A DNA stretch of 64,000 nt. Origin: Mariannaea sp. PMI_226 (lineage: Eukaryota; Ascomycota; Sordariomycetes; Hypocreales; Nectriaceae). A program made the translations under genes and the position numbers. The notes below the pieces were generated by a model. It was not told the DNA's origin. It worked only from the letters and a program-made list of their open reading frames with translations, and did not search any database. The stretch spans positions 1,609,393 through 1,673,392 of the forward strand of contig JANFOG010000010.1 of the NCBI GenBank assembly GCA_024336345.1, written 5' to 3'. Below are positions 1 through 64,000 of the stretch, in pieces (positions within the stretch are counted from its first letter, which is position 1; each line of letters begins with the position of its first letter).

Positions 1-2327
1 CGCGACTCCAGGATGAAGCCGGCGGTCAATCCACGACCTACTTCTAGCAACCTTAGAGCTTCGGTGGCGTTCTCTCCCGCGTTCAAAGCTGACAAGCTCG
101 CTTGCCGAGATACGCCTGAGAGGTTTTGAAGGAAGTCTACTCGGTCCCGTTGAGATTGTGATCTCAGGTTCAGGCTAGACACAAGCTCAAGGGCTTTGTG
201 CCAGACCTGAACAGCTTCGGTCCATTGACCTGACAAGCAATGGTGCTCGGCAATTCTTATACATGCCAAGACCCGTTTTCGAGGTGGACATGCAGGTGTA
301 TCAGCGCAAATCCTAAATATTTGCAAAGCTTTTTGCTCGTCCTCTCGCTTCGGGTCTGTCGAGGTCGTGGCTCTCAGGCATAAAGCTAGAGATAGTTCGA
401 ACAATAATTCCTGAGTCCTTGCTGAGTCACTGACGATAACCGGAAGTCTCAAGGCATGTTGGAAATGGTCGATCGCATGGCTAATATCACTCAGGTCAGG
501 CTCTGCAAGCTGTATAAAGCGGCTCTTGAAACATTCGGCCAATAATATTACGCCATGTGCGAGATTGGGATTTCCGTCTTGGCACTCGGACCGTGCTTGA
601 ATAGCGTATTCAATGGCATTAGTTGAGTCCTGCTTATGTTTGCTGACAACGGCTTGTTCCCAGGCCATGACACTTCTACACCGGAGACTTTCTGCAACCC
701 TAGCCAGATAGGCAAACCGATGTTGTTTGAGACGACCAGTACCCTGGTCGTTATCCAAAGCTTGCAGTGTCATATCAATCATTTTGTCCAAGTCCTCTGT
801 TGACTGGGCTTCGACAACTCGCAAAGTATAGCAATGAGAAAGGAGGCCAAGGAATGCCGGCCGCCTACCATCATTGAAAGATACGGTCTCCAGGGCTGTC
901 TGTGCCGCTTCCAGAGCCTGGTTAAGGTGTTCAATGAGTCGACTATAGCTATACCGAGCTAAAAGTCTTCCTATACCCAGTGCGAGCGCCCAAGTATCGT
1001 CTTCTAAGCACGCATGCATTGTGATTGGATATCTGACCAACATCTCAATTCCCTGGCAGAGATCTTCAATGGCACCAGTGGCATTATATCGGCGGAGCCG
1101 CATAATTGAGAGGCAACCGCGTATTTTTGCTCGTGTCTGCTTGATGGTCCAAGCATTTATGGTGGTCTCAGTTGCAAGGTCCAGAGCAGACTCGAGGCAT
1201 CGAATCGCTGTTTGTAGATCTTCATCCACTCCTTGAATATCAAAGCGAGCGCCTAGTCTGTCCGCATAACTGATAAGCCTTTGGGCCTGATCAAAATCCT
1301 GCAGGGCAGCCGTTTCAACCGATTCCCTTGACAACTGGATGGCTTGCTCTACATCATGTATCTCCCCAGAGCGGTGGAATCTTAGATTAAGCGAGTCTGA
1401 TAGCCAACCCTTGGTGTTGAGGGTCTCAGTGCTGGAAGAAGTGTGAGAAAAATGAAGCTTTTGCATTGCTTGATACCCAAGAGCAATGCTGGTATTAAGG
1501 TCGTCCTCTGATCTTGTCTGTGCGTAGCGGTAGCCTAGATTCTTGCTTAGCTCTGCTAGCACCATTCCATGCGTTGAGGAGAGAGAATGCAGAACTTCAA
1601 TCGAACGATCCAGATCTTCCGGCCTCCTTTCCCTGGCCCATCGATTGTGTAAACATTGTGCTAGGTCCCTTACAAGGGCAACATCTTCTGGGGTGTGCAA
1701 CAGGGCCTGCTCATATGCTTCTATTGCATGCTGAAGTGCTACAGTTCTGGAATCAAGTTGATACATTCTGCTCCAACAATCCGCCTCTCCCTTTCGAGAC
1801 GCAATGTGTAATTCCTGCAGAGCTTGGGAGTGGTTATATTTTGAGTCCTTGGTAGCCTGGTATTCCACAAGCTCATATTGAACTATTGCCCGGGAAATAT
1901 CGGTGGTATGGCAAGTCCATTTGCTTTTCTCGACATAGTACCCAGCAAGTTGGAGAGATGTTATCGCTCGATTAACACTGATGCCATGAAGGTTGGTATC
2001 AGCGAGAAGGGTAGTGGCATGATGAATGGCGGTATCCGCATCAATAACCATACAGATCGCTTCATCAAGATGCTTAATGTCATGTGAATGGTCAACGAAT
2101 AATGCATGCTTCCAAAATCCAACTTCTGCTAGTCTTCTCCACCGTAACTCATGGTCACCAGGTGTTGATTCAAGAAGTTCCCCTGCTTTACGGAGTCCAA
2201 GCATGCAATCATCGAACGTGAGGGATCCTCGTTTGTAGCCGGCAAGCGATTTACATGCCTCAGCTATGTACTCATATGGATCGCCCAGTGGCGCGTCTGG
2301 AGCTCGGGCAATGGCCGCAGGAACCAT
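1..2327 (-). CDS. TPR-repeat protein, probably N-terminal part of a TPR/CHAT protein (partial, runs off left edge)
   Basis: A single open frame of about 775 codons runs from the ATG at 2327 to the left edge with no stop, so the 3' end lies outside the window. An in-frame TGA sits 24 bp upstream of this ATG, which supports the start unless an intron precedes it. The protein is helical and built of degenerate TPR-like units; recurring patterns are DLDRSIEVL, DLQTAIRCLESAL and HLNQALEAAQTAL. The last residues seen (ALRLLEVGRGLTAG) match the segment that in many fungal proteins directly precedes a CHAT (caspase-like) protease domain. The CHAT domain itself is not visible here, so that part is inference from family architecture. 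Such proteins often belong to fungal nonself-recognition or stress repertoires. It could also be a TPR-only protein. Confidence 0.75.
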   Translation of the reverse strand, partial: MVPAAIARAPDAPLGDPYEYIAEACKSLAGYKRGSLTFDDCMLGLRKAGELLESTPGDHELRWRRLAEVGFWKHALFVDHSHDIKHLDEAICMVIDADTAIHHATTLLADTNLHGISVNRAITSLQLAGYYVEKSKWTCHTTDISRAIVQYELVEYQATKDSKYNHSQALQELHIASRKGEADCWSRMYQLDSRTVALQHAIEAYEQALLHTPEDVALVRDLAQCLHNRWARERRPEDLDRSIEVLHSLSSTHGMVLAELSKNLGYRYAQTRSEDDLNTSIALGYQAMQKLHFSHTSSSTETLNTKGWLSDSLNLRFHRSGEIHDVEQAIQLSRESVETAALQDFDQAQRLISYADRLGARFDIQGVDEDLQTAIRCLESALDLATETTINAWTIKQTRAKIRGCLSIMRLRRYNATGAIEDLCQGIEMLVRYPITMHACLEDDTWALALGIGRLLARYSYSRLIEHLNQALEAAQTALETVSFNDGRRPAFLGLLSHCYTLRVVEAQSTEDLDKMIDMTLQALDNDQGTGRLKQHRFAYLARVAESLRCRSVMAWEQAVVSKHKQDSTNAIEYAIQARSECQDGNPNLAHGVILLAECFKSRFIQLAEPDLSDISHAIDHFQHALRLPVIVSDSARTQELLFELSLALCLRATTSTDPKREDEQKALQIFRICADTPACPPRKRVLACIRIAEHHCLSGQWTEAVQVWHKALELVSSLNLRSQSQRDRVDFLQNLSGVSRQASLSALNAGENATEALRLLEVGRGLTAGFILES

Positions 2328-4080
2328 GCTCCCAGCTTTCTCTTGGGTTCAGAGACGGGCCCTGCCGGGTAAGTGAAGTCGAGGCCGTGTTGCAGTTTCG
2401 TTTTCTTTTTGCCAACAGGTTGACTTAATCCTGATTCATCGGCCGATAGGATATCGGCTGAGTGCACAGGGGAAGAGAAACGAGAAACAAAAGCAATCAC
2501 TAGACCAATGAGTATTCGGAGAATATTTGGGTTGTTGCGATCTCATAGGTTCGGCTAGAAAAAAGAGGCAAATGAAAATGACATTAACAAGAGAGAAGGG
2601 TAGAGAATACTCTCTAGGACATCTGACAAAGGCTCAATTTTGGCTCCCCTGAAGTTGGCCCTTGTGGCTCTCTATGGGAAGATGTGAGGCAATTCCGTGT
2701 TCTGTTTTGCACAGCCCCTCTCATCCCATCAGTTGGGCAGCCAGGCTGAGCAGCTGGCAATAGTGCCAGGGGGCAGTCTGAGCAAAAGTGACAACAGGTC
2801 ACGTGCACAAATGGGGGCGGCAGACGTCCAGCTTCATCTACATCTACTACGAGCGTGGTCTCCCATCCTGAGTTTTCTACCAACGGCTACTGATGGGGTA
2901 CCACAGGTGCTAGTCGTACTGTCACAACTCCCTGCGGCACCGGGGAAGTTCCATGTGAGTGAATCATTGATTGATTGATGTATGAGTCATGCTCTTCCCG
3001 TAAACCATCAAAAGTTGAACCACGGGTCGTCAGTGAAGCCCAAGTTTCATGATGCGACGTGTGCGCCACAGTATAAGTTGCCTTCCACATCCACCTCTCT
3101 ATGCCCTAATCCTGTAACTAACAAGAATCAGGGATGAGAACTCGATTGAGAATTATTAGATTGGTTGGGACTCTTCTGGACGCCCTGTAGCTGTAAATGG
3201 CTATGTACAGGACTGTGAGAACTTCATCATCTCTGTGCTGAGTGAAGAGCTGAAACGGGTAACTCCTGAAATCACAACGAGTAGAAGGAATCAACTAATG
3301 CGCCGTGCTTCCATGGCCTGGCTACGAAGGTCATAAATCATAAGTAGTCTGAGCTGACACAGTAATGACACATCGTCAGCAAGTCTAGTAAACCCTGGAA
3401 AACTCAGTTAACTGGGATTACTGGCCTGCCTCGAACGGAAGATCGCTGTGCGACAACCTTTTTGACTTCTGGAATGATTGTATTACATCTAAGCTCTCTG
3501 ATGAGGATAACAAGCTTACCACCGCTCTATTCCTGTTTGCAATCCGACTATTGGCTATTGGGGGGCCTGATGATAGCCACAAATAAGCTACAATAGCTCA
3601 ATTGGTTCCTTGAGAATAATAAACCAACTCATAACAAGTGTAAATAATTAAATAGCCAATGCAAATATACTCGATTAGCAATTGGTTTGGTTACTAACGT
3701 ATCGTATTTAGCAATAAATATTTAGAGACCTATAATAACCATAGCTCTATCAACAAGAATTAACGATGGAATCTTCATTTCTTTCCCCAATAATTATGAC
3801 TGTAGTTTGTATTCATAGAGGACGTGAAGTTGTCTAATTTTGAATTTGGGTTCGTGTTCATCTCAATATTGAACTATAGATGGGATAGGTTGTTAATGGA
3901 ATGAGTCGCCAAGTTGTTACTTGCTTTTGGAACCAACTTACTCGTCAAATTGATGGGCCTACAGCTATCTTATTCCGTACAGTTGGCCACAGTTCCAGCT
4001 GCGCCACATTGGGTTGCCATACATAGTGCAAAGAAGCCGTAGCAGTCTTTTAAGACAACAAGTGTAGATTGGCTGGTAGC
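2328..4080. other. Intergenic, with two coding-like fragments
   Basis: No convincing gene is present. Two plus-strand stretches read like protein but lack a start: about 3155-3320 (GWDSSGRPVAVNGY, then a helical-looking run) and about 3408-3587 (NWDYWPASNGRSLCDNLF). They may be remnants of a decayed gene. From 3600 to 3950 the DNA is AT-rich with nothing recognisable. Confidence 0.3.
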
Positions 4081-4716
4081 TTAGTTCAAACCCCATACCG
4101 CTTTGGACCATGGCTGATATTTAAGTGACCATGTCAAGGTTCGAATAACCGACGCATCAGTAGAGGGTTGTCCGAACCCGACCCAGAGATCCATAGTCAT
4201 ATCTACGGAATTATCCGTCTCGCTCATGTTAGTGTCGGCAACGATAGCCTGTTGAGTAACACCCTTGGGATTGGTCATGGTGACGACACTTCCGCAGAGG
4301 AGGTTGTCCTGAGAGTCTCCAAAGGCCCGCATAACACTGATGGGCATGGCAACCAGAGGCATATAGTCAGGAATGTTGCCGACTTGATAGGTGCTAAGGC
4401 CACACGATCCAGAATCCAGGAAGATTTTACGAGCAATCGGAGCGGCGTCCCACATGAAGAGCGACCCGTTGTTGTTGCCAGTCAGGGAAATCCAATTTGG
4501 ATCTCCGGGCTTGGGGACGGTTGTGGCCTGAGCAATGGAGGTGGTGGCAATAATGGGGGTAATGGGTGTGATAGCAATAGGAGTGGCAGCAGTGGGAGTC
4601 GTGGTAGCAACGGGCGTTATTGGAAAAATGGGTGTGACCTGAGCAACGGGGATGGCTTTGGCACCTGAGGCTAGATTCAGGACCATTGCGACGAGTGTGG
4701 CGTACGCATACTGCAT
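4081..4716 (-). CDS. Small secreted protein with a double-psi beta-barrel (RlpA/expansin-like) domain
   Basis: A protein of 211 aa. The ATG at 4716 was chosen over an upstream in-frame start at 4899 because it begins a clear signal peptide (MQYAYATLVAMVLNLASGAKA). A low-complexity Pro/Thr/Ile/Ala linker follows (about residues 25-70, repeats such as ITPITPI). The C-terminal part from about residue 85 has the pattern of a double-psi beta-barrel: SCGLSTYQ, VAMP, DSQDNLLCG, VADTN, then a VDM-DLW-FG block. This fold occurs in RlpA, barwin, cerato-platanin-like and expansin-like secreted proteins, many of which bind carbohydrate. It most resembles fungal RlpA-like small secreted proteins, but its activity cannot be inferred. 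A TATA-like GATATAAGAG lies about 100 bp upstream of the start. No intron. Confidence 0.65.
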   Translation of the reverse strand: MQYAYATLVAMVLNLASGAKAIPVAQVTPIFPITPVATTTPTAATPIAITPITPIIATTSIAQATTVPKPGDPNWISLTGNNNGSLFMWDAAPIARKIFLDSGSCGLSTYQVGNIPDYMPLVAMPISVMRAFGDSQDNLLCGSVVTMTNPKGVTQQAIVADTNMSETDNSVDMTMDLWVGFGQPSTDASVIRTLTWSLKYQPWSKAVWGLN

Positions 4717-7700
4717 GTTGGGCAACAGCACGATGGCATTAAGGGGTGGCGCGGAGAATGAGCAAAATGCCAAAACCTCAACGTCTCCAATCAACTGGAA
4801 TAACGCTCCTCTTATATCGCGTATCATAATTAAATCCCCAATTGATCCTACAGTAACTAATTGCCTGCTGCTGAGGTAGAGCTCATGGGATCGTGTCAAG
4901 CGCTACCCGATTTTGGCTTGTGGAGGAAGGCAATGAGAAATTAGGAGCCCTGAAGTCCCTTGTTGTCAGCATACTAAACGACCGTAAATGACCGGGTTCT
5001 GAAAAGCTAACCCCAGCCTGTGCTATCTCCATGCATCTTGGAGCAAATAGTTGCTTCATTATTTCGCTAATATCCCTGAGGCATTTGTATGACCACTTTA
5101 GGAAAAATCATCTGGCGACTCCTCCATGGCAATTCCCCAATGCATGCTAATAACCCATAACATCGCCCTAGGCCCTTTACAGTGGTAACCCCCCACTCAT
5201 GTCGCGATCTCATGGCCTATTGAGGTCTGTGATGAAACAATGGTACCCTGCCAGGCTGGAGCTTACATCGCGATGCTACGCACAAAGTCCCGACGTTTCA
5301 TCACCTACTAAGAAACCACGTGCCAGAGGTGTCTCCCAGGTTTGATATGGCGCCTTTGAGCATGATTATAGCCCCAGGTAGGTTTATGACTAATAAGCTT
5401 CCCTTATGCGCGAGCGTTGATTACAACCACCTATTGTTTATTCTTAGAACAGAAATTCACCCAATCTACCTGCATGCGATCCCACTCCACCCATCCCCCA
5501 ACTATCATACATTTCAGTTAAATATCAGAGGATCAGCACCCTTGACGGAATCATCACATGTATCTCAAACAATTATAAGGTTCACCGCAGCTCCCATTGC
5601 AGGAAGGATTGGAACGTTCAATTCTGGTCTAGCCGAAGCAATCGCAAAAGCACATCGACGCAATCGAGAGATTGAGATACCATAGTAGTGAATCCAGCAG
5701 CCTTCTCGGGAATATCTCAATTGCGACAGCAGAGAAATACCGTTTAGAATCATTTCCTCTTCGTGACTATCAGCGTTCTATTTGATGACAATATCATGAA
5801 AGTAGCTCCCGCTTTGATACACTCGCATGCCGTGGTGTAGTCCAAGGCTGATCGTTTTGGGATATCCTTGTCCTCCCAGACCTCTTGGCGTGTCTCCATC
5901 GGAGCCCACGTTTCTTCTATTTCTTCTCCCCATTGCATGGTACGTCTCCAGACCCTCCCGACTCAATAGAGGTGATTGCCTCACGTACCTGAAACCATCA
6001 GGATTCGCATCTTGGAATATTAGCCAACTTCCCATGATCTGCACAACATGTAAGGGCAGCAAGGGATCATTTAGCCTAGCCAAGACTACTCCTGCTAACA
6101 GCGAAGCCTTGTTAGTTTTTGTGAGCGGACATCATGGCATCATCATATCTAAATTTCCTCCTAGACCTCATTCCAGACATGTGACTTGCGTTGCTCACAT
6201 TAATTCAATATAGAAAAAGCCATCGCGGCGGCATCGTGAGCGTTTTTTCTTAACCCGAAATGACACAGCCGTAATTAATCTACTTTATTCTTGCTTACAA
6301 CTGATCTATATAATAAAGGGGTAAGGTAAGTGCGGACCCACCGCCAACGCCGAGGCGAAATCGATGTTAAAAACGCGGTCTACCTACAAGCTGCTTTTTG
6401 GGAACGAGATGGTGTTGGATCACTATTTCCGTCGCTCATCGGTTTATAATGCTCATGCTTGGGCTTTTTAAGGCTTCGAATCATTTAAAGCTCGCCAGCA
6501 GGTAACACGGCGAGTGTTAGTTCCGCATCTAATTCATGGGCAAAATTTGAGGCGAAGTTCTATGTCTTCAATAACCACGGCCATGGTCTAATTCTTGTGT
6601 TTTTTTTTTTTTTTGCCTGATTACCTTCAGCATAATCAGTCAAGTCGCCATATCGCCCCCATGTGACAGCCTACCAATGAGATACTCAAGCTCTCCTCGA
6701 GATATGTCACCCTTTTGAACAAATATGATATCTTCTGAGCGTCAATAAGTGCTTTCCATTCTAACTAACAAAGCAATTGAAGAAAAAAAAATAACCGAGC
6801 AGCCGTCTTTCGTCGAAAATTCAGCAGCCTTAGACTAAGTAAACGCATCATACTAACCGCCGTCTGTCATAAGCCGCCTCGGGACTTGCAGGCTCTCAAA
6901 AGGTAAATTAGCTATTTCACCTAAGAGAATTGTGATAGTTACACCATTTCACCAGCTGTTCTAGCTGTATACACCTCCTTCTGGCAGATTTCGCTCTCTC
7001 CCTCCCATAAGAATAAGGATGCGTCTCGAGGAGAAGACCTACCACAGAAAAATAGAAGAAAAAAAAACCCAAAACAAGGACGAGCCGAAGTTTCGGAGAG
7101 TAGCGTTGACGATACAGACCAGGCCCAATCCTACATCGCTTTAGCCAGATTATGAATCCTTTCGGTTGGTCGGGCTTGAGCGATTAACTGGCAAATTCGT
7201 TTGACTGGCATGGACAGAGCTGTACGTAGGAGTCCTCGTTACTATTGTGGCGTTTACCAATGCTAGGCATCTTGAAATTGGCCTCGAGCAGGGCCAACTA
7301 TCCCAGTGCTGCTATTCGTCTACACCTCGGAATACATTTTGGCACTGATAATCTTGGGAAAATCGTGCGGTGGTTGGTAATGTATTTTTGACTTGCAAAA
7401 GGCGTGGTGTGCAAGATACGACATACTGGCAGGACGCAACTTAAAAAAGAGACTGAGTTAAAAAGGTGTTTCACAGCAGCGACTATGATATATGGCCAAC
7501 CACCATGCTGTGGCTTTCATGTGCAAAATACCAGTTACTATTGCTGATATTCATTGACCTACAATAGAAAGTAGTTCATTAAGATCAGAAGAGAGTCACT
7601 AATCAGTTGGAATGCTAGCCCTACGGAGTCTAATGCTTGACAGTGGGCGAAATTCTCCCCTCTCGCTATCTGGGCCCAAATATTCGTTGACAAAAGCAGT

Positions 7701-8092
7701 GAATCGATTTTGGTCAGCACGCGTCTACTGTGAATAGGATGGATGTCTCGGTCCATCAATGCATCAAATCAATTTCACCATTTTGATACTTTCGATGGCT
7801 GGGCTACATCGCTGAGGCGGGTTTCTGAGAAAGCAGCAGTTGTGAGCATCCATTTGAAAAGCCATTTTTCGAATGGATGCAAGCCCATTATCTGCTAAAT
7901 TCACAAGTTAAACACTTGCCTTGCGTGCCAAAGTATAAAATGACAAAGCAATCAACCTTGCGCAAATCTCAAGCACGATCCTGCATTTGCTAGGCTTCCT
8001 ACTAATTCAAGCACTAGCTTAATTATATTGCATTCCGCTAGTAGTAAACCTCCGACTGTTCGTGATGACCTGAGTGAGTCTTTGAGCATGAT
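4717..8092. other. Long gene-poor stretch
   Basis: About 3.4 kb without a gene that can be supported. Reading frames of 60-130 codons exist near 5320-6213 and 7559-7759, but they overlap on both strands, start at non-ATG codons or look unlike protein. A poly-T run lies at about 6598-6614. A GC-richer patch at 6318-6362 stands out from its surroundings, but no repeat partner was found in the window. Confidence 0.4.
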
Positions 8093-9337
8093 TTATACAC
8101 ACTTAACCAGCCCGATTAGGTCTTGGCGCTTATTTCCACCCGCTGTCCCTGTAGCAATGAGGGCCTGTTTTCCATGCTGAGTTATGCTTAATTTGATTGG
8201 CCCGATTGGAAGTTGGTTGATTGAAACTGGTGGCGAGCAGACTATAGATTGTAAAATTTCATTGTCAACTTTGGGCGGCATCCCATATTGAATGCAATGC
8301 TCCCCGCCGTATTGAAGGGGTATATGGGCGACATCAATCGTTGATAGCAATGTCGACAAGACTTGAGCCGGAAACACTATCTGTACCTTAGAGGCAGTTC
8401 GCGGATCAATCCATTTTCTCACGAAGTTCCATATCATTCCAAAATATGACGGAGCATTAACAACCTAAGAATAGATGTTAGCGGCTTGGTCAAAGAGGGG
8501 TTGAGAAGATGCGACCTAGGACTTGAATTCACGTACGTAGATCCGATCAATAACTTCCGGGTAACAGGTGGATAGTAGAAAATTAAAGTCTTGCACATAT
8601 TCTCTGAGGCTCCATACTTGTTTCATCGTTAGAGTTGATACATCCACGACATAAACAGCACTTGTAATGGCAGTGTTAGAGTTTTTCCCATCGCTTATGG
8701 CGGAACAAACTGGTAGGACGAATCTGGTTAGGTAGTCATTAAATACGATGGCATGTTGCATTGCCTTCGATATTGTGCCACCGCTCCTGGAGGCTGGTGT
8801 ATTTCTGTTGTCGTTATATCTGTCCACGACCTTGTCGTCGAGACAAGAAGTATCGAAAATGCAGATCGGCATACCAGTCCGGTCTCGGCACCCGGACCAG
8901 TGAGGGTACTATGCATCATCTACTTGAGTAAAGGGTATTGAAATACTAGACTGTCTGTCTTACAAGGTTTCTCGCCATCTCAAATTCGTCAATGTCGATG
9001 GTTTCGTAGGTGATAATGGCGCCAACAGATTTTCGGAGAGCCAGCGCTTCCTTGAATTGCTCATACGCTCCATTTACATCGAACGACCGCGCTCGGAGAA
9101 AGCGTCTACTGAGATGTAAGAACTGTAGACCCAGCTAGCTTCGAACCAACAGAAGATTTTTTTCACGAACAAGAGAGTGTATTCATCATTCAAACCGTCA
9201 GTAAGGTCCCCTTTCTGTAAGGTCCTTGGCCTTTGAAGGACTTCCATCTTGTGGCAATGCTGGACAAATGTACGAAAGGCATTTTGCTGGTCTTCTGGTA
9301 GGGTGGCTGCCAGGGTTTGGAAGCGCTGTGTATCCAT
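8093..9337 (-). CDS. Sec14-like CRAL-TRIO phosphatidylinositol/lipid-transfer protein
   Basis: Four exons on the minus strand: 9337-9171, 9105-8964, 8908-8537 and 8464-8093. The introns are 65, 55 and 72 bp, with donors GTTCGT, GTAAGA and GTACGT, and all phases join. The product is 350 aa. The N-terminus carries the CRAL-TRIO N motif (DEYTLLRFLRARSFDVNGAY, split by intron 1). The CRAL-TRIO core follows: a YPHWSG-CRDRTGMPICIFD strand, a VYVVDVSTLTMKQVW block, YPEVIDRIYVVNAPSYFG and the C-terminal VQIVFP...IPLQYGGE segment that forms the lipid-binding floor and gate. Family members move phosphatidylinositol and other lipids between membranes and stimulate PI kinases. Length and motif order fit an intact Sec14-like gene. 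Its precise ligand is unknown. A perfect CRE-type palindrome TGACGTCA lies about 490 bp upstream (9827-9834). Confidence 0.9.
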
Positions 9338-10697
9338 CAAATAGAACGACTTGAGATGGATGCAGTTGAACGTAAAGAGCAAAATAATTTGAAAAGGAGT
9401 TTGCACTTTTAGGAGGCAGACTAGAGAACGCGCTATCTGCATTCATGCCTAATACCTAGTGCCTGATGTGCACACATTGGTATTGTTATGAGTACCTAGT
9501 GTCGTTGGGCGGGTCTGCTTGCATATGCCATTTCTTCTCGAGGGGGGGAGTGACGTGGTCGGGGAACCTGACTTCTTTTTTCTTTTTTGCCAGTACGGAT
9601 GACAGATGATAAAGCAATCTATTCGGTGATCTTTCTGGTTACTACGTTTTGCTGCCGAGATAAAATTATCTGCCCCATTTTCTCAGTTATCTTTGCTTCC
9701 GTGCCATTTCTGCAACAAGAGTTATCAGTGTAACACGAAGCCATGATATGACAAAATAAGCGACTGGATAGGCTACCTGGAGAGAAAAAGGTGCGGCCGC
9801 TACGTTCAAGACAATCGCTTGAGCGATGACGTCACATGGCAGTGTTATGCAACCGGCTAGGAATGCGGCTATTATATTTCTTCCGTGAGAATAAGGAGAG
9901 CCTTTCTACACCTTGTCCAGCACTGAAGACGATATGCTCTCTTAATGCCATGCCAGTGTCATGGTATGTTGAGAGTCCTTGTTATCTTTAGTGCATTTGA
10001 ATGCTGGTATCCAAATCATGTCCATCCTTGCCAGCTGATAAATGGCCACCATTAATTTAGTCTTCTTGGGTGTGAACAGCGACATGAATTTGGCAATGCG
10101 TCTGCGGGGCCTTCGCCTTTTTGCAATTGGCGAATCATAGTGAATTGAAAATTGTGGTACTCTCCCTAGGGACAAGTAATGATGTTCTAACAATCTGTAG
10201 CCAAGCACATAGCTACGCAAGAAAATTGGCTAGCTTGTTTTTGCCCTACGTGAGACTATATATGCTACGAATCGGAGATGATGCACATTTTTCCCTCGCA
10301 ATTATGAATGACTGGTAGGTAGACCAATAAGGCCTTTTCCCCCGTACTTGTCTCGTTCATTGAGTGGACTTGCCCTTCCCCTATCTAATCGATAGCCTAG
10401 TCAATGGTCGACAATCTCTTCGGTACGCGCCACAACACGTGCCAGGGCACGCGCCACAACTTATTTTGTGGCAGTCGATAGGAATGCACTATCCCCCCTC
10501 GTGATACGTCATTGGAATGAACCTTGACCAACCCGGCATTGAATCGCCACTCGGGAGATGATCCTCGCCCTGCCCCTCATTCAGGCCCACATTGTGTTTC
10601 TTCTCTCATTTTTCTTTTTCTGTTCTTCTGTCTTAGTGAGCCAGGTCACGGCTCGCGTGGGAGGGCTCATCAAAATGATGTTCCTGCTCCAACAGAC
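9338..10697. other. Divergent spacer between Sec14-like and rhodopsin-like genes
   Basis: About 1.36 kb with no supported gene. It contains the palindrome TGACGTCA at 9827-9834 (a typical bZIP/CRE site) and a 12-bp direct repeat ACGCGCCACAAC at 10425-10436 and 10449-10460, about 250 bp before the downstream ATG. Both could be regulatory. Confidence 0.4.
9827..9834. promoter_or_regulatory. CRE-like palindrome TGACGTCA
   Basis: A perfect 8-bp palindrome that matches the consensus for CREB/ATF-type bZIP factors, 490 bp upstream of the Sec14-like start. Seen directly; binding is inferred. Confidence 0.35.
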
Positions 10698-11935
10698 ATG
10701 ATTCCTCTTGTGATTGAATCCTGGATCTGGTACGCCGTTACATGGCTTGTCGTCATTCTCCGATTGTGAGTTTCTTGGACACGGATCCCAACGCTGAGCT
10801 GACATCCGCCTTCCAGCCTATCTCGTTGGATGGTACTAGGATCGGTCAAGAAGTATCAGATAGATGATTACTTGATGATTATTGCAATGGTTAGTGCTGC
10901 TTTCTCCAGTTGAACGAATAGACCCACCATCTTTTGCCCATTCTAATACACTGCTTCGGTCTCTAGGCCTGTGACGCGGTGCTAATAGCCTGCATAAATG
11001 TCAGCTCTCGAACTGGGACCAATTTGATCGATCCTGACCAACCAATCACTCTCACGCCAGATGAGATCAGCAGTCGCAGATTCGGGTCCAAGCTTACCTT
11101 GATTGCAGAGACACTCCAATGTACTATTACATGGCTAGTCAAGTGCTGCTTGCTACTACTATACAATCGGTTGACGTAAGTTTTCCACGCATCTATGCCT
11201 CCATATCGTTTCATCTTCTGATATGCATCAGAACGAATTTGAGATACAACTGTGTAGTAAAAGCAGTTGCTTCATATGTCATTGTCGGGTTTGTTATTAT
11301 GATGATCCTCTACCTAGCGGTATGGTGTCGGCCTTTCTCCGAGTACTGGGCAGTCCCCACCCATAATGGTATTGACTCCAATTGCTTTATACCTTTGTAT
11401 CCTGTTAATTATCATCTAGAACAATGCGCGACAGCAACCAACCATCTCATCACCAATGCGGTTCTCAATATGTCATCAGATATAATGATCATTCTCCTTC
11501 CTATGCCGCTCTTCCTTTGGTCAAATACCACCACCAGAATCAAAGTTGCGTTGTGTTGCATTTATGCTGTAGGCATCTTCACGGTAAGTTTCTATCAATA
11601 CCCCCATTAAACCTGATTGACATGAAGGAACTCTTCAGTCTACGGAATGTGACTGACATTTAATTATGTAACCCTAGCTCATCTGCGCGTTTCTAAATAA
11701 ATACTACTCCTTTACCGACCCTTTCGGGCCTAACTGGACTTTCTGGTACATCCGCGAATCTTCGACTTCACTTATTGTCGCAAACCTGCCATTAACTTGG
11801 CCCCTTTTCCGTCATATTATGCATATTAACACATCGAGCGACCGCGATGCTTGTCTACAGCCGAGATATAGGGAACCCCAGCATTTTGGCAATCACCCTC
11901 TCCAATCATATCATGTATATTGGCGACAACAATGA
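10698..11935 (+). CDS. Fungal rhodopsin-type (Pth11-like) seven-helix integral membrane protein
   Basis: Six exons: 10698-10765, 10817-10889, 10967-11175, 11232-11368, 11420-11583 and 11678-11935. The five introns are 51, 77, 56, 51 and 94 bp and all phases join, giving 302 aa. The 51-bp intron 4 is in frame and has no stop, so it could be retained; removing it restores the usual spacing before QCAT. Family signatures appear in order: ESWIWYAVTWLVVILR (helix 1), an IDDYLMIIAM loop, CTITWLVKCCLL, a helix-4 region VIVGFVIMMILYLAVWC, AVLNMSSDIMIILLPMPLF and WYIRESSTSLIVANLPLTWPLF near the last helix. The set matches the fungal rhodopsin domain family, whose members include Pth11-type surface sensors. 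No CFEM domain is present. The extreme C-terminus is uncertain, because an overlapping frame stays open to 12063 and another small intron could add a tail. Confidence 0.8.
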
Positions 11936-13863
11936 GACGGCATTTTTCAATGTTTGCCGATAGTTGGATTAAAAAGCTTGGCAAGGAACATGGTGCCTCT
12001 ATAACATACAAGGATTACGATATGAAAGGGAGTGAGTGTGGCATACTGATGTGTGCGCAGTAATGCAATAATATAAAAGTGGTCGAGATAAACTATATGG
12101 AAAGAGTTATTAATCGCATATGCTTGGGATGGTCATTAATCAAGAAGATATGACCTTAACCACTTCTAATACTTAATAATACATTGCTCAATATAACGCT
12201 CCCATCGTCTGCCAAAATAACGATTTGCAATCTGTGTCATTAATCAGACCGTTATATTGCTCATCCCTATATCCAAGCCCGCTGGTTAGTGAGTGGTATC
12301 GGGGTATAGTTTTCCCTCTTGATAAAAGTAAGGGGTTGAAAAGCCTATCAGTTACACATGAGACTTTATTTGCGATGTAGATTCCTTAAAAAAATAGTAC
12401 TATGAGGAAGAATTTGCATGTATACAAAATTCATAATGCCCTAACCGAACTATAAAGGTTTGAGAAGGAATTCTAAACCATCAGTGGTGATGCTACTAAG
12501 TAGACGGCCGATAGTTCCATCTTGGCAAGTTGTACGCCCCTGGTGTAGCAATAGGTTGAAGAAATCAGCCATGGCCATATTGGACTCAATAAAAACTCTT
12601 CTTGGACCACATTTGATAGTCGAGTCCGTTCGGAGGTCGAAATCCGCCAAACACTTCAGGCCCCAGACCGGGTCGCTTTCGGCATAGAGAATATCATCAT
12701 ACACGTCCTAAAGGTTAAGAATGTGGCACTTTGGGGCCCTTATTATCTTTATTTCCATTCATCTCGCCTGCTACTGTTAAAAAACCTCGATCTTACTCAC
12801 CAAATAGAATCCTTACTACACCCTTAAAAGAGTAAAACGGAAAGCACTTTACCTAGATAGCTAAAGTGGATAGCTAATCAATGAACCAAAAGCATAAAAA
12901 TGACGAGGGCTGCTCGTAAAATAATTAGTGATAACCGGTGATGATAGTACCTTAGTATATTTGTTGTTGCTCCTGTTTATCACTTATAGCCTTATTATCC
13001 TATCGTATTGTTTCTAGCTGCAAGCGATATTTAGTGAGACTAAATTTGAAGTAGAATTTAGTCAATACTCTAGTACTTATATTGTGCAATTATTTCTTTT
13101 TGTGCTAATGTACACGTATATTTTTTGTTTCACGAAGTTTGTATATACGATCATAAAAAGCACTTTATTTGGCGGTAAAATCTCTAAGCCGAGTTCATGT
13201 GTGGCTAGTTTCGCGTTTTTCAAAAAGTGTCGTTATTTTTTGCTTCCCCACTGTATCCCAGCTACGTGACTTTAACGAGCAATGCAGCTGACCTGGATTT
13301 GGTGGCCTGGATTTTGGCGGCCTGGGTTTTGGAGGCCTGTCCTGCACAGAGACGACCTGGAATACCGGGGCTGAATGAGTAAGCATATGTCCGGGTTAGA
13401 GGCAGGGAAGCTAAAGCTCTCAGCCCCGTTCAGGACCGCGGCGGCCATGTCGGGTTCAATCATTTGTGATGAATTCGTGGTCCGAGAACAGGAGCATTTT
13501 ACGATAACCCAGCACCCTGTGGGCTTTTGCAAGCACAACCCGTTCACACCTGAACCTGATTGGCACATGATTGGCACAACCCGTAGCTAGCTACGAAAGC
13601 TAGACTATCAGCTTCCGGCCAGCTCTAAGCTTACAGACTATTGCCAATAATCGGTTGCCTCTTTCGGCCCCATCATGACCCATTTTGTGCCTAGCTAACC
13701 CCAACTCAGCCATCGACAGTCAAGACTATCGCTCAATAGCCGGCTAATCCATGTCTCTCCGTCTGAGCCGTTGCCCTCCATAAATATCATAAATACAAGG
13801 TATCTTGGTCCAACAACTTGCTCTGGAAACGTAAATCACAACGCATTACTCGATTCTTTCAAT
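11936..13863. other. Intergenic, AT-rich in part, with a small degenerate repeat
   Basis: No supported gene. An 84-codon minus-strand frame at 12450-12704 begins directly after a splice-acceptor-like TTAG and could be the last exon of a decayed gene, but no family was recognised. The stretch 12720-13260 is AT-rich. At 13288-13340 three near copies of a CCTGGATTTTGG(c/a/t)GG unit lie in tandem. Confidence 0.35.
13288..13340. repeat. Short degenerate tandem repeat (about 16 bp x 3)
   Basis: Three consecutive copies of a CCTGG(a/g)TTTTGGNGG-type unit differ at one to three bases. They may be a minisatellite or the edge of a decayed element. Nothing else supports a mobile element here. Confidence 0.45.
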
Positions 13864-15531
13864 ATGGCTACCAATTGCAGAGCTTGCACGTCTACCAATG
13901 GCCAAGGCAACATCAAGAAGCGGCTCATCGTCTGCTGCGATGGCACGTTCAGCGGCGTTGACAAGGGCACAAAGGACTACAGCAGCAACGTAGCCAGGCT
14001 CAGTCGTGTCATCTCTCGAGTTGGTGCCACCAAAGACGAAGAAATCCCCCAGGTTGTGTATTACCAGTCTGGGGTGGGCACCGGATCTCTCACCTACATT
14101 GACAAGAAACGCCAAGGCACGTACTCTGACCCAATCGATATCGAGCGTATTCTAATATTTACGCAGGAGCGTTTGGTGGCAGTCTGGCAGAAAACGTCTG
14201 CGAGGCATACAACTACGTTGCAAATAACTGGGGCCCAGGCGATGAAATCTTCATATTTGGTTTCTCCCGTGGCGCGTATACCGCCCGATCGTTGGCCGGC
14301 TTCATCACCGAGGTTGGCCTGCTGACTCCTCTTCTCATGGACCACTTTTACGACGTCTACGAGGCTTATAGGAATAGAGGAAACCTGAGCTTTGCCGAAA
14401 CAGAATGGGCCAAACAACGCCTTCGCCCGGGGGAACTTGGCACCGTCCCCACGCTGCAGGATGCCAAACCGTATGATTATGGCTCTCGCATTGAGTACCT
14501 ACGTTTGGTCTCACACTCGCACGTCACCATCAAGGTAGTCGGCGTCTGGGACACTGTTGGTAGTTTGCAAGTCACCAACTGGTTTGGTGAGGTTGGAGGA
14601 GACTCGTATGGACACTCGACAAAACTCAACCCTAGTAAGGCCTGACTTTGCGAAAAGAACACAAGGTCAAAGTAGAATAAATGCTGACAATTCTCTAGAG
14701 ATCGAAAATGCATTCCATGCGCTAGCCATCGACGAAACTCGGGGAAATTTCCCGCCCACCCTGTGGTGTCTTGATTCAAGCTGCATAGGACCTGACCCTA
14801 AGAAACCCATAGTAAACCTTAAGCAGTGTTGGTTTCCGGGCTACCATTCAGACGTCGGTGGCCACAGTGAGGGATCCATTGATACCAATAGTGTTGATGA
14901 AATTGCTTTTGCATGGATGTGCGATCAGCTACACGGTTTATTGCAGCTTAGCGGCACCGCCTTGCAGAAATATATTCTCTTCAGACTCAGCGACAGAAAT
15001 TTTGACACAAGCGACAAGGAAATTCGTGACCTATCTGCCGCATGGCGAAAGATATCGTGGAGTGATGGCACCCTAGTGGACACGAATTCTTGGACGAGCG
15101 GGTGGTGGATTGGGTCCGCGCTGTCAACAGGAAAGGGCTCGTACAAACGAGTTCCAGGACAAACTGAGGCCTACACTATGGTTGATGAGACGAAAGTGCC
15201 GATTCCCTATGAAAACTTTTGCGAGGAAGTTCATCCCAGTGTTTTCCACCGCGTTCAAAAGTTCGAGACGGCGAAGAAAGGGGAACGATATATGCCTGCT
15301 CCCTTTCAGGGTTCAGAGTGGAAACACTTGAAGGCGGAAAATGGGGAAAGGGCCCGTTGGGTGAAAACCTTAGGCAATGGCAAGAAAGTTATTCTGAGAG
15401 AGTACTGTATTCCTAAGAACGAGGAACTGGCCAAGGGTTACACGAAGGTTGCAAAATATGACCACTGGCAGGGCAGCCTTGAGCGCACTTTCGCTCCAAA
15501 GGACATTCTTCAGGCTCAAGACAGGATTTAG
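13864..15531 (+). CDS. DUF2235 (Tle1-like alpha/beta-hydrolase) protein
   Basis: Three exons: 13864-14116, 14167-14634 and 14699-15531, giving 517 aa. The start is the first ATG of the frame before the conserved KKRLIVCCDGTFSG strand. DUF2235 motifs appear in order: CCDGT, VYYQSGVGTGS, KRQGAFGGSLAENV, GFSRGAYTAR with candidate nucleophile Ser118 in a GxSxG elbow, GVWDTVGS with Asp213, and a GYHSDVGGH block with candidate His290 or His297. The fold is shared with bacterial Tle1 phospholipase effectors; in fungi these proteins are common and little characterised, and phospholipase or esterase activity is an inference. Intron 1 (14117-14166, 50 bp) must begin with GC to keep the conserved block in frame. 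It has a CTAAT branch site and ends in CAG. Intron 2 is 64 bp, GTAAGG...TAG. Confidence 0.9.
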
Positions 15532-16772
15532 TGTTATAGTAATGCTACTGAAGGGCCTAGGTCTAAGTTTCGAAACCGATTTACCATTGTGACCATAGGT
15601 ACTACTGGATTAGAACTAGAATCAAAACGGATTACGGCCGCCCAACGGCAAAATTGAATCTTGTGCGGTGTAATCTGTAGTAATTAGGCTTAGTCGTCGG
15701 ACATGTTCATTAACTCAAAAGATATATCACGTCTGGTCTTGGTAGTAAGCGTCCCTATTAGGAAGATATACAAATGAGGCGCTCGAAACTGAGCTGTTGC
15801 CCCCGGAGTAAGACTTTGTTCACAAGTTAAACGACTCGAAGAGAACAATAAAGGACTCAGCAACGCCAACATATGACCAAAAGCCTGTGGCAACTGGGCG
15901 AGACTTGGTGGCAATCCAGGTGATTAAAACAACAACTGAAGAAGAGACACTAGAACCAATCACTAATGCACGATAGGATAGGGTAAAAGTGGACCGGAGC
16001 CAGCCGTCTCCAGTATAGTCTATAACACTACCAAAATCAGGCCGAGTAGTTCAAAATAAGGATGGTATTCACAATCTGTTATCGATGAAAGCAATTACGC
16101 GCGTCCATGATTTCCACAACATGTATGCTCATTCCTGTTGGCATATGCTGAGAGCTTTGCCATTCAGGACTATATGCATCCAGATTAGGATTATAAGGGT
16201 TGATTTATAGCCCACTTCCGAAGAAGCCTCGCTATATCCATTTAAAGAGAAGAGATACTGCGGCCATGTTAAAAGCGGCGCTTCGAAATACTATCATGAT
16301 CTATCCTGGCTAGGTCCTGCATAGATAGGAATCAAAAGGGAATCCACAAGAGAGAAACTCTACCAAGTCACTATAAATCATCATACAGGCGCTGGCCATG
16401 ACGGATATACTACGCATGAACCTTTGGGCGCCGCATTCCACTGCCAATATCGCCGCCAGCAATAGTTGCGAACGCGAACCGCGAATAGATACCGTAAGCA
16501 GCGTCGCGATTTGGGGGGCCATGGCGGGGCAGTGAGCTTAGCAATGGGATATAGGACTTCAAGTAGCTAGCGGAAGAATAGAAAAACTACAAAAAATAGT
16601 GAGCTCACTCCCGGCGCCGAGGGTGAGGCCGATAAACAAGCTGTAAAAATGTCGCCAAACTCGCGGATTTTTCATAGAGGCGAGGAGTAATTAAGTGATG
16701 ATAGGGTTATTATAAGAGTATACTATAGGAAGGAAGAACTGCTCTATAAAATAATAGGGACCTTCCTTTCTA
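15532..16772. other. Intergenic, nothing recognised
   Basis: About 1.2 kb between two converging genes. Only short frames occur on both strands. No repeat or RNA gene was seen. Confidence 0.4.
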
Positions 16773-19700
16773 TTACTTAAATTCCAGCCCTTCCCTAAGA
16801 CGACGTTCAGCCTCTTTCTCATTCCGATTGCGATCATGTACTTCTACATCACGCTCGGCCTCAAGCGAACTCTGAGCTTCTCGGGCTTCTCTCGCGCGTT
16901 CTGCCTCCCCTTGGTGTCTAATATCAAGTTCGTGGATTTGCTTGTCAAGGGCCTGTTTCTCAGAGATCAGACCTTCTTCGAGCTCAGGGTCCCGATTCGG
17001 ATCATTGAGTGTTGCGTCAACTTTCTGCAAGGCTTCTCTTTTACCCCGGAGCTCGCCCGCCGTTGATCTTGCAGTTAGCTCCAGGGCAGCCGTGCCCGGT
17101 TTAGCTCTTTCAAGCATTTCTTTCCGGAGTTCGGCACGCCGGTTAAGAAGGCGTCCCCTCGCAGTTTCTGTGAATACACGGAGTCAGCTTTTGTCCTAAA
17201 CAGATCTGAGACGTAACTGAGAGATCGGGCTGTTCGCATCGATCTGGATAAAAGCCTTCCTTCTGAGCATGTCATGATGAAAAGGTCCAGAGCACTGACC
17301 CCATAAGTATGAGTTGTCACCATCGAAAATTTGGTTCGTAAGCCCCATGGCCATAGCCTGGATCTGGGGTCCTAGAGCCTCACGACAAATGTACCTGGCT
17401 GCATCACCGGTGAGGTATCCTGCCTTAATAAAACCCCAAAGAACTGTAGAAACTTCTGCGATTCCGGAACTCAGGGCATCGTTGAGACAAGCCGTATTCA
17501 CAGCCTTTCTACCTTCTTCCATGACTTCCTGCCAGTTTGCGTCGTCAGGATTATCCATTGCCATAAGATCGTCTAGTGACCAATTCTTCATCCTCTTATC
17601 TAGAGCGTCTATCGTTGTCTTGTTGATGCCATCCTGAAACTCGTTCCACGGAATTTCGTGGTTGTCTGCAATTTCCGATGCCCGAGCGTCGGCCATAGTT
17701 TGGTACATTCTATCAAGCTTCAGCATCCCCTGGTATAGTCGGCCATTCTCGGTGGCCGCAAGGTCCTTCCTCCTCCAGATGATGGCTCCAATGAATGCGA
17801 TGACCCCAACGAAGCCGAAAAAGACGCCGACTATATCTACGATTTGAATGGTCTCATCGGCTAGGTATTTGTAGTTAATGCATTAGCAATTCCACCTGGA
17901 TATATGCAGGAATCAAGCCAAGGTTGCGATATACTTACGAATGGGCGACTCTGATTTCTCGACCTGCTTTCCACTAAAGACTTCTGCTACTCCCTTTAAG
18001 GGGGTTGCGGTCCGTGAAAGAGGTCAAAAATAAGCCGGCTTCGTTTGGGGTGCTCCTAAATACGACGCTATAGCTTCCTTTGCTGGTTTTCCAGGCCACT
18101 GTCGTCTTATAGGGTACGGTAGTCACGTCGGTGTTTATTGTGGGGTACAGCGTCGTGTCATCGCAGGTTATTGTGCCGTCAGTTAGACTAATGATCAGCT
18201 CCCCACCATCTATATAGGCCGGTCCAGCAGTGACATCATACTTCCCTCCGAAGACTCTAATGTCAAAAGTAGGGGGCGCCGCTGGATCTCCGAGGGGTTG
18301 AAAAGCTTTGTTGTGATTTAGGGCAGCTGATGGCTTGGAATGGTGAGCGTGGAGTGGGTTCATCTCTGCTGTGACCTGAGCAGTAGAGGTGCCCAGTAGC
18401 GAATAGATTTCATCAGGTGTGATGCTGCCATATCCATTCTTTTGCAATATCCCCAGCACTTTATCTGCTGCATCGTCAGAAGGTGTCGATGCTGCTGCCA
18501 CAATCAAAGAGCCCATCATTCCGTTCGGGGCACAAGTGAGTATAGTTTTCACCAGATCTGCCAACGTCTTAGTCTGCGTTGTAACCGCTTGATTCGAGGC
18601 CTTGAGGGAGCGGACATGGTTGGCTTCATTGCCAAACTTGATTTCGTTGTCAAATTCAGCTCTACTTTCTCTGCTCACGTTGCTGATACGCGGGCCTGTG
18701 ATGGAAGTCAAGCTGGAATTGTCTGCGGATGGCACAATACTGGAGACCAAGTTTTGCACGACTGCCCCGGTCAAGAGCACATCATGCGGGATTGAAATCC
18801 CCTTTTGAACTGAGGCGGAAGCCGCAACCAGGGGATCGGGCAAGAAGACACGATTTCCTGGCAGAAGTAGGTTCGTAGTCAGAAAATAGTTGATAGAATT
18901 AACCGACGATAGGTTAGGGAGCTTGTACTGCAGGTTTTGTAAGTCCCGTGGGACCGTGTCATTTGCCCATGTGCTCCAGAGCTGTTCCCACCAAGTCATT
19001 TCCTTTTGTTCTGCTTCAACACTAATGTCAAAGGAATTCGGGAGTTTCCAGCCAAAGTTGAGAACATCGGCGCTGGCGTCTGTGTTATTTATCCAGTTTC
19101 CCTCGCCTTTAAAGCTGAATACCAGATCTGTGACACCTGAGTGGTCGTCTCCGGACCAGCTACCACCCATAGGACCCGGAGTGTACGTATCAACGTCAGA
19201 TTGCCACTTTAGTTTTATAGTCGGAGTAGTCCAAGTTATTGTTCCTACGGGCTTATCTGCCACAGACAAGCCCGGATTGAGCACCATGGTCGCCTGATAT
19301 TGATTCAGATTGAAGTCGATAGGGTCAACCTTCTTGATGGTCGTGGTTGAGGATCCCGACCAACCCTTATCTTCATGGTAATAATCTACCCTATCCTTGT
19401 GTACTTGGAAGCTTGGGAACTTGAAGTCGATTTTGATACCTCCCTGGCTCGTCCCACGGTCAGAGACCACGTCACTACAATCGTTGTCTTCCAACGCAGC
19501 CTGCAGTCAGGTTGTTAATACAAGGCCACCTGGGACAATAAGGAAAGAATATCGTACCTTGAATAAGATAGATTCTATCAAATTGCGACTGAATATGATA
19601 CTTGCTGTCGAACCATTATTGACTGGAATTGGCATCGTTGGCTTGTTTCCCACAGAGAAGTTTGCTGTGCAAGTCTCTCCCGGAGCAAAAACAGCCCGAC

Positions 19701-20593
19701 CAGAACCTCCTTGAACAGTAATCCACATGCAGATGGCATTATCGACTTTCTTGGCAGGATCGGCAGCGCCGTTGCCAGCAGAGATTGAAAAGCCAAAAGA
19801 TGTCGGCTGCAACTCATACTTTCCGGCCTTGCCGCTAGGTGCCTCGTTGTTGACTTGGGCAAGGTAGTAATACCAGTCTTGGGCCCTGAAGAAGGATTCC
19901 ATCCTCGTCTTGATCAAGCTCTCTAGGAAAAACTTGGTGTTGGGATCTACTGTAGAATCCGCTGAGATGGTCACAGTTCCGCCAGCACCCTCCCCCTTAG
20001 GTATGTAGATAACAATGGCCGACGTAGTTCCCTGCTGGGTGAGAGCAACCGCGTTATCACCAAACGGATTGGTTGGTGGCGAAGCTGGGACGAACCGAGA
20101 ACCAGGGCTGTCAACGTGAACCTGGCCCGTAACTGCGGACAATTGCGAAGATATGGCGAGCATCAGCCCGGACGGTAGTGTTGTAGGAGACGACCAACCT
20201 CCAGTTTCCGGATTCCTGATACAGACAGTACCGGAGAGGCGAAAGGAGAGAATTACCTCGGCGCTAGTAGTAGGTCCGGCAAAGGCGAAGTTGGGTCTCT
20301 CCAGACCAAGGTCAACTTTGTATTCGGTCAATTGAGGATTTGGCCCTGAAAGAAGAGTTAATTCTTGACTACCTAGCATCGTAGGACTCGATAGCGGACT
20401 CACATTGCCCAGCAACGGAGGTGACGAACTCAGGCACGTCGATAGAAGTAGATCTGTCGTGCTCTGTAGCAGCTCTGAGCAACTTGTTGAGCTCAGTTTC
20501 ATTGTAGCTCACCAAGACATCAAAACCCTCAAGGGTATCCTGACCCCTCATCGCCTTTTCGAGTTGGTCATAGGAAAGCCAGCTAGTAGACAT
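16773..20593 (-). CDS. Large protein of unknown family with late membrane segment and C-terminal coiled coil
   Basis: Proposed exons: 20593-20404, 20345-19558, 19500-18064, 17993-17939, 17860-17300 and 17167-16773. All phases join, giving about 1141 aa. No known family was recognised. The N-terminus (DVLVSYNETELNKLL) faintly recalls the first strand-helix of TULIP-type lipid-binding proteins; this is weak. Residues about 65-800 are rich in Ser, Thr and beta-type patterns, and NSINYFLTTNLLLPG reads like a membrane-active segment. A single hydrophobic helix (IVDIVGVFFGFVGVIAFIGA, about 829-850) is followed by WRRKD, a helical domain and a charged coiled coil (about 1010-1141). There is no signal peptide. 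The join between exons 3 and 4 is uncertain: either the 70-bp intron 17994-18063, or one extra base in a GGG run near 17992 has shifted the frame. If neither holds, the protein stops at 17974 after 834 aa. The gene is divergent from the 21698 gene. A TATA-like TATATAAATA lies about 155 bp upstream. Confidence 0.7.
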
Positions 20594-21697
20594 TGTAATC
20601 ACAGATGAGGGTACGTATACGGAACTAAGAATGGGTTTGCTGTAATATAATAGGCGGAAGCTTGGAAGAGAACGTAGTCGAAGTGCAACTCTTGCTCTTT
20701 ATGATGATTCCTATTACAAAGCTTGGCAATATTGAAGTCTTTGATGTATTTATATAAATCGAGATACGCTTTCCACGGTAATGCGCCCCAGGTGCAAGCT
20801 TATTCCTAACAGGGCAAAATGTGTCTATTCCCAGATAAACGAGAGTTGGAACTAGGGAGACACCCCTTTTCCATGCATGGCGAACTTAGTCTAGAATAGC
20901 TGGGGTATTGTATTTTCGACAATGTAATAACTGCGATTCTGAAGCTGGGGTCTTCTCAGCTCACAGGTCGGGTATTGCTCGGGCTGAATTGCTGACAGGC
21001 GGATGGGAGCTTTTTAGGCAATGAAACCTACAAGTAGCATAGCGATGAATACTAGATCTGACTTTATCATTAGTCACTTTGTTCAGCTCCAATCTCTAGT
21101 CAAAACTAGTGGCTCACCAGGCCCAGAACCAATGAAGTTCAAAGCAGGGGGTATAGAATAGACATATTATTACTCCCTTATGCACTAATGCAGTCAGTCT
21201 TCGCGAAGTAGCAAGCTGAACTGGGCTCGGAACTGGCGTGCTTGCTTCTGACTCGCTGGCACTGGAAGCAGTCAGCTTGCCTATTCTAAGCGAAGGACTC
21301 CTAAAATACGCCCGTTGCAGACAAATGAGGTGGTCTCTTGCCGGCTTTCCGTAACGAACGCCTTCTACGCTGCGGGGTCTGTGGGGTCTGTCTACTATAC
21401 AGCAGTTCAGCTCTTGGGCTAGCGGGAGTGCTGTATTGTAATCTGGGTTGCGAGTCCCGAGATTCTGCGCCAGCCATTTCCGTAGCTTGACGACTACTTA
21501 TCTGTGAGCATATGGTGAACTACCTCTCCGATGATATCAAAAAGATTCCGCTCGGTAGGACCTTATAACAACCCGTGTTTTACTCATCGTCTTGCGAAAA
21601 GGAGTCTCTCAACTTTCACCATCAGAAACCACTGCCTGTAACTACTACCGATTTCTCTGGCCGTCGAGGAACTATCTTTCGAGAAGAAATAGATATC
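20594..21697. promoter_or_regulatory. Divergent promoter region between two large unknown genes
   Basis: A spacer of 1.1 kb without genes. A TATA-like element for the leftward gene lies at 20747-20756 and one for the rightward gene (TTATAA) at 21561-21566, about 135 bp before its ATG. The head-to-head layout suggests shared regulation (inference). Confidence 0.45.
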
Positions 21698-24600
21698 ATG
21701 TCGACTGTCGATTTTAGTGAAACCCAGCATTTCGACAATGCCAAAGCAGGGACCGACTCAACTTACGTCCTCCTGGATGTGTCCGACCGAGGTATTTACC
21801 TCCCCGACGACCTTGGTAACTCCTCTCGCATCAGTAGTCGAAATATTTTAATATATGCAGAAAATGTATTTCTCACGGACGACATAAAGTGGCCGGGCAA
21901 GAATATCAACATCGCTTGCTCCTCTCTTACACTTCAAAAATCGAGTTTGACTATTGATGTGTCCGGGACGCCGGGCGAGAGGGTTGCTCCGGTCGCTGCT
22001 GGGAATGGGACGCCAGGCAACGATGGCCAAAGTGCAGGTTCAATCTGGTTGTATGTTGAACAACTTACTCTAGAACTTGCAAGCGGGCTGCATCTGCATG
22101 CGAATGGGGGCACCGGGGGGGAGGGAGGCACAACGGCCGGGGGCAGCAGTGTTGGTGGTGTCGGTGGCAAGGGTGGTAACGGAGGTAAGTCTCCCCTGAT
22201 TTGGATATTCGTCTAGCCCACGCCTCTTTGTTTCCTACCAGAGCATCTTACTTAATTCTTGTTCCTTGCTAGGTTTTATCTCGTATCTCTGGGGAAGCGA
22301 TGCCGGAACTGCGCTCCTCAAGCTGTTCCAATTGTCCCCTTTGCCTTGGTATAAAGTGATAGGCCAGGCTCAAGCGCTGAAAGCAACGACTGTTTCCGTG
22401 CTTCCACCCACTCAGTATTCGTCTCTGCAGGCCACATTGGAATTGTACTCGAAGTACATCGCGACGGCGAATTTGTGCCGGACATCTGTCAACAACTTAG
22501 CAAAGACTACCAAGCCGCTCCCGAAGGCGCTATTGACAGCTTTGACAACCTTCTCGGCCGGACTATCAAGCTTGCTTGCATCCAAGGACGGTCCCGACCT
22601 TGGAGATGACAGTCTGATCCAACACACTATTTCAGTGGATGTCGCTGCTTCCCAGTATCTCAAAAACTTGAAATCTGGTAAAACAGTCGACGAGCTAGGC
22701 CTAATGGCTGCTCTTGCCGCGGCTACTATACCATGGAGCGGGGTACCACACTCAGCTCTGCGGCACAGCCTCGACCAGGCTGCTTCCATCATCCAACCAA
22801 TTCACCAATCCCTTTCTGATCGAGTTGCCGCTCGGGGCTTGGTTCTTCTGGGTAGGTTGGGTGTGACCCGAATCTATTTTCAGTCTTATCCTGTGTGCTA
22901 ACCCTCGACTTCTAAGGCTCTGGAGGAGTGGGAGGTCCAGCCCTGGGCCCTGCTTCGACTGACGGCGGTAAGGGGCCTCGCGGTGCCCATGGCACCTTTT
23001 CCTTCAAGGAGCTTACCTTCGACGGTCGGGCAGATGACTTGAATGTCATGATGGCGTTTGCCTTTCCTGACCAGTGCCAGATGCTGCTGAACAAAGCGAA
23101 TGCTCTTTTCTTCCAAAATACAGTTGACTCGAAATCGGATGCATACATGCTTTATGGGAGGTTGACTAAACGACTTTCATTCTGGCCCGCTCTTCTAGCA
23201 AGTCTTCAAGCTCGTTCTAAAAATCCGGTCGACAACGTCGAAACACCTCTTGGTAAATCTTACAGTCATCTCGAGTATGTGTTGCAGGTTACACTGAGTG
23301 CAACTGAACAACTTCAATCCATATACTCCCAGGCTATGAGCTTTGGGAATCAAATCATCACTGGCAGTGACATGTTTGGCCACGATCCAACTTGGGTGCC
23401 AAGGCTCAATTCCGGATATTATACGACCGAGATTTCAGACTACCTTGACACACTTAAGGCGGTGGAACGCGCTTACAAAAATGCCTTGGGCGTTAAGGCA
23501 TCGCTGAGTGACATTTCGACGGGCCAAACCGCTGCTGCATCCGGCGTTCAGCGAGCGCAGTACAGAATCGACCTGCTAACTGATGATAACGGGCCTCTCG
23601 TCTCCAGTGCAGACACCATTGCGCGGTATACACCACTACTCAAAGCCAAGGTTCAGGAGTGCAAGGACAACATGGCGATAATAGCTGCCGACATACAAGC
23701 GCACATAAACATCGATCCGCTAGATATCTTGAGTGGTCTCTCTATGGTGGCCATGGCACCTACACTGCCCCTTGCCCTTGTATGTTATGGCTTGACTCTC
23801 AAAGACGTTTTGTATCTGCTAATGAGTTACCGGTTGTGACGACTCCAGGTTGAAGGTGCCAAGGTACTCTATAACGCCAATACGACAATTCAAGACAACA
23901 CTGGGGCTACGATCAAGACCAGCTACGTTATTTCGGAATTGGGTGAAGCGGGGTCAACATTATCTAGTGTTGCTACAGGGTTTTCAACTAGGGCCGACCT
24001 GTCAATTGAAGCTGATGACCCCGGTGGGCTAAAGCTTCTCGCTACAGCCGACCAAATAACATTGCTCTATACTAAATTCAAGGCCGACATACCGGATAGG
24101 GACGGCGCAGCACTAAGTGCGAGCCTTACTGATCTGCAGAGCCTAGTAATGACGAGAAACAATGCCGTTATTACGTACAACAATTCTATCGAGCTACTCC
24201 AGCAAGCCATCGTCGATAAAGCTTACTACACCAAACAGCAACAGGCATACAGCGACGATGCGGCCAAATCTCTCAATCCTGGTTTACCTTCGATCTTACT
24301 GTGGCTGCGTCGAACAAAGGATAGCTATGCCCTTGAGACGATGCGACTCCTGAATTATGCCAATCGTGCTATCGCATATTGGGGGCTTGTTTCACCAATC
24401 TCATTCGCCTCGCCTGGGCCACTGCAAGATTCTCAGACCTTATCCATTGCCAAGCTCTCCCTCGAGCAAAGTGCAGAAACTGCCATTACCGCATTCGCAG
24501 GCTCTGCGCCGAGTTATTTCCCGGTTACGGGACGTCAAGGTGCCCTATATAAGCTTAACCGTGGGCAGATCTTTTCGCTCCAGAACCCCCTGAAGTCTAG

Positions 24601-25144
24601 CGTCACAGGAGATACTTACTATAGTGTTATTATCAAGCTAATCCCTGGTATCCAAGACGATTCTCAAGATCTACCGCTCTTCGCAGGTCGCGCTAATGTG
24701 CGGCTCGATCTGATCCGCCTCTGGCTCATCGGCGCCTCCGTGTCACCAAACAAGTCTGGTGAAATGCCTATCAGCATCGTAATTACGCAATTGGGTAGCG
24801 AGGTAATGCAGAACGATCGTCGGGCGGCTTTCAACTTTCAACATGATTCAGTCACCATCCCATTCGTTTTCGATTCAGATGGGGTCGAGGCGCTCAAGGA
24901 TTGCAACAACAGTCGAGTGTTGAATAAACAATTTTTGTCCAATTATTATGTCGGCGTAGGCGACGCACGGGACTCTAGCATTGCTGCTATTGGTCCATGG
25001 GCGACTTGGGCATTTGAGATTCGTGAGAACGAGAATAAGGATCTGAATATGGAACGCTTGACAGAGGCTTATATTGAATTTGGCGGATACTGCAGTCCCT
25101 TTAAGGTTTCGGGGTCTAGTCATCTTGACAATAGATTCGTGTAG
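21698..25144 (+). CDS. Large protein of unknown family with collagen-like glycine-rich linkers
   Basis: Four exons: 21698-22184, 22273-22851, 22917-23779 and 23849-25144. The introns are 88, 65 and 69 bp and all phases join, giving 1074 aa. An in-frame stretch upstream lacks an ATG, so MSTVDFSE is the likely start. There is no signal peptide. Layout: a beta-rich N-terminal region (1-120, RGIYLPDDLG, NILIYAENVFL), a Gly-rich stretch with GGTGGEGG and GGVGGKGG near 130-165, a helical region, a second Gly-rich linker (GSGGVGGPALG) near residue 356, a long helical region of about 350 aa, and a C-terminal beta-rich part. The segment SYALETMRLLNYANRAIAYW resembles helices in the stalk of large bacterial Tc-type toxin subunits, but this is a resemblance only. 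The two Gly-rich linkers are each cut by a phase-1 intron, as if modules had been joined by exon shuffling. Confidence 0.75.
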
Positions 25145-28100
25145 CTATGAAGGTAGTAGATGGCTGCTTGGGCGTTAGGTTAGGGGCGAAGAAGCAGAGT
25201 AGGTATATCAATAAATAAGAATTAACATAAGAATGGTATTTCATTAGTTTATATAGAGGTAACGATGGAGATAGGTTGATTTAGTTCTATAAAGGGTTAA
25301 AGTAAGAAATGGAAATTAACTCTAGTTTAGATGTAAATACCTTGAAGTACCAGGTTTGGAAATAGCTGGCAGTATCACTGGAGTTAATACTAACTCTATA
25401 GGTTAGCTATGATAAGATGGTTGCACTAGGGGCACACCAATGGCGACTGGGAGAGCAACCTTCCCCAAACTGATCAGTTTTAACAAACAGGAACTCTTCA
25501 ATAATCAAATGGCTAATATGACCAAATGGAAGATGATGATGATTTAGCGGATGAAACCTCGAGGTCCGCAAGGGATTTGAACTTGCGTATACAGCCACGT
25601 GAAATCAACGGCGGGATCAAGGTCCATTATGGATTGCACGCTTAAGACGAGGATGGGAAGTGGGGTTTCGTCAACTCTACGGACAGGATGGAAGAGGAAG
25701 ACTGGAATATAAAGAATTTTTTCGGGGAGGACAATCTGCAACGCAGTAGTAGATCCACTGGCAGAGGCCAACTTGCTATGGGTTTAAGGATCATCTAGGA
25801 ACAAGGTGGTCCACTCTCGCAGGAGGGACAGGTATAGGCTAATGGGCATACAACACACTTAAAAATCTGTTCAGTCGGGGCAACCGGTAGGAGAGCAATT
25901 TGCGAATGGGTTCAGAATCTTTATTTTAGCTTAGTCTGCTATATAACCTCTATAGTTACTGCTATTTATTTATGGTATAGATGAAGAGCGGAGTCAATAC
26001 ATTGTGGTGAGCGGCCTTGGGCGACTTGAAAGGGAGGTAATATGGTAAAAAATGCCTCCAATCAAAATATCATCACAGACATAAGCAAGGTAAAAGAAAT
26101 GCAGAGCATTTGGCCAATTGAATATCTTGATTCTAATGGTTCAAGCATCGTCTATTTTCCATGATTTCTGCCTCCCATGGTCTCGTAGTCCTGAACCAAT
26201 ATTTCTTGTGCTACATGTCCAACAGTAAGGAAATAAAAAAAAAAAAGACCACATGCCAACAAGATACCAGAGCAAAAGCTACAAAGATACGAAGGCATAT
26301 TTATCGCATTAGATGTGTGGATATATATTAAATTTAGGGAGAAAATTTATCTAAAGAAATTCCTTTCCCCACCTCTATTGAAACCTGAGTTAAGCGGTTA
26401 CTTTGATCAGAGAATGCATTGTGGCATCAAAAACCCTACCCATAGATTTCAAGCCAACCTGTGCCATAATTTGAGGGAATATAATAAAAATGAATAGCCG
26501 CTTTAAGCTCAAATAAACGGGGACGTCACACTAGAAGCCCAGTACCAGGGGGGTAGGGCTTGCTCGTGCTATTACAATTTCAAAACAGTATCTAGGCGTA
26601 AGGATTCACCCAAAATGAGCGTCTGACACAGCTCCAGGTTGCTGAGTTAATTGAAAGAGAATCTCCGAATTATGTAACCCAGACATTACATCCGCATAGT
26701 GTCTTTAGTAAATACAAATGATATCCAGTTAACAATATAGTAAATCGCAGATTCTTTCCATTTGTTCATACTTCTCAAGATTGCGGGATTGGGTAGATCA
26801 TAGAAATGTTGCATACTTCCTTAGAAATTAAGCGGTGCCGTAAACGTGCCCCAATGTAGGTATGCACCCTCCAACATCCGCATTATAGCTTCTTATGCAA
26901 TCACAATGGTATAATATCATAATTGCCGCAAAGAATATCCACCAATCGACTTGAGTGCCCTAAGACTATGGCATCCCTTCACGTGATCATCAGTCTCTCT
27001 TTCGGTTGCTACCCGCTACCGCTGCATAGTCTTGTCTATACTTCTCGATGAACGAATTCACAAAAGATGCCAAACGACATTTAGCAAAGCTGTGCGCTGT
27101 TACGAGCCGGGTATCTACAAACAGCCTGATTGACTCAAGTATTGGTGTGATGAGGAGGCACGTTGATTAAATAGGATTAAAACCATGTCTTTCACATATA
27201 GATACCCTTGGTGAGGGTTGCAAGGACAGTATGTTATTCCGTCGAAATATGGGGGCGTCAAACCCTTGGCTGAAAACCGGTTTTGGCAGTCTACAGCGTA
27301 AATTACAGTTCACAGCGTGTTTGCAGAAACTCGGAAAGTTACCTATCCAAATTATCCACTTCAACTACAACCATACAAATATATTTCACAGTCTTGCAAG
27401 ACGCCGCGATAGTTCTTCCGGATTTGGTGACCGCCAGCCACTTAATGGTGGCGCCATTTCTTCGCGCGAACTATCATGAAAGGTTACTACAACGGCGAAC
27501 ACCAGCAGTTCTGCTTCAAAAATGTAATTAATGCAATCGACTTGGATCTTACGACCAAATAAAACCATCATCTAACGATGCGTGTGGTTCTCCAGAAATT
27601 ATGAAGCAGGATAGGACTATGTCCTCCACGAATGCAACCGAGACAAACTCCAACACTGCTACCATGTCGATTGGAAGCCCCTTCGAAATTTCGAATGTCA
27701 CATATATTCCCAGCTATTAGAAAGTAAGCGCGATAGAACCGAACAATGATGCCCAGCGTTCTCAGAGAATGATAACAGCGAGTCGCGTGTCTCACTTAAT
27801 GCCGGGCGACTCGGCTGCCGCGTAAGTATCTACCGACTACAATAACTTGTGCAGGGGGGCAGCTTTCTAGATAACCTGCGCTGTTGATATCGATCCGGCC
27901 CCTCCGGTTCTGAATTTCTTTTTAGGTATGAATTTGGATCTAGGCATTACCGGTGGCATCGCAAGACTCCAGGTGCATCTTACGCAAGGCCATGACAGGT
28001 TAGGTTGGGGAAGCGACACGACAAGGTTCAGCCATATCCACTGCTCGCCAATATGGAACGTAGATTGATGCCCCGTTGGAATCAAACACATTAGGTATTA

Positions 28101-29120
28101 TGACAGGTGAGCTTTTTAGCTTGAAATAAAGACTGTTTCTAGTCGAAATCTAGTATTAGCGGCAAGTCACGCAAAGTTAGCAATTGACACAGCTCGTGTA
28201 AACACCATCTTTTCCCGTTGGGCGGTCGTTCGTAGCCATATTCAATGGCGGAGCGGATACGGGTTGACACCATTCAGTCTAGCAAGCCATGATTAGCCAC
28301 ATCTCCGGAAAAGCTGTCAAATGCCGTAGACAGGTCCAAATTGGGTTTTTGTCAACTGTGTATGGCGGAAGAAATCTGAGGCGCGACTGTATCTTTCAAG
28401 TTTGCCCTAGAATTTTATCAATTGGCACCCCTCTACATGTTATGGCTAGCACCGAAAACATGTGCAAACTATAATTCTAGAAATACATTCCTCACACCCG
28501 TTTAATAATAATCCATTGCAATATGTGAAACATGGCACAAATTCTGTAAGCCGGCTGGAGTCATTCGGACAGGTTGATTATATCTTGTTTGAATGTAAGA
28601 AAAACTAGACCAAACCCCCCAGCGCTCAAAAGAAATATTGCGCTTATTAGTGCCACCTGAACTATCCTTAGTGATCGACGGGGGTTGTACCATACTGCAA
28701 CAGCCGAGCTTTACAGTAACATCGGGTCGCAAATGACCTAATTCGATAAGGGTAACTGGATTGACTATCATTATTTTCCATAGCTTAGACGCCTTACCGT
28801 GGCTTGGTACGCCAAATTTCAACAAAGCTTAGTTATAGCCAAATATACTTTTGGCTGCTTGAGCCAACACAGTTATAACCTTTTTACCTGCAATTTACTG
28901 AAGTCAATCGTTTCCATATATTCTAGGATGTTCAGCCCGTCTTGATCGGGCCATATGTCTGTCGTACTGTACTATAAAAGAAAGGTTCTGAGCAGCTTGC
29001 ATGTTTATGCTAGTCTGTGTCCACTTCGCCCTGTCACACATACGCCCCTACAACATAATAAGAACTACGCGACATCCATATATTTTCAATTTTTGAAATA
29101 AGAATTCTACCATTCCGATC
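25145..29120. other. Long gene-poor region with possible decayed coding pieces
   Basis: Nearly 4 kb without a supported gene. Minus-strand frames of 60-107 codons occur at 25407-25771, 27568-27795, 27867-28091 and 28502-28825. They read partly like protein but were not recognised and do not join by splice signals. The stretch 25150-26350 is AT-rich, and there is a poly-A run near 26237-26246. Confidence 0.35.
28973..28980 (+). promoter_or_regulatory. TATA box of the lipase gene
   Basis: TATAAAAG, about 140 bp upstream of the lipase ATG at 29121. Spacing is normal for a fungal gene with a leader of roughly 100 bp. Confidence 0.5.
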
Positions 29121-30401
29121 ATGCTCTTATTTTATCATGTCGGCCTTTTTTGGGTCTCTTTCGCAAACTTGATTCACTGTCAAAGTTCCCCTGGCCCGTA
29201 CGATGTTAGCATCACTGAGGCTCAGGCAAAAGAACGGAATTGCCCCACGGCATGCCAGGCAAACCTATATACCAACGAAGAGTTAGATCGTCAAGTATTT
29301 GGCAACGTGCCTTTCGATTCTAAGTTCTATGCAACAGCAAAAAACTTTACAGGTTCACATCCTGGAGATTTATTAAAGATTCAACAGCAGGATGCATCAC
29401 TTTATGACATACCCGCCGGATATTCGTTCTGGTTAATGCAATATACTTCTGTTGGAGTAGATGGAAAAGAAGTTCCAGCAACAGCCTTTGTTGCGCTCCC
29501 TCGCACCGCAACACCAGGAAGCCAAACGCGCTTGATCGCCTATGCCCATGGAACAATTGGGGTTGTTTATGCATGTGCTACTTCGGCATCCTACAACGGA
29601 TATGATTACAACACTTGGACGATCCTAGGTGGACCTGGATATGCCGTGGTTGCAACAGACTTTGCCGGCCTAGGTAATAACTATACCTCGCACAAGTACG
29701 GCAATCCAGTGCTCAACTCTGAAGATGTCTATTTCTCAGTGGTTGCTGCTCGGAAAGCATTTCCACGAGTCTTCACTACCGGCTGGGCTGCTGTTGGCCA
29801 CTCTCAAGGCGCAGGGGCTGTTTGGGGACTTAGTGAGAACCCTCGTGTTGCTACTAGTCAAAGTGGCAAGTATCTGGGAGGAGTTGCCATAGGTCCCAGC
29901 GCGAGGTTGAATGATTTACTGTCAGCTGTCCCATTTACAGTAGGATGGGGCTATTCTAATGTGGTTGTGAATATATTCAAGGCTCTCAATTTCCCGTTAC
30001 AACCCATTATTCTTAACCAAGATGGCAAGGATCGCTACCCACTTGTACAAGAACTTCAGCTTTGCTACACGGCGCAAGGGGAATTAAACGCAGACTTGCC
30101 AACACATGGCATTGTGGACCTCACTTCTGACGTACTTCAACACAATTCGAAGGCTTATACTGCGTTTCAGAACATGTATGGTGCCGCCACTGGAAAAAAG
30201 GGATATGAAAAGCTTCTTGTTATTCAGTCAGTCAATGATGAGATTGTCAATGTGACTGCCACTGAGAAGGCATACAAAGTCGCAAAGGGGGTTGGCAACG
30301 ACGTTCACTTGAGTTTGTATCACGGCTATGACCATGATGAAACCGTGGGTGCCTCAGCCCCTGAATGGCTGCAATTTCTTGATACTCAATTCAAGAAATA
30401 G
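29121..30401 (+). CDS. Secretory lipase, LIP family (alpha/beta hydrolase)
   Basis: An intronless gene of 426 aa. The N-terminus is a signal peptide (MLLFYHVGLFWVSFANLIHC), so the enzyme is secreted. The LIP-family core follows: YAHGT (141-145, oxyanion strand), GPGYAVVATDFAGLG, the nucleophile elbow GHSQG (226-230, Ser228), candidate Asp373 in QSVNDEIV and candidate His405 in YDHDETVG. Length and motif order match ascomycete and Candida-type secretory lipases, which hydrolyse triacylglycerols and similar esters outside the cell. Cys residues near 41-45 and 152 are available for disulfides. Several NxT/S sites are present (for example NFT, NYT, NVT). The triad appears complete. Isolated position, with no obvious operon-like partner. 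Confidence 0.9.
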   Translation: MLLFYHVGLFWVSFANLIHCQSSPGPYDVSITEAQAKERNCPTACQANLYTNEELDRQVFGNVPFDSKFYATAKNFTGSHPGDLLKIQQQDASLYDIPAGYSFWLMQYTSVGVDGKEVPATAFVALPRTATPGSQTRLIAYAHGTIGVVYACATSASYNGYDYNTWTILGGPGYAVVATDFAGLGNNYTSHKYGNPVLNSEDVYFSVVAARKAFPRVFTTGWAAVGHSQGAGAVWGLSENPRVATSQSGKYLGGVAIGPSARLNDLLSAVPFTVGWGYSNVVVNIFKALNFPLQPIILNQDGKDRYPLVQELQLCYTAQGELNADLPTHGIVDLTSDVLQHNSKAYTAFQNMYGAATGKKGYEKLLVIQSVNDEIVNVTATEKAYKVAKGVGNDVHLSLYHGYDHDETVGASAPEWLQFLDTQFKK

Positions 30402-31889
30402 TGTGGAAAACCTCAAATACAAGTGACCAGTGTTGAAAAAAAAAGCTGGAGGAATGTCAAGTGCAGTCATGACTAGAAATGCACAGGGTCAGAAGTGAGA
30501 TGGATTTTACCCACAAATACAATCACAATCAGTTTTGGTGCGGTGGTGAGATATTAGCGGCAGCACAGGGAGGGAGGTGGACAAGATGATCGAGATCATA
30601 GTAGGATACTCCTTTGTTAGTCTACTTTTCGTATATAAGGCTGTCAGCCATCACGACTTCAAGATGCGTAAATCGTTGCTTTTACGCTAGCGTGTCGCAA
30701 CCACTCTTGACTTCGAGATTGTATCAGGCATTTTACTTCTTCAAGACAAGAAATTATCCATGTGCCATTCCCTTTTCCACAGCCAACAATTAGAAAGCAG
30801 CAGAAAATTATATCCTCAAGACTACAACCGATATGGACTCCAATATTGCCACCATGTTTCGGCACGGAGCCTACTGGAGCATCTATCCTGATCCGACAGA
30901 GCCACTTTGAGGACGACCTCCAACTTTATTCCAGCAAAGTGACCCTACAATATCACTTGTTTGTGCCAGTCAGTACTGGGGAGAAGCGGCACAGTCAACA
31001 TAAAACATGGCGGCAATGATAGGCAATGTTCCATTATTCTTCGTAGAGAAGCTTTTTGGCTCCCAGACCACTGTTAATTCCCCGACAGGAGGCAGCGATA
31101 TGAACCCATGGAGCTGCTCCAGCTGGTCCTTCGGTGATGATCTATGTTCACTGATTTGGAATCGATAAGCAATAAGAATAACCCTAAGTCAGTGCCAACA
31201 GGGTCTCCGAGGTTGAAGCTTTTGATGGCTTGGGACTACAGCAGTCAGGGCCCCATCGGACAGTTGTCTTTTGAACGTACGAAATTAGATACTGCTGCCC
31301 TCAGGCGCTGCGATGGATGTGTCGAGGATGTGCTCGTTTGGGGGGTGGTTGAGGAGCTGGCCCTCGTGAACTTGGAGGGTGGCAACCTCCCAAATTAAAT
31401 TTCTAACTAAACCAATCAAGATGCGTTCGCTCGAGTTCACCCGCACAGCCATGGCCTACTCATATTTTGGTGCAGTGAGTCAAGGCAAAGAATCCCTGTT
31501 TATTCTGCAATCCCTAGCATTAGCTATATCACAGGCAAATTTGCCTGTCAGTTCTTTAGGAGCAATATGAACGTTTCCAATATGGCTATATTGCAAATTT
31601 GTCAAACACAGAGAATCCAGTGATCCATCACAAACATATACGAGTTGTTTCCTGGAGCCTTTTCGTGCAATGTAACGGGGAATTATTACTTTCTTCGTCT
31701 TGGTCAGTTAAAAAGCAGACAGGGGTTGTCAACCTCCACTTCCACCAAGTTCCAGAGAGTCTGGTGCCAGCTAATACATGTGAACTTTTCTGCCCTCGGC
31801 TCTAGATGTATCGTGCCTCAACGCGTTCCACATTCCCCATCAACTGGACTATGCCAGTCTCGTAAATATTCTAACTTAGAATAGAATCC
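30402..31889. other. Intergenic, nothing recognised
   Basis: About 1.5 kb. Frames of 60-85 codons exist on both strands, but none has a start context, splice structure or family resemblance that can be defended. Confidence 0.35.
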
Positions 31890-32664
31890 TCAAGACTCCG
31901 TGTTGGAAGGTGCTGTGAGACGCATGGACAGCGGGATGGCCGTATCCGACGTCTGGTTCCAGTTCAGCGAGAAGATGCTATCTGAGTCGGTCGGCTCGGC
32001 CGAAAAGAGCCCATCCCACCGACCCGAAGAGTCCACGAGCAAGAGGGTCTGTCCGTAAAATGTCCAACCCGACGACACAACATCATCGGGGGCGGTCCCG
32101 CTGACGAAGCCCGCCTGGGATGACGCAGCATTAGGACCCGGAACGAAGAACGTAGCATTGGAAAGACTGCCACTACCGGAGGTATTGTTGGAGTTGGCAA
32201 CAAGGGTGCCCGACGATAGTCCTAGTATAAAGCGATGTTATAACAGCGGTTCAATGCTTCAGTGAATGAGTTGGGGAGTGAATGAGTCCCTTTCAAATGG
32301 AAAAGACAGGGGGTCTTTGCGGGAGCGAAGGCGCCGGACAGACTGGGTATTGGGTTTCAAAGGCTGAAAAATAAGGGGGTGGACTAACCGAATTTTGCAA
32401 CGGGAGTGGAAGAGTTAAGCTGACTTTGTTGGCCGATATAGGCGATGCCTAGCTAGATATTAGCACTTTATTACGGTCATATTGGCCGAGCACTTGTTCA
32501 AATAGCATCTTACCGTTGCGGTAGGCAATCGGGAATCCACCAATTCCGTCCCCATAAGCGTATAGGTTGAAGTTACTGGGAACATCACGACGACTCTTAG
32601 CAGCACCAGAGACAGAAAAAAGACTGGCTCCAAGTGTAACGAAGAGTGGTTTCAGGTAATACAT
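31890..32664 (-). CDS. Small secreted protein of unknown function
   Basis: Three exons: 32664-32514, 32448-32389 and 32221-31890. The introns are 65 and 167 bp and both phases join, giving 180 aa. The N-terminus is a signal peptide (MYYLKPLFVTLGASLFSVSGA) followed by a possible processing site KSRRD. The mature part starts with NFNLYAYGDGIGGFPI, a pattern seen at the start of a group of ascomycete small secreted proteins, and goes on with SGSGSLSNATFFVPG, WTFYGQTLLLVDSSGRWDGLF and a final beta-rich segment. It is rich in Ser, Asn and Gly with several N-glycosylation sites and no cysteine after the signal peptide. No enzyme motif is visible. It could be a cell-wall or secreted beta-sandwich protein. 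Confidence 0.7.
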
Positions 32665-34142
32665 TGCTGTAGGGGAAAGTCGATATAAATGTCTCTGTGA
32701 GTAATAATTGTAGGGGTGATAGTTCAAGAAGTGGGATAGAAACTGCTGAAATTAGGCTTCAATAAGATGCGAAGCAAGTGTGTAGTGTTGTCTAGTATTT
32801 CGAGGTGACCAGCCTCTCCTTTATCTATTGCTAAACAGATGAGCCTTACCGGGACCATGACGACCACGCACCTGACTTCATTTCATTTACTATGGGACTA
32901 GTTGGCCTAGATTGTGCCCCGCCAGTATGACTAGGAAAACGGGGAAATGAAGACGATACGTTCAACCTGTTGCAAAGATATTGCTTTGAGACGAAATAGG
33001 AATGAGGCTTCGTCACCCGATTACGAGCTGAAGGGCGTCAGCGAAATCACACGAAACGTTTTTCAGTTGCTTTCTGTCGTTTTTATTGGATCTCAAGGCA
33101 TGACATCAAGATGGACTTACTATTTACAGGATAGGGGCCGACTCTGATTCGACCACACATGCTTACGTGGAAATACGTGGTCTACGGAATGCTCTAGGGA
33201 AAATAGTAAAACATTCATACCAACTACCCCGCGTATACGTAGCCTTCCAAGCATGTGCCGAACGCAAACGCAAACAGGGGCGGACTCTTAAATTACGTAG
33301 AAAGCAATTGCCGTATCGGTAGCTTGGGGAGGTCCAAGCGTATATGTAAGCAAAGAATATATGTTGAGAGCCAAGTCGTCCCTTGTTGAAAATCACTCCG
33401 TCGTTGTGTTTCAGTGTGCCGAATGGAGTTGCATTGCCCCAGTATCCTCAGTATTTGGTTGAGGCTGTGCTAGAACAATATCGATGGGTATACGCTTACC
33501 CGGTCGGTGGATGTTTTGTGGCATGAACCTCCTGACCTTTTAGGAATCAAAGCCGTGCAGTAAAAGCCGTTCCGAAACCAACTTCTAGCCACGAAAACCA
33601 TCGAATAACCCAACATTTACCGCTTCCGCCACGTAACAGATTACGCAACTGCATTGGGTCCAAGATAATTTCTCAGTAGACCTGTCAATACTCTCTCCAA
33701 GCTTTCCCTGTTCTGTATATGAGACCGTCAATTTAGGTGCATGTAAGTCTGCCTTGCCACCCCTGATGTCCCTACCGAGGTTCTAATTTAGAAATCATAT
33801 TACAAAGTTCTCTCCTAGTTGTCATAGGCGGCTAGACCCGGCAAGCTATCGATAGTCAGCAGCGAGTTTCGCTTGTTACGCCAATATCGCAGTACTTTGT
33901 AACTATTGTAAACACTTCCAACAAAGGGAGTTTTGACTCCGCAATATACCGCACAAGCACAAGCTAAACAGACTCAACTCCAGGTATAAGAATAGTGACT
34001 TGGTTCGATCAAATTCGAAATTTCACCTTCTTACCTTCATTCACAACCTAATCAATAAACCCCCATCCATCCCTAACGGTCTAGAGCTTAGTGCGCAATA
34101 ACAATTCGTTTTTATTTTCATTCGTCAACCAACTCATCCAGG
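32665..34142. other. Divergent spacer, nothing recognised
   Basis: About 1.5 kb between the small secreted protein and the laccase. It contains a pyrimidine-rich leader before the laccase ATG. No gene or repeat is supported. Confidence 0.4.
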
Positions 34143-35908
34143 ATGGTTCATTCACTTTTATTTATAGCGCCCTTTATTCTGAGAGCGGCGCATGCCTTTC
34201 ACTCTTTCGATAAATCTGCTAATCTCTACCCTCGGTCTTCATGTTCCGGCAACACAGCAACTACTCGAGATGAGTGGTGCGACTATGATATCTCGACAGA
34301 CTATTACAATGACGCACCAGATACCGGTGTTACTCGAGAATACTGGCTCGAGCTAACCGACGTCACGGTAGCCCCAGATGGTGTCTCGCGTTATGCGCAG
34401 GCGATCAACAACAGCATTCCCGGCCCAACCCTCTTCGCCGATTGGGGTGACACCGTCGTGGTCCATGTCAGCAACGCACTCTCCACCAGCACCAATGGTA
34501 CCAGCATTCACTTCCATGGCATCCGCCAGAACAATACGATCCAGAATGACGGCGTGGTCAGCATTACGCAATGCCCTATCGCTCCTGGTAGTAGCATCAC
34601 CTACACATGGAAGGCTGTTCAATATGGCACCACATGGTACCACTCTCACTTTGCCTTGCAGGCATGGGAGGGTGTCTTTGGTGGAATTGTCATCAACGGC
34701 CCGACTACGGCTAACTATGACGAGGATTTGGGCGTTCTGTTCCTGAACGATTGGAGCCACCAGACGGCTGATGAGCTGTATGTGTCGGCAGAGACAAGCG
34801 GGCCACCTACGTTGACAACGGGTCTCATTAATGGCACTAATGTTTTTGATGAGACTGGCCATCGTTTCAACACCTCTTTCACCGAGGGCAAGGCATATAG
34901 ACTACGTGTTGTCAATGCTGCCATCGACTCACACTTTAAGTTCTCCATCGATAATCACACCATGCAGGTGGTTGCCTCTGATCTCGTCCCTATTAAACCT
35001 TTCAATACAAGCATCTTGAATATTAGCATGGGTATGTATTATCTAACTTCTTATCTTCCTTTGCTAAAACTTTCCTGCTAATACATGCCACCCTCTCTTC
35101 AGGACAGCGATACGACATCATCGTCACAGCCAACCAGTCATCCGTAGCTGACAACTTCTGGATGCGTGCTATTCCCCAGAGCGCTTGCTCATCCAATGGC
35201 AACTCTAATGACATCAAGGGTATTGTCTACTACGGCAGCAATCCAGGGACGCCGGAGACGACGGGCTATTCATATACAGACAGCTGCGAGGATGAGGATA
35301 CTTCTAATCTGGTACCTTATGTCGCCAAGAAGGTTTCCAGCGAGACCGCAACGGAAGGCGAGTCGGTAACAGTCGCTAAGAATAGCGATAACCTATTCAA
35401 ATGGTACCTCAATAGTACGACTATGGTGGTTGACTGGGCGGATCCAACTCTGCTGCAGGTATACAACAACGCTACCACCTTCAATACATCTAACGCCGTA
35501 ATCTCATTGCCTAACGCCGACGAATGGGTGTATGTGGTCATCAGCACGACTATGCCGGTGCCGCATCCAATCCATCTTCACGGGTTCGACTTCTACATCC
35601 TGGCACAAGGTACGGGTACATACAGCGACAGCGTGACGCTTAACACGGACAATCCCCCGCGCCGTGATGTCGCTATGCTCCCCTCGTCTGGCTACCTCGT
35701 GCTAGCATTCGAGACGAACAATCCGGGTGCCTGGCTCATGCACTGTCATATCGGGTGGCATACCAGCGAGGGTTTCGGTCTCCAGTGGGTGGTGCGCGAG
35801 TCCGAGATTGCCGACCTCATCGATTACGAAATACTCAATTCGACATGCACCGAATGGAAGACCTATGCTGCAAGCAGTAGCGTCGAGGAGGACGACTCGG
35901 GCATCTAG
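34143..35908 (+). CDS. Ascomycete laccase (multicopper oxidase)
   Basis: Two exons (34143-35031 and 35103-35908) around a 71-bp intron, giving 564 aa. A signal peptide (about residues 1-18) marks it as secreted. Three cupredoxin domains carry the four copper-binding motifs: HFHG (123-126), WYHSHF (165-170), HPIHLHG (451-457) and HCHIGWH (510-516), so the type 1 site and trinuclear cluster look intact. The motif-4 context places Leu or Phe near the axial position of the type 1 copper. The protein ends in DSGI, the C-terminal plug typical of asco-laccases (usually DSGL/I/V) that closes a tunnel to the trinuclear site. Such enzymes oxidise phenols with reduction of O2 to water. Likely roles are in melanin, lignin-derived phenols or detoxification. 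The nearest neighbours give no pathway context. Confidence 0.93.
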
Positions 35909-36479
35909 GGTTATAGTAATTTGTAATTTAGGAGTTGTGCTAGCAGTGCACGTCCTTAGACACATCTTCATAGAACCCAGATATTATTGTTAACTCCTAC
36001 TATGTCTATGTAGTAAACGATTAATTTTCCAGTCTTTTTGCTTTAGTATTAGCTAGTAGTAAACTCCTATATTGTAACTGGGCCAACGGGGTGCCGCTAT
36101 TGCGCTGTGGTTTAGCCGGGAAAACCAATTATATTCTCGAGAGACTAGCAAAATCAGTGAAGCTGCAAGCTTCAGTCATGAATATAGGAAGAAGATATAA
36201 TTTTATCCTATTTAGCTATGTTGTGTCTATACTCATATTACAATTTTGAAAGTTCTATTATAACTGCCTAGATATAAACTAGGACCCAAACTAAACAGCC
36301 AATAGACCGGGCTAGGCCATCAATAGAAATTGGAGATATTCTTATGAGGATTAAAAATATACTAGATTAGGGACAGAGAAAAGTCTTTAGGAAGGCCAGC
36401 TTGGGGTACTGATCGGGTCTCTAATGACTTGCCCTTAAGTTGAATTATTGCTATTCGGGTTTAGCAAAACGCCTCAAGC
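35909..36479. other. AT-rich intergenic stretch
   Basis: AT-rich DNA 3' of the laccase and next to a decayed retroelement. Probably RIP-affected repeat remains. No gene seen. Confidence 0.4.
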
Positions 36480-36760
36480 TTACAACAAAACAACATTACC
36501 AAGCGATATAAATCTATTCTTACAAAAGTAAAAGTGCTTGTTCTGCCGATCCTCAATCGCAGGCTCAAAATGGTCTATTGGGAGCAACCCATATATAGTT
36601 TGACAGGATATAAGATCCTCTCTGCTAATACTAGTTCCAATACTTTGCCGAAGGTGGCGAGCAGTGAAATTGGCCGCCAGCTTTCTGCCTTGGTGTAGTC
36701 GGATTATTGCTATTGTGAAGTGCGGCCACAATACTAGATACATGCTCCAGGGCAACTATT
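36480..36760 (-). mobile_element. Degraded LINE (non-LTR) retrotransposon fragment, reverse-transcriptase region
   Basis: On the minus strand the peptide pieces SDYTKAESWRPISLLATFGK and VLELVLAERI, then (in another frame) GLLPIDHFE, match the RPISLL...GK(v/l)LE...R(i/l)...L(l)P..(q)FG segment found in reverse transcriptases of fungal LINE elements of the Tad or related groups. At least one stop and one frameshift separate the pieces. The fragment covers only a small part of RT; no endonuclease, poly-A tail or target-site duplication was found. Confidence 0.72.
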
Positions 36761-36904
36761 GTCTTTGATCAAAACTGTGTCCTCCCTTTGCTAAGAATCA
36801 TAATTTTAATGCCATCAGAATTGATCTATATTTACTAGCACATATCATTATGTATATAGTAATGAAGAAAATAAGTCAGAAATATTAACGGCTAGAGGTT
36901 TAAC

Positions 36905-39317
36905 TCGGCCGCGTGGAACCTCTGACTTCTCGCTGGCCTTCACTCTGAAGTTAAGCAAAGATAGCTCCGGCGATCAGGCTATTCTGGTAAAGTCCGAGAG
37001 CGCCGGCGGCTCCACGCCCATGCATATCAAGGTCACGTCTAGCCGCCAGCTCCAGCTCTCTTACTGGGCCGTCAACGAGAGCGGTAACGATGCCAAGGAG
37101 CGCAACTTTTACTCGTCAGTGAACCTCGCTTCGTTCCAGGTAAGGCATACAAGGTATTCATCTCGCGCGAGCTCGTCTATGTAAATAAAAACAATTCAGC
37201 CCCCAGATCGTACCAGCTAGTCAATATGCGCGCGTAGCGATCAGACGGAAGCCTGCACATGGAACTGAAGCCTGACAGCGTCGCCAATATTACGGCCGCT
37301 GAATCCAAGGCTATTATCAGTTTAGACTACGACTTGGGAGCCCAGCAGACTCACGGCCCCGCGCAGGGCAACGACGCGCCTCTCTGTCTTGGTGGTGCAT
37401 CATGGAGCCAAGGACGTGGGCTGCGAGGTATCATCGGGTCTATTCTATTGTACTCGTCGGCGATTCAGGCACCGAAATTAGCTATAGAGCTGTTGGAGGC
37501 TTCTGGAAATGCCAAGGGAATCATCGGTTCATGGTCGTGTCGCGATGCCAGCGAATTCAGTCTCGTCGACGACCTGGGCCGGAACCATGGCAAGTTCAAG
37601 GGCGATAACCTCCACTGGATCCTCAGTCCTTACAAGCCGGATCTTCAGCTGTCAGTCTTTGTCAACGCGACCCGTGCCAAGTACCAACAGCCAAATGACA
37701 CCCACAGGAATTTATTAACGCGAACAGCTCCGGCAGGCCCGCGCCAGCTGACGCTTAGAAACGCCTCGGTAGCTTAGGGCAGCGACCAGACTCGTTTCCT
37801 AGGGCTTACCCAGGAGTTCTATAGAGAGCTCGATCAACTTCCGTCACAATAGGCGCTGCACGGACACATACAGCTCGCGATTCGAGCACGTCAGTTACAT
37901 TGACCTGTCCCTCGTTAAGGGCGCCGGAGCCAAGTGGCAGGTCAGTGCTGGCATGGGCGCCGAGACGGAGACAACCTCAGGTCAGATCAAAGTGTCCAAG
38001 AAGATTGCCCTTCACGTTTCTGGTCAACAACGAAGTTCGGGTATCAACAACCAACGTCAACATGGAGATGGGCGTCCAGCTAACGGGTGTCTGGAAAGAA
38101 GACGAAGGCAACACCGGCAAGTCGGACCAGGAAGAATTTGAGCCATTGAACACGGGTCTCGCGCTCGTGGCGAGCGAGGTTGCCGACTTGTTTGCGTTCC
38201 GACCCTAGATGCGTGGCCCTATTGCGCCTCTCGTTGCCTATCAAATGCGCCCCAATCCCGACCCTAAAGACCGCAATCTGGTTTCCTTTGAGATCAACAG
38301 CGCCTACACGAAGCAGGGTTGTCTCGATGGCCGCCGAGGCCTAACCAACGATCCAGACTACCCTGTCATGTCCTCAGCGCCCAAGGATGCCTCATACTAC
38401 AAGCCCGTTGAGGCATATGCCCTCCGCGAGCGCACCCGCCGAGCCGAGGAACAGCGGCAGGGCGAATTCAACCGTCACTCGCTGCTCCTCTGTTCCAAGG
38501 GCGAGAGCCTGCCTCGGCGAATACATTGAAACATCTGCAACTCGTACGTTTGAACGGCGGATGGTGGTACGTTTTAGGAAACGAACTCAGCATTTGACAT
38601 GGTTCAGTCTGAGATCGGTGGCAACCTAAACATTAAAATGTCCGTCGGCGCGTCGTTCGACATGGAGCTGGCGTTTGGTAATTCGCTCGGCACCGTCGAT
38701 CTTGACGCCATGTACAGCGCTCACTTCAACTTCAACATGACTAAGGAGAAGACTTCGAGTTAGATGCCTAGCCGCCTCCATCCGTAGATATTAGATACAA
38801 GGACCCAAAGACAGGCAAGTACGTCAAGAGGCCCGGTGATGTCGACGCCTTTGGGTGGATGAGCTTCTGGCTAGAGCCGAGTGTGGAGGCGACCGACACA
38901 TTCTTCGAGCAGGTCATCGACCCAGTCTGGCTGGAAGAGTCGCCCGAGTCGAATGCTCAGCTCCTGCGCTCCCTGTGTGAGTCGCTGGCCAAGGAGACTA
39001 GCAATGCTCGGACCAAGGCCAGGCGAGCCTTGCACCACTGCACCTACGTCAGTCGCGTTCCCGAAAGGGTTGAACTGCGCCCTGCCGCGCTTGCAAATGT
39101 CCAGGATGAGAAGAATTCGACGCTGTTAGCCGACGTGGCGTGTAACTGGCTGTTGATCCAGAAGCTAGAGCTCTTTGCACGCGGCGCCGAGTCGAAGGCA
39201 CGACTCGCCGCTGTTCTCAAGCCGCATGTTACGAGACTGTTCCCTAGCTTGATTTCCCAGGCCCGATTGTATGTTTCTGTGTTGAATCTAGTAGCGGATT
39301 ATATTGGACTTGCCTGA
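36905..39317 (+). pseudogene. Decayed gene for a large LamG/concanavalin-like domain protein
   Basis: GC-rich coding-type sequence on the plus strand is broken by stops and frame changes. Recognisable pieces in order: SDFSLAFTLKLSKDSSGDQA and QLQLSYWAV (a LamG-like sandwich, 36917-37140), SDGSLHMELKPDSVANI with GIIGSILLYSSA (a second LamG-like block, 37240-37510), VSYIDLSLVKGAGAKWQVSA (about 37895), EINSAYTKQGCLDGRRGL (about 38290), NIKMSVGASFDMELAFGNSL (about 38630) and a helical C-terminal block ending in a normal stop at 39317. In-frame stops at 37235, 37775, 37850, 38206 and 38761 are all TAG. There are also frame shifts near 37150, 37855, 38020 and 38520. No start region is visible. The family of large fungal LamG-containing proteins is inferred from pattern only. 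Confidence 0.6.
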
Positions 39318-41627
39318 GTTTAATTGAAGGGTTAACATTAGTATAATTGAATTTAAATGACTACCATAAAACTATGAACAGGAATAAGGAGGTAACTTTT
39401 GGTCACTTTTGCCACGGATTGAGAGTGACCGATCAATACGAGGAGCTTGATAAGCCGCCAGTCCGCAAACTGCGTACGATGATCGTAATGGTAAATACGT
39501 TTCTAATCATGCGCTTCGCTTCGATTTACACAATCCATTCCTAGATTCATCGACAATCAGTGCCGCCTGTCTTAGCAACTCCGTAGCCCAGAATGACTGT
39601 GCTGACTCAGAGACTTGCCAGGAGAAACATTCAAGTCCATCTCCTACTGAGCCAGCCTGTCGTCGCTCCCCCCTGCCCGGGATCAGGTGGCCGGCGGTTT
39701 CCCAAATTGGCTTTATTCCTTGTCAGCTTGTTTAGATTTGCAGCATGGTTCGTACAGCCAATCACACATCCGAACTGTTTCCGCGTTGGAGACGCGATCC
39801 ACCGGAACGATGCGAAGATAAGCAGTGCTCGTCGAATTACCACAGGACGAGAATATTTGTTTTGACACTTGCAGGACACCATCAATGGCCGACATCAAGT
39901 CGATGTGTCAAATACTGTATAAGAATCAGTGTTCATTTAAATATGTGGATTCTATGAAACCGTGCAGCACCATACGAGCTTTGGGCTAAAGGACGGATTA
40001 TCCAATCTCCGAGTGTTGTCAATATGACATTGGCTATTCGATATACCAAGCTTATAAAAGTCTGGCCGAAGCCGACCGAAGCCGAAGATTTTGCATCAAC
40101 TCCAGCAAGTTGCCTACCATTTTCTCCACCAACCTTCTAGCTCAGCTTCAACATCTCTGCCCAACGTCAAACATTTCGGTATACTTGCATCTATAGTAAC
40201 ACAACATTCGTTCAATGTCCTCCTAGAAATTTAACTGGCTTCTGAGAACAGATCATGGATGTATGTGAGCGGGCGCAAACTTTCATTGAAACGATGAAAA
40301 CTGCGTCTTCGACCATATAAAAACTTGTTCTCAAAGGAGAATCAGGGAAATACTTCTTTTTTAATATCAGAAATCTCATTCTAGTTATCAAATCTCATCG
40401 AGGGAGGGTTTGTTAGAGGACAAAGGAGTCAAGCCTCGGTTTAGTCAGATGGTCATTTGCAGCTAAGACAAGGTAGTTGAGGGGGGGAGGCATGGGAAAC
40501 CTTCCTAATCCTTTGTTACCAAGTACAATTCATACCCGGTTAGGAACTGGTTCAGTTAGTCGAGACAATGATAGCGTCCCGGAAGACAAGTGAGCTGAAT
40601 TTAGAAACTGGGCCGCCACGAGCCGCCACGTACATAATCAGCACAAGCAAAACGAGGTCTAGTAAAAAAAAAAAAAGACTGCATCATGTTTTTCACATTG
40701 AGGTTTAGCGTCATGCCAGCGTAAGACGGCCTTGCGTCGTCATCAGTCAGGTGCACTGTTCACAGATGTGAAGAATAAATCAACCTGTCACTAAGGTGGT
40801 GCTGAAGTGGGGGCTGGCGGCTTGTAATGCCTCCCAGTGCTCTCACGGCTGAGCAGAGCATACTCCTCACTCCTAGGCAGTCTCCCAATATTCAACATAT
40901 CCTCGACTTGGCAGCCTAATTTACTGTCTCGAAGTCTTGCTTGCTGTAGGGTCTCTGGCGCAAAAGGTCCATCACGATATTGCCTCAACTAGGCCACGCT
41001 AGGACGGGTGTTGCCCGCTTTTCTCCACATTTGCACATTGCCTCAAAGACAAGCTTTTCTCCCCCCACCCCCATCCCGATCACCACTGCAAGTTCCTTGT
41101 ACGCCTCGAACTAGATTGCAAGTCCAGAACAGGCGGCGGGTTGCCGAGCATGCGGCTCTAAAATACGGGATTGGCCAACAGCGCACTCCAGGGTCTGGTA
41201 GTGGGGCGTAACCTCAGGCTCGGCACTACCGTGTAACCGGCTGCGGCGCTGGTGATTGGTCCCTCTCGGAAACCCGGAGTCGCAAAGCCAATCAGCGCGC
41301 TTGGAATCGGCCATTCAGTACCGGCGACCAGGGGCCTGCTCTGACAGGCGTCTGTCTGGTAGTGAGGAACTGCTCGCTGCCGTGTACATGTCTATCGACG
41401 CTTCTTGTCAACGTTAACTACCCATCCGTCACAAATCTATGCGGGATTAATAGACGTGAGATCCCACGAGAGACCCATCCTCCTTGATGACCATGAGAAA
41501 TATCTCTCGTAAAGAAAAGAAATTTCCGCAATCACCGCCTTACCCCTGTCCGAGCTCCTGCTTGGGGGTCAAGGAGTGTGTGTTGCCGCGAAAATAATAA
41601 ATAGCAATAAATCTCAACTGGGTGAAG
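39318..41627. other. Intergenic region and promoter of the P-type ATPase gene
   Basis: About 2.3 kb. A 65-codon minus-strand frame at 40791-40988 follows a splice-acceptor-like CCTAG and reads like protein, but has no ATG and no recognisable family. Repeated GCCGAA and GCCGCCACG words occur near 40060 and 40610-40630. A CT-rich tract near 41056-41080 and the GC-rich stretch before 41628 look like an ordinary fungal promoter. Confidence 0.4.
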
Positions 41628-44600
41628 ATGGCTTCCAAAGATTGCTGTAGTCCATCATCGTCTGGTAGTTCCTCTTGGGATCATCCGCGTTCTGCACACA
41701 CAGCAGCCGCCAAGTTCTGTCACATCTGTGGCTCTCTGCTGCCCAACTTCCGTATCCTCCACCTTCACGGTTCCTCCACCATGTCGGAAGACGCTGCAGG
41801 CGACAACGAGCTGGTCAAGGCCGAAGGCCATGGACACATCACCTTCGACGACGATGCTCGTGTGGGACGCCAGGAACGCCCCGGCCTCCACCGTACCTCG
41901 TCCCGGAGGCGCTCGCTGAGCCATGACAGCTCCCGGAGCCGCCTGGCCGCCTCCCCTACCACTGGGATCCAGATCGAGTACAGGACCTTGTCCATCCACG
42001 TGTCAGAAAGCCGCCGAGTCGACGAAACGGATTCCGACATCAAGAAGGGAGCCAAAAAGAACGAGCACGGCGACTACTTCGCCAACCTCAGCTTCCACAA
42101 GCTTGAGGTCGACCAGATCTGCCAGCAGCTGAACGTCTCCAAGGAGTCTGGCCTGTCCGAAAACGCTGCGGCGAACCGCCTTCAGCGCGATGGCAAGAAC
42201 ATGCTGCCCGAGCCGAAGACCAACTATCTCAAGAAGCTGGCCCTATACCTGTTTGGCGGTTTCTGCTCTGTCCTCTGGGTCGGTGTGATCATCTTCTTCA
42301 TCTGCTGGAAGCCCCTTAGCAACCCGCCTTCGCCCACCAACCTCGCCCTGGCCATCCTCGTCATCATCGTCATTCTGCTCCAGGCCGGCTTCTCTGGCTT
42401 CCAGGACTGGTCTACCCAGCGGACCATGAAGTCCATCCTGAGCCTTCTGCCCTCGGATACCCAAGTTCTGCGCGACGGTAAATTGATTACGCTTCCCACC
42501 ACCGACCTGGCCAGCGGCGACATCATCCATCTCAAGATCGGAAACCGAGTGCCCGCCGACATGCGCATCCTGAGCCATTCAGGCGACATCCGCTTCGACC
42601 GTTCCATGCTCACTGGCGAACCTGACGAGATCGACGGTGCCGTAGGCTGCACAGATGACAACTTTCTGGAGAGCCGCAATATTGCACTCATGGGCACCAT
42701 GGTGGTCAATGGCAGCGGCGTTGGCGTCATCGTCCTCACCGGCCCGCGCTCGGCAATGGGACGCATTGCCAATGCGACTGTCAACGCCAAGGAGCGCGTC
42801 CCGTTGATCCAGAAGGAGATCTGGCGCTTTGTTTACATCATCATCGTCCTCACTATCATTCTCGCTCTCCTGATTCTTTTGACATGGGTCTTCTGGTTGA
42901 GAGTCAAGCATTTTGAATTCATGAATGTCGTGGCTATGCTCAACGATGTCATGGGCTGTGTGGTCGCCTTTATCCCCGAGGGTATGCCTGTGGCTGTGGC
43001 CCTGACTCTGATGCTTGTTGCGAACCGCATGAAGGCCGTCAACATTCTCCCTAAGGGTCTGACAACGGTCGAGACTCTCGGCTGCGTCAACGTCATCTGT
43101 TCCGACAAGACGGGAACCTTGACGCAGAACAAGATGTTTGTCACGTCAATAGCATTCCTCGATCATGAAGTCGACCGTCAGGAATTCGACCGCATGGCAC
43201 TGAACGACGATGCCCAGGAAAACGTTCAGAGACTGCGGCAAGCCGCCTACCTCTGCAACGATGCTATCTTTGATCCGACAACCCTTTCGCTACCCCTGGA
43301 CCAGAGGGCTATCTCCGGAAATGCCACCGACAGCGCAGTTCTGCGAATGGCCGCTTTGGGTAATACGGGCTGGGCGAGCGCGATGCCCAGGATTTTCCAA
43401 ATCCCTTTCAACTCAAGCAACAAGTGGATGCTCACCCTTCACGGCACCGATCAATCTGGCGAGAAGGACGATCAGACGTACCAGGCCCTGGTCAAGGGTG
43501 CGCCGGACATGCTTCTGCCCGCCTGCACCCACTTCTGGTCCGGTGAGACGAACTCGGTGCAGGTTCTCGACGACGCCGGCCGTGCAGATTTCAAGGCCTA
43601 CCAGGACAAGCTATCGCGCAACGCGGAGCGTGTTATTGTTCTATGCGAGAAGACCATGAAGATCGCCAACCAACGCGGGACGAACGCCTTCGGCGACGAG
43701 GTGACGCAGAATGCCATCAGCGCCTTGACCATCATTGGTATTCTTGGCATCACAGACCCTGCTCGTCCCGAAACGGCCTGGACCGTAGCCGAGTGTCGCA
43801 GAGCCGGCTCGCGTTTCTTCATGGTCACAGGCGACTACAGCCTCACAGCAGCGGCCATTGCGCGCAACGTTGGCATCTTCACTGGGGATACCGACCCAGA
43901 CACGTTCAACACCCTCCACAACCCTTCCGCCCCGTCGTCCTTGGAGCTGCGCAAGGGTCGCCTCGATGGCGAGCGCCGCAGCCTTCTCCTGAACGGAGAA
44001 CATGTGGGAAAGCTCGCGGATGAGGCTTGGGACCGTGTTTGCGAGTATGAGGAGATTGTCTTCGCGCGCACGACGCCAGAGCAGAAGCTGCGTATTGTTG
44101 AGGAGCTCCGCCGCCGGGACAATGTCGTAGCCGTTACCGGTGACGGCGTGAATGACGCACCCGCGCTGCGTGCAGCCGATGTAGGCGTCGCGATCGTGAC
44201 CGGCAGTGACGTCGCCATCGAAGCGTCCGACCTGGTGCTACTGGACCAGTTTGACTCGGTCGTCGACGCCATCCGCTACGGCCGGCTTGTGTTCCAGAAC
44301 CTGCAAAAAGTCATATCCTACCTGCTCCCAGCCGGCAGTTGGTCCGAGATCTGGCCTGTACTCATCAACGTTTTCTTCGGGGTTCCTCTCCCGCTCAGCT
44401 CATTCCTCATGATCATCATCTGCGTCTTCACCGATCTATTCCTCTCGCTCTCCCTGATCATGGAGAAGGAGGAGTTCGACCTGCTATCCCTGCCACCCCG
44501 GAATCACAAGCGCGATCACCTGATCACCGCCAAGATCTACATCCAGGCCTACCTGATCACGGGCACCATGGAGACGGTCATCGCACACTCCATGTTCTTC

Positions 44601-45050
44601 CTGTACATGTGGAAGTACGCGGGCATCCCTGCTAGTTCCCTTTTCTTCGCCTTTGAGAATTATTCTGCCGGCTTCTATGGATATAGCCAAGAGGAGCTGA
44701 ACAACTTTAACGCGACGGGCCAGTGCGTCTACTTCGTGTGCCTGGTGATGCTCCAGTGGGGCAACATCCTGGCGGTGCGCAACCGCCGCATGAGCATCGT
44801 GCAAGCCGACCCTTTCACTGAGAAGCGCCGTAACCCGTGGCTCATCCTCAGTATGATTATCAGTCTCGGCATAGCCATCTTTGTCACTGAAGTGCCCGGC
44901 ATCCAAACCCTCTTCGGAACGGCGTCCGTGCCCATTGAGTTCTGGTTCATCCCCATTCCTCTGGGCCTGGCCATTCTGTGCGTTGATGAGATCCGAAAGT
45001 TGCTCGTCAGGCTGTTCCCCAAGGGACCTCTTGCTAGGATTGCCTGGTGA
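41628..45050 (+). CDS. P-type cation ATPase, Na,K-ATPase-like (type IIC) group
   Basis: An intronless gene of 1140 aa. ATG 41628 is the first in frame; a second possible start (MSEDAAGD) lies about 50 residues on. The N-terminal 150 aa are charged and Ser/Arg-rich and may be regulatory. The order is canonical: N-domain start with LFGGFCSVLWVG (membrane helix 1), actuator-domain LTGEPD (TGE motif), PEGMP in membrane helix 4 (about 450-454), the phosphorylation site CSDKTGTLTQN (Asp493), KGAPDML in the nucleotide domain, and TGDGVNDAPAL (about 837-847), followed by six C-terminal membrane helices. The early helix-1 motif and overall similarity fit the animal Na,K/H,K-ATPase-like group found in some fungi rather than PMR1 or ENA pumps. 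PEGM replaces the usual PEGL. No beta subunit gene is seen here. The transported ion is not certain; Na+ or K+ is likely. Probably plasma membrane. Confidence 0.94.
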   Translation: MASKDCCSPSSSGSSSWDHPRSAHTAAAKFCHICGSLLPNFRILHLHGSSTMSEDAAGDNELVKAEGHGHITFDDDARVGRQERPGLHRTSSRRRSLSHDSSRSRLAASPTTGIQIEYRTLSIHVSESRRVDETDSDIKKGAKKNEHGDYFANLSFHKLEVDQICQQLNVSKESGLSENAAANRLQRDGKNMLPEPKTNYLKKLALYLFGGFCSVLWVGVIIFFICWKPLSNPPSPTNLALAILVIIVILLQAGFSGFQDWSTQRTMKSILSLLPSDTQVLRDGKLITLPTTDLASGDIIHLKIGNRVPADMRILSHSGDIRFDRSMLTGEPDEIDGAVGCTDDNFLESRNIALMGTMVVNGSGVGVIVLTGPRSAMGRIANATVNAKERVPLIQKEIWRFVYIIIVLTIILALLILLTWVFWLRVKHFEFMNVVAMLNDVMGCVVAFIPEGMPVAVALTLMLVANRMKAVNILPKGLTTVETLGCVNVICSDKTGTLTQNKMFVTSIAFLDHEVDRQEFDRMALNDDAQENVQRLRQAAYLCNDAIFDPTTLSLPLDQRAISGNATDSAVLRMAALGNTGWASAMPRIFQIPFNSSNKWMLTLHGTDQSGEKDDQTYQALVKGAPDMLLPACTHFWSGETNSVQVLDDAGRADFKAYQDKLSRNAERVIVLCEKTMKIANQRGTNAFGDEVTQNAISALTIIGILGITDPARPETAWTVAECRRAGSRFFMVTGDYSLTAAAIARNVGIFTGDTDPDTFNTLHNPSAPSSLELRKGRLDGERRSLLLNGEHVGKLADEAWDRVCEYEEIVFARTTPEQKLRIVEELRRRDNVVAVTGDGVNDAPALRAADVGVAIVTGSDVAIEASDLVLLDQFDSVVDAIRYGRLVFQNLQKVISYLLPAGSWSEIWPVLINVFFGVPLPLSSFLMIIICVFTDLFLSLSLIMEKEEFDLLSLPPRNHKRDHLITAKIYIQAYLITGTMETVIAHSMFFLYMWKYAGIPASSLFFAFENYSAGFYGYSQEELNNFNATGQCVYFVCLVMLQWGNILAVRNRRMSIVQADPFTEKRRNPWLILSMIISLGIAIFVTEVPGIQTLFGTASVPIEFWFIPIPLGLAILCVDEIRKLLVRLFPKGPLARIAW

Positions 45051-45209
45051 TGTGGTGCGGAAAGCGTTTGGTTTCTCTGCAAAGGTCTTTACTTCGATTG
45101 TGATTAGGATGGAGAAAAAATACCATATAACTAATAAATATATTAATAAAGATATAAATAAATAAATAAAGTGAAACATGGAAATCAAGGTTCCATCTTG
45201 AACGGGAGG
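45051..45209. other. 3' region of the ATPase gene, AT-rich
   Basis: Short AT-rich tract with repeated ATAAATA words (45120-45170), probably the 3' untranslated region and polyadenylation area. Confidence 0.4.
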
Positions 45210-45684
45210 GAGATGCAGATCACAAAGGACGTCGTCCTGGCTGCAGCTAGCAATGGTGAAAGCGGAGCCGAAATCATGACCCGACTTCTCGCCCATCAGG
45301 AGGCCGGGGTCCAATCACCGAAGACATTATTCACGCCGCCGTCAGTAACGTCAATTAGAGAGAGATGTCACAATTCTTTTGAATTGACTGAGAGCCCAAA
45401 CTATTGCTGCCGTAACAGCCGACGTGTGCATGACTGCTGCTACTTCGGGAATGGTGGAAACCTTCCAACTTTTGTGTCAGCAACTTACCGTCACGGTGAT
45501 TGATACACTCTGGGAGCCCATCGCCTCGAGTTTTCGCGCCGTATTGAGCGGTCATGCGGATCCAATTAGACACTTCGTATCGGAACCCAGGTTGATGCGT
45601 ACCAAATTTCACCTTGGAGGTGCCCTGGTTGGATTCCTCTACGGCAAGGTCATAGAGAAGTATGACACCGTGTATTGTTAGGCA
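45210..45684 (+). pseudogene. Relic of fungal NLR-type C-terminal repeats
   Basis: The pieces MQITKDVVLAAASNGESGAE with IMTRLLAHQ (45213-45295), ITEDIIHAAVSN (about 45317-45355) and MTAATSGMVETFQLLCQQ (about 45430-45490) match the ITEEVVKAAAGN..GKEVM..LL repeat that occurs in arrays at the C-terminus of many fungal NLR/STAND proteins. Stops and frame changes separate the copies, and no NACHT domain is present upstream, where the ATPase gene lies. The last frame ends at 45681. Only a 3' scrap survives. Confidence 0.52.
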
Positions 45685-46251
45685 ACTAGGTCGAAGTGGG
45701 GGTGTATTTGGGTCTGTCAATGACTCTGGCGACAGCGCTTGAGACTTGTAAGTGGGCCACTTGGCTGAAATTCGCTTTTTCGGGAAGTAGAAGAAAATAG
45801 ATTGATACTGCGGGGTTCCATAGCCAGAGGAATGACCATATACGGAGTTGCTCAATTCCTCATAGCATAGATAGTTGGCATGTTCAGCTGTATCATTTGA
45901 ACAAGTACGGGACCAGCTATCATATAGAAATCGAAGGCAGTTAAAATAAGCAACTTCGCCAAGCGATTTAATAGATGGTAGAATCAAAACTAACTAACTC
46001 TCTAGCCTAAAAATGCCTTTATTGTCAGGGTGGTACATAAATACGGAGAATAGAGGCTAGACTATTCCGAACCAGTAAATCCAAAGTGACGCAGCCGTTT
46101 TGTAACCTTTAGTCAGCGATTCCACTTTTTCTTCGGCGCACCCCACGTGAAAGCGTGATCCAGAGTTCGTACTTTCGTACAGACCTCCCAGCATTTATTT
46201 CCCCTACTGATACCACCCAGTGCAGGGAAGCTGCCCAAACTGTCTTACTCA
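45685..46251. other. Spacer upstream of the transcription factor gene
   Basis: No gene seen. Overlapping frames on both strands are chance. Contains the 5' region of the Zn2Cys6 gene. Confidence 0.35.
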
Positions 46252-49200
46252 ATGCCTCTTGGCTCGAGGACCACGCAGTCTTGGGGCGTTTCCTTACCCT
46301 TGCCCTCCTTCCAGCACCCACCTCGGCCGCAGAACGCCCGTCCGGATAATTTCTTGGACCTGATGTCGCAACTCGGGAATACCAGGTCGCCCTCCAACAT
46401 TACTGCAGATAGCCGGTCAACACAGGCCTCGACGTATACCCCCTCCCCGGTGTCCCTGTCGGGGGAGGAGAAGCACGTGGCGACAGAGGACTCATTTGTG
46501 CTGGCTGGGCAACAATCCCCCCAGCCAGCGCCGCGGAAACGTCGTAGGATCACACGCGCATGTGATGACTGTCGACGGAAGAAGATCAAGTGTGACGGAG
46601 GGCGACCATGTGCGAGCTGTGCAGATTTCACCTCAGGTAAGCCAACGGTTTGGCCGCGTGCAGTGTAGTTTCCGCTGACAATTGATCTCTGATTTGAAAG
46701 AGTGCACGTACGAAAAGCCTTCGGTACGTGAGGGCGGTGCCAAGTCAAAAGAGGTGGAGGCTCTGGAGAAGAAGCTCAGGAGGGCGGAATCTCTGCTTCG
46801 CAAGTTCATACCGGATCTGGATCTCGAAAATGACTTTCCCCCAGCTCTCGCACACCTGAGGCTGCCTAGCAGCGCTGCTGTGGATGTCGACAGCAACGGT
46901 GAAGCCTCTGAGGCGGCTCCAATGGTAGAAGCTGGAGGCGACGCCATTTCAGACCGCGCGAGATTCATTCAACTGGTTCAGAGAACTGGCCAGCTGGATC
47001 TCACCGACAGCGACGAGTACGTCTTCCACGGTCTGTCCTCCGGAGCCGCCTTTTTGAGTCGAATCAGCCAACAGTTTCCCGCCCTCGTGAGGTACGATCC
47101 CCGAACACCATTTCTACCTCAGCCTCACCGTCCTTTTCTTGCCTCGCCGATGGATGGGCTGCCAGTCTACTCGGCCAATCCATGGTGGCAGGCAAACTAT
47201 GACTTCATGAAATTGCCACCTCGAGATCTCGCGTCATCTTTGTGCGAATACTCATTCAACTGCGCCTCTTGCATCCTCCAAGTCATTCATGCTCCATCGT
47301 TCTGGAAGATGTTCGATAAGTTGTACGAGGAACGACCGCAGGAGTACACGCATGAAGAACGACGGTTTGTCGGGTTACTTTTTTCTATTATAGCCCTAGG
47401 CTCCATGTATGATGTTGATGAGAACGACCCGACGAACCCCGACCACTATGCCGTTGCCATGGATCGAGGGTAAGAACATCTACGCTCTTCTGGAAGCCGA
47501 CTCCCTACGTTTCCTTACGTCCTCACTGACACTCAAATGAAACTCAGACACAAATACTACATATCAGCAAGACTCCATTTGCAAGACATCACTGAATGCG
47601 GTGATATGACGACTTTGCAGGCTCTTGTGTTCATGATTCAGTTTCTACAGGCCACCGGCAATCTCAGCGGTTGTCACACTATGATCGGCATTGCTCTCCA
47701 TTCTGCCCTGCGCATGGGACTGCACCGACACCTGCCACACACATCTATGACGCCAATCAAAGATGAAACGAGGAGGAGGGTGTTCCACACGATCCGGCAG
47801 ATGGATATTTACTTGTCCACGACACTCGGGCTCCCGCTCATGCTCCAGGACAAGGACATAGACCAACCATGGCCAACAGAAGTGGACGACGAGAACATCA
47901 CCGAGGATACCATACTTCGTCCACCACCTGGAACCCCGTCATTTCTCGAAGCCTTCAACGCCCACACCAAGCTAATGCGTATTCTCGCGACGGTTGTGGA
48001 GCATCTCTATCCGCCCAAGGGCACGGAGGGACCAACAGACATAACATACATGATCAGCTGTGCCCGCATCAGGGAGATTGAGCAACAGCTTCACGATTGG
48101 CATGAGCGACTTCCGCCCACCTGGCGCCCAGGCCCAGAGGAGGACACGCAGATTATCCGGTATGTGGCTCTCTCCTGGCTACTTGATTGTAACTAACTTG
48201 GGAAACCATTGCAGGGTCAAAACTCTATTGCGCTTTGCTTATGGCCATGTTCAGCTAATGCTGTACAGGCCGTTTCTCCAATTATATTCGAGCCAGGCAT
48301 CAGATTCCGAGATCACAGATGAGCGGCATTTAGCTCTCGCGAGGACAGGTATCAATGTTTGTCGAAACATTATACACATCGGTGTAGAGATCCGAAGGCA
48401 GGCCGTTCTCATAGGGCCTTATTGGTTCATTACCTACACACAATTCTTCGCCGTACTGAGCATCGTTTTGTATGTGCTGCATAACCCAGACAAATCCGGG
48501 GCGTCGGAGCTCATCTCGGACGCCAAGCTGGGCAGAGACTGCATATCCGGCCTCACTCAGAAGAGCTTAGCGGCTGATAGGGTTACTGCCGCTCTGAACG
48601 TGAGTGGTTTCGTGGGCGAAAATGTGTTGCGAAAACCTGGGTATTGCGGGCTAATATATCGTAGTCCTTATTTGACCAGCTTCCCAGTCAATTCCAGTCG
48701 ACAAGCTCTCCCAGCTTTGACGGTGACTTGAGCCCAATACCATCTAAGAATAACGCCAAGCCTCGATCTCAGGACCCGGTTGCTCGACGGGCAGCTCAGT
48801 TGAGCATTTCGCGGCCGCACAGCCCATGGCATCAAAAGTCACGCGCATCACCGGACATTCAGTCCTCCAATCCTCAGCGCGGACCTACCCAGCAGCCCGT
48901 TCCAATATCTAGCCATGGGCTAAGCTGTGAATCCACAAATGTCATGGACTTCCCCATGGAGGATCCGTTTGCTTACCCCATAATACCGGAGGTGAGTCCT
49001 GCCGTTCCAATGTCGAGCAACGGGCTAGGCCGTGAATCCGCAGATGTAATGGAATTCCCTATGGAGGATCCGTTTGCCTACCCCATAATGCCGGGGGTGA
49101 GTCTTACGGACAACAGTTTTACAACTCTACGCGAAGACACCATGCAGCTCCATGTCTACAGAATGCACACAGACATGGAAAGCCAGCTTATGTATTTCCA

Positions 49201-49297
49201 AGATCTGACACAGCCGTCCACCTCTCAGCGCGAACCAGCGCCTGTCTCGGCGAGCGAGAGGCCTGTTGAAAATAAGCTTAGAGATAGGAAAACATAG
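46252..49297 (+). CDS. Zn(II)2Cys6 transcription factor with Fungal_trans domain
   Basis: Five exons: 46252-46636, 46701-47469, 47548-48159, 48215-48599 and 48665-49297. The introns are 64, 78, 55 and 65 bp and all phases join, giving 927 aa. The zinc cluster spans residues 104-130 (C-x2-C-x6-C-x5-C-x2-C-x6-C); intron 1 falls just before the sixth Cys, as in many fungal regulators. A basic run RKRRRITRACDDCRRKKIKC precedes and overlaps it, and a coiled-coil segment (KEVEALEKKLRRAESLLRKF) follows. The middle-homology (Fungal_trans) region covers about residues 250-700, including LHSALRMGLHR and RRRVFHTIRQMDIYLSTTLG. The C-terminal tail contains a tandem duplication of about 38 residues (VMDFPMEDPFAYPI / VMEFPMEDPFAYPI, 48930-49095). 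It could regulate a carbon- or metabolite-related pathway, possibly the RiPP locus 4 kb away; this is inference. Confidence 0.9.
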
Positions 49298-49811
49298 ATC
49301 CTTTGTTGATTTTGCAAGTGTTGAGATAATTACCGAAGGATATACTTAATATATACAGCCTTCTGTGACAAACTTTTCGCAGAGGCTGCGAATTGCAATA
49401 TCTACCAACTCAAGCACGGGATTTAATCGAAACCCTTTGGAGATGGATCCAGAGAGAGCGGCGACGCTAAACCCTTCCCGCCAGTTTAATCAGGTCTTGT
49501 GCTAATAAGCTGGTATTGATCCTGATCTTGTGGTGGTGTGACTATTGGCTGCGAAAGTCGCTAATACACGCTAATAAGCACACAATGCGGCTAGCTTCGA
49601 TTGGCTGCAATGCTGTATTTGTAACATTGGCTAAAGGCCCCACTCCTCAATATTATAACGATCTAACTTATTCCCAAGGGATAAACCCACACAATAGGGT
49701 TATATTAGTAGAGCTACTAGCCTGTTATTTGACCCGAGCAGTTTAACATGCAAGGAAATTGTCCTCGGCAGAGGCCAGAATCTACCGCGGAGGATGCCCT
49801 CCACCTTGCAT
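49298..49811. other. Spacer downstream of the transcription factor gene
   Basis: About 500 bp with no supported gene. Some of it may be the lost N-terminal part of the neighbouring pseudogene. Confidence 0.35.
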
Positions 49812-50770
49812 GGAGTTGAGGTCTGGATAGACTGGAAGCGGAAACAGAGTGGTGAAGGGACAACGAATGGCAGTGTCATTACCGAGATCGCATTGCCGCT
49901 CTAACGGAGCTACTTAGCCAGGACAAGCCAGTTCGATTCCAGTCACCAAATTGTTTTGTGTATGTGAAGCAAGAAATCTCTGATCCCACTCCAACGACAT
50001 ACTTCGGCATCGTCTACAAAAAGCCGCTCGCTTGCACCAGACAGATGAGAATCCGCACATCACACATCTTTTCCCTGCGCGACCTTCTCCTAGAGAGTTC
50101 AAAACCGTCAGTCACAAAGCGAGTGGCCCTGTGTGGAATTCTCGCCTTTTGCATCCATACTTTGCACGCGATCAGCTGACTGTACAAAGGCTTACGGTCG
50201 GACAACGAACTCTTCTTCGGTAGCTCTAGAGCTGAAAGTCTACGTCTCGAGTTTACCTTATGCTACTGGTTTCAGGCTCTCCCGCCTAGGTATCACTGAC
50301 GAGATAACAGAAAAGCCAATGTTCGACCTAATTGAGGATATCTACCAGCATCCAGAAGCATAGTGAGGGCAACCCGACGGGAGTTATCGAAGCAACTATG
50401 ACATCTACAGTCTCTGAATTATCTCCATCGAGGTTGCCTTCTGGAAGCACATTGAAGAGGTTGTGGGTTTCAAAAGCTTAGCACTCGTCAAGCCGTCCAC
50501 CATTCGAAGAGTTAAGCCATACTTCCTCGGTTTGCCGTTCCAGGAGGATGCAGCATTACCGATGATTTCTCCGACAACATCGACATATGTGGAGCGACTG
50601 GCACCGGAATACGGGACTGTTTTCCGCGATATTGTTGAGCGCTGCCTGAGACTGATGATTTTGGGAGAGAGGGTATACTTGAGTCAATTTCGAATGGCGA
50701 CCGGGAGCTGCGGAGATTGATGGAAGAAGACATTCCTAAAAGGCTAGAGGGAATTTCGAATGTGCTATAA
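49812..50770 (+). pseudogene. Decayed HeLo/DUF7580-type protein (het-s/LopB-like, kinase-like domain)
   Basis: The pieces read in order like the C-terminal DUF7580 (kinase-like) region of fungal proteins that carry an N-terminal HeLo or prion-inhibition domain: VWIDWKRKQSGEG (about 49828), RDRIAALTELLSQDKPVRFQ, YFGIVYKKP (about 50001), SLRDLLLESSKPSVTKRVAL, IHTLHAIS-stop-LYKGLRSDNELFF (about 50155-50220), then ITDEITEKPMFDLIEDIYQH (about 50292-50350), GNPTGSYRSNYDIYSL-stop and VAFWKHIEEVVGFKSLALVK (about 50430-50490), ending near 50770. Stops and frame changes break it in at least five places; the stop in HAIS-stop-LYKG is TGA where Trp is expected. The HeLo domain is missing or unrecognisable. 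Such genes belong to programmed-cell-death and nonself-recognition systems. Confidence 0.78.
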
Positions 50771-51782
50771 CAGATCGAATATTAGGTTGAGGTGAGCATT
50801 AAACCAGAGGAACACACATGGTCATGTCAAATAGTGGTTATATCAAATCTGCTGGAGTCGTAAGGGGCATCGCCAGCTATGACCTGTGTAAGTGAAACAC
50901 GGCTTATAACAACAGATTCAGTGAGGCCTTATCGGGCTCAAGCTCCTATAGGCAGCCCCACCATAGAAGATAAATAGCCTGCTGTGGGACCTTTCTATAG
51001 CTAGAAATCAAGACGTTCTGTGCCTTGAAGTTGCCCCTATCCTATGTGACACCTGATATAATTCACAGATGTCTCTGGGTGAGCGATGATATGGTGTTAA
51101 GGGCCACAATGTGGAGCAAACTTGGGGAGAATTTTGTATTGCATTACCTTTAAGTGCGCGACATAAACATGCGGTCCGAGGATACGTGAGAATCGTAGCT
51201 TCGATTCAAGCCCATTTCAACTCCTAATGAGTGCGCGAAATCTTAGCAACCGAGTTATTTGGGCAGAAGCAAGATGATAATATTTCCAGTCCTCTAAGAC
51301 AAGTATAAATAAAGGGAATGAAAGAAAATAGATAATAATGATGTCTTATGATTAGTATTTTTCATTCCTCCAGAATAAATTAGTATACCAAATTATGCTT
51401 TAGTAATTGACACAGCGAGCGTGCAATTAAAGACTTGCAATTTAGTAGCGATCGCAACATATCACTTGGCCTGACTATGCCGAAGAGCATTTCTGATCTG
51501 TTAGATTGTAAAAGGCAGGTCATAACTAATCATAAATAATCATACTAGCACCGCAATTGATTTATAAACTGAATTTGACAGCCGCGTATTTCAACCACTC
51601 ATGGTATTTTGTTAGGAAAAAGTGCATTTTTGCACACAATGTGAATCGCCTAACATTATAACCCGATGACATCATCAAGAAGTTTGCAAAGCCTATCTCC
51701 ACTAAAGATACATCGGGTCGATAGTCTCAGCAGTCTAGACTGGATCCTACCACAAACTGTCCTCAGTGTCGAAAGGATAAAG
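50771..51782. other. Intergenic, AT-rich on the right
   Basis: About 1 kb with no gene. The stretch 51290-51660 is AT-rich. It forms the 3' flank of the leftward repeat-protein gene. Confidence 0.4.
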
Positions 51783-52247
51783 CTATGCCTTCCATACATG
51801 GTTGCCCTTGTCAACACTCTCAGGGACCTCAACTGAATCCTTCCACAGATGATTGCCCTTGTCAACACTCTCAGGCGCCGAGTTCTTCCAGAGGTGGTTG
51901 CCCTTGTCAAGAGTCTCAGGCGCCGAATTCTTCCACAGATGATTGCCCTTGTCAAGAGTTTCAGGCGCCGAATCCTTCCACAGGTGGTTGCCGTTATCAA
52001 CACTCTCAGGCGCCGAATTCTTCCATAGGTGGTTGCCCTTGTCAAGAGTCTCAGGCGCCGAATTCTTCCACAGATAATTGCCGTTGTCAACACTCTCAGG
52101 CGCCGAATTCTTCCATAAGTGGTTGCCTTTGTCAAGAGTTTCAGGCGCCGAATTCTTCCACAGGTGGTTGCCGTTGTCAACAGTTGTTGGCAACGCTACC
52201 GCAACGTGGAGTGCTGCCAGAAAGCCTATAGCTGCTGAGGTCTTCAT
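51783..52247 (-). CDS. Small secreted repeat protein (nine GNHLWK repeats), candidate second peptide precursor
   Basis: An intronless gene of 154 aa starting at ATG 52247, chosen because it begins a signal peptide (MKTSAAIGFLAALHVAVALP). The rest is nine tandem repeats of about 15 residues with the pattern (T/S)(L/V)D(K/N)GNHLWK(N/D)SAPE; the eighth has an insertion (VEVPE) and the ninth is cut short (GNHVWKA). There is no cysteine. Lys-Arg pairs are absent, so classical Kex2 cutting between repeats is not predicted; single Lys residues flank GNHLW in most copies. The DNA repeats also leave long open frames in the other frames and on the opposite strand; these are shadows. The gene is divergent from the Lys-Arg-type precursor gene 1.2 kb away. 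TATA-like sequence lies about 100 bp upstream and a TGACGTCA palindrome about 155 bp upstream. It may be a peptide precursor, a cell-wall repeat protein or an effector. No homologue was recognised. Confidence 0.72.
   Translation of the reverse strand: MKTSAAIGFLAALHVAVALPTTVDNGNHLWKNSAPETLDKGNHLWKNSAPESVDNGNYLWKNSAPETLDKGNHLWKNSAPESVDNGNHLWKDSAPETLDKGNHLWKNSAPETLDKGNHLWKNSAPESVDKGNHLWKDSVEVPESVDKGNHVWKA
51785..52200. repeat. In-gene tandem repeat of about 45 bp
   Basis: Nine copies of a 45-bp unit encode the GNHLWK repeats. Copies differ by a few bases, so the array looks homogenised or recently expanded. Confidence 0.75.
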
Positions 52248-52401
52248 AATGGATTGTGTTTTGTTGTGCCGAAGGTTAGAGAAAAAGGGAGATAACTGTT
52301 GGTCTCGATGCATATACTCTCAATGAACAAAGTCTCCATGCCAATATATAGCAAAGTAGGTCCTTGCTATACAGGAATACCCTCTAGTTTATTTGGGATC
52401 T

Positions 52402-52409
52402 TGACGTCA
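52402..52409. promoter_or_regulatory. CRE-like palindrome TGACGTCA
   Basis: A perfect bZIP/CRE-type palindrome about 155 bp upstream of the repeat-protein ATG. Binding is inferred. Confidence 0.4.
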
Positions 52410-52452
52410 AAAACGCACATTCCCCTCTTAGTCAGGACTTTTGGGCTGCATT

Positions 52453-52520
52453 AGAGCACTGCTAGCATCAGAGCACTGCTAGCATCAGAGCACTGCTAGC
52501 ATCAGAGCACTGCTAGCATC
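52453..52520. repeat. Perfect 17-bp tandem repeat, four copies
   Basis: The unit AGAGCACTGCTAGCATC occurs four times without a mismatch. It contains the palindrome GCTAGC. It lies in the shared promoter of the two secreted repeat-protein genes. Confidence 0.85.
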
Positions 52521-52530
52521 AGAGGTGGGT

Positions 52531-52598
52531 AGGTCATTCTCGGGGACCTGACTTTCGGTGACCTAGGTCATTCTCGGGGACCTAACTTTCGGTGACAC
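52531..52598. repeat. 34-bp tandem repeat, two copies
   Basis: Two adjacent copies starting AGGTCATTCTCGGGGACC differ at very few positions. Each copy contains the inverted words AGGTCA...(t)GACCT and GGGGACCT. Confidence 0.8.
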
Positions 52599-53476
52599 AT
52601 CTATAATAGGCAGTTAGCCACATGGACTATTGTTCGTGCTCAAAATTTACAAAAGTTCCGCAAATACTCATATGATACCATCTCGATTCAACTATCGTCT
52701 AAAAGATAATAATTGTAAAAAGTTCCGCTGATGGGCAAACACCATTGCAATAGTACCTTACGACCTACTTAATTCGGTCTGGGAGTGGCCAAGATTGCAT
52801 GTTGTTATACGTCATTTGGGTTCAGCCAAGACATTGTTGACGTCCTCTTAATTCGCTGACAAATAGACTACAAACATGTAACTACTATGATGATATGTTG
52901 GGGACTTTTGTTCAGAACTCCAATGCGCCATTTATGTTATTGCATCCCAAACTTGTGAGATCTCGTTGGAGTGGAACGTGAGAACCGTTGCGCCGAATAT
53001 TGAGGTTAGATCCCAATGTGCATTATTAATGATAAGTTTAGCTCTTAGACAAGAACTTTTTGAGAAGTTTCTGCAATTTTAATTTGACACTACTGACTGG
53101 TCATACATCCTATTGCTCAGGTGGGGATGTGAGGGTGAGAACAATCACGTCTTAGAAGTTGATGCATAGAGCGCTCCCCATTTGGAGGTTTTCTTACTTC
53201 GCCAGCTGAGGGTTACGATAAATGACAACAAATTATCACCTTCTCTAGTAGGGATAGATCGATAGATTTATTGTATGAGCTGTGTTGCTGGGATCAATTG
53301 ACTAGAAGATATCCTGATTTCAGGCGAGGAGTCTGATAAGTAACTACATGGCGTCAGAGTGGGATGTCATAAATACCATGATTAAGTGCTCCAGTATTCT
53401 ACGATTTCTTCATCCCAAAACTCTCAGATCCTAAATCCACTATCCAAAGTTAACCCTCTCGACACATTTCGTAACC

Positions 53477-53804
53477 ATGCATAGGAATGCCATCCTCGTC
53501 GCTTTGGTCTCGTCTTTGACATTGGCCACTGCAATGCCAGGTAGGCATAAATTGTTGCACTTCTCATTAGAAGACTCTTCTAACGTTAGATTAATATATC
53601 GAAGTCACTGCTCCCGTTGTTGCAAGCAAGAATCATAATAGTGTTACTGAGGAGCGCTATGTCTACCGAGTCCCAAAGGAGGACATTAAACGCGAGGTAG
53701 CTACTGAAGGGCATTCTATCTACTCAATTCCAAAGGAAGATGTCAAGCGTGATGCATCTGCTGAGGAGCGCTATGTCTACCGAAATCCAAAGGAAGATAT
53801 TTAG
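53477..53804 (+). CDS. Candidate RiPP precursor peptide (dikaritin-like, Lys-Arg-separated Tyr repeats)
   Basis: Two exons (53477-53540 and 53605-53804) around a 64-bp intron (GTAGGC...AAG) give 87 aa. The acceptor is the only one that gives an open frame. A signal peptide covers residues 1-20 (MHRNAILVALVSSLTLATAM). Three repeats with a period of 19 residues follow: Tyr at 42, 61 and 80, each in a Y-x-x-P-K-E-D-(I/V) context (YRVPKEDI, YSIPKEDV, YRNPKEDI). Lys-Arg pairs at 50-51 and 69-70 close the first two repeats; the third ends at the stop codon. Repeats 1 and 3 share EERYVYR at protein level and are almost identical in DNA there. This is the layout of dikaritin-type fungal RiPP precursors (ustiloxin, phomopsin and epichloecyclin families): signal peptide, Kex2 sites and Tyr-containing cores. 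Two UstYa-family genes lie within 4 kb. The core and its chemistry are inferred. Confidence 0.72.
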
Positions 53805-55005
53805 GACATAGAACTGCTTTGCTTTATGTCGCAACGGAGTGCATCAAGTCACATCTGAGCATGGACTAGCAGTTAACACTGCTCTGATGTATGAGACCTT
53901 CGTTATCCCTTTTACTCGAGAAGACTGGGGCACTTTCAATTTATTATTTTATGATGCTTAATGATAATTAGAGCTTGTGACATATTGCCATACGGGATCG
54001 TAGTATTAAACTCATGTTGAGCGAACTATTATGGTGACAGCCATGTGATACTGGGAGCTGTTGGCTGAATCATTTTCCACCAGGAGATGAAAGCTTTTAA
54101 TTAAATTCCACATCTTTGAAATATATTGGCCAGGATGTATATCATAAGCGAAATGGCAAAAAATCCCCCAACCTTCTGTTTCTTTAATTAAATATTTCTC
54201 ATCCACGAACTGTGTCATAATCAAATTATGGGGCCAAAATTCGTCTAGGACTAAAGGCACGTTGGAGTGACCTAAAAAATAAACGTTTATGTGGTGCCAA
54301 GATCCACCAAGTTAGATCTTGACTATTCCATAATATAGCTTCTTGGTGTAATAAGATCTCTAAACTATGTAAACTATTTAATCTACTTATTTGGTTCATT
54401 TAAACCCAAATTTATAATAGTTTTTGTTTATAACTTCATAATACAAAAAAGAACTAATTCAATAGCTTACTAACTGTAATATATGCCTTACTATTAAGTA
54501 TTACATTCTCAAGTTTATTAAGTAAAATCTAGAGCTTCAGGTATGTTTTAATTATACATTATTTACTAAAGAATCAAATTTATAATCTTAATTATAGCTT
54601 ATTATAACAATTACATCTTTTATTAGGTTTTTACTCCACCATTTATTAAACTAACATCTTAGACCCCCTTGCAAATTCGTAATAGAGAGAAGGGAGAGAC
54701 CAAGAAAGGATGGGACAATAGTGACACTCTAACATTCAGATCGCCATCAGGTATAAGAGAAATGCATTCTTCAAGTCTTCTAGATACATCAAGTGCGTGT
54801 TTATATAAGAGCGGTGGAGACTCACCTTACCTTGGCTCATGCTGACGACATCGTTGCCGCGCCCAATCACAATGCTTTCAATTGAGCTTATAATATCATG
54901 CCGACGTTAAGACTAGCGGACGGTGAGACAGAGGACTGTTTATCCGACTAAAAATATAGAATGACTAGTACTACACCCAAATCTATCAAAGCCTATTCAT
55001 CAACT
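53805..55005. other. AT-rich intergenic block
   Basis: About 1.2 kb. From 54270 to 54660 the DNA is extremely AT-rich, typical of a RIP-decayed repeat. An 82-codon minus-strand frame at 54012-54260 was not recognised. Confidence 0.45.
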
Positions 55006-55972
55006 CTAATCATCCATAAGATTCTGTGTCAAATCTAATTTCAAGCCTTGACTCATAAAGCTTTTCTCTTTGGCCCATTCTCTTATGCGGTCAAAGTTTC
55101 GACAGCTGTGTATCACGTCCCCATGGATTCGCATTCTCTCCTTGTTGTTATCCCATTGATAGACAAGAGGAGTGATGTCGGTTTGGCACATCAGAGATTG
55201 TCTAATAGTATCAATACAGTGCTCGATATGTTCCGAATCAAAGTATGTGAGAATCTCATCGGCTTCCGATGTATGAAGGTTTCGATAATATTCTGGGTAA
55301 CGGGACATCCTTATCATGTTCTAGTTTGATACAGAGCATTAATATATTAGCGCCTAGTAATTAAAGGCTCAGTAAAATAACTCACTAGGCAATGTAATTG
55401 GTGGAAGACGTCCAACTCGACAAAGTATTTGTCTTCTGTATTAGCTATCCGACCAGTTCGATTTGGAAGTAAGGCTGCTTCATTTTTGCTAATTGCCAAT
55501 AACCCAACTGTAACCCAGCCATATTAGAGACAACTCCATTGACGATAATGCTTACTTACATTCGTAAAGGCTTTCCCATTCCCGATCCCTCTCCTTTGTT
55601 GGTGGGCCCTGAAGAGAAGACTTATCATTCTCAAACCCTTGTGTGAACCTGGTAGTCTTGTATTCGATCTCGTCTTGGGCGGGGGCTAGGGGGTTTTGTC
55701 AATATGAAGATGCAATATTGTGAAAGACAACGAAGCTCACAATATAAGATTTGTGCAGATTGGTTTCGGCAGAGAGGCAATGACTTTATTTGTATGCTGA
55801 TAAGCAATATAATAAGCATGAGCCAAGGGGTGGCAATTGCAAGCTGTATCTTGTGGTGCTTCCATGGGCTTTTTGCACTCAGTCCCGGACCTTGACCTGG
55901 AATGGCCTCAAGATCGTTGTCATATTCCTGGTCTTTCAGAGGCTGATAAGCCTTGGGACCTGGGTTCGCCAT
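55006..55972 (-). CDS. UstYa-family (DUF3328) oxidase, first copy
   Basis: Four exons: 55972-55741, 55685-55560, 55507-55386 and 55320-55006. The introns are 55, 52 and 65 bp and all phases join, giving 264 aa. Start MANPGPKAYQPL was chosen as the first ATG. A single membrane helix (about 43-62, LAIATPWLMLIILLISIQI) follows a short cytosolic head. The UstYa signature is complete: YSPAQDEIEYK, GPPTKERDREWESLY, and the two HxxHC motifs, HQLHC (155-159) and HIEHC (191-195), with the linker NMIRMSRYPEYY. Proteins of this family (UstYa/UstYb, and relatives in phomopsin, asperipin and victorin pathways) are membrane-bound copper-type oxidases or cyclases that modify Tyr-containing RiPP cores. It faces away from the precursor gene 1.2 kb upstream in the map. 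The neighbourhood makes a role in cyclising that precursor likely. Confidence 0.9.
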
Positions 55973-56818
55973 GAACAACTCACGGTTCTTCAAGACTGAA
56001 ACTGAATCAGAGCGGAAATATTGAGGATACTTGGTGGTATATTCTAACGATTAGAATACCAGACAGGAGTATGTCAATTGTAGTGGAGGTAATCTAGCGA
56101 AGAGAACAGGTCTTGCAGACTCAATATTAAATACCAACCACGTTTGCCGTGCCCGGATCAGGCTTATGCTCGGGGACCAGATGTACCACATTGCCGCCAC
56201 CTTCTCGGAACTTGGAATATTCGCAACCAGGTATATGCCCGCTAAATGGAGGATCAATATGCAATCAAGTCAATCTATGACAACTACCTTCCATTTTAGA
56301 GATCAGCAGGACACTGGGGCTCATTATGTGAGGGGCTGTATGGGTGGGAGTGACTTAAATCGATTCTATTTTTTTTGGTGGGGGAAAATCTGACACTAAG
56401 GCTCACATGAGCATAAACTCCGTATTACTGTATCAACTTGACAAATTAATGACGAACTAGGCCCTAGGGCACGTAGCAAGCAGCTCTCTTAACCACCTGC
56501 CAAATACGGAATCTAGAACAAGCTTATCAACGGTGGAGAAATATATAGTTAGTATTGGTTTGCTGGGTTGATATTATTGGTTATAAATTCCTACGATATA
56601 AGTGCCTCTACCAAAGGAGCCTTGTGGAGGCCTTAGCTTGGGTAGCAACCCTCTCGATTAAGCACCTACCTAATGCGGAATCTGGAACAATGCTTATGCA
56701 ATAGTTGAGCAATACGATCTTTTAATACAGTCCCATCTCTTCAACCTATCTAGGTCTCCTGACCCCATTGACGCAGCACAGTTTCCGTATCTTGTTGTAT
56801 ATACATTTCATTGACAAG
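55973..56818. other. Divergent spacer between the two UstYa genes
   Basis: About 850 bp separating two head-to-head UstYa-family genes, so probably a shared promoter region. Two similar segments near 56485-56530 and 56655-56705 (ACCTACCTAATGCGGAATC / ACCTGCCAAATACGGAATC, each followed by TGGAACAA or TAGAACAA) look like an imperfect direct repeat. Confidence 0.42.
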
Positions 56819-57795
56819 ATGAAGTCGACCTTATTTTCTTTTAAACACGATGACGAGGAAGAAGACAGTTTCCTGAATCATTCTGATTCAGCTGGCTTAT
56901 CATACAGAGATGATCATTGGCGCCGCTGGCCGTCAATGTTATACACTGGACTAAATATTTTTTTCTTCATTTGTTCTTGTTCCTTGTGGATCTATTGGTA
57001 TCATACAAACAATACTCTCTTGAATGCAGGCTTCCGCCAAATATCTAGCTGGAGTGTGTAAATTCACTGGTCTGAGAACGATTTCATATAGCTAATTCTC
57101 TACAATTAGCGCCTTTGATTGACCTTGTTGATCTGGATCCATCCGTACAGCTAGTTAACGGCACGTTTTTCCCACCAAAATACCCTTCTATCGGGCGACA
57201 ATTGCCTAACGACGCTGCTGATGCAGCGTGGCACGAGTACGAGATCCAAAGGATCGTCCCGATTTCTCGCCAAGACGTTATAAACTTAGGAAAAGATCCT
57301 TCAACAGCGGTGAAGCTTGAGGATAAGGATTGGGGCCTTGGTAACGATTCGTATGTAGCTGCTTTGGATGTTTATCACCAGCTCCATTGCCTCAACATGC
57401 TTAGGAAGATTGCATATGGCCAATACTATAATATGTCGCAAGGAAGTGCAACGTCACTGACCAGGACTGAGCTACACATCAATCATTGCGTTGATATTAT
57501 CATGCAAGCATTGCAGTGCAGTGGGAACCTGAATCTTATCACTTACCATTGGGTTGAGACGCAACCCTATCCTTTCCCTGATATGTCCGTTAACCGTCAG
57601 TGTGCCAACTTTGGCGCTCTGACAAGTTGGAGAAAGGAGAACACGGTCAACATGACGAAATACGATGAAGTGTATAAGATAAAACCTGCAGAGGTGAAAC
57701 AAATGCCGGCACCTAATGGCTTATTTAAGTATATGTGGCATACACCACGGCCTTCTAACCTCCTTCCCATCCCAGACGAAGACTATAACCTATAG
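56819..57795 (+). CDS. UstYa-family (DUF3328) oxidase, second copy
   Basis: Two exons (56819-57053 and 57110-57795) around a 56-bp intron (GTGTAA...TTAG), giving 306 aa. The ATG at 56819 begins a short acidic cytosolic head (DDEEED), and one membrane helix follows (about 40-60, SMLYTGLNIFFFICSCSLWI). The luminal part shows the UstYa pattern: DLDPSVQLVNGTFFPPKYPS, AWHEYEIQRIVPIS, DVYHQLHCLNMLRK with HQLHC (168-172), and the second motif HINHCVDIIMQ with HINHC (201-205). It has a C-terminal extension beyond the first copy and several N-glycosylation sites. Two UstYa paralogues next to one precursor is the usual composition of a dikaritin locus. The two copies are only moderately alike, so they probably act on different steps. 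Confidence 0.9.
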
Positions 57796-59082
57796 ATATA
57801 TAAGTAAGTTAGTTATTTAGCAGTTAGTAGTTAAGAAATATTAACTTCTAAGGAGGGTATGATTGGTCCTATTAATTAAGTATAGTTATGCCCTGTTAAG
57901 AAATAAAGAAATAGGGGTTTATAGTAAAGTTTGTAGTTTACTCTTATCTTTAATTAGTTCTTTTGGTTTTATAGGTCTAATTTACTCTTTTTATATACTC
58001 CTCTTTTACTAGGATGACAATAGAGGAAATAACAATTATTAAAGATTTATAGGGGATTCTAATATTAAAAGAAATCTAACTATAGGTACAATTCAATAGC
58101 TACCATTCTATATTGTGAGAATATTCCCTGGCGATGCTGGTACAAAAGGAGGGCTTTAAACGAATAGGATGGGTAGGGTGTTGGGTAATGACGGGTTAGT
58201 AGTTTTAGGTCTGTATGCCGCTGGTAATGCATTGGCATCAATCTTTGACAGAGCTTCGCTGGCTGCAGGAGTTACTGTTCTTGAAGCAATGTAGCAGGTG
58301 TATATAAACAAGGGAGCCAACTTAGGCATCCCATGATACAACATGGGAGCTCATGACCAACAGGATAGACAACTATGTGATCAATGATTGGCTATTAAAA
58401 GCGGCTTAGAATGGATAACTGCTCTATTTCTGGAGCCATCTCACTACCACTGTCTCAAAGTATATCAAGATAATCACCAGCCTGGCCGCATGTCCCTCTC
58501 AGGTCTCTAATAGCCTTCTGGATTCTACCAGGATGCCCAACCCCCCTTGGAGAATATTATAACGGAAAACAAAGCTACGAACTTGCCTCCAAGACGTGGC
58601 TAACTGCAATTAGTCAATTTTTTCCACCAGATCGAAACCAAAATCAAGATCGAGAGACAAAAAGGTTAGATTCTATGTAGGTCTGGTTATAGCTACGCAA
58701 CATCGCGATCGATTTGTATATAGAGGCCCACGGAAGGGATCAGAATGCAGGACAACTAATGAGTCAGTTGTGTGAGCGGAAAAGGATAGGCAGACTAGCA
58801 TATAGAGTATGGCGACCTTTCAGTGAAAGGTCATACCCTGGCTAAGGTTAAGGGGTACCTCGCACAGCAAAATTTGCGGGGGAAATGACATGGCTTGGTG
58901 GCTTGTTTCAATGTTAGGTAAAGTGAAAGGTGATTTCAGTGAAAGGGAAAAAGCTGATTGGTGTAGGAGAATAATAGTGGAGTCAGAAGTTGGCGAGGGA
59001 AAAAGCAAAATAGCTATGATTATGATTACAGTACATTTCGGTATTCAAAAGGAGGCAGGTATAAATAAATAGATGAAAGAAA

Positions 59083-59104
59083 TAGATAGATAGATAGATA
59101 GATG
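59083..59104. repeat. GATA tetranucleotide microsatellite
   Basis: About five tandem GATA units ending GATGGATA, 140 bp upstream of the helicase start. Confidence 0.8.
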
Positions 59105-59192
59105 GATATTCCAATAGAGGTATACCCTTCTTCCCCCTCTTCCCTTAATACATCCATCTCCCAGACTATACAGCAGCAATCCCTCTAATGCT

Positions 59193-59227
59193 CATATATA
59201 TATATATATATGTATGTATATATATCA
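59193..59227. repeat. TA-rich microsatellite
   Basis: A run of TA dinucleotides with TGTATG interruptions, immediately upstream of the helicase ATG at 59240. Confidence 0.8.
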
Positions 59228-59239
59228 ATAACTGATAAT

Positions 59240-62200
59240 ATGGGGTTAGATACTCTCCGCTACAATGCTGGCCACAAGGTTGTGGTCTGCCGCGCTTGTG
59301 GGACTTGTCTGATCCCAAAAGTATCCAGTTGGAAGAGTCACCTACGGGCCGAACCGCATCGAATGGTGGGGAATGAGCTAAAGTTGACAATTGAGGCCTT
59401 ACTGAGCTATGACCTACGCCCAGTCGAAGAGCTGCGGCAATGGCGGCCAGATAGGACACAGCCCTGCCGGCCGATCGAGGATCTTGCTGTATTTAATGGC
59501 TACTATTGCACACACAACGGCTGCGACTACTGCACACGGAGGATCGACAAGATGTATCAGCACATGCCAGTACATGACAGGAAAGCCTCACAGCATCGGG
59601 AATCGGCCCCATTCTGGCGTAACTGCAGGCTTCAGACATACTTTACAGCAAAGGGTCGCATCGACTACTTCATTGTCAACGAGCCCTCTCCGCCGTCATC
59701 ATCCACAGGTGATGATGATGCGGCAGTTATCAGGCTTTCCACACTACCATCGAAAGAGGAGGGGAATCTATTCAAGGAGTTAAGGGCAGATCAGCACACA
59801 GCATCCCGTGAGCTCGACAAGCAAGCTGGAATTGTGCAAGATGTTGAGGAATCCCGCGCCGATCGTGTCCCCTGGCTCATTTATACAGGCTTCCCCACTC
59901 ACACACGCGGACTTCCGGATGCCGAGATCGAGTCATCGTACGCACTACCACCGCAGAAAGTGCTGGGCGGGCAGGGTGAGGTGGCGGATGAAGATTCGGA
60001 CCTCATCCGCATCCTTTCTGCAACTGAGGCCGTACTTAGGGACGCTTATAGGGTCTGTAATGATAGGCTACCCGACCGGAAAATGACGCAGCAACGGGCC
60101 AAGGTGCTAAATAACTTTTCTGCCGGCATCACCAATAACGGGAGGGCTCCCGGATTCCGCAGCTACAAGAAGGAATCGACACTAACGACTTATTTCAGAA
60201 AGTTCAAGCAGCTCTTTGTATATTACTACCGAGTTGTATTTCTTGATGATGGCCACTTTACTAGGGAGAAAGAAGACCAGATTGTACCGCAGGATATTAT
60301 CGAACCAACAAGCCAGCAACAAAAGGCCATGCAGAAGATCATTAATGCTCTACGAGAGCAGGATGAGAGAGGACAGAAACAATTAGCCAATGATGATGAT
60401 GATGATGATGATAATAATAATGAAGAAGGTGAAGACGAGCTTCAAGTAAGACTGAAGCGTGCCATTCGCGAGTTTTACTTGGCCCTTATATGTCAGACTG
60501 TCGGGAGCGTACCGTTCCGATCCCCAGTACTAAGCTTCTGCGCAATGCTCAGTCGAAAAGTTTTCAAACGAGACGGCGCCAAAGCCGAGAGCGATGGTAG
60601 AGGAAAGGGCCAAGCGCTCAAGCAGGGCGTGTGGCATGAGCCGGGGAACTTCAACAGCAACTTGTCTGCGCTTACCTGGACTGCCCAACTCATCCTTTTC
60701 GACTTTGTTTGCTTCCATAAGCAGGATGATGAGTACGGAATCCCCAAGCTCCTGGAGGACTTCTGCAGCAAATACTTCCAGCAGCTTGCCGAAACGCCAT
60801 TCGGTCACATCCTACAGTGGAGGCTCTACTTGTTTGTTGTCTCCAGGAACGTGCTTGCCAAGAACCAAGCACGCTGGTCTCTTGATGGTCAGACGATCGA
60901 TTACCTAGGAATCAAGCTGCACATGGAACAGGTCTCGCAGCTAGTTGCATCAGAGTTCCGCCGGGCACACTCTCTTCTGTACGACGAGCTGTTGTTTGGT
61001 GCCAAGGACATCGCTCCAGTCGAGGCATGGAGACTACATGACGATCTCGACCTGGACGACTATGGCGGTTCGTGGCTGACGGACGAAAGGAACGCCGAGA
61101 TACTAAACGGATCACAGCAAGCCCTTCTGAGGCATATAGAAGGGAATGCAGATTTACGACGAACATTCGTGTGGACTGATCAAGGCGGCGGGAAATGTCT
61201 TTGCCCCAAGGCGATGGCCATCTATGAAGCACACGTGCAGCAGTTCCTGAGAGTGCTGGCGGTGCTCATGCATGTTCCCCCCGGGCCTCCATTGCGAGCT
61301 CCGGAGCTACTTTCTATCACATATGCAAACACAGGTCGCCACCGGAGCGTGATGATATGGGAGAAGCTGGTTATGCTGTATGTGCGGTATCACAAGAGCC
61401 AGGAACAGTCCGGGGCTGAGAAGGACAATATTCGCTTCTTACCCCCAGCAATTGGAGACTTACTATTGACCTATCTGGCTTACGTACCATCACTACGCCA
61501 GATATTCCTTCGCCAGAGCAAGCCCAACGCCTTACTGTCGCCATATCTATGGTCGGATTTGGATGGTGATGTCTGGAGGGATAATAGCATATCGACCTGT
61601 ATTCGCAAGGCCTGCGCGCGCGCCGAAGTACCACAGTTCCAGGTGGCTTGGTGGCGCCAAGCTGCTGCTTCGATCACCAAGGAGAAGTTTACCCCCGTGG
61701 AGCGGGCCAACTTCGACTTAGATGAGGTTGCGGCAGCTGAAGAAGTTGAAGATGAGGCAGACCTTGCGGATCTGGCCGGAATGAGCAACCATAGCTATCG
61801 CACGTTTAACAATTCCTACGCTGGTAGCACAACATTGACCGTAAGCACACTGCTTCACCGTGCTTACCGGGCGTCGCAAAGCTGGCGCTCTTTATTCCGG
61901 ATTGACCAGATCCTTCAGGGGAAACGGCCACGACCGATGTCCGAAACGCATGCGTTAGGGATACTGCATGCCTGTAAGAAAGCCCGGTTCCGTGGGCGGC
62001 CGACTAGGAAAGAGGATAGCCTTCTAGCAGTGGCTCGCCGATTGTACAACAACCCAGGGCTCCAGTTTCGACGGCCTGGTCAGCGAGATGCTGTTTTGGC
62101 GACCCTGGGTCCACGCGCGCCAGAGCAGGTCATCGTCGTGCTTGCAACTGGGTCCGGGAAGACGTTAATAGTAATGGTTGGCGCAGCACTCGAGGGCGCC

Positions 62201-63817
62201 GGGACATCCATCTTGATCCTACCCACAGTGGCTCTGCGTGGTGATATGGTCGTACGCCTTGGAAAGGTCGCGCTGAAACATAGTATATGGTCACCGGGCT
62301 CATATAAGTCTGCACCGCTTGTTCTTGCCTCAGCCGAGGCTGTTTGCACAGAGAGTTTTCTGGAATATGCCCACCGACTTGCAGACCAACAACGGCTAGA
62401 CCGCATCATAATCGATGAATGCCATTTAACCATTACGGCGAGCGACTACCGGCAGTCCATGTCCCAGCTAGGGTGGTATGTGCGGCAGATTCAGACGCAG
62501 ACAGTTTGGTTGACGGCAACGCTGCCGCCGGAATTTGAGAAACCGTTTATGCAGCATAATAAACTCGTGCGGCCGCGAGTGGTTCGAGAATCGACAAATC
62601 GTCCTAATATTCGGTACATAGTACGGCGCGAAAAAGGCTTGGGGACATTATGCGAGAGAGCCGTTGGCATCGTGCGATCATGCTGGACTCGGAAAGACCT
62701 ATTCAAGAGTTCTCGAGATAAGATCATAATCTACTGCCCGACAAAGGAACTAGTCACTAAGCTTTCCGGCCAGCTGGGGTGCCCGTCATATCATGGCGAC
62801 TCCGGCACGGAAGAGGAGAAGGCAGCTATCATCCAACAGTGGCTCCTAGCTACAGACCAGCCTGCCATTGTAGCGACATCCGCGCTGGGTCCTGGCTTTG
62901 ACTACCCACATGTTCGATGGGTGATCCATGTCGGGGCCCCTGACTTGATGACTGACTTCTCGCAGGAGTCGGGAAGAGCTGGCCGAGATGGTGAGGTTGC
63001 GGAGTCTATTATATTACTCAGTGCCACCTGGGAACCACAAATAAGCCAACAGCTGGATTCAGACCGGGAGTCTATGCAGCTCTACCTTGCCCAGAAACAC
63101 TGCTCGCGTGGAGTCCTCAGCCAGTTCCTCGATACGCGACCTGACTGGAGATGGTGTATGGACGGGGATGAGCTTTGTGGTGTTTGTCCCTCCCACTATA
63201 CCAAAAGCCGGCCAATCGATCTTCAATTTCACCTTCCGCAGCCCAAGTTAAGGGAAGGGGAACCGGAGGAGAGAGAGAGCGATAAGATAGTGGTTGATAT
63301 GGAATTTACCGGGCCGGGTGAGGTTCTTAGGCAGGATCGCATTGGTGATGAGGAGCTGAGCCGGTATGAAAGAGATCTTGAGACGATGTTAGGCTGCTGC
63401 CTTTACTGTCGTATAGAAAGGCGACAGTTCGAGCATACAGCAACGGCGTGCTCGCGACGGCATAACTGGATTCGAGCAAAGCAGAGTGCGTTGAACGCGT
63501 GTAAGAGCCAGAATAAAGAGTGGATGGCCAAGTATGCTGTCTGCTGGAAATGCTATCAGCCGCAGGAGATCTGTCGAGCTGCAGATCCTGAGGTTATAGG
63601 GAAAAGGATATGTCGATTTCCAGATATGGTTATACCACTGTGTTATGGTGCTTTTTATCGGCCAGGAAGGACTAAATGGTTCCTTGGGCACTTTAAGCGG
63701 ACATTTAATACATGCCATGAGTATATGTTATGGCTTGGAGAACCTGGATTATTAGGGACCAGTAAGTGTGTACAAGCGAACTGTGTAGCTGCACTTCTTT
63801 TAGCTGAGTTGGGCTAG
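59240..63817 (+). CDS. RecQ-type helicase of the fungal telomere-linked group with OrsD-like zinc finger and recombinase-like middle
   Basis: An intronless gene of 1525 aa; start MGLDTLRYNA at 59240. The N-terminus has an OrsD/DUF3505-type C2H2 finger (C17, C20, H34, H40). Asp/Asn runs near 385-395 come from GAT/AAT repeats. Residues about 685-865 read like a tyrosine-recombinase fold: ELLSITYANTGRHRS (Arg700), WWRQAAA (Arg806), then GMSNHSYRTFNNSYAG with His851 and Tyr860. The helicase part has Walker A ATGSGKT (969-975), a DECH box (1059-1062), a TATLP motif and QESGRAGRDG (1242-1251), in RecQ order. The C-terminus is cysteine-rich (CCLYC, CWKCYQPQEIC), as in telomere-linked RecQ helicases of Fusarium and Magnaporthe. 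The recombinase resemblance is inference. The intact open frame and lack of RIP suggest it is active or recently so. Confidence 0.88.
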   Translation: MGLDTLRYNAGHKVVVCRACGTCLIPKVSSWKSHLRAEPHRMVGNELKLTIEALLSYDLRPVEELRQWRPDRTQPCRPIEDLAVFNGYYCTHNGCDYCTRRIDKMYQHMPVHDRKASQHRESAPFWRNCRLQTYFTAKGRIDYFIVNEPSPPSSSTGDDDAAVIRLSTLPSKEEGNLFKELRADQHTASRELDKQAGIVQDVEESRADRVPWLIYTGFPTHTRGLPDAEIESSYALPPQKVLGGQGEVADEDSDLIRILSATEAVLRDAYRVCNDRLPDRKMTQQRAKVLNNFSAGITNNGRAPGFRSYKKESTLTTYFRKFKQLFVYYYRVVFLDDGHFTREKEDQIVPQDIIEPTSQQQKAMQKIINALREQDERGQKQLANDDDDDDDNNNEEGEDELQVRLKRAIREFYLALICQTVGSVPFRSPVLSFCAMLSRKVFKRDGAKAESDGRGKGQALKQGVWHEPGNFNSNLSALTWTAQLILFDFVCFHKQDDEYGIPKLLEDFCSKYFQQLAETPFGHILQWRLYLFVVSRNVLAKNQARWSLDGQTIDYLGIKLHMEQVSQLVASEFRRAHSLLYDELLFGAKDIAPVEAWRLHDDLDLDDYGGSWLTDERNAEILNGSQQALLRHIEGNADLRRTFVWTDQGGGKCLCPKAMAIYEAHVQQFLRVLAVLMHVPPGPPLRAPELLSITYANTGRHRSVMIWEKLVMLYVRYHKSQEQSGAEKDNIRFLPPAIGDLLLTYLAYVPSLRQIFLRQSKPNALLSPYLWSDLDGDVWRDNSISTCIRKACARAEVPQFQVAWWRQAAASITKEKFTPVERANFDLDEVAAAEEVEDEADLADLAGMSNHSYRTFNNSYAGSTTLTVSTLLHRAYRASQSWRSLFRIDQILQGKRPRPMSETHALGILHACKKARFRGRPTRKEDSLLAVARRLYNNPGLQFRRPGQRDAVLATLGPRAPEQVIVVLATGSGKTLIVMVGAALEGAGTSILILPTVALRGDMVVRLGKVALKHSIWSPGSYKSAPLVLASAEAVCTESFLEYAHRLADQQRLDRIIIDECHLTITASDYRQSMSQLGWYVRQIQTQTVWLTATLPPEFEKPFMQHNKLVRPRVVRESTNRPNIRYIVRREKGLGTLCERAVGIVRSCWTRKDLFKSSRDKIIIYCPTKELVTKLSGQLGCPSYHGDSGTEEEKAAIIQQWLLATDQPAIVATSALGPGFDYPHVRWVIHVGAPDLMTDFSQESGRAGRDGEVAESIILLSATWEPQISQQLDSDRESMQLYLAQKHCSRGVLSQFLDTRPDWRWCMDGDELCGVCPSHYTKSRPIDLQFHLPQPKLREGEPEERESDKIVVDMEFTGPGEVLRQDRIGDEELSRYERDLETMLGCCLYCRIERRQFEHTATACSRRHNWIRAKQSALNACKSQNKEWMAKYAVCWKCYQPQEICRAADPEVIGKRICRFPDMVIPLCYGAFYRPGRTKWFLGHFKRTFNTCHEYMLWLGEPGLLGTSKCVQANCVAALLLAELG

Positions 63818-64000
63818 TATAAATGTAGATATATAATTATTTTATTTTATTTCTCCCCCTATGAATTATCCTTCTTCCTCAATATATATTATATTTTTCA
63901 TCACCTACCTAAGGAAATTCCATTATTCTATAAGAAACTCACTCTTATTTCTTCAAAACCCTTAAAGCCTCTTCTTCTTCCTTTCTTATCCCTTAAGTAA
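63818..64000. other. Short 3' flank, pyrimidine-rich
   Basis: An AT- and CT-rich flank of the helicase gene up to the window edge. No telomeric repeats (TTAGGG or CCCTAA) are visible here. Confidence 0.45.

Follow-up and report, generated by a model that had tools for sequence, protein, structure and literature searches.

The question raised by a small cluster in Mariannaea sp. PMI_226 (positions 51783-57795 of the 64,000-nucleotide stretch of DNA analysed here, the window), which consists of two repeat-protein genes and two UstYa genes (Table 1), is whether it encodes a pathway to cyclic peptides and, if so, which of the repeat proteins would serve as its substrate. The explanation that we regard as likely is that of a compact RiPP locus of the dikaritin type, probably situated in a subtelomere, a dikaritin being defined in a passage of PMC10512285 as a RiPP that is derived from a Kex2-processed repeat protein and cyclised by UstYa. 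The Tyr-repeat precursor, given its signal-like N-terminus, would enter the secretory pathway and be cut at its KR sites, presumably by Kex2 as in other members of the family, after which one or both of the membrane-anchored UstYas may oxidise the Tyr cores into side-chain cross-linked cyclic peptides. Cyclisation would proceed without a tyrosinase, as in asperipin-2a, the trimming enzymes and export would be supplied from elsewhere in the genome, and the divergently encoded Trp-repeat protein would most likely be a second substrate.

Table 1. Features of the cluster and its surroundings, in window coordinates.
Feature	Position	Strand	Description
Zn2Cys6 / Fungal_trans transcription factor	46159..49297	+	upstream of the cluster; exon boundaries approximate
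Trp-repeat secreted protein	51783..52247	-	intronless, 154 aa, nine GN(H/Y)(L/V)WK repeats, no dibasic site
Divergent promoter common to both repeat-protein genes	52248..53476		CTCGGGGACC at 52539 and 52573
Tyr-repeat precursor	53477..53804	+	2 exons, 87 aa, signal-peptide-like N-terminus, three Y-x-x-P-K-E-D repeats, two KR sites
UstYa-1	55006..55972	-	4 exons, 264 aa, HQLHC and HIEHC, one membrane-spanning stretch by eye
Divergent promoter common to both UstYa genes	55973..56818		the remaining copy of CTCGGGGACC in the window (three in all), at 56169
UstYa-2	56819..57795	+	2 exons (56819-57053, 57110-57795), 306 aa, HQLHC and HINHC
OrsD + DEAD/Helicase_C ORF	59189..63814	+	almost identical copies on further contigs, in some cases at the contig end

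The Tyr-repeat precursor had been proposed in an earlier note as a two-exon gene for a signal-peptide protein with KR-separated Tyr repeats, a model that stands, as NCBI entry BGZ63DRAFT_427229 is the identical 87-aa protein and an independent gene prediction therefore picked the same splice (exons 53477-53540 and 53605-53804; intron 53541-53604, GTAGGC...CGAAG, the acceptor being preceded by CTAAC). The repeats, of a 19-aa period, are not a chance occurrence, a possibility ruled out by 2000 shuffles of the mature part (best lag score of 90 versus a maximum of 45), and their cores lie around YVYRVPKED, HSIYSIPKED and YVYRNPKED, with Tyr in all three; in proteins of this class encoded near UstYa genes, 65.6% of the repeats contain Tyr, according to a passage of PMC7329392. 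The protein thus has the secreted, Kex2-site-separated repeated cores of a dikaritin precursor, and is a borderline case of a Kex2-processed repeat protein as delimited in the Methods of that paper (a minimum of 3 repeats, each 8 aa or longer, between KR/KK/RK/RR sites), having three repeats but just two dibasic sites: one core is KR-flanked on both sides, and the outer two have the mature N-terminus and the stop as their other boundary. The small number of cores (three) and of KR sites (two) is counted against the dikaritin-type explanation. The repeats differ by 6 synonymous and 26 non-synonymous codon changes, spread evenly over the codon positions, a variation that shows no constraint and lends no support for coding. 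Neither a large but blunt protein search nor a search for paralogues elsewhere in the PMI_226 genome returned any relative, and the repeat motif, called unrecognised in the earlier note, indeed matched nothing in the protein search or in the open-licence literature search.

Both UstYa genes, claimed to be full length with both HxxHC motifs, proved to be so, with intact models whose PF11807 matches are far above the cut-off (E 7.7e-51 for UstYa-1 and 8.5e-49 for UstYa-2), which places two genes of the kind expected in a dikaritin locus beside the precursor. UstYa-1, the model of which is the longest of 11 splice variants passing the filter (exons 55972-55741, 55685-55560, 55507-55386 and 55320-55006), is interrupted in the raw DNA frame, yet a broken gene is ruled out: the removal of ordinary introns yields an intact protein of 264 aa. 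UstYa-2 (intron 57054-57109) has a long N-terminal helix, and its NCBI model is a partial one of 268 aa; close relatives of it are encoded in Xylariales genomes. An NCBIfam search returned no matches, and a sequence search found no solved UstYa structure; UstYa-2 as modelled with AlphaFold2 (mean pLDDT 84.5) has no match in the PDB at E <= 0.001, because of which structure is uninformative as to the UstYa mechanism.

Repeat genes accompany UstYa genes at the other UstYa loci found in this genome, too. Ten exon-level matches represent at least seven UstYa genes (a lower bound), and the seven found fall into five loci, the present cluster included, each of which has, no more than a few kb from a UstYa, a repeat ORF that begins in a signal-like manner (at three of the four other loci this start is an upstream exon, assigned by eye). 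Tandem arrays of a codon-multiple period (threshold of at least 2.5 copies) were detected in 5/6 UstYa regions, which cover the five loci, versus 3/25 controls comprising 20 random 9.9-kb genome pieces and five window pieces (one-sided Fisher p 0.0018). At the four other loci the repeat gene is divergent from a UstYa, unlike in the present cluster, where the two precursors are back to back with each other. For the Tyr precursor with the UstYas, the dikaritin-like reading given in the earlier note is supported by which genes are present, by their adjacency and by the recurrence of the pairing at four other loci; for the Trp protein, membership is no more than plausible.

The comparison of the cluster with "ustiloxin- and epichloecyclin-type" minimal pathways was a loose one, as ustiloxin requires a tyrosinase, and a closer minimal case is asperipin-2a of Aspergillus flavus, for which passages of PMC9233826 and PMC12048977 describe a repeat precursor and a UstYa with no tyrosinase. 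The cores are alike in being Tyr-based, and, going by the same passages, the present cluster differs in having two UstYas instead of one, a nearby Zn2Cys6 regulator and a Trp-repeat protein, with no reductase seen. Ustiloxin and phomopsin share with it a Kex2-type repeat precursor and at least two UstYa genes (and ustiloxin a cluster regulator, PMC10512285), but employ a tyrosinase, with cluster peptidases and methyltransferases reported for the group (PMC7329392, PMC12048977, PMC9233826), none of which were found in the window ORFs scanned. Epichloecyclins (GigA) likewise stem from a multi-core precursor secreted by a plant-associated fungus (PMC9233826), although the protein search gave no sequence match for the Tyr precursor. 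The absence of a nearby P450, tyrosinase or peptidase gene, as noted earlier, was borne out by Pfam scans of the window ORFs; genome-wide tyrosinase matches were only on C24 and C1, none of the genome-wide P450 matches listed fell within the window, and no transporter, reductase or methyltransferase was identified near the cluster among the ORFs scanned. The scanned ORFs therefore lack the tyrosinase, methyltransferase, transporter or peptidase that Ding et al. (cited via PMC12048977) included in their original five-gene proposal for dikaritins, and later-reported clusters are likewise without one or more of these (PMC12048977).

The second secreted repeat protein proposed in the earlier note is real, with nine repeats, but the KR sites are present only in the Tyr precursor, and the absence of any dibasic site from its mature part sets the second protein apart from standard Kex2-processed repeat proteins and dikaritin precursors. 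An open frame alone proves nothing for its array, since two further frames are also open over most of this DNA; the MKTSAAIGFLAALHVAVALP start, however, supports the proposed frame, in which 55/101 codon differences are synonymous, against 11/93 and 0/93 in the two other long open frames and 47/99 in a partly open antisense frame (7/9 repeats compared in each case). A chance repeat or open-frame artefact is ruled out by this variation and by shuffles (array score reached by 0/2000). The gene is apparently unannotated, and no paralogue of it was found elsewhere in the PMI_226 genome. The protein is plausibly part of the cluster and probably, not certainly, a second UstYa substrate, as the same set of parts recurs at the C20 locus (L012/L013), where a Trp-repeat and a Tyr-repeat precursor accompany two UstYas, one of which (L012:4912-5526) is the sister of UstYa-1 (support 97/95). 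There, within about 12 kb, each precursor gene forms a back-to-back pair with a UstYa of its own, the repeats are not recognisably related to those of the present cluster, and the dibasic pattern is reversed (6 sites in the Trp precursor, almost none in the Tyr one). A serious competitor, to which we give somewhat less than even chances, is that the Trp-repeat protein is an unrelated secreted neighbour (a wall or apoplastic protein) and the Tyr precursor the only UstYa substrate: its nine repeats hold no dibasic site, it has no homologue in the large but blunt protein search, and the partner of its gene in the divergent pair is the other precursor gene instead of a UstYa gene. Set against this are the C20 Trp-repeat protein, which is paired with the UstYa-1 sister, and the C20 Tyr-repeat protein, which lies beside a UstYa and also has no dibasic sites between its repeats, so that a missing site does not exclude the Trp protein as a substrate. 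At the other extreme, and rather improbable, is a two-substrate system yielding Tyr-based and Trp/His-based cross-linked peptides, each made by its own UstYa subclass; if so, the class of UstYa would correspond to the aromatic residue: Trp repeats would belong with UstYa-1 and its sister at C20, and Tyr repeats with UstYa-2 and with the proteins of C20 (L013) and C19 (L014). Maturation of the Trp precursor would then not depend on dibasic sites for Kex2.

UstYa proteins also function outside RiPP pathways, and so the UstYas here might serve another product, with the Tyr precursor giving rise to unmodified, linear secreted peptides (Kex2-processed signalling peptides). Such an arrangement, which we deem unlikely, would be in keeping with the 6120 of 7878 published Kex2-processed repeat proteins without a nearby UstYa and with the suggestion of the author that the class originated as linear peptides (both in PMC7329392, where the 22% that are near UstYa/DUF3328 genes lie on average 3.09 genes away), but sits poorly with the presence of a pair of UstYa genes no more than 4 kb away, with Tyr in every repeat, the repeat-UstYa association at all five UstYa loci found, and the lack of any other biosynthetic core enzyme in the window ORFs scanned. 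Equally hard to favour is a subtelomeric relic, with genes intact but silent or with accessory genes lost, for which speak the location (the contig end is 6-12 kb away, and a helicase gene present in many copies is the neighbour), the few cores and the accessory genes not found; all four genes are nevertheless open and spliceable, both UstYas retain both motifs, and synonymous variation among the Trp repeats is higher if they are read in the proposed frame than if they are read in either of the other two long open ones. As for the dikaritin-type explanation, no conservation backs either precursor, because neither has a detectable relative in the protein search. Further points against it are that no peptidase, transporter or reductase was identified near the cluster, that the Trp protein is without dibasic sites, that the arrangement of the precursor genes departs from that at the four other loci, and that the two divergent promoters share no more words in total than controls do.

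The multicopy OrsD/helicase ORF itself lies outside the pathway and is a marker of the likely subtelomere; since it adjoins the cluster and some of its copies are at contig ends, the position of the cluster is probably subtelomeric. The earlier note was silent on this contig-end setting, on the Zn2Cys6 regulator and on the C20 sister cluster.

No description of the locus was found in the open-licence PMC literature, judged by titles, abstracts and selected passages; a table of PMC11433043 lists the PMI_226 genome. Judging by its sequence, the locus appears to be of an already known (dikaritin-like) kind, with repeat sequences that matched nothing searched, and the presence of a Tyr-rich and a Trp-rich precursor together in one cluster is unusual. 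Few fungal UstYa-type RiPPs have been characterised so far (five dikaritins are named in the passage concerned of a 2022 review, PMC10512285), and thousands of candidate precursors are predicted (PMC7329392); at least five UstYa loci in one genome, two of them holding both Tyr- and Trp-repeat precursors, offer a natural comparison for UstYa substrate choice. The Trp-repeat gene also suggests that likely substrates escape precursor searches that insist on dibasic sites or on a gene already annotated.

As to regulation, the Zn2Cys6 factor is a candidate pathway regulator. The element CTCGGGGACC occurs 3 times in the window versus 0.08 expected from shuffles, all three copies being in the two divergent promoters, although it was chosen by eye and two of the copies lie inside one 34-bp tandem duplication; it is absent from five other UstYa regions of the genome, and the 10-mers common to the two promoters (5) are not above the control (mean 2.0, 95% point 6). 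Given the choice by eye, the duplication and the 10-mer total, the element is a lead only. The repeat-gene promoter also contains a 17-bp tandem array at 52448-52524.

The locus is a real, intact RiPP-like cluster of a known kind whose core is unmatched, and the more unusual aspects are its pairing with a Trp-repeat protein and the existence of a second cluster on another contig of the assembly (C20) with the same parts list. Both UstYa genes, which the earlier note had taken to be full length, are indeed intact and match the UstYa-family profile PF11807 (E-values of 7.7e-51 for UstYa-1 and 8.5e-49 for UstYa-2). The protein search with UstYa-2 returned 75 matches at E <= 1e-20, itself included, with identities across the match list of 40-63%; the best match outside its own organism was from Xylariales sp. 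AK1849 (60% over 75% of the query), followed by Seiridium, Apiospora, Neoarthrinium, Pestalotiopsis, Bisporella, Cytospora, Metarhizium and others. When 33 of the 74 other matches were aligned, H168, H171 and C172 of the first HxxHC motif and H204 and C205 of the second proved invariant, H201 of the latter being conserved at a level of at least 90%.

Features of the cluster, its surroundings and the other UstYa loci (bare positions count within the window; L012-L016 are regions around other UstYa genes)
Feature	Position	Strand	Description
Trp-repeat protein	51783-52247	-	intronless, nine repeats
Tyr precursor	53477-53804	+	64-bp intron, hydrophobic N-terminus, three repeats
UstYa-1	55006-55972	-	
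UstYa-2	56819-57795	+	
Zn2Cys6/Fungal_trans regulator			upstream of cluster; Zn_clus E 2.7e-8, Fungal_trans E 1.4e-25
OrsD/helicase ORF	59189-63814		1542 aa, downstream of cluster
C20 locus, ~12 kb	L012:2763-5526 and L013:1714-4353		Trp- and Tyr-repeat precursors, two UstYas, a divergent pair for each precursor
C20 Trp-repeat protein			RDVNAPDWK-R, six dibasic sites
C20 Tyr-repeat protein			DYIREGRDV, one dibasic site, ahead of repeats
C19 locus	L014:1860-5483		one divergent precursor/UstYa pair
C19 repeat protein			NTNIYCFID-KR
C2 (1.248 Mb) locus	L015:2012-5336		one divergent precursor/UstYa pair
C2 (1.248 Mb) repeat protein			GVANWQW-KK, ten dibasic sites, Trp repeats
C7 locus	L016:4677-7954		UstYa-like gene (partial model), divergent YG-rich secreted repeat protein
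C7 repeat protein			YGDY-rich, two dibasic sites

The Tyr precursor, whose repeats are NSVTEERYVYRVPKEDIKR, EVATEGHSIYSIPKEDVKR and DASAEERYVYRNPKEDI, is identical over 87 aa (100%) to a database protein from Mariannaea sp. PMI_226 (Hypocreales, Nectriaceae) itself, and its 19-residue periodicity was matched by none of 2000 shuffles. The repeats differ by 6 synonymous and 26 non-synonymous codon changes, with all codon positions varying alike, so that they show no codon-level constraint. Signal peptides were assessed by eye and hydropathy. In the protein database search neither the Tyr nor the Trp precursor matched any relative, and the Tyr repeat, already described as unfamiliar, thus has a core without a match; the search needs shared exact 5-residue words, however, and diverged precursors would therefore escape it. 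As PMC7329392 finds no homologues for 2560 of 7878 such precursors, a lone precursor is normal.

The repeats of the Trp-repeat protein (e.g., GNHLWKNSAPETLDK) are spaced by 15 aa, the final spacing being 17, and each of the nine Trp residues is directly followed by a lone Lys. Since three reading frames are open across most of the array, a codon-variation test, using the seven repeats having the full 15-aa spacing, was applied to ask which one is coding: of the codon differences, 55/101 were synonymous in the proposed frame, against 11/93 and 0/93 for the other two long open frames, the three remaining frames giving 2/99, 6/101 and 47/99 (the last antisense and only partly open). The test sets the proposed frame apart from the other long open frames, but not from the partly open antisense one. 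The protein search gave five candidates, none at E <= 1, and the gene thus appears to be unannotated. The divergent promoter of the two repeat-protein genes contains a 17-bp unit repeated 4.5 times (52448-52524).

Gene content, reading frames, motifs, sites and arrangement are directly observed for the cluster; by family precedent, the precursor would be secreted and cut by Kex2, and UstYa would cross-link the peptide. A tyrosinase would probably not be needed, as asperipin-2a (PMC9233826 and PMC12048977) offers a precedent for a UstYa pathway without one. The Pfam scan covered 46 window ORFs and the four gene models. Of the 58 window ORFs of at least 120 aa it took in 46 (three via gene models), the other 12 each overlapping a scanned ORF or the repeat array in another frame. 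Among the ORFs scanned (shorter exons mostly lie outside the scan), no tyrosinase, P450, peptidase, methyltransferase, NRPS or PKS domains were found, which agrees with the earlier reading that the first three are missing nearby. Genome-wide, tyrosinase matches occur on contigs C24 and C1 only, and the 104 P450 matches listed, for which 92 of 108 candidates were scored, all fall outside the window.

Searching the genome with PF11807 gave 10 exon-level matches, read as at least seven genes at five loci: the window, C20 (which has two), C19, C2 (1.248 Mb) and C7. Close to every one of them lies a repeat ORF whose start looks signal-like; in the case of the C20 Trp, C19 and C2 (1.248 Mb) proteins this start is a putative upstream exon identified by eye. 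Repeat gene and UstYa are divergent neighbours at all four other loci, twice so on C20. Tandem arrays (period divisible by 3 and no shorter than 18 bp, 2.5 copies or more, as set after repeats at UstYa loci had already been seen) were present in 5/6 UstYa regions, two of the six being halves of the C20 locus, vs 3/25 controls (20 random pieces from the four contigs of known length and 5 window pieces; of the three positive controls, one has a GC content of 24%), with a one-sided Fisher p of 0.0018; C7 falls short at 1.9 copies. The C19 UstYa has a P450 match (C19:3969649-3970896) at a distance of ~10 kb.

A tree was built from 18 proteins, namely 12 chosen UstYa-2 relatives and six proteins of this genome, with the C7 protein left out; only 4/15 inner branches have good support, and five of the in-genome branches are very long. 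In it, UstYa-1 pairs with the C20 UstYa adjoining the Trp precursor (support 97/95), the C20 and C19 UstYas adjoining Tyr precursors group together (95/98), and UstYa-2 is placed among its own relatives from other fungi. Among in-genome pairwise alignments, the top-scoring partner is the C20 Tyr-side protein for UstYa-2 and the C20 Trp-side protein for UstYa-1 (39% each). These groupings and scores suggest that UstYa class might follow the aromatic residue (Trp vs Tyr) of the precursor repeat, an idea put forward as a hypothesis only, as there are five loci, the C2 (1.248 Mb) UstYa, which also adjoins Trp repeats, is weakly placed, C7 is outside the tree, and each UstYa inside the window cluster would be paired with its precursor by analogy.

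The window is the final 64 kb of C2 (1,673,392 bp; assembly of 42.2 Mb in 25 contigs). Seven more copies of the OrsD/helicase ORF are 99-100% identical to it where they match, and another group is ~60% identical, so that a young subtelomeric helicase family is likely. On C2, C14, C6 (a 59% copy) and C20, copies or pieces extend to the contig end or stop no more than 200 bp short of it, from which we infer that the cluster's contig end is a subtelomere; its last 400 bp show no telomeric repeat. Upstream, genes for a multicopper oxidase and a P-type cation ATPase (34092-35905 and 41601-45047) show no sign of cluster membership. The Zn2Cys6 regulator region carries a 105-bp tandem duplication (48897-49103) in an ORF at its 3' end, and three adjacent ORFs (13699-15528) jointly span the catalytic domain of a Tle1-like phospholipase (PF09994), which is familiar chiefly from bacterial type VI effectors.
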